DNA from: a filamentous cyanobacterium Phorm 6 | Lineage (GTDB): Bacteria; Cyanobacteriota; Cyanobacteriia; Cyanobacteriales; Microcoleaceae | Direction of reading: 5' to 3' | DNA: 36,446 nt | Assembly (NCBI GenBank): GCA_003003725.1 | Contig: PVWI01000024.1 | Span: 1-36,446 of the forward strand | Part shown: one piece after another, positions 1 to 36,446 of the stretch | How the letters are laid out: each line of letters begins with the position of its first letter | Numbering within the stretch: position 1 is the first letter of the stretch | Notes under the pieces: model-generated | The model's input: only the letters and a program-made list of their open reading frames with translations | Database searches by the model: none | Told to the model about the DNA's origin: nothing | Program-made: the position numbers and the translations under genes

Positions 1-152
1 GTGGGTGGGTGGGTAAAATTAAATTCACAACCAATGCCAAGATTTCATTGATTGTGAATTTTTTGGGTATGCTTCCTAGAGCGCCCTAATTCGGACTGTG
101 GCGACAATCATTACCCTGAATCGCAATTCGTGGAAAAGGCTTCGATAGAGGC

Positions 153-183
153 AAAAAAATGCTCTGCTTTTTCAGCAGAGCAT
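153..183 (-). terminator. Rho-independent terminator of the acidic-tail gene
   Basis: A perfect 10-bp inverted repeat (ATGCTCTGCT at 159-168, AGCAGAGCAT at 174-183) with a 5-nt loop is followed on the minus strand by seven T residues (A run 153-159 on the plus strand). It lies 20 bp past the stop codon of the minus-strand gene ending at 203. This is a textbook intrinsic terminator. Confidence 0.9.
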
Positions 184-202
184 TCTAATCAAACTTTAGC
201 GA

Positions 203-922
203 TTATTCGTCGTCTTCCTCAAATTCCTCGTCTTCGTCTAGACTAAAATCATCCTCCTCATCGTCATCCTCATCGCTTTCCTCATCTTCATCGTCATCAT
301 CGTCATCCTCATCAATTTCATCGAGTATGTCATCATCTTCATCGTCATCATCGTCATCCTCATCGAGTTCTTCAGTATCTTCTTCAGAGGATTTAGCTAA
401 CTCGTTGCGACGCTTTAAGCTTTGAGCATTGAACTCCATTAAATCGGCAATGGCAGCTTGTGGATTGTCAGCAATTGTATCGTAAAGTTGGCTCATCGCT
501 AAAGCAACAACTTCGACATCATACTTGAGTTCATCGGGCCGGCCAACTAGCTTGGGAAACACAGTATTGTTCCACTCTTGCCAGTCGAACTTTTTACCAT
601 TGCCATTGCCGTTGCGCTTGTTCAACTGAGCTTGAATATCCAATCCCAGTTTTTCGCGAATTGCGTGGCCAACCTTTGTCGAAATACGGCTATCGCGACG
701 CTGAATTGTCACACCGTACTTCTTATGAATTGTATTGCGAATCTGTTTGACTAGCTCGACAGCAAGTTGCTCGGAGCTGAGGTTAGGTTGAGGTTTTGAT
801 TTAGCTCCATTGTTACTGCCGACTGTTTGACTGTTCTGTTTTTCGGGCGGTTTTGATTTAGCAGGCACTGGTGACTGAGAGCGATTTGGAGTGGCTGCTG
901 TTTGTTTTTTAGTTGTGGCCAT
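203..922 (-). CDS. Hypothetical protein with a long Asp/Glu C-terminal tail
   Basis: The ATG at 922 gives 239 residues; a TTG nine bases upstream is also open, but the ATG is preferred. The N-terminal ~50 residues are Lys/Pro/Ser/Gln-rich and probably disordered. A central part of about 120 residues looks folded and basic (LVKQIRNTIHKKYGVTIQRR and a DWQEWN segment). The last ~60 residues are almost all Asp and Glu, encoded by GAT/GAC/GAG runs. I do not recognise a family. Acidic tails like this occur on ssDNA-binding proteins, histone chaperones and DNA mimics, where they recruit partners or compete for DNA-binding surfaces; applying that here is inference. It is divergent from the AAA+ ATPase gene at 1085 and has its own terminator. 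A second acidic-tailed protein is encoded at 11269-12333, also next to transfer or replication genes. Confidence 0.75.
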   Translation of the reverse strand: MATTKKQTAATPNRSQSPVPAKSKPPEKQNSQTVGSNNGAKSKPQPNLSSEQLAVELVKQIRNTIHKKYGVTIQRRDSRISTKVGHAIREKLGLDIQAQLNKRNGNGNGKKFDWQEWNNTVFPKLVGRPDELKYDVEVVALAMSQLYDTIADNPQAAIADLMEFNAQSLKRRNELAKSSEEDTEELDEDDDDDDEDDDILDEIDEDDDDDDEDEESDEDDDEEDDFSLDEDEEFEEDDE

Positions 923-977
923 GATTGACAATTTAACTTACATAACATCAATTTATGAGTGCCGTTAGGCACAATTA

Positions 978-996
978 CCCCCTCCAGTTGAGGGGG
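978..996. repeat. Short GC-rich palindrome, copy 1
   Basis: CCCCCTC (978-984) pairs with GAGGGGG (990-996) in the divergent intergenic region between 922 and 1085. A closely related palindrome with similar flanks (AATTA and ATTTCGCTC-like bases) lies at 7428-7447, so this is a dispersed small repeat rather than a chance hairpin. It could act as a terminator or transcript stabiliser. No clear -35/-10 pair could be assigned for either flanking gene. Confidence 0.55.
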
Positions 997-1084
997 AGAA
1001 TTTCGCTCATTAGCAGGAAGTTAAATTTTAATTACATTAGTTAAGTTTTATGTTAAATCTCCTGTAAGTAGTGGTGTATAACGC

Positions 1085-2803
1085 ATGAAGATTTTCAATA
1101 ACTGGTCTAACTTAAGAGTTATTCAAACTCCCATTATTGCCCTCGAATATTACAGTGCCGATCGCCAAACAATCTTGTCATCATTTCATCAGTACGCTAA
1201 TGAGTGTTGTTTACCTGTTTATTATTGGAATCCTGGCTATGCAACTCTTCAACAGGTGCAGTCAACTCTTCAACAGGTGCAGTCAACTCTTCAACAGGTG
1301 CAGTGTTTCGATAAACATCTCCCAAATTTAGGTTTTCACTCAAACATGACAAGCGTTTCAGATGCTTTTTCAGAGATGTATAATAGTGAATGCGTCCTCT
1401 GCAAAACTGAGCTATCTGTCGAAAGCGATGTCCTGCAATTTCTGCTGGAAAATGACTATCCCGGTATCTTTTTGTTAGAGGATATTTTGGAGTCAGGCAG
1501 TAGCGAACAGCCTCTTGTCCGCCGTTATTCTCAATTAGCTAATGCTTTTTTTGAGCTGAAAGGGCGTTGGGCCAACCAATATTGGGTACTGCTGGGTGAG
1601 TACATCCAACTGCCATCAAAGCTAAGTCCATTAATTCCTCTACTCAAATGTCCGTTACCAGATCGCTTTGAAGTCGAAGTTCTTGTGGATAATTTTTGCG
1701 ATCGCAATTGTTCCCTTGATTTTGGTTCAGATGCGGTAGCTGCTAAAAAACGGCTGGCTGTTTCTAGTCTAGGGCTGCCACAGGCTGAAATTGAATTGGT
1801 GTTAGATCGATCGCTCTCTGTGACCGCTTCAGTTGTCCAAATCGCACAGTTGGTATTGGAGCATAAAATATCGCAACTTCGAGACCAGGGGTTGGAGTTC
1901 ATTGCTTCTCCAGACGTGCCTCATGCTGGCGGTTTAGATTTATTAGACGCTTATTTGAGCGAAGTCGTAAAGCTGTCAGAAGCTGATGCCAAGAAATATC
2001 ACCTCAGACCTCCCAAAGGAATGCTGCTGTGGGGGCCGCCGGGGACGGGCAAAAGTTTGAGTGCAAAGCTAGCTGCTAAGAAGCTAGGTTATGCGCTTTT
2101 AGCAGCAAGTTGGGGCAATATTCTAGGTTCCTCTAATCCCGATCGCGCTCTCAGCAAAATGCTGGATACAGCCGATAATTTGGGCGGCTGCGTGTTGTTT
2201 TTTGACGATTTTGACAAGGGTTTTTCTGGCTGGGAATCAAATGCTGATGGCGGTGTAGCTAGACGGCTGTCGCAGAAATTGCTCACATGGATGCAGGAGC
2301 ATGAAAGCCCCGTGTTAATGTTAGCTACTGTAAACCGCTTAGAAATGCTGCCGGCTGAACTTATCCGCAGATTTGACGACGGCGGAATCTGGTTTGTGGA
2401 TTTGCCACACAGCGGCGCTCGCTATGAGATTTTCAATTTGCACTTAGCTAAGTATTTCCCAGAGCAGTTTGGGGAAGGAAAAGAGAACCTTTGGAGCGAC
2501 AGACAGTGGTATTCGCTACTATCTGATTATGCCGGAGCAACGAGTGCTGAAATTGCGATCGCAGTAAAGCGCTGTGCTGAACGAGCCTATTGTGAAGGGC
2601 GACCGGGTTCGATTGAATTAGCCCATTTGCGTTATCAGAGAACTCAGTTTGTGCTGTCGTCTGAGCGTTCTTCTGAAGATATCCAGGGGATTCGCAACAA
2701 AGCGTCCTTTGCTCGGCCTGCTTCTGGGAGGGATGGGTCTAAATTTGCGGCGGCAGAGCAAGAATTATTCGAGTATCAGCCACCTGCTTACGATAAAACT
2801 TGA
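1085..2803 (+). CDS. Ycf46-like AAA+ ATPase
   Basis: The product has 572 residues. The C-terminal half is an AAA+ module: Walker A GPPGTGKS at about residues 317-324, Walker B LFFDDFDKG near 371-379, a sensor-1-like stretch (VLMLATVN) and an arginine-finger-like ELIRRFDD. The order and wording of these motifs resemble cyanobacterial and plastid Ycf46 proteins, whose exact biochemical role is poorly defined. The N-terminal ~300 residues are divergent and contain a perfect triple 7-residue repeat (TLQQVQS, from 1242). Walker B carries DD rather than the usual DE, so ATP hydrolysis may be altered; that is inference. A truncated paralogue of its last ~80 codons lies at 18058-18303. Both copies end in similar residues (FEYxPPAYD), which suggests a conserved C-terminal tail. 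Confidence 0.85.
   Translation: MKIFNNWSNLRVIQTPIIALEYYSADRQTILSSFHQYANECCLPVYYWNPGYATLQQVQSTLQQVQSTLQQVQCFDKHLPNLGFHSNMTSVSDAFSEMYNSECVLCKTELSVESDVLQFLLENDYPGIFLLEDILESGSSEQPLVRRYSQLANAFFELKGRWANQYWVLLGEYIQLPSKLSPLIPLLKCPLPDRFEVEVLVDNFCDRNCSLDFGSDAVAAKKRLAVSSLGLPQAEIELVLDRSLSVTASVVQIAQLVLEHKISQLRDQGLEFIASPDVPHAGGLDLLDAYLSEVVKLSEADAKKYHLRPPKGMLLWGPPGTGKSLSAKLAAKKLGYALLAASWGNILGSSNPDRALSKMLDTADNLGGCVLFFDDFDKGFSGWESNADGGVARRLSQKLLTWMQEHESPVLMLATVNRLEMLPAELIRRFDDGGIWFVDLPHSGARYEIFNLHLAKYFPEQFGEGKENLWSDRQWYSLLSDYAGATSAEIAIAVKRCAERAYCEGRPGSIELAHLRYQRTQFVLSSERSSEDIQGIRNKASFARPASGRDGSKFAAAEQELFEYQPPAYDKT
1242..1304 (+). repeat. Three perfect 21-bp in-frame tandem repeats
   Basis: Three identical 21-bp units (1242-1262, 1263-1283, 1284-1304) each encode TLQQVQS within the Ycf46-like ATPase. 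Because the copies show no third-position divergence, the expansion is recent or recombinationally maintained. The length change keeps the reading frame. Confidence 0.95.
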
Positions 2804-2993
2804 GTGTATTATTCACAGCAATAGCATGGGTTTGTTGGTGAGCCAAAAAGTTTTGACTGTTGATAGAATTAGCGCAAAAGTTTTATGGCACTTTCTATAG
2901 CAGGACTTACGCTCAGCCTCTGAATAAGCCTGAAATAGCGGGCAATCCCCCCGTTTGTGGTGGTGGCGTTGCGTCCAGGACTGTCTGGGAAAT

Positions 2994-3035
2994 AATAAGC
3001 CGTGCATTTGTTATTAACCAGATGCACGGCTTATT
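2994..3035 (-). terminator. Hairpin terminator between AAA+ gene and small gene
   Basis: A perfect 14-bp inverted repeat (AATAAGCCGTGCAT at 2994-3007, ATGCACGGCTTATT at 3022-3035) with a 14-nt loop lies 12 bp past the stop of the minus-strand gene at 3047. On the minus strand it is followed by ATTT. It may act in both directions and also end the AAA+ transcript. Its GTGCAT/ATGCAC core is shared with the 55-bp hairpins at 19048-19425. Confidence 0.75.
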
Positions 3036-3046
3036 GTATAAGTAAT

Positions 3047-3280
3047 CTAAGACTTAACTTGGACGCGGTAGCCGCAATTTTCAAGGCATAGTTTTACTCC
3101 CTGCCAAGTTAAACCTGTTTCTGGTTCAAGCGGTACAGTTAAAGCATTGGTTGTGTAGCCGCGCTCTCCCTCTTGCCTGATAACGCTATATTCAGCTTGG
3201 TGCAGCATGGCAATAGCGCATTTTGATAACTTACCAACGATATTTGCGGCTTGGTTACTAACAGTGAGAATTACATTCAT
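3047..3280 (-). CDS. Small hypothetical protein with a decayed paralogue at 19.4 kb
   Basis: A 77-residue product starting MNVILTVSNQAANIVGKLSK. It has two Cys residues in the C-terminal part (KLCLENCGY) and no signal or membrane segment. I do not recognise a family. That the gene is real is supported by an independent homologous copy at 19426-19561, where similarity follows the codon frame and extends about 40 bp upstream of the start, and by a strong terminator directly downstream. In both places the gene lies downstream of, and opposite to, a Ycf46-like ATPase or its remnant, so the two probably belong to one ancestral module. Confidence 0.7.
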   Translation of the reverse strand: MNVILTVSNQAANIVGKLSKCAIAMLHQAEYSVIRQEGERGYTTNALTVPLEPETGLTWQGVKLCLENCGYRVQVKS

Positions 3281-3463
3281 TATGTTTTGAAATCAACTCT
3301 TCACTTGCACAACAACAATCGTTGTTTAGGGGTGGGAGGTTGGGCGAGGAATTATGCGGTGACTGTTAGGGGAATGGGGAGTGGTCAGGAAGTGGAATTT
3401 TCACAGCAATGCCTGCGGTGCGGTTTCTCCCCTCCCCACTCCCAATCTTTCCCCGTTAATCTC

Positions 3464-5422
3464 TTACCCTCCCCAACTTTCCATCACCTTAATTTCTACC
3501 TCGCAAGGAATCGGAGAGAGAAATTTATTCCCGGCTCTCACCATACATTTTTTAAGCAAGGCTTTAACTGGCCTCACTTCTTCAAGAGGACACTCTATTA
3601 AAATTTCATCGTGAACGACACAAATCAGTTTACCACCAGTGCTGCTTAGAGGCAGAAAAAGTAGAGCAAGAGCGAGTTTAGTAATGTCAGCACTCATCCC
3701 TTGAATTGGGTTATTTAGCATCTCATTAAGCAGCGGTTTAGTATCTTTTGACCATAATCTCCTTCTGCCTAAGACTGTCCGACTCTCTCGAATACCTCGG
3801 CTCCAGGCGCTCCGAACTTTGCCGTGAAATTGTTTGATACCTGTATAGGATTCAAAGAACTTCTTACGAAAGTGTGAAGCTTGTTGCAGCGTTAAAGTGA
3901 CTCCATGCTCTGCTTGAGCCATATTCTTAAATTTCTGTGCTCCCATGCCATAAATTAAACCGAAGTTAATAATTTTGCCGAGCTGTCTGTCTTCGACAGT
4001 AATTTTAGATAAAGGTTTTGCTAGCACCAAGGAAGCTGTGAGAGAGTGCAAATCTTCCCCTTTGGAGTAAGCTTTCACCATCGTGCGATCGCCCGAAACC
4101 TTCGCCATGATCCGCAGTTCAATCTGGCTGTAATCGGCTTTGAGCAGGACGTAACCGGGTGCAGCTTTAAAACACTGTCGGGTTTCCTTGTCTCTGGGGA
4201 TATTCGTTAAATTTGGCTCTCGACAACTAAACCGTCCTGATCTAGCACCAATCTGAAACCAATTGGGATGAATGCGCCCTGTAATCGGGTGAATGCGTTC
4301 AGGTAAACCAAGAGTAAAAGTATCGATACGAGCCGATAAGCTGCGATATTCTAACAGTGCTTGAATAACGGGATACTCGCTTTGCAAAGGAATTAAATGT
4401 TGAGAGTTAGTGGAAGTAACAGGAATCCCTTTCTCTTGCAAAGCGGCTAAAACTTGCTTGGGAGAGCGAGGATTAATTGTATCCGTAAATTCCGGCAGCA
4501 GAGAGATTTGTTGGTGAGGGTTAGGTCGATGAAGCTGCGAATTAATTTGTTTTAGAAGAGAGTCGCGTTGGTGGCAGAGCTTCACTCCCAAAACTCTCCA
4601 CTGTTCTCTATCTAAAAGCATTCCGTTGAGTTCCATAGAAGCCACCGCAGGCAGACAGGAAAACTCTAGCAAAGCAGTTTTCCAAAGCTTAGAAGCTTTC
4701 AATTTTTGTTCGAGAACAGCAGCCAGCGGGAGTAAAATTGCAGCATCGGTAGCAGCATATTGCAGTTGAACGAGTGTTAAATTTCCCGACCAATCGCTAA
4801 CTTGCTGCGTTTTGTCTAGCTTTACTTTCAACAAATTCTCAGTGACAGCCTCTAGAGACAAATGGCATTTTAGTCCAGCCGTCAGCACTCGGTAAGCCAA
4901 ATAGGTATCGAAAAAGGGTTTGGATGGTTCCAGTCCGGCAAAAGCGAGCATTTGCCATTCAAATTTGAGGTTGTGACCTACCTTCAGTGCAGGACTGGCT
5001 AGGAGCAAGCGTAATGGTTCGAGGGAACTCGGTTCAATTGCCCATAAATCTACAATGATTACTGGATGGTCAGGAATGGCAAGTTGTAACAATCTAATTT
5101 TGGCTTTGTAGGGGTCAAGCCCTGTCGTTTCGCAGTCTATACCGATTATTTTTGCTTGTTGAAATGGTTGAAGGGCTGTTTCAAGATTGAAAGCAGTATC
5201 AATCAGTTGGTAAGGAGTTTTAAGCGTAAGTTGCAACTGAGATTTTTGATTTTTATCGGTTAAAATAGTTGGAATAGCTGTTAATATTTCAGGCTTAAGG
5301 GGCGGATTAGCTCTCATCATTACTTTCGTTTCCAAAGGAGAGTAAAAGGAGCCGGGGCTGTCAATACCTGTCCGGTGTTTTGAGTAACGCTTGAGGATGT
5401 CTTGTGGAGTTAGCGGTTTCAT
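3464..5422 (-). CDS. Family A DNA polymerase with 3'-5' exonuclease domain
   Basis: The ATG at 5422 gives 652 residues; a TTG at 5446 would add eight. The N-terminal part is a DnaQ-like exonuclease fold: Exo I GIDCETTGLD, Exo II GHNLKFEWQML and Exo III YAATDAAIL. The C-terminal half is a Pol I polymerase: motif A LKADYSQIELR, motif B KIINFGLIYGMG, motif C VVHDEI, with all catalytic carboxylates and the motif B Lys present. There is no 5'-nuclease domain, so this resembles phage and plasmid family A replicative or repair polymerases rather than full chromosomal Pol I (about 900 residues). In Exo II the usual Asp is replaced by Glu, which may weaken proofreading. Motif B has Phe, not Tyr, at the position that controls dideoxynucleotide discrimination. 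It likely serves with the clamp and loader genes at 28.8-34.4 kb. Confidence 0.93.
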   Translation of the reverse strand: MKPLTPQDILKRYSKHRTGIDSPGSFYSPLETKVMMRANPPLKPEILTAIPTILTDKNQKSQLQLTLKTPYQLIDTAFNLETALQPFQQAKIIGIDCETTGLDPYKAKIRLLQLAIPDHPVIIVDLWAIEPSSLEPLRLLLASPALKVGHNLKFEWQMLAFAGLEPSKPFFDTYLAYRVLTAGLKCHLSLEAVTENLLKVKLDKTQQVSDWSGNLTLVQLQYAATDAAILLPLAAVLEQKLKASKLWKTALLEFSCLPAVASMELNGMLLDREQWRVLGVKLCHQRDSLLKQINSQLHRPNPHQQISLLPEFTDTINPRSPKQVLAALQEKGIPVTSTNSQHLIPLQSEYPVIQALLEYRSLSARIDTFTLGLPERIHPITGRIHPNWFQIGARSGRFSCREPNLTNIPRDKETRQCFKAAPGYVLLKADYSQIELRIMAKVSGDRTMVKAYSKGEDLHSLTASLVLAKPLSKITVEDRQLGKIINFGLIYGMGAQKFKNMAQAEHGVTLTLQQASHFRKKFFESYTGIKQFHGKVRSAWSRGIRESRTVLGRRRLWSKDTKPLLNEMLNNPIQGMSADITKLALALLFLPLSSTGGKLICVVHDEILIECPLEEVRPVKALLKKCMVRAGNKFLSPIPCEVEIKVMESWGG

Positions 5423-5530
5423 TGCACGATCGCCAAAAATTTTCAAATCTGCGATCGCGATCGCGGTTTAAAAAATAAACTCGATCGAGTTGAAGCAGCG
5501 CAATCTTGACCAAATAATGAGTGATGAGTA

Positions 5531-5701
5531 ATGAGTAACAGGAGTAATTGGGGTAAACCCGAGATATACGCCGTCAATCGAACTGACAATTATCGCAATC
5601 TTAACAATCCTGAAATCGGAACAGATGCGGCAGCAAACGACAGCAGTAAAAACTCTCCAACTGCACGTAAAAAAACCTTTTTTATGTTATATTCAAGATA
5701 A
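5531..5701 (+). CDS. Possible small ORF (56 residues)
   Basis: An ATG-started frame of 56 codons (MSNRSNWGKPEIYAVNRTDN at the start, ending KKTFFMLYSR) fills the ~360-bp gap between the polymerase gene and the gene at 5786. It is Asn/Ser/Thr-rich and has no clear ribosome binding site or recognised family. It may be a real small protein, a remnant or chance. The rest of this gap holds overlapping GCGATCGC octamers near 5452-5465 and an AT-rich stretch before 5786. Confidence 0.2.
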   Translation: MSNRSNWGKPEIYAVNRTDNYRNLNNPEIGTDAAANDSSKNSPTARKKTFFMLYSR

Positions 5702-5785
5702 AATATTTCAGGGAAACCCTATAATCGATCGCACTTTACCAATACCGCTAGCGAGCATAAAAACGATTACTTTGGAGAAAATTTA

Positions 5786-6112
5786 ATGACTGTAATTAGC
5801 AATCATTTTGACCTACTCTATTTCACAAATTGTAATTTAGATCGACCTTTAATCCGCGATTCAAAAATTGTCATTCCCACCTGTCAACTCGGCTTGCTAC
5901 CAAATCATCCACTTAATCCCCAAAATGAAATAACTTTTCTGCCAAAATCTTACCTAATTTTCGATGGAGTCAAAACATCGGTACGCCAATTAACCGGATA
6001 TGTAGAAGAGCCTCCCGGCTCCCATGATTTCAAGCCTCTAGAAAAAACCTCTAGAACAGTTATAGATGATGATTTTCCAATGTTGGTAAAACTGTCAGCT
6101 TATTTGGACTAG
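5786..6112 (+). CDS. Hypothetical protein, 108 residues
   Basis: It starts with ATG behind a good ribosome binding site (GGAG about 9 bp upstream). The composition looks like a soluble globular protein (LIRDSKIVIPTCQLGLLPNH, then an FLPKSYLIFDGV strand-like part). The residues around EEPPGSHDFKP look loop-like. No membrane segment, signal or known motif is visible, and I do not recognise the family. It stands alone in a loose run of small plus-strand genes; the 266 bp after it hold a short hairpin (CCCATT/AATGGG near 6131-6144) and no convincing gene. Confidence 0.6.
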   Translation: MTVISNHFDLLYFTNCNLDRPLIRDSKIVIPTCQLGLLPNHPLNPQNEITFLPKSYLIFDGVKTSVRQLTGYVEEPPGSHDFKPLEKTSRTVIDDDFPMLVKLSAYLD

Positions 6113-6378
6113 AAGGTGTTTTTGAAAACCCATTAGAATGGGTGGATTGGGAGATAGAAAGTGCATCATTTTATTTGATAGAATATTTAGCATATGACAG
6201 TAATTTACCGAGTTGTGGATAAATATAACTAAATTTATTCTACAATGATACTTGTCAAGCATCAATTTGATGTTCCTAAATCCAGTGGAAAATGTTGTAT
6301 TGTTCGGCAAGCAATTGCTTTTGAGGCAAGCACAGTTAACGTAACTTAAAAAGTAGTTTATCGAAAGCGCAGACAAAG

Positions 6379-6714
6379 ATGATTAATCTGATACAAGAGC
6401 GTGCTACAAAAGAGCAACTTGAAGAAATGTTGGAAATCCTGAGCAGTTATATTAAACTGGCAGTGGATATCGAACGGGGAATTTTAGCTGGTGGTGGAGA
6501 GCTTCACGCTGACTGCGAAGCTGTATTGCTGGAAAATGGGAGCAAGCAAGTACATATTTGGGGAGCAGATTGGTATCCGCTGACACAAGAAGTAGGTTAT
6601 GAATCTCTCATCAATATCCGCCCCCGCCAAAACAATCGTTCGATGGAAATTCAAGATCCGATGATTCGAGATCGAGTTGCTCAGATCGTTCAACGGCTAT
6701 TAGGAGAGTTATGA
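6379..6714 (+). CDS. DUF5674 family protein
   Basis: A 111-residue product with the features I associate with DUF5674: an early helical segment (QLEEMLEILSSYIKLAVDIE), then GILAGGGELHADCEAVLLENGS, an IWGADWYP motif, and INIRPRQNNRSMEIQDP near the end. The conserved Gly-rich, His/Asp/Cys segment and the Arg/Asn-rich segment suggest a binding site, but the function is unknown. Its stop overlaps the start of the next gene (ATGA at 6711-6714), so the two are translationally coupled and probably work together. The family assignment is from memory of the motif and could be checked by profile search. Confidence 0.8.
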   Translation: MINLIQERATKEQLEEMLEILSSYIKLAVDIERGILAGGGELHADCEAVLLENGSKQVHIWGADWYPLTQEVGYESLINIRPRQNNRSMEIQDPMIRDRVAQIVQRLLGEL

Positions 6715-7064
6715 GAGATTGGAATGCTTTAAAGTCACGCTATTTGCGAGACGAACTGCCGGTTCGTCTGGGAAATTTAGCATCAAATTTAGCGCGAATC
6801 AAATCCCGCTGTCAAAATACAGCTCATGGCGAAATAATTGAAGATTTACTGCAAGAAAGCAAGCTGTTTATTGAATGGACTGCTGCCGATACAGAGATAG
6901 AAATAGCTGCTGAGTTAGTTGAGTTGCAGGTTCAGTTAGCTTGCTGGCAGTATTCTTGGGCTGAGATTCGATCGAACGTTCAGCAACGAATAAAAGTTAG
7001 CGAACAGGTAAAAATCTGGTCAGAAAAAGTGCTGAATATGTCGGGTTTGTTGGCTGCGAATTAG
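6711..7064 (+). CDS. Hypothetical protein coupled to DUF5674
   Basis: A 117-residue, mostly alpha-helical and slightly acidic protein (QESKLFIEWTAADTEIEIAA, ELVELQVQLACWQYSWAEIR). The 4-bp ATGA overlap with the DUF5674 gene shows an operon. There is no signal or membrane segment. I do not recognise a family; the partnership with DUF5674 is inferred only from the overlap. The gene ends just before a convergent hairpin at 7072-7123. Confidence 0.7.
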   Translation: MRDWNALKSRYLRDELPVRLGNLASNLARIKSRCQNTAHGEIIEDLLQESKLFIEWTAADTEIEIAAELVELQVQLACWQYSWAEIRSNVQQRIKVSEQVKIWSEKVLNMSGLLAAN

Positions 7065-7071
7065 ACAAGTG

Positions 7072-7123
7072 CGCGATCGCTCTTGATGCGCGATGTGCTA
7101 TTTTCTCCATAAGAGCGATCGCG
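7072..7123. terminator. Bidirectional hairpin between convergent genes
   Basis: A perfect 13-bp inverted repeat (CGCGATCGCTCTT at 7072-7084, AAGAGCGATCGCG at 7111-7123) contains a HIP1 octamer in each arm and fills the gap between the DUF5674 operon and xisI, which face each other. It probably ends both transcripts, although T tracts are weak. Confidence 0.6.
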
Positions 7124-7420
7124 TTACGCAGTTGCAAATTCCGTAAACTGACGCAAACGCGGTGGATGAAAGGCGAGGACAATATCTTCACAAGACACCC
7201 CCGCTTGCAGTAAATCGGTTGCGATGCCGTCCTCAGTCCGGTCTTCTTCAATCCAGATTTTTCCATCTTTCAGGCGAACGTGGATGACATTGCTTTTGAT
7301 GCGATTATCTTGATACCAACCCATTTTCATTAGAAGATAATGCTCGCGAATTGGGTCTAGCAGCAAGAACGCCTTACCTTGTCTAGCTTCTAACGGGGTT
7401 GTCACCCCCCCAGCTTTCAT
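7124..7420 (-). CDS. xisI: XisI-like protein with a replaced N-terminus
   Basis: The C-terminal ~75 residues match the XisI family closely: HYLLMKMGW, then VRLKDGKIWIEEDRTEDGIA, GVSCEDIVLAFHPP and a terminal RQFTEFATA. XisI was first described with XisH around the fdxN excision element of Anabaena; both are widespread in cyanobacteria, where they act as accessory factors of unclear biochemistry. Here the normal N-terminal ~25-30 residues (helix starting MDKxxxYR in relatives) are missing, replaced by MKAGGVTTPLEARQGKAF. No xisH is next to it. The break lies just inside the repeat-bearing segment around 7428-7447, so insertion or deletion there probably removed the 5' end. It may be a pseudogene. 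Confidence 0.75.
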   Translation of the reverse strand: MKAGGVTTPLEARQGKAFLLLDPIREHYLLMKMGWYQDNRIKSNVIHVRLKDGKIWIEEDRTEDGIATDLLQAGVSCEDIVLAFHPPRLRQFTEFATA

Positions 7421-7427
7421 AGAGCTG

Positions 7428-7447
7428 CCCCCTCCAAATGGAGGGGG
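7428..7447. repeat. Short GC-rich palindrome, copy 2
   Basis: CCCCCTCC and GGAGGGGG with a 4-base AAAT loop. Related to the palindrome at 978-996, including similar AATT and CGCTCA-like flanking bases. It lies immediately upstream of the truncated xisI. Confidence 0.6.
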
Positions 7448-7543
7448 TAATTTTTACTGAACGAAATCGCTCACAGGGATGAAGTTGCCAAAACTAGATG
7501 CGATTTAAGTTAAAACTATTCACCACATAAACTAAGAAAAACC

Positions 7544-7765
7544 ATGCACAATTCATCGATCGAACCTAATTCCGGCTATAACAACTCCGGTTACGAATCG
7601 CAACCCGATTTGATTGTCGGTTACTCATCACCTAGGGAAGTTCGTCAAGGTAATTTTGACGACGCTTACCAAGAAAATGTTTATGATTTGTCCAACTTAG
7701 CAGATACTCCTTGGACAGATTCAGCAGTCCGGTCGAATCCACAGTTGGAACTGGAGCTTGATTAA
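7544..7765 (+). CDS. Small acidic hypothetical protein
   Basis: A 73-residue, Asn/Ser/Tyr/Asp-rich product that starts MHNSSIEPNSGYNNSGYESQ and ends in NPQLELELD. It is probably disordered, with no signal or membrane segment. It is immediately upstream of, and in the same direction as, the transglycosylase-like gene, so it may be the first gene of that transcript. No family recognised. Confidence 0.55.
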   Translation: MHNSSIEPNSGYNNSGYESQPDLIVGYSSPREVRQGNFDDAYQENVYDLSNLADTPWTDSAVRSNPQLELELD

Positions 7766-7868
7766 AGAAAAAAGCGAAGATCGAGAAATGCAGTCCTGGA
7801 CGCATCAACTCAGAAAAAATAGAGCAGCTTTCTTTTTCGCGATTTTAGTTAACATCAAGAGGATTTCC

Positions 7869-9956
7869 ATGAACAGTCCCAAGCAGTTAATAAAATTAAG
7901 CCAGATAGGCTCGGCTTTAATAGCTGCCAGTACACTCTGCCTAATTTTTGCTTTCATCTGCATTACTTTCTTCAGCTTTCCATCAATGGCTAGCGCTAGT
8001 TCCTTACCTACTAAAATTTGGGAAAAAGAGCAATCTAGAGTTTTGCTGTCAGATTGGAGCCAGATTACCTTTAGTTCCCTGCCCGCCGTTGCTAGTTCTG
8101 GAAGTTCTGGCGGTAGAAGCTGGCAAGCCGGCACTTCTGTTGACAACATCTTGAAGCTGGGGGACATTAACGATGTAAAACCTGAAATTCTGTCTTTGCA
8201 AGCAATTGAACAATTGGCACTAGGGGATATCAATTTAGAAAATATCAGCTTGTCAGCATTTCCCTTAGCTGGTAAGCAAACTGTCGGTCACTTGGCTGAA
8301 ATTGTTCCGAATCTGGGCCAATTTCAATTGAGCGATGTTCCTCCAATTGCTTCTTTATCTTCTCAAATAGCCGGAGTGAACCCTAACATCAACCAATTAC
8401 CAATTGGTCAAGCTGTAAAACAAGTACCGCAACTAGCGCAGGCAAAACTTAACCAAATTGACCTATCTGAGTTTGCGATCGCCCAAATCCCCAATCTTAA
8501 TAGCGTAAATTTAGAACAGTTCTCTGGCTGGTCAGAGGAACTCATCAGCAATATTCCACTCCTGAGTCAAGTCCCCCTTTCTACTTTTCCTGTTCCTGTT
8601 GCGTCCATTGGCAGCACAGTCATGCGAATTGACACGATCTACAGCCGGTACGAAAGCAAACGTTCTAATACAATCTCCGGTTCTGATGTAGAAGGATTTG
8701 CGGTAGCCTGCGAGAAAGATTGCGCTTATATCGAACTCGACGACATGGAAAACGCCGGTCGCCGCGCCACAGGGCCGCTAGAAGGCAAGCAGTGGATTAG
8801 CGGCAAATATCAGGAAGTACGAGGCGGTTCTGGCTGTTTGAGCGGTTGGGAACCGACGGGCCGGCATCCTTTTGGGGAAGTGTTTAAAGTAGTGGTAATG
8901 GAACCGTCAGAAACCAGCGATACTGTTGACACGGCTCTGTACTTCAGGTTTAGTTTGCCCTGCGGCAAATCGCCTTACATTATTGGCCCGGTTCCGTTTC
9001 TCAGTTACAGCGTTAATTCGTCTATGTTTGTCGGTCGATTAGAGGGCGGTTCTTCTAACAGTATTTCGCGTTCAAAAGGTGTCGCATCTGAAACAAAACC
9101 TTCAAAGCCGCTGAGTTCAAATCAACCTAAAAAAAACGCTTTACCAACTCAGCCTCTACCTGAATCAAAGCGAGAGTGCGCGCGCCCCGCAACTTACGTT
9201 AACGGTGTGGATGTAGCTTCATTAGGGGAGGCGTTAGCAAAGCTTTCCGAAGGAATCGCCAATTTTGAAAGTGCAGCCAGTGCCGACTACGAAGCCATTG
9301 GCGAGATGGTTTGTACTGAAGGATCTCGCAACTGCGGGCGGGCGATCGGTCGCTATCAGTTAATGAGTTACCGGGAAGACGTGCAGCGTGCTGTCAGCTC
9401 AATTCCAGGGGCGGCTAACTTTATCCTAAACGTCAACAAAGGCCAAAAACCTACAAGAGAGGAACTCTTCCAATATTTTCCTCCTGCTGTTCAGGATAAA
9501 CTCTTGCAAAATTCTCTAGCTGAGAACTTAGTCAGCAGCCAACAGGAAATTGACCCTAAAACTGGGCAGGTGTTCAAGGGCGATCGCTTAATTGAGCGAG
9601 TAGCACAGAAACACTTTGGGGGTTCTGGCAGTAAAATTGATGCCAGCTATTCCAACATTTTAGGTGGCTACTCTCTCAAACAGTACGGGGAAAAAGTTCG
9701 AGAGGTTTATAACCACAATACCAGCGACAATTGCCAAGCTAATTCTGGTGACAGCAATGGCATCAGCAACTCGGTCGGCTCCGGCATTACTTTAAATGCT
9801 AGTTGGAGTATTAAGGTTGCGCTGTTCATTAGCTCTTTTTTGGGGGGAATGTGGTTTTTAATTCGACTTTTTCACAAGCGAAAGCAGCAAATTTTTCTGA
9901 TGCTAATCGCTTTGGGGCTAGCTGTTACTCTTGGCACGGCTGTGCTCTCCCATTGA
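7869..9956 (+). CDS. Membrane-anchored lytic transglycosylase-like protein
   Basis: I prefer the ATG at 7869 because of the AGAGGA sequence about 7 bp upstream, giving 695 residues; an upstream TTG at 7758 is open but overlaps the previous gene. Order: a signal or membrane segment (IAASTLCLIFAFICITFFSF); a long part with repeated NxxxxxLxxxxL units (roughly residues 80-250) resembling leucine-rich or pentapeptide-like repeats; a Cys-containing beta-rich middle; a domain with NFESA and GRAIGRYQLMS, the wording of lysozyme-like transglycosylases, with the likely catalytic Glu at about residue 467; then two membrane segments at the C-terminus (VALFISSFLGGMWFLI and FLMLIALGLAVTLGTAVL). VirB1-type transglycosylases open peptidoglycan for conjugation machines. 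Proximity to the coupling ATPase supports a transfer role, which is inference. Confidence 0.75.
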   Translation: MNSPKQLIKLSQIGSALIAASTLCLIFAFICITFFSFPSMASASSLPTKIWEKEQSRVLLSDWSQITFSSLPAVASSGSSGGRSWQAGTSVDNILKLGDINDVKPEILSLQAIEQLALGDINLENISLSAFPLAGKQTVGHLAEIVPNLGQFQLSDVPPIASLSSQIAGVNPNINQLPIGQAVKQVPQLAQAKLNQIDLSEFAIAQIPNLNSVNLEQFSGWSEELISNIPLLSQVPLSTFPVPVASIGSTVMRIDTIYSRYESKRSNTISGSDVEGFAVACEKDCAYIELDDMENAGRRATGPLEGKQWISGKYQEVRGGSGCLSGWEPTGRHPFGEVFKVVVMEPSETSDTVDTALYFRFSLPCGKSPYIIGPVPFLSYSVNSSMFVGRLEGGSSNSISRSKGVASETKPSKPLSSNQPKKNALPTQPLPESKRECARPATYVNGVDVASLGEALAKLSEGIANFESAASADYEAIGEMVCTEGSRNCGRAIGRYQLMSYREDVQRAVSSIPGAANFILNVNKGQKPTREELFQYFPPAVQDKLLQNSLAENLVSSQQEIDPKTGQVFKGDRLIERVAQKHFGGSGSKIDASYSNILGGYSLKQYGEKVREVYNHNTSDNCQANSGDSNGISNSVGSGITLNASWSIKVALFISSFLGGMWFLIRLFHKRKQQIFLMLIALGLAVTLGTAVLSH

Positions 9957-10626
9957 ACAAAGGGAAAGGGGAAGTGGAAATGCAAGGTATTAACAAATAT
10001 AGGACTTACGCAAGACAGCAAATTTTACAGTATTTGTGGCCAACTGCACCGAAGAGCACCTACAAACACCTTACAAATAGTGTCTCTGCGTTCACGAGTG
10101 AACTATAACACAATACGATTCAAGTAAGAACAATCTGACTTCCTTTCACAAGTCTGTATATCCTAAAAATTCGTGAAAGGGAATTCGTCTGAAAGGGCTA
10201 ACCCAAGCGTATTGGACTATAACAACTTTTTCGCTAACAGGACGTTTTTAAGTGCTTAAAACATGAATTTTCTTACGTTTCTGTTCTGATATCTATTCCG
10301 AAACATGAATTTTATTGCATTTCTGTTCTGACATCTATTCCGGTGGCATCGGAATGATTAAACCACAGAGGACGCAGAGGACGCAGAGAAAGAAAAGAGA
10401 GAGATTAATAATTCCGATATCAACGGATTTGATATGACTTGTTCCTAAGTTGTTCTCGCTCTAAATTGCATAGTCGTTTTATATTCCGATAAGGAAGTCA
10501 TTAAAATTGACTGTAAATTTTAGACATACAACAGCTTACTTAAGCAAAAAATTCTCTCTTCTCGTGTCTTTTTCTTCCGCTTTATTGTCCTTTTTTCTCT
10601 GTTATTTTGTATAATTGGAGTAACAA
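9957..10626. other. 670-bp repeat-rich non-coding region
   Basis: No credible gene. It contains, in order: a left end of the GGACTTACGC mobile repeat (10003-10012), a CCTTTCAC/GTGAAAGG hairpin around 10143-10181, two 42-bp direct repeats (10259-10342), a CCACAGAGGACGCAGAGGAC-type repeat near 10362-10388 of a kind common between cyanobacterial genes, and a single CGGATTTGATATGAC end (10424-10438) like those bounding the element at 15682-15824. GGAG near 10616 serves the next gene. Confidence 0.7.
10259..10342. repeat. Two adjacent 42-bp imperfect direct repeats
   Basis: Units 10259-10300 and 10301-10342 both begin AAACATGAATTTT and end TCTATTCCG, with a few substitutions between them. They lie in the large gap before the lipoprotein-like gene. 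Function unknown; a protein binding site pair or slippage product are both possible. Confidence 0.8.
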
Positions 10627-11265
10627 ATGGTTGAACAAAATCGAGTTAAGCAAAAAATAGCAGGCAGCCAAAAGATTGTCAATCCCCCGGTTTGGTTAAA
10701 TCAACTTGGTTACTGGTTTCGCATTGGTTTGACAGTTTTTACCGCCCTGTCGCTATTATTGGGGACAGTTGCTTGCACGAATTCTAGTTCAGCAACAACC
10801 GCACCAGCTTCTTGGCAACAAGCTTTGCGAGTCACTCCAAAAGAAACTTTAACCCTAATCGTAAAGGAACACAGCAGCCTTCCAGAACTCAAAGTAGCGG
10901 CTGGGCAAAGTGCTGTGGCGGAAGCGATTAAGAGAATGCGAGTGTGGCAAGTTAATGGCTCGGTGGGTGGGCTGAACCTTTATGATTTCAATAATTCCGC
11001 TCTGTGCGGTACAAAAGGCTGCCTTTATGTTGGCTACTTAATTCCTAATGATTCAAGTCAAATGCCAACAGAAGTATTTGCAGCTTATCTCGACCCCCAT
11101 AAACCGCCGAAAACTCCTTTGTTTGAGGCTGACAGTTCCTCGCACGAGGGTTTGCCTTGTCTAGGAGTGAATCAGCTTTCCAAAGAAGGCCGCCGCCAGC
11201 TTCAATTTTGCTACGACGGCCTTACCTATCAACTTGCTGACAGCCAGCTTTTCAAAGATGGTTAG
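10627..11265 (+). CDS. Putative membrane-anchored or lipoprotein, unknown function
   Basis: 212 residues, with GGAG 6-7 bp before the ATG. After a basic, Gln-rich leader there is one hydrophobic segment (IGLTVFTALSLLLGTVAC). The Cys could be a lipobox, but Thr at -3 is atypical, so a simple membrane anchor is equally likely. The mature part has four more Cys (SALCGTKGCLY and CLG...FCYDG), consistent with two disulphides in an exported domain. I do not recognise a family. It lies between the transglycosylase-like gene and the coupling ATPase, so a role in a transfer apparatus is plausible by position only. Its 3' end is 3 bp from the convergent gene at 11269. Confidence 0.65.
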   Translation: MVEQNRVKQKIAGSQKIVNPPVWLNQLGYWFRIGLTVFTALSLLLGTVACTNSSSATTAPASWQQALRVTPKETLTLIVKEHSSLPELKVAAGQSAVAEAIKRMRVWQVNGSVGGLNLYDFNNSALCGTKGCLYVGYLIPNDSSQMPTEVFAAYLDPHKPPKTPLFEADSSSHEGLPCLGVNQLSKEGRRQLQFCYDGLTYQLADSQLFKDG

Positions 11266-11268
11266 TGT

Positions 11269-12333
11269 TTAGTAGGGGGCGGGTTCATCGAAGTCAAAAT
11301 CTTCTTCTGAATCAACCTCAACTTCAACCTCAGCCGCCTCGGAAAAATCATCCTTATCCTCTAATTCTGAGTCGGTTTCTCCTTCAACTTGTGCAATTTT
11401 GCGAGGGGGCGACAATTTACCTCGATTTTTGCGGTTAGTTACGCTTTCTGGCAACGCCTGGACTTCAGGTTCGGCACCAGCAGCTATAGCTGGCAACCCG
11501 GCATCGCTAGCCTCAATGAAACCAGCAATGTTATTGTGCAGTCCCCAAATCAATTTCTTTTGTGGTTTTTGACCGAGAAATAGCTTGTGAAAATTAGCAT
11601 CTGTTGGCTGAGTAATGCTGTGAGTTTTACAGCAAAACGATTTATTTTTGCCTTCCCCTTCTTTGATAGCTCTAAATTCGACATTCAACACTCCCAAAGA
11701 GCGCCACTTGTCATTTTTACCGCTGTAATCTCTCCCAAAGCAATCAGCAAATGCCCGTTCCAAATTGCGGTAAAATTCTTCTCTAGCGCTCTTAAAGCTC
11801 CAGAGGGCTACATTCTTGAAGCGGACGACAATCGGTACCTGATGCAGGGGTTGGTTTTTGGGATTTAGAAAGATGAGAGCGTGTTCGGAACACACTTCCT
11901 GCGTCTTTTTATCGAGGGAATCGCGATATTCGTCGTAAAGCCCAATAAAAGTACCTGCTAATTCTCCATTTTCTTCAATATCTTTGTAGCGGATGTACTC
12001 AGGCACAAAAGCTAATACCAACATTCTCGCTTTTGGGAGCAGTAAGCCTGTCACTTCTTCGCTGAGTTCGACCGTTGTCAATTCCTCAACATTAGGCATT
12101 ACGTGCCATTCCGCTTTGACAAGCTGGTCGTTCGGGAGCAAAATACCTGCTGGGTTATCGTTAATCACGATTCCATAGGGCAAAGAGGGCTTGCGAGTTT
12201 GGTTGTAATCACTGTTGAATAGCTCCGGATCTATCTCGTAATAATCAGCACTTTTGTTCTTTTGCGTGTTGGACTTTCCACTAGAATTCTGTACTGTCTT
12301 ACTTGGAGATTTCGCGTTATTGCTTCTTACCAT
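11269..12333 (-). CDS. Hypothetical protein with acidic tail, possibly DUF5895
   Basis: 354 residues. The N-terminus is Ser/Lys/Asn-rich and disordered; the middle (about 45-260) is globular with SLPYGIVINDNPAGILLPND, a SEEVTGLLLPKARMLVL segment and a CSEHALIFLNPKNQPLHQVP segment; the last ~60 residues are Glu/Asp-rich and end DFDFDEPAPY. The globular part resembles a cyanobacterial family I know as DUF5895, but this is from memory. Basic head, folded core and acidic tip is also the layout of ssDNA-binding proteins, though no OB-fold signature can be proven by eye. It is divergent from the coupling ATPase gene; the 83-bp shared region probably holds both promoters. Confidence 0.65.
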   Translation of the reverse strand: MVRSNNAKSPSKTVQNSSGKSNTQKNKSADYYEIDPELFNSDYNQTRKPSLPYGIVINDNPAGILLPNDQLVKAEWHVMPNVEELTTVELSEEVTGLLLPKARMLVLAFVPEYIRYKDIEENGELAGTFIGLYDEYRDSLDKKTQEVCSEHALIFLNPKNQPLHQVPIVVRFKNVALWSFKSAREEFYRNLERAFADCFGRDYSGKNDKWRSLGVLNVEFRAIKEGEGKNKSFCCKTHSITQPTDANFHKLFLGQKPQKKLIWGLHNNIAGFIEASDAGLPAIAAGAEPEVQALPESVTNRKNRGKLSPPRKIAQVEGETDSELEDKDDFSEAAEVEVEVDSEEDFDFDEPAPY

Positions 12334-12416
12334 TGTTTACCTATTTTTGTCATGGTCTCCCCCTTGAGGCGATAGCCGCTAGCTGAAACATTTAGTTTTT
12401 TTAAGAGCTAAAAAAA

Positions 12417-14354
12417 ATGAACAATTTGCAATTTCTGCCTAAAATTAACAAAGCTACCTTGATACCAATGGCAGTTCAAACTCCTAAACGTTCGTTAACT
12501 AGCATAGATTTTGGCGGGTTGTTGGGTCAGTTTATGAAGCCAGAGGGACTGGCAATGTTAGGGCTAATGGCAGGCTTACTTATTGCTTCCAAATTAGTTG
12601 GAAACGGGAAAGGTAAAATTACCTCCGGACGGCTCTGCGGGACGGCTGAAAAATTGGCAGCCACAGGCTCTGCCCTCAAGCAAATGAAAGAAAAAAAACG
12701 GCAACCTGTTACTTTGTGGAGCGGTACGCCGAGTTATTGGTTTAAAGGTTGTCAGGGATTGAGTGCTCGATTGCAAACGCTATTAGGTGCAAATCCGACG
12801 GTTTGGTTTCCCCACGCAGAACGCGGAACTTTAGTCATTGGTGCTCCGGGTTCTGGCAAAACATTCAGCGTCATTGACCGGATGGTTGAAAGTGCATTCC
12901 AGCAAGGTTTTCCTGCCATTATTTACGACAAGAAAGGAGACCAGATGAAAGTGCTTGCACCCCTTGCAGTGCGCTATGGCTACGATGTGCAAGTGTTTGC
13001 GCCAGGGGAAGCTTACAGCGGCACTATCAATCCTCTGGATTTTATGAGAGATGCACAAGATGCAGTAATGGCAGCAGAAATTGGACAAGTTATTGCTCGA
13101 AATGCTAGTCCGGGGGAGAGTAAAGGCAATGAGTTTTTTGAGAAAGCAGGCGAGTTGATGGCGAAGGGTTTAGTGCAGTTGGCAAAAAGCAGTCCTTACC
13201 CGGATTTAGCTTTTGTGTACGCAATTATTCAACTCCCAGATTTGGTCAAGCGCATCGACCACGCCGTTCACCGACCCGACGGTCATCCCCTCAAAATGGA
13301 CAGGTGGATTGCCTCTAGTTTTTCGCAGTTATTAAGTTCAAAAGATGCTGAAAAAACAGTGGCGGGCATTAAGGCAACCGCAGAGGCAACCTATTCCAGT
13401 TTCATTCAAAAAGATTTGCTGCGGGCATTTATTGGTCGCAGCACCATTCCGATTGCTTTAGAAGGCAAAAAGTGCATTATTTTCAAATTAGATGACCAAA
13501 GGCGCACTGTAGTGGGGCCGCTGTTAGCTGCTGCTATTCACTTATGTGTGGTGTCTAATTTGAGTCGGGTACGTTCTGACCCATTTGTGTACTGCTTAGA
13601 CGAGTTTCCGTCTCTCAAGTTTGACAGAATGGATCAGTGGGCTAACGAATATCGTTCTGCTGGCGGCGTGCCGATTGTTGGCATTCAATCCCTCAATCAA
13701 CTCTATAATCTCTATGGGGATAAAAAAGGGGCTGCGATCGCCAGTGCTCTGTCAACTCATGTCCTCTTCAACCCCGGCGATTTTGAGACAGCCGAAAAAT
13801 ATTCTAAGCGGTACGGGGAAGTGGAAGTGCTGGTAAAAAATCGATCGACCGGCAGCTCGACGGGGCAGCAAACGAGCCGTTCTGTCAACTGGAGCGAACA
13901 GTTGCAAAAGAAACCGCTGATTAGTCCTGACGAAATTCTGAGGTTTCCTCAAGGCAAGTGCGTCATCACTTCACCGGCCTACGCAACGGGGACGGAAGCT
14001 TTATTTCCCTACCCTCTCAAGATTCCGGTGCGGCCCGGCGACATAAAGCGAGCTAAAGAGTCTGAACAACTGTGGGACAGCAGCATCAGACCGCAGCTTG
14101 AAAAGCGGGCGAAAGCTTTGTCAGTAGAGCAGCAGACGGGTAAACTGCTCAATATAGATGAAGAGCTGGATCAGCGGATTCGATTCGCTTACCAATTGCT
14201 GCCACATCCGAACGATCCAGAAGAACCCGTGACTGTGGCTGATGTTGAGTCGCCTGTTAATGCTGGTGGTGCGAACAGTGCGGCTGGGAAAATAGCGGTT
14301 GACAATATTCGGGAAAAACTCAAAACTTTATCATTATATGGTGGCGAGCGATAA
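12417..14354 (+). CDS. Type IV coupling protein (TraD/VirD4/TraG-like ATPase)
   Basis: 645 residues. One probable membrane helix (EGLAMLGLMAGLLIASKLVG) precedes a FtsK/TrwB-type motor: VWFPHAERGTLVIGAPGSGKT (Walker A), YDKKGDQMKVL, TINPLDFM, Walker B FVYCLDEFPSL and GVPIVGIQSLNQLY, which is the usual order in coupling proteins that pump relaxase-bound DNA into a type IV channel. The first ATG is 12417; one at 12468 is possible. The stop codon and the start of the sensor kinase gene share one base (TAATG), implying coupled translation. No relaxase, VirB4 or VirB11 lies in the window, so the transfer system, if complete, extends beyond it. Confidence 0.92.
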   Translation: MNNLQFLPKINKATLIPMAVQTPKRSLTSIDFGGLLGQFMKPEGLAMLGLMAGLLIASKLVGNGKGKITSGRLCGTAEKLAATGSALKQMKEKKRQPVTLWSGTPSYWFKGCQGLSARLQTLLGANPTVWFPHAERGTLVIGAPGSGKTFSVIDRMVESAFQQGFPAIIYDKKGDQMKVLAPLAVRYGYDVQVFAPGEAYSGTINPLDFMRDAQDAVMAAEIGQVIARNASPGESKGNEFFEKAGELMAKGLVQLAKSSPYPDLAFVYAIIQLPDLVKRIDHAVHRPDGHPLKMDRWIASSFSQLLSSKDAEKTVAGIKATAEATYSSFIQKDLLRAFIGRSTIPIALEGKKCIIFKLDDQRRTVVGPLLAAAIHLCVVSNLSRVRSDPFVYCLDEFPSLKFDRMDQWANEYRSAGGVPIVGIQSLNQLYNLYGDKKGAAIASALSTHVLFNPGDFETAEKYSKRYGEVEVLVKNRSTGSSTGQQTSRSVNWSEQLQKKPLISPDEILRFPQGKCVITSPAYATGTEALFPYPLKIPVRPGDIKRAKESEQLWDSSIRPQLEKRAKALSVEQQTGKLLNIDEELDQRIRFAYQLLPHPNDPEEPVTVADVESPVNAGGANSAAGKIAVDNIREKLKTLSLYGGER

Positions 14355-15514
14355 TGGAGCAAACTGAACAATTTTTGGCTGACATTTTGATTGTTGACGA
14401 TATTCCAGCCAACATTCAACTGCTGTCTCAAGTGCTAATTGAAAACGGTTACAAAGTCAGGAAGCTGATTAGTGGAGAGCGAGCTTTAAAAGCAGTAGAG
14501 TTGCAAGCGCCAGACTTGATTTTGCTCGACATAAAAATGCCCGGTATGGATGGCTATGAAGTTTGCCGTCAACTTAAAGCATCTGAAGCTACTTGTGCTA
14601 TTCCTGTAATTTTCATCAGCGCTTTAGATGACGTATTTGACAAAGTAAAAGGGTTTGAGGCGGGCGGTGCTGACTACATTATAAAACCTTTTGAGCCTGT
14701 TGAAGTGTTAGCGCGGGTATCTGCCCAACTTAAAATGCAGCGCTTGCAGCAGCAACTTCGCTGCGCTAACGTGCAATTGGCTGCACAAAATGTTCAGCTC
14801 AGCCAGGAAATTCAAGAAAGACAGCAAGCAGAAGCCAATTTAAGAATGCTGTTGCACGCTGTTTCGCACGATTTGCGATCGCCTCTATCAGGAATGTCGC
14901 TGCTGCTGCGAAGTCGCCTCAATGATGCTGCCAGCAACATTGCTATTGATAGGCGGACTGTGGAGGTTATGGTGCAAAGTTGTTCGCGCCAACTCCAGTT
15001 GATTGAGTCACTAACAGCAACACAGCAGTTTGACGTAAAAAGTGCTTCTTTAGCCATGAAGCCGCTGTCGCTGCCCGCTTTAGTCCAAAATATTCTTATT
15101 GAAAGATTACCAATTCTCAACCAGCATCGAGTCAAGGTTAAGCAGCTTTTTCCAGCAGATTTGCCTTTAGTCAATGCTGATGCTCAGCAGCTTTGGCGGG
15201 TTTTTGGCAATCTGATTGACAATGCTGTTAAATACAATCAATCTGGGTTTATTTTGACTGTAGAAGCTAAAAAGGAAGGTGAGATGGTTCGCTGTACGGT
15301 TGCAGACAATGGGGCCGGAATTTCTCCTCAGCAATGTGCAAGATTATTCGAGCCTTATACGAGGGGAGTTGGAGTTAGTTTAAGGCAAGGGTTGGGATTG
15401 GGACTTTACATTTGCAGGCAAATTGTTGAGGCTCACGGCGGAGAGATTGGCGTTGATAGCGAATTGGGAAAAGGAGCGAGGTTTTGGTTGACATTGCCAA
15501 AGTTTGAAGAGTGA
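14354..15514 (+). CDS. Hybrid sensor: REC domain plus histidine kinase
   Basis: 386 residues. An N-terminal receiver domain (ILIVDDIPANIQLLSQVL, phosphorylatable Asp in LILLDIKMPGMDG, Lys in YIIKPFEP) is joined by a Gln-rich coiled-coil linker to a HisKA domain (LLHAVSHDLRSPLSGM, phospho-His) and a HATPase domain with N box (NLIDNAVKYN), G1 (DNGAGIS) and G2 (GLGLGLYI). There is no membrane segment or sensory domain, so the input is probably another kinase acting on the receiver. REC-first kinases are common in cyanobacteria. The one-base overlap with the coupling ATPase ties its expression to a conjugation-type gene. The response regulator at 15993 is a candidate partner. Confidence 0.93.
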   Translation: MEQTEQFLADILIVDDIPANIQLLSQVLIENGYKVRKLISGERALKAVELQAPDLILLDIKMPGMDGYEVCRQLKASEATCAIPVIFISALDDVFDKVKGFEAGGADYIIKPFEPVEVLARVSAQLKMQRLQQQLRCANVQLAAQNVQLSQEIQERQQAEANLRMLLHAVSHDLRSPLSGMSLLLRSRLNDAASNIAIDRRTVEVMVQSCSRQLQLIESLTATQQFDVKSASLAMKPLSLPALVQNILIERLPILNQHRVKVKQLFPADLPLVNADAQQLWRVFGNLIDNAVKYNQSGFILTVEAKKEGEMVRCTVADNGAGISPQQCARLFEPYTRGVGVSLRQGLGLGLYICRQIVEAHGGEIGVDSELGKGARFWLTLPKFEE

Positions 15515-15537
15515 TAGCCTGTCATAAAATGTAATTT

Positions 15538-15681
15538 ATGAAAACTAAAATTTATAAAATATTACCCTATTTGAAAATAATTAGAAGTAAAATTTATGAA
15601 CGCGATTTATTCACCGCGCAACCTAAAGAATATCTCGAAGAAGTTCTGTTTTTACTAGGAACAGTTAATGTCGATCGCGAT
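15538..15681 (+). pseudogene. 5' fragment of an interrupted small gene
   Basis: An ATG-started frame begins MKTKIYKILPYLKIIRSKIY and continues with a protein-like KEYLEEVLFLLGTVNVDRD. It runs exactly 48 codons to the left end of the inverted-repeat element at 15682, then ends within it at 15714. A protein-like segment without a start codon resumes beyond the element at 15832-15996. I read the two as pieces of one gene split by the element, but cannot show that they join in frame, and no family is recognised. Confidence 0.35.
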
Positions 15682-15824
15682 GTCATATCAAATCCGCTAG
15701 CATCGAAATTGTAAAATCGAGTCAACACTCAACCATCATTCAGTTTTTCGACTGACAGTCAACAGTCAACAGTCAACAGTTAACAGTCAACAATCATGAG
15801 GAGTGCAACCGGATTTGATATCAC
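15682..15824. mobile_element. Putative 143-bp MITE with 15-bp terminal inverted repeats
   Basis: GTCATATCAAATCCG (15682-15696) and CGGATTTGATATCAC (15810-15824) are inverted copies with one mismatch. A further single end lies at 10424-10438 (CGGATTTGATATGAC), so the end is dispersed. The interior contains tandem CAGTCAA heptamers. No target-site duplication is obvious. It encodes nothing itself and would need a transposase in trans. Confidence 0.6.
15756..15794. repeat. Tandem CAGTCAA heptamers
   Basis: About five head-to-tail copies of CAGTCAA, one with C to T. Short tandem heptamers of this kind are a known feature of filamentous cyanobacterial genomes. It lies inside the 15682-15824 element. 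Confidence 0.85.
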
Positions 15825-15831
15825 TTCTTAA

Positions 15832-15996
15832 ATACGCGAAATTAACGTTTACTTCAGTCCGACTGCCGTCACTCCAGAATATGCAGAAACCTTGGGAGTT
15901 TTCGGAAAAATGGCAACCGCAACAGTAATCTTTGAACCGTTTAGTAACTCGGTTACAGGTGTAGGAAAATGTCACTTTCTCTATTCTAACGGTTAA
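15832..15996 (+). pseudogene. 3' fragment of an interrupted small gene
   Basis: An open frame of 54 codons with no start codon reads INVYFSPTAVTPEYAETLGV and onward to a stop at 15994-15996. Its balanced composition is unlike chance sequence. It follows the 143-bp element directly, and its last 4 bases overlap the end of the convergent response regulator gene. A minus-strand ORF over the same bases (15787-15975) is Cys-rich and implausible. Confidence 0.35.
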
Positions 15997-16676
15997 ACCA
16001 GCCCCAAGCGCAGTGCTTTAATGGCTGCCTGGGTGCGATCGCTCGCTTCAAATTTAGCTAGAATCATCTCTACATGACCTTTGGCGGTGTGGACGCTCAT
16101 TCCTAGTTGAGCAGCGATTTGTTTATTGCTTCTACCCTCAACTAGCTGCTGCAAAACCTGCATTTCTCTTTCTGTCAGCTTGATGTCGTCATTCGCACAG
16201 TTATCGGGCAGCGTTTTGAGATTTTGCAGCACGCAGTCGGCAATCTTAGGGTCTAGGTAACTGCCACCTTCTTGCACAGTCGTAATCGCTGCTAGAAGTT
16301 GTTCTGCGTTAGTGCCTTTAACGCAGTAACCGTGAGCGCCGCTTGACAAAGCCGCCATTACCTGAGTTGGATTGCTGTGGTGGGTGAGCATCAGGATGCG
16401 AGTATGCGGCAGTGCGGCTCTGATTTGCTGCGCGGCTGCAATACCGTCGATTCCGGGCAAGTCAATGTCCATCAGCACAATGTCTGGTTGGTGTTGCAGT
16501 GCGACACTGACGGCTTCGTTGCCGTTAACAGCTTGTGCGACAACTGTTAAATGGGGTTGCTGATTGAGGATATGCTTTAGACCGAGCTGCATCATCGGGT
16601 CATCTTCAACTATGAGGATGGTTTTTAGTTGGCTTGTTTTTGGTTGGGTGGGGGTAATTGCAGTCACGGCTAACAT
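15993..16676 (-). CDS. NarL/FixJ-type response regulator
   Basis: 227 residues. Receiver domain at about 18-135: TILIVEDDPMMQLGLKHIL with the acidic pair, Asp in DIVLMDIDLPGIDG, Thr in RILMLTHHS and Lys in HGYCVKG. A LuxR-type helix-turn-helix follows near 165-220 (LTEREMQVLQQLVEGRSNKQ, then SVHTAKGHVEMILAKF). It should bind DNA as a dimer once phosphorylated. It lies 479 bp from, and convergent with, the hybrid kinase gene, so pairing is plausible but not proven. An 18-bp perfect inverted repeat 53 bp upstream of its start is a candidate autoregulatory site. Confidence 0.93.
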   Translation of the reverse strand: MLAVTAITPTQPKTSQLKTILIVEDDPMMQLGLKHILNQQPHLTVVAQAVNGNEAVSVALQHQPDIVLMDIDLPGIDGIAAAQQIRAALPHTRILMLTHHSNPTQVMAALSSGAHGYCVKGTNAEQLLAAITTVQEGGSYLDPKIADCVLQNLKTLPDNCANDDIKLTEREMQVLQQLVEGRSNKQIAAQLGMSVHTAKGHVEMILAKFEASDRTQAAIKALRLGLV

Positions 16677-16728
16677 TCCTACTACATTTTATCCATTCTA
16701 TATTGTTTTTCTTGACATTAAAGAGTGT

Positions 16729-16811
16729 CATCCTCCTATCGAGAGAAGAAAAGTATTAATTTTTGGGCAATTTCGTCTGGAATAGAGTGGATGTCTCTCG
16801 ATAGGAGGATG
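16729..16811. repeat. 18-bp perfect inverted repeat, 47-nt spacer
   Basis: CATCCTCCTATCGAGAGA (16729-16746) is repeated inverted at 16794-16811. It lies upstream of the response regulator gene and between divergent or unrelated transcripts. It may be an operator pair, a regulatory hairpin or a tiny mobile element of 83 bp. Confidence 0.85.
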
Positions 16812-16942
16812 GCAATAAAGTCCGTTTTCCTGAGTTTTAGGTGATAATAAAAATTTTCGTGATGCGGGGCAGAAAGCCCGCGCGAGAGGCTCACACTACC
16901 GTTTTCACCACAAATTCAGGAGACCCATACAGTCTGAACAAA

Positions 16943-17638
16943 TTAGATCGACACTTCGTTGATTTCATCCAAATTAATTTCATCCAAATTGATAGCTGTT
17001 ACTACTTCTTTCGGTTGAGATGTTAGATAACCGTTGAGTTTGACAACTGTTTGTTCTGTCTCTCGTTCAATGGTAGTCAAAAGCCAATTTTGAGTTTTTC
17101 GGTGTTGTTTGCTATCCCAAGCAAACTGAACTTTTTTTGCTGGTTGAGTCGGGTGCAGTGCCAAAACAATCAGTTGCAGCTTGTGAGGCTCAAGCTCGAA
17201 AAATTCGGTAGCTACCCATAACTTAACTCGGTCTTGCCAAGTCAGTACAGGATGGCGAATCGCCCACTCAAATAGTCTGGGTGTTCCTTTGACTAAACCC
17301 ACATTTGTACGGACTTGTATCACTTTGAATGGAGGATAAGGGGAAGAGTTTTCTTCTGTCACTCCCCTTTTTGTTCGGTCTAGTTTTGTTTGAAGTGGAA
17401 TGTCAACAAACAGTTTTCGCTGCGGTAAAAACAGTGATGGCGATAGTTCTTTAAGCTGGAAAACCCACTGCTGGAACTGGGGGTGACTGTTGAGAATTGG
17501 CTCGACAGGTAATCCCATTAAATTTTGCTTGACAAGCAGTTGCAAGCGTTCTTGCAGATAGGAAGGAACAAGAGGTGGCTCTTGTAGTGGGCTAGTATGA
17601 ATAGTTTGATTGAGGTCGGATAGAGTAAGGAGGTACAT
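16943..17638 (-). CDS. Hypothetical protein, 231 residues
   Basis: A soluble protein with a Leu-rich, helical N-terminal third (LVPSYLQERLQLLVKQNLMG), a strand-rich middle (KVIQVRTNVGLVKGTP, RHPVLTWQDRVKLWVATEFF, KLQLIVLALHP) and a short repeat at the end (INLDE twice). I recognise no family or catalytic motif. Its start codon lies inside a perfect 10-bp inverted repeat (17637-17667), and no Shine-Dalgarno sequence is visible, so translation may be controlled by structure. It is not in an obvious operon. Confidence 0.65.
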   Translation of the reverse strand: MYLLTLSDLNQTIHTSPLQEPPLVPSYLQERLQLLVKQNLMGLPVEPILNSHPQFQQWVFQLKELSPSLFLPQRKLFVDIPLQTKLDRTKRGVTEENSSPYPPFKVIQVRTNVGLVKGTPRLFEWAIRHPVLTWQDRVKLWVATEFFELEPHKLQLIVLALHPTQPAKKVQFAWDSKQHRKTQNWLLTTIERETEQTVVKLNGYLTSQPKEVVTAINLDEINLDEINEVSI

Positions 17639-17667
17639 TGCGAGCGAGCATAAAAGGCGCTCGCAAT
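17637..17667 (-). promoter_or_regulatory. Hairpin covering a start codon
   Basis: On the minus strand ATTGCGAGCG pairs perfectly with CGCTCGCAAT across an 11-nt loop, and the last bases of the hairpin are the first bases of the ATG of the 231-residue protein. In RNA this would hide the start codon. Whether it regulates translation is inference. Confidence 0.55.
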
Positions 17668-18057
17668 AGCGGCGATCGCCACAGAAAAAGTCCGGGAGTG
17701 CGGAATGGGATTAAAAATTTATACCCCACATCCTTCACCCTCAACTGTTACAGAGCCTGAAGCAATGTTGAGAATATTCATACTTCGCGTTCAATTCGAT
17801 AGTCTTTTAGCAAAAATACTCCTGTCAGGCGATCGCCTGACACGGCCTCCCCTTTTCTTGTAGAAACATGGAGAAAACTTTACCCATTTTCTACTCGAAA
17901 GCCAGAGAAACTTTAGGTTTTTATTTGCTTATAAAAAAGAATTTTGCCACCAACTCAAGTGTTATTCAAGCAAGGTATTTTAACTAAATAAGTAGTACCC
18001 GCTTATAAGCAGGTGGAAATAAACGCACAGTTTTAATCCAATCTTGTGTGTGATTAG
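17668..18057. other. 390-bp AT-rich non-coding region with palindromes
   Basis: No credible gene. It holds a perfect 20-bp palindrome, TGTCAGGCGATCGCCTGACA at 17823-17842, centred on a HIP1 octamer, and GCTTATAAGC at 18001-18010 within a longer near-palindrome. A 20-codon minus-strand ORF (MNILNIASGSVTVEGEGCGV, about 17719-17781) lacks a ribosome binding site and is not called. Confidence 0.6.
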
Positions 18058-18303
18058 AGACGATTAGCTGTTTCCCAAGCACTCACCATTTGTAAAGGGA
18101 AGCCCGGGGAGGTAACAATTGCTGACTTGCGCTATCAAAGGACTCAGTTTGTGCTGTCTTTTGAACGAAGTTCTGAGGACATTCAAGCAATTCGCAATCA
18201 AGCATCATTTGCTTTACCAACATCAGGAACAGACCGGTCTAGATTTGCTGTGACCCCGCAGGAATTGTTTGAGTACCGTCCGCCCGCTTACGATCCAATT
18301 TGA
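18058..18303 (+). pseudogene. C-terminal remnant of a second Ycf46-like ATPase
   Basis: The frame from 18058 to the TGA at 18301-18303 aligns with the last ~80 residues of the intact ATPase at 1085-2803, including LRYQRTQFVLS, ERSSEDIQ, IRN, ASFA and FEYRPPAYD. Similarity begins near 18067 and there is an in-frame stop at 18055-18057, so the whole ATPase core and start are gone. It is a truncated paralogue whose tail has stayed readable. The minus-strand gene at 18239-18541 overlaps its last 65 bases. Confidence 0.85.
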
Positions 18304-18541
18304 CGGCCGGTGGCGAGGTTTCTTCCAAAAACTGTGCCACAGATTTTATGACATCTGTTGCGGTTTTGGGTACGAGAACCAAATCTCCAGATGCCAGCAT
18401 ATCTAGTAGGGCACCGGGCTTTCCCTTACCTCCGTACAAGTGACCCATAGAAGCTGCAAGCTTTTCAAGTTTTTCTGGTGTCTGTCGCGCAACTCGCGCT
18501 CGAAAAACAATGCCTGAAGGCGATCTCTGTTTCCGTCCCAT
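18239..18541 (-). CDS. Small DNA-binding-like protein (possible RHH type)
   Basis: 100 residues, Arg/Lys-rich N-terminus (MGRKQRSPSGIVFRARVARQ), then TPEKLEKLAASMGHLYGGKG and ALLDMLASGDLVLVPK. The TPE-L..LA..MG..YGGKG...LLD..A.GDL pattern resembles small cyanobacterial regulators of ribbon-helix-helix type used as plasmid regulators or antitoxins. The C-terminal ~20 residues are read antisense through the end of the ATPase remnant and so may be recently acquired. The neighbouring plus-strand gene at 18718 is divergent; the 176 bp between them include one half of the 55-bp hairpin repeat, a possible operator. Confidence 0.6.
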   Translation of the reverse strand: MGRKQRSPSGIVFRARVARQTPEKLEKLAASMGHLYGGKGKPGALLDMLASGDLVLVPKTATDVIKSVAQFLEETSPPAVKLDRKRADGTQTIPAGSQQI

Positions 18542-18650
18542 GCTCGACCTTATATTTGTGCTACAGTTTTAACAAGCGGTATGCCAATACTAAAAATTGT
18601 ACAAGACACGAGGTTTGAGTGGAAACTTTAGCCCGCTTGTGCTCTATCAG

Positions 18651-18661
18651 TTTAGGGTGCA
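18651..18661 (+). repeat. Solitary half copy of the 55-bp hairpin repeat
   Basis: TTTAGGGTGCA matches the left arm of all six repeats at 19048-19425. It lies 57 bp before the ATG of the 108-residue gene, followed at once by another ATG (18662) that opens a 27-codon frame with no recognised product. It may be an operator or an ancestral array end. Confidence 0.6.
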
Positions 18662-18717
18662 ATGACTCAAGATTTGCAGAGTATGCTATCGCTTTTGCCC
18701 CATAAATTTGACTGGTT

Positions 18718-19044
18718 ATGCCCAAAAAGCGCAGTTGTTCCGTGAAAATTGCAACGCTGCACAGCGTGTTGCAGGATTGCTATCAACTTAAGCTGGAAGA
18801 CCTGAAGTACCTGAAGGATGCAATTGACGTGCTAATTGACGCTGAAGAGAAAAGGTTGTCGGAGTTCGCAGCCGACTCAGACTGGGAAGAAAAACGGGAA
18901 GAAAAAATGGCTGCTACTGGTGCGCGCGGTAGTACGGGATACATCGAATCCAAGACAATCAAAGGATGCGGCCCCTATGCCTACTTGAGATTTCGTAAGG
19001 GCGGCAAGCATCATTCGTTCTATCTGGGCAAGCTCAAGCCTTAA
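18718..19044 (+). CDS. Hypothetical protein, 108 residues, next to hairpin array
   Basis: It begins with a basic segment (MPKKRSCSVKIATLHSVLQD), then a helical, acidic middle (EDLKYLKDAIDVLIDAEEKRL, EEKREEKMAA) and ends in a compact Gly/Arg/Lys/Tyr-rich module: TGYIESKTIKGCGPYAYLRF then RKGGKHHSFYLGKL. That end resembles small cyanobacterial proteins with GPYxYLR...YLGK motifs, possibly nucleic-acid binding, but of unknown function. The stop is 3 bp before the first 55-bp hairpin, and a half repeat lies upstream, so the gene sits inside the repeat system. Binding of this protein to the repeats is a testable guess, not seen. Confidence 0.65.
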   Translation: MPKKRSCSVKIATLHSVLQDCYQLKLEDLKYLKDAIDVLIDAEEKRLSEFAADSDWEEKREEKMAATGARGSTGYIESKTIKGCGPYAYLRFRKGGKHHSFYLGKLKP

Positions 19045-19047
19045 GTT

Positions 19048-19425
19048 TTTAGGGTGCATAGCGATTGATAGATTAGTGGTTCTGGCGTTCATGCACCCTA
19101 AATTACTGGCGTTTAGGGTGCATAGCGATTGATAGATTAGTGGTTCTGGCGTTCATGCACCCTAAATTACCGGCGTTTAGGGTGCATAGCGATTGATAGA
19201 TTAATGGTTTTGGCATCCATGCACCCTAAATTACCGATGTTTAGGGTGCATAGACATTGATAGATTAGTGGTTCTGGCGTTCATGCACTCTAAAGCAAGC
19301 GAGTCATTTAGGGTGCATAGGCATTGATAGATTAATGGTTTTGGCGTTGATGCACCCTAAATTAGCAGGCGTTTAGGGCGCATCTGCCTTGACAGATAGA
19401 GGTTCTGGTGTCTATGCACCCTAAG
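19048..19425. repeat. Array of six 55-bp hairpin repeats
   Basis: Six units at 19048-19102, 19112-19166, 19176-19230, 19240-19294, 19307-19361 and 19372-19425. Each is bounded by TTTAGGGTGCAT and ATGCACCCTAAA (12-bp inverted arms; units 4 and 6 have single changes) around a 31-nt conserved interior with ATTGATAGATTA and GGTTYTGGCG-like parts. Spacers are only 9-12 bp and similar in sequence (TTACTGGCG, TTACCGGCG), so the period is 64-67 bp and this is not a CRISPR. Units 1 and 2 are identical; units 5 and 6 are the most diverged. Each unit could form a cruciform or RNA stem-loop. Confidence 0.95.
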
Positions 19426-19561
19426 GTTGTGTAGTCGCGCTCACAACTGAGTGTCTGACAGCGTTATATTCGGCTTGTTGCTTTCCGAATTCCGAACTCA
19501 TGCGTGATAGCTTACCAACGATATCGGTAGCTTGGTTCGTAACAATGAGAATAACGTAGAG
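19426..19561 (-). pseudogene. Decayed 5' half of a paralogue of the 3047-3280 gene
   Basis: Minus-strand codons read LYVILIVTNQATDIVGKLS, later QAEYNAV and SATTQ, matching MNVILTVSNQAANIVGKLS, QAEYSVI and GYTTN of the intact gene. The start codon equivalent is CTC, and the 3' half is replaced by unit 6 of the hairpin array. Similarity also covers about 40 bp upstream (to about 19600). With the ATPase remnant at 18058-18303 this shows a second, decayed copy of the 1-3.3 kb module. Confidence 0.8.
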
Positions 19562-19621
19562 GTGATTTGAACTCAACTCTTCACCTACACCACAACAATT
19601 GTTCGATAGGTAGGTATTGAG

Positions 19622-20803
19622 CTAGAACTGGTCCAAATTAAACAGCGTAAATTGGTGAGGCGATATCGTCGTCTTTCTGGGTCGGCGTTTGCCCTTAACA
19701 ACTTCTTGCACTACTGAATTTGAGTGAATTGATGTCTGATCATTCAAGTCAATAACTTCTGAGCTTTCTCCTGAACTTATTTCATGTTCGACAGGACAAT
19801 CAGTATCATTTTTAGCCTGAGACTCGACTGGCTCAAACCACTCATTGTACCAAGAAGTGGCGTTCATTGATTGAGGTCGATCGCTACTTAAAGTATTGCC
19901 GAGGAGCAAATCAGTTTGACCCAACCACCAAATCGGAACAGCCAGCCAAGGTGAAAACATATAAAACTGAAACAAAGCGCATTTTAACAGAGTAGGGTCT
20001 ATATCTTGACCGATACCGCTCAGACAGTAATTCGACTGTGTTAACATTAAAGCACCCGTACCGCAAGCGGGTTCATTGAAGCTGGAAATTCGCTCTGTCT
20101 TATCACCACTGACTAACTTAGATATCAACTGACACAAAGCTAAGGGTGTCGGATAAAACCCTGAACTTTTTTGAGCAGTCTTTCCGCAGATTTGGGGTAG
20201 CAGTCTGCCCATATAATCTTCAGGATATAGCATGAGAATTGACAGGTCAAACATCTGATAGAGACGCATTGATGCACCTTCACAGCCGGCGGGTTCTTTG
20301 GGTAAAATCTTGTAAGCTGGATGTCCGAATGCGAACAAAACCCAGTCCAAGAAAAACTCCAAATAGTCCCAAGCTGACCAAGTTTTCCATTCTCCATGTT
20401 GAGGAATGCAATTGAGAGTGTTATCTAGCATGGCTTCTGCGGCAGGAGAATGCTGCCATTCAATTTGGGGTATCGGTTCTGCTGGCAAAGTTTCCTCAAT
20501 TACAAATTTGGGTAAAATTTCTGGTTTTCTGTTCTCCAGAATGGCTAGCATTGGCTCCATCTTCCACCGCATCCAGGCATGAGCGGGGACAGCTTGACAC
20601 AAAGCCCAATAATCCCACCTTCCCCATAAACATCGGTCTATTTGTGCGAGAATTGTTAAAAGCCAGCCATGCTTTAAATCTCGTTTGAGGTGAGGAATTA
20701 AAGCTTGCTTTTTCTTTGGTTTATAGGGTTGATTTCTGAAATGTAACAGCGTTGACTCTCTAGTTTTGGAGTCAATAACTGGTAATAAAAGCTGGTTTTT
20801 CAT
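19622..20803 (-). CDS. N6-adenine methyltransferase-like protein without visible NPPY
   Basis: The ATG at 20803 gives 393 residues. The middle has the layout of HsdM/N6-methylase Rossmann domains: FYPTPLALCQLIS, a SAM-binding motif NEPACGTGALML, IGQDIDPTLLKCAL for the acidic SAM contact, and WLGQTDLLLGNTL. The catalytic (D/N)PP(Y/F) that should follow is not visible; the chain goes to NTLSSDRPQ. So it is either an inactive SAM-binding relative or uses another base-flipping motif. The last ~80 residues are acidic and then basic (KGKRRPRKTT) and look disordered. No restriction gene is adjacent. The IscB element begins only about 20-40 bp upstream of its start and probably displaced its original promoter. 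Confidence 0.75.
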   Translation of the reverse strand: MKNQLLLPVIDSKTRESTLLHFRNQPYKPKKKQALIPHLKRDLKHGWLLTILAQIDRCLWGRWDYWALCQAVPAHAWMRWKMEPMLAILENRKPEILPKFVIEETLPAEPIPQIEWQHSPAAEAMLDNTLNCIPQHGEWKTWSAWDYLEFFLDWVLFAFGHPAYKILPKEPAGCEGASMRLYQMFDLSILMLYPEDYMGRLLPQICGKTAQKSSGFYPTPLALCQLISKLVSGDKTERISSFNEPACGTGALMLTQSNYCLSGIGQDIDPTLLKCALFQFYMFSPWLAVPIWWLGQTDLLLGNTLSSDRPQSMNATSWYNEWFEPVESQAKNDTDCPVEHEISSGESSEVIDLNDQTSIHSNSVVQEVVKGKRRPRKTTISPHQFTLFNLDQF

Positions 20804-20823
20804 CAAAATAATGGGTAGAAACC

Positions 20824-20839
20824 CCGTCTTAAAAGACGG
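20824..20839 (-). repeat. End hairpin of the IscB element
   Basis: Perfect 7-bp palindrome CCGTCTT-AA-AAGACGG, 12 bp past the iscB stop. It fits a subterminal recognition hairpin at the right end of an IS200/IS605-type element, and could also terminate the iscB transcript. Confidence 0.65.
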
Positions 20840-20850
20840 CTTTACTTGAG

Positions 20851-22014
20851 TTAAAATTGGTATGAATATCCATCTTTCCTCTGAAGAGTCTGACAGTATT
20901 TATGGCTAATACCTTGTACCAATTCTTTTGCCGAAATATTGAAAGAGCCACTGCTGCGAACAGCCACTCGACCAATATATTGACCAACTTTCTTTCCCCT
21001 GGTTACTACTGCTTTAACAAGGTCGCCAGTTTGAAAACCTTTGACAAATTTGTCACGAGGTACATAACGAGATGGAAAACCAAATTTATCAGTGCGGCAC
21101 ATTTGTCGAGTGCCGTGACCGTTGGCCTTGATTAACAATGGTTGAGTGGTTAACACAATTAATTTATCAACCTTGCCAACACAAGCAGCGTCAAAATAAT
21201 GAGTTTTGGGCAACTCTAATCGAGTGCGATTGTATTTTGTCTGCCCGCCGGAACCCGTCGTAACAGGTAATCCCGTTAGCTTGAGTTGATTAAACAATGC
21301 CCAGCGGGTTGAGTTGACGGCGGTAGCATCTTTGAGTGGTTGTTTGACTTGTGCCATAATTTGCTTGAGCAAATCTGGCTTCTTTAAAAGGAAGTCGTTA
21401 ATATCTTGAGTACCTTTCTTGAGATTACATTTTTCGCAAGCTAGACACAGATTAGAGATTCGATTGCTACCTCCTTTTGCCTTGGGATGAATGTGTTCTA
21501 CCTGCAAAGGAATATTTTCTACCTTGCAGTAAGTACATTTTCTCTCCCATTTGTTGAGCAGATATTCTCTGATTTCGTACCCAAGTAATTCGCCTTGCTG
21601 ATATTCGACCCCAGAAATTTCAGGTTTCTCTAGTTGTTGAAGGTCGAATCGAACTAACTCCATCGCAATACTATTTACGGGTGCAAATTTGATGAATTTG
21701 TTGACCCAGGTCAACGTAGTATCTACTCGATGTTTTAAGCTAGGAGCTAGCCAACCTTTCGGACGAATGCGATTTAGGAAACGCGCTTGACGGTAGCGGG
21801 TATGTCTAGCTCGACGACTTCTACGGATAGCACGACGAGAATCCAAGCTAGCTTTAATTGCTTGTCCTCTGTGATTTAGCTCACCTACGAAGATGATATT
21901 TTCACCTTTTAGTAGCGCAATTCCCGTAGTTTTACTACCGGGATCGAGTTTGATCTCGTAGCTTGCGGGGCGGAACGCCATCGACTGTTCAGTTGTATTG
22001 ACAGCACGTTTAAG
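20851..22014 (-). CDS. iscB: IscB RNA-guided nuclease, exon 2 (RuvC, bridge helix, HNH)
   Basis: 387 residues that continue exon 1 in frame. Order: RuvC-I KLDPGSKTTGIAL (Asp at spliced residue 67), an Arg-rich bridge helix (RRAIRRSRRARHTRYRQARF), RuvC-II SIAMELVRFD, an HNH domain (CTYC, VEHIHPKAKGGSNRISN, CLACEKC) inserted between RuvC-II and RuvC-III, RuvC-III THYFDAACVG, then a basic C-terminal region. All expected catalytic residues are present. IscB proteins use an omega RNA to cut DNA and are ancestors of Cas9. A longer ORF starting at 22188 exists, but its first 58 codons are intron sequence, so the coding part is taken from 22014. Spliced length is 430 residues, normal for the family. 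Confidence 0.93.
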   Translation of the reverse strand, partial: LKRAVNTTEQSMAFRPASYEIKLDPGSKTTGIALLKGENIIFVGELNHRGQAIKASLDSRRAIRRSRRARHTRYRQARFLNRIRPKGWLAPSLKHRVDTTLTWVNKFIKFAPVNSIAMELVRFDLQQLEKPEISGVEYQQGELLGYEIREYLLNKWERKCTYCKVENIPLQVEHIHPKAKGGSNRISNLCLACEKCNLKKGTQDINDFLLKKPDLLKQIMAQVKQPLKDATAVNSTRWALFNQLKLTGLPVTTGSGGQTKYNRTRLELPKTHYFDAACVGKVDKLIVLTTQPLLIKANGHGTRQMCRTDKFGFPSRYVPRDKFVKGFQTGDLVKAVVTRGKKVGQYIGRVAVRSSGSFNISAKELVQGISHKYCQTLQRKDGYSYQF

Positions 22015-22056
22015 GTCGGGTAAGAGGGCATACGTCGCCGTACCCCCCTCCCCAAC

Positions 22057-22090
22057 GAACCGGACGTGACACTTTCGCATCATCCGGCTC
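22057..22090 (-). ncRNA. Group II intron domain V
   Basis: A 34-nt hairpin with the catalytic AGC triad at its base (GAGCCGGATGATGC), a GAAA tetraloop and the closing GTGTCACGTCCGGTTC. It is the most conserved part of group II introns and is intact, which supports self-splicing competence. Confidence 0.92.
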
Positions 22091-22111
22091 TGGCATTCTT
22101 GGACTCCGAGG

Positions 22112-23824
22112 TTATTTAGTACCATGAACTTTCCTATGACAAATTTGGTGAAGGTGTATAAGATTGTCGATTTCATCTGTGCCTTCATTTGTCACTTCAG
22201 TTATGTGGTGAGTGTGGATTTGTTCTCCGTTTAGCAGGTAGTCTCCGCATTCAGTGCATCTCCAGTGCTGGAATTGAGCCACTTTGTAGAGCTTCGAGCC
22301 TTTAGCCCATACGCTACTACCCAGTTTTGATTGGCGTTTCTTCCAGTAATCTACTTTGGTTGAGTCATCTGGACTAGCTGCGCCTTCAACCTTTGTATGT
22401 CTCAGGATTGGGATGTCACTTACATCTAAGAGATAAAGTCTCTTTCTTTTTCCTGTTCTATCCTTAGTGTCGGCAAAGAATGTCCAGTGGTCATTTCCCA
22501 GTACGGTAAAGTATTTGTTCTTTACCCATTTGAGATGTTTCTGGTGGTGTCGTCTTTTACACCATTGCCATAGCATTTGTACCATTCTATGGTTGAATGT
22601 AGCGAAGATTTCCTTGCTGGAGCAGTGCCTGTAATAGTTCGCCCATCCTCTTAGTATAGGGTTTAGATGTTTGATGACTTCTTCCGGTTTTACCGTTTTG
22701 TGTCTTTTGAGCCATCCTCTAATTTCTCTGAGTTTGGCAATCATCTTATCCTTTTGAGGTTTGCAGAGCGTGGTTCCATCTGAGTAGCTTCGGATTGTAA
22801 AACCGAGGAAGTTGAACCCATCTCGCTTATTGACGATGTTGGTTTTTTCTTCGTTCAGTTCTAGTCCTCGCTTTTTCAGCCATTCCTTGATTTCAGGCAA
22901 AATAGCTTCCAAGTCTTCCTTTGTTTCGGCTGTGACAAGGAAATCATCGGCATATCTGATGTACCCAAATCTAGGATAATACCTGTTTGTGTAGTAGGTT
23001 TTGCCTTTGTATTCCCCACTCTTGCTCTGTTTGACTTTCTGGTGGTTGGATAATACTTCTCCTTCCAGTCCGTCTAGGGCGATGTTAGCCAGAAGTGGGC
23101 TAATGATACCGCCTTGGGGAGTGCCTGTTTCTGTTGGGTTAAACTTGTTGGCCTCCACGTAACCTGCTTTTAGCCACTGTTTAATTAGCTCTTTGCTAGG
23201 AATTTCTCCGAGAGCATTGAGTATGTATTCGTGGCTGATGTGGTCAAATGCTCCTTTAATATCTGCGTCTAGAACCCATTCATCGCCTCCTTTTCGTAAT
23301 CGGGTATGAACTTGTTCTATTGCATCGTGACAGCTTCGCCCTGGTCGAAAGCCATAGCTGTTGGCTTCAAATCTAGCTTCCCAACTTGGCTCCAGTGCGT
23401 TTTTGACCACTCCTTGCATTACTCTATCCTTGAGAGTTGGTATCCCCAAAGGACGCTTTTTACCATTGGCTTTTGGAATGTATATCCTTTTAGCAGGCTT
23501 TGCTTTCCAAGGGTTCAGCTTCAGGATTTCGTGTATTAGTTGGATTCTCATCTGAGGGTTGAGAGCAAGTTGGTTATCCACTCCTGCTGTTTTCTTCCCT
23601 TGGTTAGTTTGAGTGACCCGTCTAACTGCAAGTAGCAGGTTGGACTTACTTTTTAACATGAGTGAAGTAAGGCTCCTGACCTTATTCCACTCATTCCTCT
23701 GAGTCGCACGATAAATTCTCTGTCTGAGATTTCTCACCACCTTTGTAGCAGCTTTCCAATTAAGGTCTGCCCATTTCTCAGGTAATGCGTCTGTTCCGAT
23801 TTCGTTACCGAATCTATCTTTCAC
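22112..23824 (-). CDS. ltrA: Group II intron maturase: reverse transcriptase with HNH endonuclease
   Basis: 570 residues from a GTG at 23824 (GGAAA about 11 bp upstream). Reverse transcriptase blocks are present (KANGKKRPLGIPTLKDRVMQ, SYGFRPGRSCHDAIEQ, the active site YIRYADDFLV, LNEEKTNIV), then the maturase X domain (HLNPILRGWANYYRH) and a C-terminal HNH endonuclease (CTECGDYL, HTHHITEV, NLIHLHQICHRKVHG). All domains look intact. The protein helps its intron fold for splicing and copies it into DNA. The ORF lies in domain IV, upstream of domain V, the normal place. ORF and RNA both intact suggest a recent insertion. Confidence 0.95.
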   Translation of the reverse strand: MKDRFGNEIGTDALPEKWADLNWKAATKVVRNLRQRIYRATQRNEWNKVRSLTSLMLKSKSNLLLAVRRVTQTNQGKKTAGVDNQLALNPQMRIQLIHEILKLNPWKAKPAKRIYIPKANGKKRPLGIPTLKDRVMQGVVKNALEPSWEARFEANSYGFRPGRSCHDAIEQVHTRLRKGGDEWVLDADIKGAFDHISHEYILNALGEIPSKELIKQWLKAGYVEANKFNPTETGTPQGGIISPLLANIALDGLEGEVLSNHQKVKQSKSGEYKGKTYYTNRYYPRFGYIRYADDFLVTAETKEDLEAILPEIKEWLKKRGLELNEEKTNIVNKRDGFNFLGFTIRSYSDGTTLCKPQKDKMIAKLREIRGWLKRHKTVKPEEVIKHLNPILRGWANYYRHCSSKEIFATFNHRMVQMLWQWCKRRHHQKHLKWVKNKYFTVLGNDHWTFFADTKDRTGKRKRLYLLDVSDIPILRHTKVEGAASPDDSTKVDYWKKRQSKLGSSVWAKGSKLYKVAQFQHWRCTECGDYLLNGEQIHTHHITEVTNEGTDEIDNLIHLHQICHRKVHGTK

Positions 23825-24415
23825 AGAAGTTTGATTTCCTTACGTTGGTTTATCGTTAAACACCTGCCAGAATTTGGCTTCCTTTCAGTTGGAGCAAATC
23901 TTGAACTCCTATCTGTGGCATTACCCACAGCATTCGCTTTTTCTGGCATCCTTTACCCTCTAGGTATTCTGCTTTCCTTACGGTTGGCTTACTCAGACTT
24001 CGACCTGTACTGAGAACCTATAGGGCTTTCCGCAGTTCTATGTGTTTGAGATTCGTCACGGGTCGGGTTCCATCTCTACTCCGGTGGGATTATATTTCGT
24101 CGAACTAGAGAATCATCAACTCTAGTTCTACCCCCTTACCTTTTGGTGAGAGTGTTTCAGCCTGATTTCACTCTTTATTCATCACGAAGTGTACAAACGA
24201 TGGTTACTGGTGATTAACCCTTTCGTGCTTCCCCTTGCTCCTTTCCAACTTAGGCTGTTAGATTAGGCTACTTTCGTGGTCTGCATTCCATTAGGTTCAT
24301 TATTTACTACTAACGTGACCGGGGTAGCGTGACCCTTTTACGTGGGGACAACGGGACGAAATCCGTTGGGAGAGAAGGCTCTCCACTCAGAACACGTAGC
24401 TTAACTACGTCGCGC

Positions 24416-24544
24416 AATGATGGTAAATGGGTATCTACGGAAGACCGCAGCTTCGCCATTCGAGAGTAATCTTCTAGCCACGGCAGGATGAACGGGATGT
24501 AGTGGTTGTTTATTTGGATCCAGTACAAAGGTATAGTTTTGCAT
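24416..24544 (-). CDS. iscB: IscB exon 1 (PLMP domain)
   Basis: 43 codons from an ATG with GGGAG about 8 bp upstream. It encodes the N-terminal PLMP-type domain of IscB: YTFVLDPNKQPLHPVHP, ARRLLSNGEAAVF and RRYPFTII. Unspliced reading goes four codons into the intron (ARRS) and stops at 24401-24403, so without splicing only a 47-residue fragment is made. The downstream partner is at 20851-22014. Confidence 0.92.
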
Positions 24545-24800
24545 GAAATTCTCCCTTGCGGGGTAATGTTTGCTTCGCCAATATTTCAAGAGCTTGTTAA
24601 GCTAACAACACTGTTTCAGTGACCGTAAAACTGTTTAATTGTTAGCGACAGAGCAGAAGACTAGCACGCATCTAAGGGTGTCGTGACTCTCGAAATGTAG
24701 TCAGTTAAGACTGTGGCTGGTCAGAATGGCTTACTGGATTTCTCCGGCAAGCCTCATGCCTTTAGGCTGAGGTTCCTGACGAGTACAAGTCTGAAAAATG
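24545..24800 (-). ncRNA. Candidate omega RNA for IscB
   Basis: The ~250 bp directly upstream of iscB contain no ORF but many hairpins on the iscB strand: an 8-bp arm pair GCTAACAA/TTGTTAGC at 24601-24646 enclosing CACTG-TTT-CAGTG (24608-24620), and a CCTC.GCC/GGC.GAGG hairpin at 24752-24772. This is where omega RNA genes lie in IscB elements; the guide would come from sequence at its 5' side, near or beyond 24800. No complete covariance match could be tested here, and the ends are approximate. Confidence 0.7.
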
Positions 24801-24840
24801 CACCCCTAAAAACCGCAGTAGCGGTTCGCACATTTTAAGA

Positions 24841-24863
24841 AGGGGAAGGGGAAGGGGAAGGGG
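24841..24863. repeat. GGGGAA tandem tract
   Basis: About four direct copies of AGGGGA. A related TTCCCC tract in the opposite sense lies at 25066-25090, just past the helicase stop. The 230 bp between hold only an AT-rich stretch and a terminator. Confidence 0.8.
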
Positions 24864-24994
24864 ACGATAAAGGACAGATTAAATTTTGCTTTTATTTATT
24901 AAACCAAATGTATAAGAGTGAGAGAGAAGCAAAAAAAATATATTAGTTTTTGGAAAAGTATTTGCAACTAAATGTAAATGTTTAGAGGTAATAA

Positions 24995-25022
24995 AAGGGA
25001 AAACAGGTTATTGTTTTCCCTT
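24995..25022 (-). terminator. Terminator of the helicase gene
   Basis: Perfect 11-bp stem AAGGGAAAACA (24995-25005) / TGTTTTCCCTT (25012-25022) with a 6-nt loop, followed on the minus strand by TTTATTA. It lies 70 bp past the stop of the gene at 25093. Confidence 0.75.
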
Positions 25023-25092
25023 CTACCCCCTTTTACCTCCCCAAATAATCAGCTTTTTCTATCCTTCCCCTTCTCCTTCCCCTTCCCCTTTC

Positions 25093-27717
25093 TTAAAACG
25101 CTTCGCACAGCAGCAGCCCCACCTGCTTGAGTAAAGCTTTGTTACCATCAGGGCATCCCGACTGAATCAAACATTTAGGACAGCCAGAACTGCAAGAACA
25201 ACTGCGGGCTAACTCAGCAGCCGCATGAGCTAATTGAGGGAGAGAACGAAAAATAGCTTCCGAGGTTCCCGAACCTCCTTCTGCTAAATCGTAAAAGAGT
25301 CCTGCATAGTCATTTGCACCTCTCTTCTCTACCAGAAAATTCACATCATTAGGTGAAGCCAAAATAGTCAGAGGTAAAGCTGCTAAAATTTGATGGCCGA
25401 AACTGTGAATAGCCAACAAATTCGCGGGGTACTCCCACAACTGCTGATATCCGGGCGGAATCTGCTGTTGAGATTGAAGCAATTCCTGGCGAGTAGCTGT
25501 TACTACCTGTTGCAGGTAACATTCAACCGGGGAATTAAAACTAATTTGCAGTACAGGAGTCGCAAATTTAATTTCGTAAGGTTGCTCAAAGTTTACCTCA
25601 TTAAGAACCGATGTTAGCTCAGCAGAGCGAGTTCTCTTGCCACAAACAGGACAGGCAGTACATTTTGGTAAATGCTCTCTGTAATTGACACACTTTCTAT
25701 TGAGACAAGTTAACTCGTAATTGCGAGTTAATAATTGATAACCAGTGACGAGTTGGCTAATTTCTCCCCAAACCAGTTCCAGAATAGCTTGAGCTGGAAT
25801 TGCCTTACTATCCGTTGAATTGGTTTGAACATTTCCTTCAACTTCTGGAATGACCAACGGGATTTGTTGAGGCAAACTCAAATTCTGCTTGAGGCTGGTA
25901 TCAGTGTGGCTAATCGCTACAGTAAACAGTCGAGTTTCAGGGGTGTTTTGCAAAATAGCTTTGCCATTCAAGAGCGAGCGCGAAGTATAAGTCACCAAAC
26001 AGCCGTCTGAGTTTTGCGTGCGGTAAATAGCACCAGGAAATACCTCTCGATAAGCAATCTCCGCACTGAGGAGTTCAATCTCTTCTTGAGTCTCCGCATC
26101 CACCAGTTGTATCGTGCTAGAACCCGTTCCCCCTCGAAAGTTTACATCTTTATGGGGAAAGCCCTTAGCCCATAATTTATCCCGGCTTCTGTGAAGAACA
26201 CCTTGCTCAATTAAAGCCGTTGCAATTTGAGGAGCGCTCTTGCCAAAGTAGTGCTTGAGCTTACTGGCAGGAATGCCTGTTTCGACAGCCGCGCACATCA
26301 AATGTTTGGCAATATCTATGGGATAATTGGCATTAAAGCTCACCAATTCAGATTCGGCCGACAGCAACAATTCAGGGCGCTCGGCAAAATAGTTATCCAA
26401 AGGTGATTGTGCAATAGGAATAAAGACAATTAAACCGGAGTTTGCGCGACCAGCCCTGCCAGCCCTCTGCCTGAAAGCTTGCAAGCTTCCCGGCCATCCC
26501 CTAATAATAGCAAAGTCAAGTTGAGGCAAATCAATTCCTGCTTCGAGAGCGCTAGTGCTGAGGATACACTTAACTGTTCCTGACTGCAAAGAGTTAATAA
26601 TTTCCATGCGGCGCTCGCTTGTTAAACTGCCGTAGAAAATTGCTACTTGCGACTCAATTCCCGAGTTAGTTTGAGTTACAGCTTCTTGCTTAAAAGTGGC
26701 CCACAAGTTCTTAATTGCTTGTCTGCCGTTACTGAAGCAAATTCCGCTTTGCCCTTGCTGCAACAAAAACATAATGATGCGAGCAACATCTGAATTAGCA
26801 TCATGAGTCGGTTTAGTAACAATTAATTGCCGTTCTGGGACAGCAGCTCCGCTAGAGTTAATCCAAACTAACCGCTCGGGTTTATTGATATTTCGCTTTC
26901 GACTTCTACCAGATAGTAACTTCGCTAATTTAACGGGATTGCCAACGGTAGCACTCAATATCAGGAATTGCAGTTTTTGAGAAGAACCTCCGCGCTCGTC
27001 TACTGCCAATTTTAAGCGGCGAATTAAGCTAGCCATGTTAGCTCCGTAAACTCCGTTAAAAGTGTGAGCTTCATCTAGGACAATATAGCGGAGGCGACTT
27101 AAAAAATGCTGCCAAGGCTGACTCCAGTGAACGCCTTTCAGCGCATAGTGAATTAACTCTGGTGTGGCGCTGATTATGCTGGGATTTGCAGCTAATAATT
27201 GTTCTCGGGTTTTGGGAGGAGTATCTCCAGTTAGAAGGGCAAGGCGCGGGCGCGCAGGCTCAGGAATCAGTTGGAGCAAATCGGCAAGTTTTTGACTTTG
27301 GTCGGCTGTTAAAGCTTTCAAGCCATAAATAGAGAGTGCAGTAAATTGATGTTGGAGAATGCCCTCTAAAATAGGCAAGTACGCACTTAAAGATTTGCCA
27401 GAAGCTGTTGCTGTGCTGAGGATGACATCTTTGCCCTGGCGCACGGCTTTGAGTGTTTTAATTTGGTGGGAATAAAGCTGTTGAATGCCTTGGCTGTGCA
27501 AAGCAGAAATTATTGAAGGCGGCAAGTCTTGAGGAATTTTGTAGAGCTTAGGAGTTGTAGCAGTCGCGATTGTCTGATAAATAACCTCTTCGCCTAAAAA
27601 CTCACACAAATCGGCTGTTGCAGTTGGCTGCAAGTGGCTTGCTTCTGGGAAGTTAATTTGGTGAAAATCATGTCTGGCTATTAGTTGGGAAAGAAGGTTG
27701 ATATAATTGGGAGGCAT
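25093..27717 (-). CDS. MrfA/YprA-type DEAD/DEAH helicase with DUF1998
   Basis: 874 residues. Helicase domain 1: LYSHQIKTLKAVRQGKDVIL, Walker A STATASGKS, LKALTADQSQKL, DEAH box (IVLDEAHTF), SAT (LILSATVGNP). Domain 2: GICFSNGRQAI, VAIFYGSLTSERR, LSTSALEAGIDLP and the arginine-finger motif FRQRAGRAGR. The C-terminal DUF1998 part includes a zinc-like Cys cluster (CLNRKCVNYREHLPKCTACP) and a final SCSCSSGCPKCLIQSGCP. This is the layout of YprA/MrfA 3'-5' helicases, which act in excision repair of mitomycin-type adducts in Bacillus. DrmA of DISARM also has DUF1998 but is larger and comes with a methylase and other drm genes, not seen adjacent here. Confidence 0.9.
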   Translation of the reverse strand: MPPNYINLLSQLIARHDFHQINFPEASHLQPTATADLCEFLGEEVIYQTIATATTPKLYKIPQDLPPSIISALHSQGIQQLYSHQIKTLKAVRQGKDVILSTATASGKSLSAYLPILEGILQHQFTALSIYGLKALTADQSQKLADLLQLIPEPARPRLALLTGDTPPKTREQLLAANPSIISATPELIHYALKGVHWSQPWQHFLSRLRYIVLDEAHTFNGVYGANMASLIRRLKLAVDERGGSSQKLQFLILSATVGNPVKLAKLLSGRSRKRNINKPERLVWINSSGAAVPERQLIVTKPTHDANSDVARIIMFLLQQGQSGICFSNGRQAIKNLWATFKQEAVTQTNSGIESQVAIFYGSLTSERRMEIINSLQSGTVKCILSTSALEAGIDLPQLDFAIIRGWPGSLQAFRQRAGRAGRANSGLIVFIPIAQSPLDNYFAERPELLLSAESELVSFNANYPIDIAKHLMCAAVETGIPASKLKHYFGKSAPQIATALIEQGVLHRSRDKLWAKGFPHKDVNFRGGTGSSTIQLVDAETQEEIELLSAEIAYREVFPGAIYRTQNSDGCLVTYTSRSLLNGKAILQNTPETRLFTVAISHTDTSLKQNLSLPQQIPLVIPEVEGNVQTNSTDSKAIPAQAILELVWGEISQLVTGYQLLTRNYELTCLNRKCVNYREHLPKCTACPVCGKRTRSAELTSVLNEVNFEQPYEIKFATPVLQISFNSPVECYLQQVVTATRQELLQSQQQIPPGYQQLWEYPANLLAIHSFGHQILAALPLTILASPNDVNFLVEKRGANDYAGLFYDLAEGGSGTSEAIFRSLPQLAHAAAELARSCSCSSGCPKCLIQSGCPDGNKALLKQVGLLLCEAF

Positions 27718-27856
27718 TGGTCACTCTAAGAATGAATCTTTTCTCTCTTACTACCGATAGGTAGGAAAAAGAACGAGAGAGGAAATTAATAAAAAAACCA
27801 ACTGGGAGTCGGACTGCTTTTGGTAGGAGTTACAACCTTTTAGACTTAAGACGATC

Positions 27857-27884
27857 TTGACAGACTTTACAATTATGCTAGAAT
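27857..27884 (+). promoter_or_regulatory. Sigma-70-type promoter upstream of the MNT gene
   Basis: TTGACA (27857-27862), a 16-bp spacer and TAGAAT (27879-27884). It lies about 90-110 bp before the MNT start, in an AT-rich stretch. The match is strong by eye. Confidence 0.55.
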
Positions 27885-27973
27885 AAATTTAATTGATTAA
27901 ACTAAATGCAATTTATTCCTATTTTATACTGGTCTTAATTACAAAAAAATCAATAAAGGAGCATTGATTGAGT

Positions 27974-28294
27974 ATGATAGAAAGGGAGAACATCATGCAA
28001 TTAAGTCAGGCTATTGTCAATGAATTTCAGCCAGAAAAAATTATTTTATTTGGCTCCTATGCTTATGGAAACCCTCAAAATGACTCGGATGTAGATCTGC
28101 TAGTGATTTTGCCATACAAAGGGAGCAATTTTCGCAAAACTTGGGAAATTTTAAATAAAGTTCAACCAAAGTTTGCCATAGATTTGTTAGTGCGAACTCC
28201 TGTAGAGATTGAGCAACGCCTAGCCTGGAATGATTTTTTCTTGCGAGAAATTATAGAAAAAGGAAAGCTGATTTATGAATCCGCTAACAGTTGA
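27974..28294 (+). CDS. MNT-type nucleotidyltransferase (antitoxin of HEPN/MNT pair)
   Basis: 106 residues from the ATG at 27974; an ATG at 27995 has the better ribosome binding site (AAAGGGAG 7 bp upstream) and would give 99. The core has the minimal nucleotidyltransferase motif GSYAYGNPQNDSDVDLLV (GS then DxD) followed by a third acidic strand (AIDLLVRTP). In type VII toxin-antitoxin systems MNT proteins modify and silence HEPN RNases. The HEPN gene overlaps its last 20 bases, as usual, but is broken here, so this antitoxin is an orphan unless it acts elsewhere. Confidence 0.9.
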   Translation: MIERENIMQLSQAIVNEFQPEKIILFGSYAYGNPQNDSDVDLLVILPYKGSNFRKTWEILNKVQPKFAIDLLVRTPVEIEQRLAWNDFFLREIIEKGKLIYESANS

Positions 28295-28564
28295 ATGGGT
28301 TGATAAAGCTGAAGGGGATTTTACTACGGCTTTGCGGGAATTAGTTTTAGTAAAACTCATAATTTGACATTTTTATTGGATTTACTTTTACCTGTTGAAC
28401 CTAATTATGATATTTTTCGCCAGAAACTTTTAGCGTTAACTGCTTTTGCGGTTGCTTATCGTTATCCAGGGGCTTCTGCTGATAAGGATACAGCACGTCA
28501 AGCATTAAAGTTTTGCAAAGAAGTCCCGCAAGAAGTGAGGTTAAGTTTGGGATTGAGTCCCTAA
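28275..28564 (+). pseudogene. HEPN toxin gene with an internal deletion
   Basis: The ATG at 28275 opens the usual HEPN N-terminus (NPLTVEWVDKAEGDFTTALREL), but after ~26 residues the frame runs to VLVKLII and stops at 28361-28363. Shifted frame sequence from about 28346 (FSKTHNLTFLLDLLLPVEPN to the end at 28564) is the normal C-terminal half of the family. Compared with intact HEPN proteins of this family, about 30 residues are missing between the two parts, including the segment that normally carries the RNase RxxxxH motif. The toxin is therefore inactive both by frameshift and by loss of the catalytic segment. Confidence 0.88.
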
Positions 28565-28776
28565 AAATATAGCAGAAGGAAAAGAAGAATGTTAGAGTGG
28601 CGATCGCTACCCCAAAACAAAAAAAACAGGACTAATACAGCAGATTCCACGTTTATGAAGTACATCCCGGATTGATAAATCCACATAGGGACACGGCAAT
28701 GCCGTGTCCCTACTGCACTCCAGAAATCTGGGATACGCTGTAAAAGGCTGCCAATTTAATTCGGCAGCCTTTTCTG
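28565..28776. other. Intergenic region with a dispersed palindrome and a terminator
   Basis: It contains the 27-bp palindrome at 28686-28712 (arms TAGGGACACGGCA/TGCCGTGTCCCTA, single-base loop), of a type often repeated in cyanobacterial genomes, and the holA terminator. No gene is seen. Confidence 0.8.
28742..28773 (-). terminator. Terminator of the dnaX-holA operon
   Basis: 11-bp perfect stem AAAAGGCTGCC (28742-28752) / GGCAGCCTTTT (28763-28773), 10-nt loop, ending in TTTT on the minus strand, 4 bp past the holA stop. Confidence 0.85.
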
Positions 28777-29727
28777 TTATTTAGTGAGTTGAGTGATTCT
28801 GAGCAAAGCAGGCAACATTGAATCAGACTTTTCTCCGGTTTTGAGGGCAATTTCTAAATCAAACAAAATGGAGAGCGATCGACTTAAGAAGTTCGCAGAT
28901 ACTTCCTTAACCTCCTGCTTAAGAAAATACAGCCGTTTGGGGTTACTAATTCCGCACATACTAGCAATTTCACTATCAGAAAGTTTGCCGCCGGAATCCA
29001 GAGTAGCTTTTACCCACAGCCAAGTTTTAAACTGAGTTTGAAGAGTAGCAATAATTGCTAAAGAAAACTCTGCCCGAGATAGCAATTCATCAAGCACCTT
29101 AATTGCCGCCACTGCTTGACCTTTTAAAAGAGCTTCTGCCAGTTGAAAACAGTTGGCTGTGGTAGCTGGAACGAGGATTTTAGCAGCTTCTTTGGTAATG
29201 CGATCGCCCGCAGCATAAATGGCTAATTTCTCCAGTTCACTAACTCTTCTAGCAGAATCGTTACCAATCGCTACCGCTAGATAACTGACAGCATCTCTGG
29301 CAATTGAGAGATTCATCTGTTTAGCAGTAGCAGCGATCGCACTTTCAATTAAATCAGTACGCCAAGGGGGAATGAGAGTAAATTCCTTAAGTTTACCAAA
29401 CAGCAATAAATGCTTGACTACCTTGAGCCGTTTGTCGATAACAGCAGCAGTGAAAACTAAGTGCGTTGTCGCGGGTAATTGGGGCAAAATTTGCAGCAAT
29501 TCTAGCCCCATTTCTCCAAATTGCTTGAAATCGCAATTTTCAACGACAATAAGTTTGTTTCCACCGCCGAAAGGAACTGAAGCAGCAGCAGAGAGGGCTG
29601 CATCCAGGGAAGAAGCATCGAAGCGGTGGATGTTGAAATCTCGCCAGAGAGGATGAGTTTGAGTCTTAAACTTTTCAACTTCTCGTTCAATTGCGTAGGT
29701 GTCATTCCCAATTAGGATGCTAATCAT
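28777..29727 (-). CDS. holA: DNA polymerase III delta subunit
   Basis: 316 residues with the HolA layout: MISILIGNDTYAIEREVEKF at the start (clamp-loader fold without a functional Walker A), FNIHRFDASSLDAALSAAAS, PFGGGNKLIVVENCDF, THLVFTAAVIDKRLK, an ALAVAIGNDSARRVSELEKL-like core and a helical collar C-terminus (LLSRAEFSLAIIATLQTQFK). Delta opens the beta clamp ring. Its start overlaps the dnaX stop by 4 bp (ATGA at 29724-29727), so loader subunits are made together. This tight dnaX-holA pairing is unlike most chromosomes, where the two genes are far apart, and suggests a mobile-element replisome. No delta-prime (holB) gene is in the window. Confidence 0.92.
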   Translation of the reverse strand: MISILIGNDTYAIEREVEKFKTQTHPLWRDFNIHRFDASSLDAALSAAASVPFGGGNKLIVVENCDFKQFGEMGLELLQILPQLPATTHLVFTAAVIDKRLKVVKHLLLFGKLKEFTLIPPWRTDLIESAIAATAKQMNLSIARDAVSYLAVAIGNDSARRVSELEKLAIYAAGDRITKEAAKILVPATTANCFQLAEALLKGQAVAAIKVLDELLSRAEFSLAIIATLQTQFKTWLWVKATLDSGGKLSDSEIASMCGISNPKRLYFLKQEVKEVSANFLSRSLSILFDLEIALKTGEKSDSMLPALLRITQLTK

Positions 29728-31139
29728 GCTGCTAACTCCTCCTGTTGTTTGACAGTGACAGTAACAGAGCGGCCTAAAGCTTTAGTAACAATCCGCTGCA
29801 CGGATTCAAGGTGACTCTGAAACTTGTTCGCGTATTTTCTTTCTACTACTAACACACATGAATCAGCCGAAAGTTCGGCAATTTGAGCGCGGTTTAAGAG
29901 GCTACGATTGCCTGGTTTCGCGGCTGCTACTACTTGCGCCCAAGTTGTCTCAAAGTCAGGAGAATCTGCCTCTATTTTTTGAGGGGTTTTATCAAATTTG
30001 TCAGGCTGATTAGATTGGGAAGTTGCCGGCAACCGCGTTTCGGGGGCAGCGGGTTTGCTTGACAGCATCAAGTTCAGCAGACAGACTTCTAACCAGGTAG
30101 CAGCATTGGTGCTAGTTCTCAATTGAAATTCTGATTTTTGCAATTGTGTACAAGCCGCATCAATTGTTTCAAAATCGAGATGAAGAGCGATCGATCGCAG
30201 TTGTGAATAGCCTACTGGCCCTGCAATTAAATTCTGGCAGTGGCGCGTTGATTTGACAATGAGCAAATCTCTCATTGCTGCTAGCAAGCTGCTGAGAATC
30301 AGTTTGGGGGTTTTGCCGCTGTCAATGAGCGTTCTCGAAGATTGCAGTACGCTTAAGGTATCGCCAGAATGAATGGCTTTGAGAAGGGCGATCGACTCTT
30401 GCTCGCTGATACTGCCAGATACTTCTGCAACTTGAGTTAGGGTAATCTCTGAGTTTAGCAGTGAAAGCTGAGAAAGTAATTGCAGGGCATCTCTTAACCC
30501 TCCGTCGCAGGTGCGAGCGATCGCCCGCATGGCCTCACTTGCGATCTCAATAGATTCAGCGGAGCTAATTTTGTGCAATTGTCCGACAATAGCATCAACT
30601 GACAAGGCTCGGAAGTTAAAAGTTTGGCAGCGGGAGATAATTGTCGGCAGGACTTTATGTGCTTCAGTCGTACAGAGAATAAACACCACATGAGCCGGAG
30701 GTTCTTCAAGGCATTTGAGGAGAGCATTTTGAGCGCTGGTACTGAGTTGGTGGCACTCGTCTAAAATCCAGATGCGGTAAGGGCTCATCGCTGGCGCAAA
30801 GTTGCTGTGTTGTATTAATTCTCTGGCATCATCCACGCCATTGTGAGAGGCAGCATCGATTTCAGTTACGTCTAAGCTTGAACAGGAGTCAATGGTTTTG
30901 CAGCTTGAACATTCTCCGCAAGGAGTGGCGGTTGGCTTTTTGCTATTCAAACAATTGAGGGATTTAGCAAGGATGCGAGCGGTTGAGGTTTTGCCTGTTC
31001 CTCTGGGGCCAGTAAACAGGTAAGCTTGAGCAATTTTGGAGGAGGTGATGGCATTGGTCAAGGTTGTTTTGATTGTGTCTTGACCCACTAATTCTTGCAG
31101 GTTTTTGGGGCGGTATTTGAGGTGCAGTGGTTGGTACAT
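29724..31139 (-). CDS. dnaX: DNA polymerase III gamma/tau subunit
   Basis: 471 residues. AAA+ clamp-loader core: LKYRPKNLQELVGQ, Walker A GPRGTGKTSTA, a zinc-binding Cys set (CLNS.., CGECSSCKTID), DVTEIDAASHNGVDDAREL, Walker B WILDECHQLS, SRC motif (ISRCQTFNFR) and a collar. A ~90-residue linker leads to a C-terminal domain (WAQVVAAAKPGNRSLLNRAQ). It is short compared with chromosomal tau proteins, so the alpha- and helicase-binding parts may be reduced, as in gamma. It loads the beta clamp with holA. Upstream (31140-31560) are palindromic repeats that may include its promoter. Confidence 0.94.
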   Translation of the reverse strand: MYQPLHLKYRPKNLQELVGQDTIKTTLTNAITSSKIAQAYLFTGPRGTGKTSTARILAKSLNCLNSKKPTATPCGECSSCKTIDSCSSLDVTEIDAASHNGVDDARELIQHSNFAPAMSPYRIWILDECHQLSTSAQNALLKCLEEPPAHVVFILCTTEAHKVLPTIISRCQTFNFRALSVDAIVGQLHKISSAESIEIASEAMRAIARTCDGGLRDALQLLSQLSLLNSEITLTQVAEVSGSISEQESIALLKAIHSGDTLSVLQSSRTLIDSGKTPKLILSSLLAAMRDLLIVKSTRHCQNLIAGPVGYSQLRSIALHLDFETIDAACTQLQKSEFQLRTSTNAATWLEVCLLNLMLSSKPAAPETRLPATSQSNQPDKFDKTPQKIEADSPDFETTWAQVVAAAKPGNRSLLNRAQIAELSADSCVLVVERKYANKFQSHLESVQRIVTKALGRSVTVTVKQQEELAA

Positions 31140-31804
31140 TTTGAGTCGTTAGAATACTTCTGGTAACTATTCCCCGATAGGGGAGGCATTATCCAGCAGC
31201 AGTTCGATCGATCGTCCGGTTGTTCGACTCTTGCCTAACTTTATGGGGTAATTACCCAAAATATGTACGGTTACGTCCCCTCCACAGCGCTATGAGCTAG
31301 ATACCATTAGAAAAGTGTCAAAATAATTCGTAATTGTTAATGCGAACTTCGTAATTACAATTAGTAGGTTCTTCCAATACTGAATAAGTCGTAATTGTTA
31401 ATTAGCGATTCGCAACAATTACAATTTGTAGAGATTCCTTCCACTGAACAAGTCGTAATTGTTAATTTGCAATTTCCAACAATTACAATTAGTAAAATTT
31501 CATTCACTGAACAAGTCATAATTGTTAATTTGCAATTCTTAATTGCGAGCTTTGATTACAAATAGCGAAAGGCGTACTTACCATTGGTTTATTATACCTC
31601 AAAAACTGCAAATATCGGAGGAAGAATTAGCAATAAATTTATCAAAAACAACATTTAGTTTTATGAGGAACATAAAGTTATGAGGTAACAAACTGAGTTT
31701 TTGTTGTAATTACTTGATAGCCAATTCGTTCGCTATAACGTACACATAGGGCAAAAAATGCTCAATTTAAATTAAAATTAAATAGTTATTTAAACTTTTT
31801 AACA
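31140..31804. other. 665-bp AT-rich intergenic region with tandem palindromes
   Basis: It lies between dnaX and the GDSL gene, which are divergent, and contains the four-unit repeat array (31329-31530). The remainder is unusually AT-rich, including a run without G or C for much of 31765-31800. No DnaA box cluster or Rep gene could be assigned by eye. This is the best candidate in the window for an origin-like region, but only by composition and context. Confidence 0.55.
31329..31530. repeat. Four ~62-bp tandem palindromic repeats
   Basis: CGTAATTGTTAAT (or CATAATTGTTAAT in the fourth) starts units at 31329, 31390, 31454 and 31517. In units 2 and 3 GTAATTGTT is matched by an inverted AACAATTAC 14-15 bases later (31414-31422 and 31478-31486), and the units share ..CACTGAACAAGTC linkers. 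Units 1 and 4 are partial. The period is 61-64 bp, close to that of the 55-bp array at 19 kb, but the sequences are different. Confidence 0.85.
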
Positions 31805-32689
31805 ATGTTGAAAAAAAAGTTTTTTGCAGTAATTCTTGCGCTTTTATCTTTTATGGTTGCACTCATCCTATCGGCTCAAAGTTCTGAGGCTGTCAATCAA
31901 CTCTATGTATTTGGGGACAGCCTTTCGGATATGGGAACGGTGTTTCGATCGACCGGGGGTCAATATCCGCCTCGTTCGACTTACTTTCAAGGGCGTTACT
32001 CGAATGGTAAAGTTTGGGTAGAGTATCTTGCCGAGCGCCTGAAATTGCCGCCCGAACGAGTCACTAATTTTGCTTATGGAGGTGCAACAACCGGAAGCGA
32101 TCGCAATAGCCTTGTCCCGGGTTTGTTAACTCAAGTTCAGTCATGGACTAACTCCCAAAAACAGGCAAATCCTCATGCGGTGTATGTACTGTGGGCGGGT
32201 GCGAATGACTATTTGCAGGGGGCAAATAATGCGAATATTCCCGTAGAAAATGTGGCGAGGGCGATCGCGTCTCTTGCTGGTGTGGGTGCCAAAAATATCC
32301 TGTTGGCAAATTTACCAGATTTGGGGCAGTTACCGGCGACGCGAACAGGCGCTAATTCTGCAAGGCTCACTGCATTAACACAAGCACACAATCAGGGTTT
32401 GAGGCGAACGGTTAAGATATTAAATCAACAGCATTCTGGCTTAAAGATTGCGACTCTGGATGCTAATGCGCTTTATCGGGAAGCGATCGCAAACCCGGCT
32501 AAATATGGCTTGACTAATGTGACGAGTGCGTGTTCATCGGGTGGAGGTGTTTGTGGTAGTCCCGATCAATTTTTGTTTTGGGACGGCATTCATCCTACGA
32601 CTGCCGCACACCGGATTTTGGGGGAAGCAGCATTTGCTCTTGTGCAGGAGAGCGGGATGATTAGATCTGAATTGGGGACGCTTCGGTAA
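31805..32689 (+). CDS. GDSL/SGNH-family hydrolase, exported
   Basis: 294 residues with a signal peptide (MLKKKFFAVILALLSFMVAL, cleavage probably after the SSEA region). SGNH blocks: block I YVFGDSLSDMG with the catalytic Ser, block II Gly in NFAYGGATTG, block III WAGANDY with Asn, and block V DGIHPTTAAH with Asp and His. The layout is that of plant-type GDSL esterase/lipases and of cyanobacterial relatives, which hydrolyse esters of lipids or polysaccharides. Substrate is unknown. It stands alone among replication genes and has its own upstream region, so its link to replication is not evident. Confidence 0.92.
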   Translation: MLKKKFFAVILALLSFMVALILSAQSSEAVNQLYVFGDSLSDMGTVFRSTGGQYPPRSTYFQGRYSNGKVWVEYLAERLKLPPERVTNFAYGGATTGSDRNSLVPGLLTQVQSWTNSQKQANPHAVYVLWAGANDYLQGANNANIPVENVARAIASLAGVGAKNILLANLPDLGQLPATRTGANSARLTALTQAHNQGLRRTVKILNQQHSGLKIATLDANALYREAIANPAKYGLTNVTSACSSGGGVCGSPDQFLFWDGIHPTTAAHRILGEAAFALVQESGMIRSELGTLR

Positions 32690-32925
32690 ACCATTTTTAG
32701 GCTTTCCGGGCGATCGCCACAGGAACGGCATGAGGTCGGTCAAACTGATGATACAGCACTTCATAATCTGTAGGATTTATATATAATTTACGCAACACCA
32801 CAGACGGGGCTGTTTATCGGGGGTTTGCCTCCTATTACACCATATACGAACACTCTGCGTAGTTTTGGCTATACGATTGCGGTAGGGGAGAGCATCAAAT
32901 TTAGATGCCCCTCCCCACCTTTCAA
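32690..32925. other. 236-bp intergenic region
   Basis: Between the convergent GDSL and dnaN genes. One GCGATCGC octamer (32711-32718) and no clear terminator or gene. No strong signal seen. Confidence 0.5.
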
Positions 32926-34428
32926 CTATTCTTGCGGAGCGACAATATATTCGCACTCTAAAGCCTCTGTACCCGATGCAGGCGTTCCAAACGGTGCAAT
33001 CAGTAGGGGAGCGGTAGGAGTTGCCATTAACACCCGCAAATCAGAGCTGGAAATCGCTTTGGCTGTATCAATCAAATAGCGGATGTCGCACTTGAGACAA
33101 AACTCACAACCCCATAGCTTGGCATCAACTGTCTCAGTTCCTGAACTGAGAGTATTGTTGAGTGATGCTCGCAATTGTTGGGCATCTAAATCGAATTCTA
33201 AAATAGCTGTTAGGTGAGACTTGTCGCTGTGAGAAGCTAACCTCTCTAAGGCTTTTAAAAAGCTCAGCCTCTCAACCACCACTTGATGGCTAAATTGATG
33301 CCGATAGGGAGCGATAATTTGGTCACAAATTGGATATTGCCCTTCTAGCAACTTCGTTGTCAACCGCCAATTATTCCACTCGAATGCGACAAAATTACTA
33401 GGTTGCTCTGGCAAACCTTCATAGTAAATCGTAACTTTGTCAGCAGAATTCAAAGAACGCTCCAATAACCGGAGTACCTTAGCAGGGACAGTAAAATCAA
33501 CTATTTGACTGCTCAAAAGATGGGAATTGCTGCTTTCGTTCAATCCTAAAACCATTGCTACCCGATGCCCATCTGTTGTCCAAACTCTCAGTTGATCGAG
33601 TCCTCTGTCTGCGTCGTGACTGAGTTGAAAATTCCCTCCTGTTAAAATGCGTTTGTTTTCCTCAGAACTTACAGCAAATAAGCTAGCTTTTAGGACAGAA
33701 ATTAATACGCTAGCAGGAAGCGTTACAAGTTTCTGTTGAACGCTGGGGATAGCCGGAAATTCGTCCGCAGCTAGCCCGCGAATGGCGTGCTTGCTTCTTG
33801 ACGCACTCAGAGTGGCACTGACTGATGGAACGTCGCTTCCTTTAATAATTTCAGAAGAACTCTTTAAAGTGAGGTTGCCGTTAGGAAATTTTCCCAAAAT
33901 GTCAGCAAGTATGGGTGCGGGGAGGGTAAGCTTTCCAGATTGATTGACATTCGCACCAAAGCTCACTTGCATTCCAAATTCTAAGTTGTAAGCAGTCAGG
34001 TGCAAATGTTGAGTTTCTGCATCAGCTTCAATCAAAATATTGGACAAAATGGGATGGCTGCTATTGCTGGGAATGATGCCTTTCAGAGCTTGCACGTAAT
34101 CGTTGAATTCTCTTGAATCGCAGGCAACTTCAATAGGTGATGGGAGAGGAGAAGGGGAAGGCAATATTGCCTCATTTGACAAGGTTTCTAGAGAAGGAAC
34201 ATCGACGGCTGGAAGTTCTGCAAAACTCGTGCAAGTTTGCAAGGCTTCTACTTCTTGTGGAGAGATTGTTGAGGGTTCGCAAACCGAGTCAGTTTCAGTT
34301 GTTGGTTTGACTGATTTCTTCACAGTTTTGGCAGAATTATGTGCTGTGGCAGTCGAGCGTTTTTTCTTAACTGTTCTCTCCAAATTTTCCTCTTGAGGCG
34401 GTGTTCCTGTTAGTCGAGATTTTGCCAT
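32926..34428 (-). CDS. dnaN: DNA polymerase III beta sliding clamp with N-terminal extension
   Basis: The ATG at 34428 gives 500 residues; an upstream ATG at 34578 is open, but its first ~50 codons (Ser/Pro/Tyr/His-rich, read through a polypurine tandem tract) look non-coding. Residues ~99-500 follow the three-domain clamp (HPILSNILIEAD, LTLPAPILADIL, HAIRGLAADEFPAIP, LRVWTTDGHRVAM, FTVPAKVLRLL, EGQYPICDQIIA). Residues 1-98 are an extension rich in Lys, Thr, Ser, Pro (VKKKRSTATAHN, TVKKSVKPTTETDS), absent from normal ~370-residue clamps. The clamp lacks the usual C-terminal MPMR-like end and instead ends EYIVAPQE. It may tether the family A polymerase encoded at 3464-5422. Confidence 0.92.
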   Translation of the reverse strand: MAKSRLTGTPPQEENLERTVKKKRSTATAHNSAKTVKKSVKPTTETDSVCEPSTISPQEVEALQTCTSFAELPAVDVPSLETLSNEAILPSPSPLPSPIEVACDSREFNDYVQALKGIIPSNSSHPILSNILIEADAETQHLHLTAYNLEFGMQVSFGANVNQSGKLTLPAPILADILGKFPNGNLTLKSSSEIIKGSDVPSVSATLSASRSKHAIRGLAADEFPAIPSVQQKLVTLPASVLISVLKASLFAVSSEENKRILTGGNFQLSHDADRGLDQLRVWTTDGHRVAMVLGLNESSNSHLLSSQIVDFTVPAKVLRLLERSLNSADKVTIYYEGLPEQPSNFVAFEWNNWRLTTKLLEGQYPICDQIIAPYRHQFSHQVVVERLSFLKALERLASHSDKSHLTAILEFDLDAQQLRASLNNTLSSGTETVDAKLWGCEFCLKCDIRYLIDTAKAISSSDLRVLMATPTAPLLIAPFGTPASGTEALECEYIVAPQE

Positions 34429-34489
34429 AATTAGCCTGGTGTCAGGGGTGCGATTGGCCGCTGCGGTAGCAGCACTTGTTATGGTGCCT

Positions 34490-34556
34490 GAGAAAGGGAG
34501 TGAGAAAGGGGAAAGATAAGGGAAAGGATAATGGGAAGGATAATGGGAAAGAGAAT
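34490..34556. repeat. Polypurine tract with tandem GGATAATGGGAA
   Basis: A G/A-rich stretch upstream of dnaN includes two perfect copies of GGATAATGGGAA (34526-34549) and related GAGAAAGGG units. On the coding strand of dnaN this is polypyrimidine. It argues against the longest dnaN frame being translated. Confidence 0.8.
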
Positions 34557-34624
34557 ATAGCAATCCTAAATGATTCACAAAAATTTATAAGTTACATCTT
34601 CTCTTTCTTCTTATTTTATAAATA

Positions 34625-34719
34625 GGACTTACGCACAAACTCTACTTGTAGAGCGCTGATGGCACACGTTACGTTACTACTACAAAAGTGTAAAAATAGA
34701 AGGAATGCAGCGTAAGTCC
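34625..34719. mobile_element. 95-bp MITE with GGACTTACGC terminal inverted repeats
   Basis: GGACTTACGC (34625-34634) and GCGTAAGTCC (34710-34719) are perfect 10-bp inverted ends. Other single copies of the end occur at 2904-2913 (AGGACTTACGC) and 10003-10012, so the end is dispersed in this window. No ORF inside. It lies between the dnaN and helicase genes. Confidence 0.7.
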
Positions 34720-34780
34720 CGATGGAAACAATTTCTGAAAGTTGAGCATTACTGACTGTTTTTCACAAAAGTCTGTGCCT

Positions 34781-34860
34781 GTTACTTGAGGACTTTACCT
34801 ATTACTTGAGGACTTTACCTATTAGTTGAGGACTTTACATTGTACTTGAGAATTTTAGTG
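34781..34860. repeat. Four 20-bp tandem repeats over the helicase stop codon
   Basis: Units 34781-34800, 34801-34820, 34821-34840 and 34841-34860 follow ATTACTTGAGGACTTTACCT; the first three differ at 1-3 bases and the fourth is diverged. The helicase stop (34815-34817) lies inside, so its last ~13 codons are made of repeat. Iteron-like in size, they may bind a protein. Confidence 0.85.
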
Positions 34861-36242
34861 TTTGAGTACGAGTCATTGGGGGCAACAAATAATATCCGAT
34901 ATCGGCAGCGGCTTGCACCGACATAATAAAGTCGATGGTACTCTTTAAGTTTCTGTTGACTGCTCAAATCTTGACCGATTAACAATCTGCTGAAAAGGTC
35001 GCTTCCGTCAATACCAACTTCATCAAAAGTGCTGCCTTGCGAATTGTGAATAGTCAGAGCAAAGCAATTGTCAATTTCAGCAAACAAGTCATCTTTGAAC
35101 CAGTAATATTTCCTCCAAAGAAATCCATTGCGTTTAGCACTCTTGAGCTTTTCTTTAAGTTCAGCCTGGTAGCGCTTATTTTCCGACTCGTGCAGGACAA
35201 AGATTTGCCGAAATAAACCGTCATCAGTCACAATTTTTAGCAGCCAAACTCGATAGCCGCAGTGCTGGTTAATCTCAACTTCCTTGACGGTAAATTCCGT
35301 TGAAGTCGGCAAAATTACGGTTTTGCCGTCAGGTGCCATGACGGGTTTTTTGGTAATTAGCCTTTCTCCCGGTACAAATTGGGGTGCAGCTTGACCGTAG
35401 ACTTGTTCTCGGATAAGCTGATTGTAGTATCTGACTCGTTTGTTAGTCCAGCACAGAATTCTGAAACGATCGGGATTTTGACTAAATTCTAGATTGATCG
35501 TTTTGACGGCATATTGTAGCAGCGTTTCTGATTTGACTTTGAATGCACCGTTTGACTTGTCTCCTTTTTTGTATTTAGAGTGTGGCAAAAATATGTCTGC
35601 TTTGCTATTGACAAAAGATCGGCATTCTGTTATAAAATCGAGCACAGGGCTTTCCCCTGCTTGCCTGACAACTTTGGTCAGTACAGCTTTATTGGTAATG
35701 CTGAAAGCAGGCGACTTTTTGTCTCCTACAGGATTGAGTTGAGCGGGGTCGCCCATTAAAATTAGCTTGCGGTGATTGAAGAATGTGCGTTCAAAATTGC
35801 GTTCTATCCATTTCCACAATTCGCTTCCAACCATCGAACATTCGTCGAGGAAGATGATATCGTAGAGGTGAAGGCTGCTGGAACTTGTCTGTGACAAGGC
35901 TTTTTCTTGTTCTTTTCTGACCATGCCTAATCCTAAAAGTTGGTGTATTGTCATAAAATCTACTCCGAAAATGCCTTGAGACGCTGCCATTTTTCTGAGG
36001 ATGCCGACTGCTTTGTTAGTAGGTGCTGTGAGGGCAATGCGTTTGCTTTGACTCAAGAGTTCTTGGATAATTTGGAAGACGATTGTGGATTTTCCAGTTC
36101 CTGCATAGCCGCACAGCAAGAAGAATGACTCGGTAGTGGTTAGAAAGGTTCTCAATTTGTCAAGGGCTTGCTGCTGTTGCGGTTTGAGTGTGAAGGCAAA
36201 TTGTGTAAGTTTCTGGGGTTGTTCGAGTAAGGTTTGAATCAT
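34815..36242 (-). CDS. SF1B helicase, Dda/RecD-like
   Basis: 475 residues. Walker A GYAGTGKST near residue 45, motif Ia ALTAPTNKAVG, Walker B IIFLDECSM, motif III LMGDPAQLNPVG, motif IV-like RILCWTNKRVRYYN, motif V ALTIHNSQGSTFDEVGI and motif VI LYYVGASRCRYRI. Length and motif order match T4 Dda, a 5'-3' helicase that helps start replication and displaces proteins from DNA. The C-terminal ~13 residues are read through a 20-bp tandem repeat. Genes on this strand (helicase, dnaN, dnaX, holA) form a replication block, although they are not one operon because of the GDSL gene and MITE between them. Confidence 0.92.
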   Translation of the reverse strand: MIQTLLEQPQKLTQFAFTLKPQQQQALDKLRTFLTTTESFFLLCGYAGTGKSTIVFQIIQELLSQSKRIALTAPTNKAVGILRKMAASQGIFGVDFMTIHQLLGLGMVRKEQEKALSQTSSSSLHLYDIIFLDECSMVGSELWKWIERNFERTFFNHRKLILMGDPAQLNPVGDKKSPAFSITNKAVLTKVVRQAGESPVLDFITECRSFVNSKADIFLPHSKYKKGDKSNGAFKVKSETLLQYAVKTINLEFSQNPDRFRILCWTNKRVRYYNQLIREQVYGQAAPQFVPGERLITKKPVMAPDGKTVILPTSTEFTVKEVEINQHCGYRVWLLKIVTDDGLFRQIFVLHESENKRYQAELKEKLKSAKRNGFLWRKYYWFKDDLFAEIDNCFALTIHNSQGSTFDEVGIDGSDLFSRLLIGQDLSSQQKLKEYHRLYYVGASRCRYRILFVAPNDSYSNTKILKYNVKSSTNR

Positions 36243-36446
36243 TAGTTAGCGTTTATTACTAATTTTATCAACCTCTGATTAAGCGTTAGCTTGAGAGGAG
36301 TGGGACTGGAGAGTGAGAATTGGGGAGTGGGGAGTCAGCCCTGTATAGCTTGGTGAAAAATGCTCTCAAACGCTTGAAATTTAGTAAGACGCCATCGCTC
36401 TAATTTTGTTGAGACATCGAACGACAATAAACAAGATTTATTATGG
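36243..36446. other. Non-coding window end
   Basis: 204 bp with GGGGAGTGGGGAG-type purine repeat near 36324-36335 and no gene; a neighbouring gene presumably starts beyond the window. Confidence 0.5.

What the first reader, a model, noticed from the sequence alone, without database searches (positions are those of the whole stretch)
20851..24544. Group II intron precisely splits an iscB RNA-guided nuclease gene
Exon 1 (43 codons, PLMP domain) and exon 2 (387 codons with RuvC, bridge helix and HNH) become one 430-residue frame when 22015-24415 is removed. The junction gives FTII-LKRAV, as expected for IscB. Intron ends (GCGCG.., ..AC), branch-A candidate, domain V and the maturase with HNH are all intact, so a functional iscB may depend on splicing. 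One mobile RNA-based nuclease hosting another mobile ribozyme is an unusual nested arrangement: the intron could gate nuclease activity.
Basis: partly seen in the sequence, partly recalled or inferred. Interest (0 to 1): 0.88.

Follow-up and report, generated by a model that had tools for sequence, protein, structure and literature searches.

The report
Self-splicing intron inside transposon nuclease gene
In a filamentous cyanobacterium, a self-removing, self-copying RNA element (a group II intron) sits inside the gene for IscB, a relative of the ancestor of Cas9, at a spot it can recognise in many IscB genes; the complete nuclease can probably be made only after the intron splices itself out.

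Summary
On the minus strand an omegaRNA (24780-24563) precedes iscB exon 1 (24544-24416), a 2,401-nt group II intron (24415-22015) with an intact 570-aa RT/maturase/HNH ORF, and exon 2 (22014-20851). Without the intron the frame is a 430-aa IscB with RuvC and HNH residues present. Tychonema sp. LEGE 07203 has the same locus without the intron, joined exactly here. In Oscillatoria nigro-viridis PCC 7112 two identical copies of the intron (1.25% from the window's) sit at the homologous codon boundary of two iscB genes, one about 98% and one about 68% like the window's: recent site-specific movement between iscB genes. EBS1/EBS2, found by covariation, pair with the codons of the IscB motif YPFTII. 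A different intron interrupts a Calothrix iscB 15 nt upstream. Related introns occupy tnpB genes (five copies in PCC 7112). So the intron is real, recently mobile and homes to iscB; complete IscB very likely needs splicing. Conditional gating has no support; constant damping of the host gene has a precedent (Ll.LtrB). Introns homing into other mobile elements are a known kind; iscB as host was not found in my literature searches. RNA evidence is missing.

The parts
24563..24780 (-). omegaRNA (HEARO) upstream of the split iscB
   Evidence: Rfam RF02033, 150.5 bits against gathering 83, full model 1-211
24781..24796 (-). presumed 16-nt guide just outside the omegaRNA scaffold
   Evidence: Position recalled from IscB biology, not tested; no convincing match to the exon junction (9 of 16 bases, shuffled mean 8.8)
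24416..24544 (-). iscB exon 1, 43 codons, most of the PLMP domain
   Evidence: Joined frame intact; Pfam RRXRR spans the junction; PLMP strands 5-8, 14-18, 32-36, 41-44 in the model of the intronless orthologue
24424..24428 (-). IBS2 (ATTTA) in exon 1
   Evidence: Pairs with EBS2, 4.5 of 5
24416..24421 (-). IBS1 (ATCATT), last six bases of exon 1
   Evidence: Pairs with EBS1, five Watson-Crick and one G-U
22015..24415 (-). group II intron, 2,401 nt, GCGCG...CCCGAC
   Evidence: DV-DVI by Rfam; empty-site allele L056; 98.75% identical intron twice in PCC 7112
24177..24181 (-). EBS2 (UGAAU)
   Evidence: Covariation, 0 of 5000 shuffles; its hairpin is not recovered by folding (z 0.26)
24112..24117 (-). 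EBS1 (GAUGAU), in the 9-nt loop of a 9-bp hairpin (24102-24128)
   Evidence: Covariation, 0 of 5000 shuffles; fold z -2.16
22112..23824 (-). intron-encoded protein, 570 aa: RT (YADD at 291), maturase domain, C-terminal HNH
   Evidence: Pfam RVT_N, RVT_1, GIIM, HNH; TIGR04416; best PDB sequence match 6me0 chain C over residues 14-568
22015..22092 (-). domains V and VI; bulged adenosine at 22021 (7 nt from the 3' splice site) as branch-point candidate
   Evidence: Rfam RF00029; fold -44.3 kcal/mol, z -4.87, unpaired A in the DVI stem
20851..22014 (-). iscB exon 2, 387 codons plus stop: end of PLMP, RuvC, bridge helix, HNH, C-terminal region
   Evidence: NCBIfam guided_IscB, Pfam HNH; D67, E162, H217, N231, D318 present
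20810..20843 (-). right-end palindrome of the iscB element
   Evidence: Same motif follows two omegaRNA-only elements, L007 and L009, among 18 loci and the window searched

Best explanation
A mobile group II intron of cyanobacterial type lies, in phase and in sense orientation, in the iscB gene of an omegaRNA-IscB element on what looks like a conjugative plasmid. Two loops of its domain I (EBS1, EBS2) pair with DNA that encodes a conserved IscB motif (YPFTII), so the intron RNP can reverse-splice into that site in many iscB genes and be copied by its own RT (retrohoming). In RNA the intron splices out with help of its maturase and the exons rejoin as a full 430-aa IscB frame. The junction is inside the last strand of the PLMP domain, so without splicing no complete IscB can be made. 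By precedent (Ll.LtrB) the excised intron may also lower the level of spliced iscB mRNA. Shown: anatomy, empty-site allele, identical copies in two different iscB genes, EBS/IBS covariation. Inferred: splicing in vivo, RNP activity, IscB activity, any damping.
For: Anatomy and intact frames. Intronless orthologue joined at the same base, L056. PCC 7112: two introns identical over 2,401 nt at the homologous site of two iscB genes; the plasmid gene differs from the window's at 15 of 1,290 coding bases, the chromosomal one is 68% identical over 1,091 nt. EBS1 and EBS2 pairing better than any of 5000 exon shuffles in 16 representatives of 23 intron copies. The EBS pair scores at least 9 of 11 at the homologous site in 54 of 83 other iscB loci scored (87 given), against 25 of 72,852 window positions, the occupied site included. 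DVI bulged A at -7. Group II mobility uses the spliced lariat RNP (established knowledge), so a recent identical copy implies recent splicing. IsrB lacking PLMP residues 1-52 lost nicking (PMC9581776, passages).
Against: No RNA data. 5' terminus GCGCG, not GUGYG. The window site and the chromosomal PCC 7112 site share only 16 of 25 bases before the junction, no more than their surroundings (24 of 35). Single introns pair poorly (L170 EBS1 3.5 of 6; L165 and L175 EBS2 3 of 5), and the loops were picked on the same data. The EBS2 hairpin is not recovered by folding. By pattern only 3 iscB loci with this intron were found in 388 genomes of the order, although most scored iscB genes offer a pairing site. 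A 445-aa ORF opens exon 2 from inside the intron, and the PCC 7112 homologue is annotated so.
Confidence: 0.9

Rival explanations
1. The insertion has killed this iscB: splicing is too weak to matter and the gene is a pseudogene that has not yet decayed.
For: No RNA data; [quoted passage not shown] the Calothrix case has an in-frame stop at codon 351 of its spliced frame; group II introns can strongly reduce host mRNA (PMC6003770, abstract).
Against: Exons, catalytic residues, maturase and ribozyme ends are intact in the window and both PCC 7112 copies keep open frames of 430 and 424 aa; identical intron copies imply recent splicing-dependent movement. dN/dS between window and the intronless allele is about 0.25, on 15 differences only.
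Confidence: 0.12
2. The intron regulates IscB: either a conditional splice switch, or a constant brake in which the excised intron reopens spliced iscB mRNA through EBS/IBS pairing, in cis and on mRNA of intronless iscB genes.
For: Ll.LtrB does this to its host relaxase mRNA (PMC6003770, abstract). EBS pairing sites exist in 54 of 83 other iscB loci. In this assembly only two iscB genes were found, and nine omegaRNA-only elements resemble this locus's omegaRNA (67-77%) more than that of the other iscB (50-54%).
Against: No sequence sign of conditional splicing was seen; a near-identical locus lives without the intron. Braking is untested here; a brake is compatible with the main explanation, a conditional switch is not needed.
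Confidence: 0.2
3. IscB helps the intron spread: an omegaRNA-guided cut of intronless iscB alleles would promote intron homing.
For: PCC 7112 and LEGE 07203 share a near-identical iscB tract (2 differences in 1,290 nt) inside flanks that differ by about 3 to 6%, so iscB segments are exchanged.
Against: Of 12 presumed guides the best match within the 60 nt around the junction is 10 of 16 (L008), the rest 8 or 9, with shuffled means of 8.6 to 9.3. Ordinary recombination or homing of the whole iscB element explains the tract.
Confidence: 0.03
4. Exon 2 is expressed alone from a start inside the intron as a PLMP-less protein with its own role.
For: Open frame 20851-22188 with ATG; such a gene is annotated in PCC 7112.
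Against: It lacks most of PLMP; loss of PLMP abolished nicking by IsrB (PMC9581776, passages).
Confidence: 0.04

Closest known systems
Thermosynechococcus elongatus group II introns (PMC2882425; passages seen)
   Same: Cyanobacterial mobile group II introns with EBS/IBS-guided retrohoming; family F4 has three introns at a conserved site of insertion element ISEL1 (IS200 family), F3 lies in other introns; the paper names insertion at a conserved site of another mobile element as a way of proliferation. Best solved relative of the maturase is 6me0 chain C (recalled as the T. elongatus 4h intron).
   Different: Host gene is iscB, the frame is precisely restorable, and one intron occupies two different iscB genes.
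Ll.LtrB in the relaxase gene of a conjugative plasmid of Lactococcus lactis (PMC6003770; abstract and outline seen)
   Same: Group II intron inside a gene of a mobile element, spliced, with EBS/IBS matching the host gene.
   Different: Host gene is a relaxase; its mRNA-level inhibition was measured, here it is only a possibility.
IStrons (PMC4227781; passages seen)
   Same: Self-splicing intron combined with a transposon of the IS200/IS605/IS607 world.
   Different: IStrons are group I introns fused with the IS; here a group II intron lies inside the nuclease gene.
omegaRNA-IscB (OMEGA) elements of cyanobacteria
   Same: HEARO directly upstream, PLMP-RuvC-HNH protein, terminal palindrome.
   Different: The gene is split; in PCC 7112 it is annotated as an RRXRR peptide, an ltrA gene and a shortened iscB.
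tnpB-resident relatives of this intron, found here (L184, L188-L191 in PCC 7112; L174, L187, L168)
   Same: Introns of the same wider family that interrupt tnpB, with open joined frames.
   Different: Other EBS loops and targets; in the maturase tree they do not group with the iscB intron.

Membership tests
Group II intron | Catalytic domain V and domain VI with bulged adenosine | tested here: met
   Rfam RF00029 58.5 bits at 22092-22015; bulged A at 22021
Group II intron | Termini near the consensus GUGYG...AY (a consensus, not obligatory) | tested here: inconclusive
   3' AC fits; 5' GCGCG differs at base 2, shared by 4 of 22 other related loci; TeI4h works with an odd 5' base (PMC2882425, passages)
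Group II intron | EBS1/EBS2 pair with the end of the 5' exon | tested here: met
   5.5 of 6 and 4.5 of 5 in the window; 0 of 5000 shuffles over 16 introns
Group II intron | Intron-encoded RT and maturase domain, active site intact | tested here: met
   RVT_1, GIIM, HNH; YADD at 291
Group II intron | Precise empty site in a relative | tested here: met
   L056
Group II intron | Splicing in RNA | not testable with these tools
   No RNA data
IscB (OMEGA nuclease) | PLMP, RuvC with bridge helix, HNH, catalytic residues | tested here: met
   NCBIfam guided_IscB 456.6 bits; Pfam RRXRR 231.2 bits and HNH; fold of the intronless orthologue ranks IscB structures first (8csz E 2.2e-23), but model quality is moderate (mean pLDDT 73) and overall superposition loose (TM 0.50, rmsd 16)
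IscB (OMEGA nuclease) | omegaRNA encoded next to the gene | tested here: met
   HEARO ends 18 nt before the start codon
IscB (OMEGA nuclease) | RNA-guided DNA cleavage | not testable with these tools
   No assay
IStron (considered) | Group I intron fused with the IS element | tested here: not met
   No group I intron reached its gathering score in the window

The most novel reading that the evidence does not exclude
Cyanobacterial group II introns have specialised, more than once, on the genes of transposon RNA-guided nucleases: by pairing with DNA that encodes conserved motifs (YPFTII in IscB, the AIRTAQFVRN region in TnpB) one intron homes through a nuclease family, makes the nuclease depend on splicing, and may brake it by retargeting spliced mRNA and the mRNA of intronless copies. 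In the window's genome one spliced gene would then serve about nine dispersed omegaRNAs.
Probability: 0.28. Interest if true: 0.8.

Novelty: new variant of a known kind. Interest (0 to 1): 0.62.

Why it matters
IscB and TnpB are the transposon nucleases from which Cas9 and Cas12 arose. Here such a gene is itself the home of another RNA-based mobile element, at a site fixed by the nuclease's own conserved motif. If splicing is shown, an RNA-guided nuclease depends on a ribozyme parasite, and perhaps is braked by it. Annotation cuts such genes into false fragments (as in PCC 7112), so surveys can misread them. Two identical introns in two iscB genes of a completely sequenced strain make homing, splicing and nuclease dependence directly testable.

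Tried and rejected
IscB-guided homing of the intron: best of 12 guides matches 10 of 16 bases near the junction, shuffled means 8.6-9.3. Group I intron or IStron: no hit at gathering score in the window. Viral contigs: no stretch for the maturase, four iscB loci without an intron in the matched stretch. More intron-split iscB at the same site: 23 places in 388 genomes; 20 have loci and were examined: the window and the PCC 7112 chromosome are intron-split iscB, L210 is iscB without intron, 17 show no iscB. Of the three places without a locus one is the PCC 7112 plasmid copy; the other two (G147, G174) were not examined, their matched letters repeat those of examined places. A 3'-junction pattern gave 3 places in 386 genomes, iscB only in the window. 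A pattern for the Calothrix-type site gave 2 places in 376 genomes, neither iscB. NCBIfam survey: 92 of 243 genomes hold iscB over the cut-off; the listed matches (list cut at about 465 bits) are full length, so split or partial genes lower down were not seen. Plasmids: 79 records with an iscB match, 60 listed; among those listed the only intron-split one recognised is pOSC7112.02; partial ones were not examined. An Oceanisphaera maturase fragment overlaps the end of iscB on the other strand and does not split it.

Direction of transfer between PCC 7112 and LEGE 07203 is undecided. Intron and exon differences between window and PCC 7112 are alike (1.25% and 1.2%), which suits an old insertion lost in LEGE 07203; the identical intron on the PCC 7112 chromosome suits a recent gain on the plasmid.

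Literature: nine searches (one search returned nothing). Fifteen papers hold both 'iscb' and 'group ii intron'; I saw passages of six (PMC9581776, PMC8987985, PMC4227781, PMC12948488, PMC11061315, PMC12558985), none describing an intron in iscB; nine were seen only as listing and start of abstract. Other papers: passages of PMC7923331, PMC8919778, PMC2882425, PMC4424553, PMC3073962; abstract of PMC6003770. The library holds open-licence papers only.
Full report
What is there. The window's minus strand carries, in order, an omegaRNA (HEARO, 24780-24563), iscB exon 1 (24544-24416), a group II intron (24415-22015), exon 2 (22014-20851) and a right-end palindrome (20843-20810). The intron is 2,401 nt, lies between codons 43 and 44, and holds a 570-aa ORF with RT, maturase and HNH domains and YADD. 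The spliced frame is 430 aa. NCBIfam calls it IscB (456.6 bits, cut-off 175); Pfam finds RRXRR and HNH. Residues D67, E162, H217, N231 and D318 are present (alignments to two solved IscB chains). A model of the intronless orthologue (mean pLDDT 73) ranks IscB structures first, with a loose overall superposition (TM 0.50, rmsd 16).

Where the intron cuts. In that model the PLMP strands are residues 5-8, 14-18, 32-36 and 41-44, and the next strand begins at 62. The junction after residue 43 lies inside the last PLMP strand. Deleting PLMP residues 1-52 abolished nicking by the related IsrB (PMC9581776, passages), so an unspliced exon 2 product should be inactive.

Empty site. A scan of 84,980 species genomes with the IscB protein kept 80 loci. 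In 67 one match spans more than 400 residues; of the other 13, one (L120) is split by another intron and the rest are partial, frameshifted, internally deleted or at contig ends. The nearest, L056 of Tychonema sp. LEGE 07203, matches the window with the intron removed over 2,665 nt at 97.6%, through the junction.

Mobility. One genome of the same genus (G012) holds two further copies. Its second contig matches pOSC7112.02 of Oscillatoria nigro-viridis PCC 7112 (NC_019730.1, same length and place), typed as conjugative by PLSDB. The plasmid copy is in the orthologue of the window's iscB (15 differences in 1,290 coding bases). The chromosomal copy is in another iscB, 68% identical to the window's over 1,091 nt. 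The two introns are identical over 2,401 nt and differ from the window's at 30 positions. Both lie at the homologous codon boundary (FTII-LK, FTLI-LK). Two other iscB genes of PCC 7112 have no intron. Group II introns move as spliced lariat RNPs (established knowledge), so this implies recent splicing.

How it finds iscB. Among 23 intron copies with their 5' exons, two loops covary with the exon. With 16 representatives, mean pairing is 5.03 of 6 for EBS1 (shuffled 3.71, sd 0.20) and 4.38 of 5 for EBS2 (best of two registers; shuffled 3.49, sd 0.16), 0 of 5000 shuffles each. The loops were chosen on the same data, so this is optimistic, and single introns pair poorly (L170; L165 and L175). EBS1 (GAUGAU) is in the loop of a 9-bp hairpin; a hairpin for EBS2 was not recovered. 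The loops pair with the codons for YPFTII: 10 of 11 in the window, 9.5 in the chromosomal PCC 7112 gene. At the homologous site of 83 other iscB loci (87 given) the score is at least 9 in 54, against 25 of 72,852 window positions, the occupied site included. The loci were picked for likeness to this IscB. Of three intronless iscB genes in the carrier genomes two score lower (L019 8.5, L223 7.5), one 9.5 (L222). The window site and the chromosomal site share 16 of 25 bases before the junction, no more than their surroundings (24 of 35).

A second case. In Calothrix sp. MO_167.B12 (L120) an omegaRNA is followed by iscB exon 1, a different group II intron (about 2120-4610, maturase 40% identical) and exon 2, giving VFRRF-PFTIILKE. 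Its site is 15 nt (five codons) upstream of the window's. Its exon 2 has an in-frame stop at codon 351 of the spliced frame, so the gene may be decaying.

Relatives of the intron. DNA matches to the intron were found in 125 of 196 genomes (two candidates scored per genome); many are partial. I fetched 27 stretches, two of them the PCC 7112 iscB copies. For 20 of the other 25 both ends could be set and the flanks joined. Eight give TnpB-like frames (L168, L174, L184, L187-L191); four of these (L168, L174, L187, L189) were scanned and all four exceed the NCBIfam TnpB cut-off. Five of the eight are PCC 7112 copies at one tnpB site. Three give group II RT genes by inspection (L166, L172, L179). 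Nine are unresolved. In a maturase tree of 25 rows (L168 dropped as short, L190 and L191 not included) the window and the two PCC 7112 iscB introns form one clade (100/100); five tnpB introns form another; L187 and L182 lie elsewhere; the Calothrix intron is far off. The tree gives no support for one nuclease-seeking lineage: the habit would have arisen more than once.

Recent exchange of the locus. PCC 7112 (with intron) and LEGE 07203 (without) differ at 2 of 1,290 coding bases, 0 of 217 omegaRNA bases and 0 of 42 right-end bases, while more distant flanks differ by about 3% on the left (70 of 2,170; 16 of 556) and 5.6% on the right (22 of 394). The near-identical tract begins somewhere 600 to 900 nt before the junction and ends near the right end of the element. 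The intron was gained or lost, exactly at the junction, since that exchange. The direction is undecided.

What may depend on it. The genome has 12 HEARO matches, nine over the gathering score, but only two iscB genes were found. Nine omegaRNA-only elements (L001, L002, L004-L010) are 67-77% identical to this omegaRNA and 50-54% to that of the other, intronless iscB; two share its right-end palindrome. That they use this IscB is inference; the assembly is in 526 contigs.

Could it regulate? Ll.LtrB, in a relaxase gene of a conjugative plasmid, lowers its host mRNA by EBS/IBS retargeting of the spliced exons (PMC6003770, abstract). The same could happen here, also to mRNA of intronless iscB genes with a pairing site. 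A conditional switch remains unsupported.

Comparison and verdict. Introns at a conserved site of an insertion element are published for T. elongatus (PMC2882425, passages); IStrons join group I introns with IS605-like elements (PMC4227781, passages). No paper on a group II intron in iscB was found in nine searches. I rate it a new variant of a known kind: confirmed observation, an iscB-homing group II intron, and an IscB that very likely depends on splicing.

Noticed in passing
L184, L188, L189, L190, L191 (O. nigro-viridis PCC 7112 chromosome): Five copies of a related group II intron interrupt five tnpB genes at one conserved site (RTA(Q/R)F(V/I)R-N), with three clearly different tnpB types.
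   Followed up: partly
L001, L002, L004-L010 (own genome): Nine omegaRNA-only mini-elements; L007 and L009 share the right-end palindrome of the window's iscB element, others end in a different palindrome.
   Followed up: partly
L126, L128, L129, L131, L133, L135: iscB genes that keep both ends but lack the middle (for example residues 1-56 then 251-430), a recurrent kind of internal deletion.
   Followed up: no
L056 and L219 around the iscB locus: Nearly identical iscB tract inside more divergent flanks; the right border falls at the end of the element.
   Followed up: partly
window 12417-14354, 25093-27717, 29724-31139, 32926-34578, 34815-36242: Plasmid-like genes: TrwB/TraG coupling protein, helicase with MrfA Zn-binding domain, DNA polymerase III gamma/tau-like and beta-clamp proteins, PIF1/AAA_30 helicase.
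   Followed up: partly
window 20851-22188 (-): 445-aa ORF that reads exon 2 back into the intron; the same kind of gene model is annotated as iscB in PCC 7112 and is probably a split gene read wrongly.
   Followed up: yes
L167 (G022:C170): Several pieces of related group II introns in one contig, one apparently beginning right after the domain V of another; a possible twintron.
   Followed up: no
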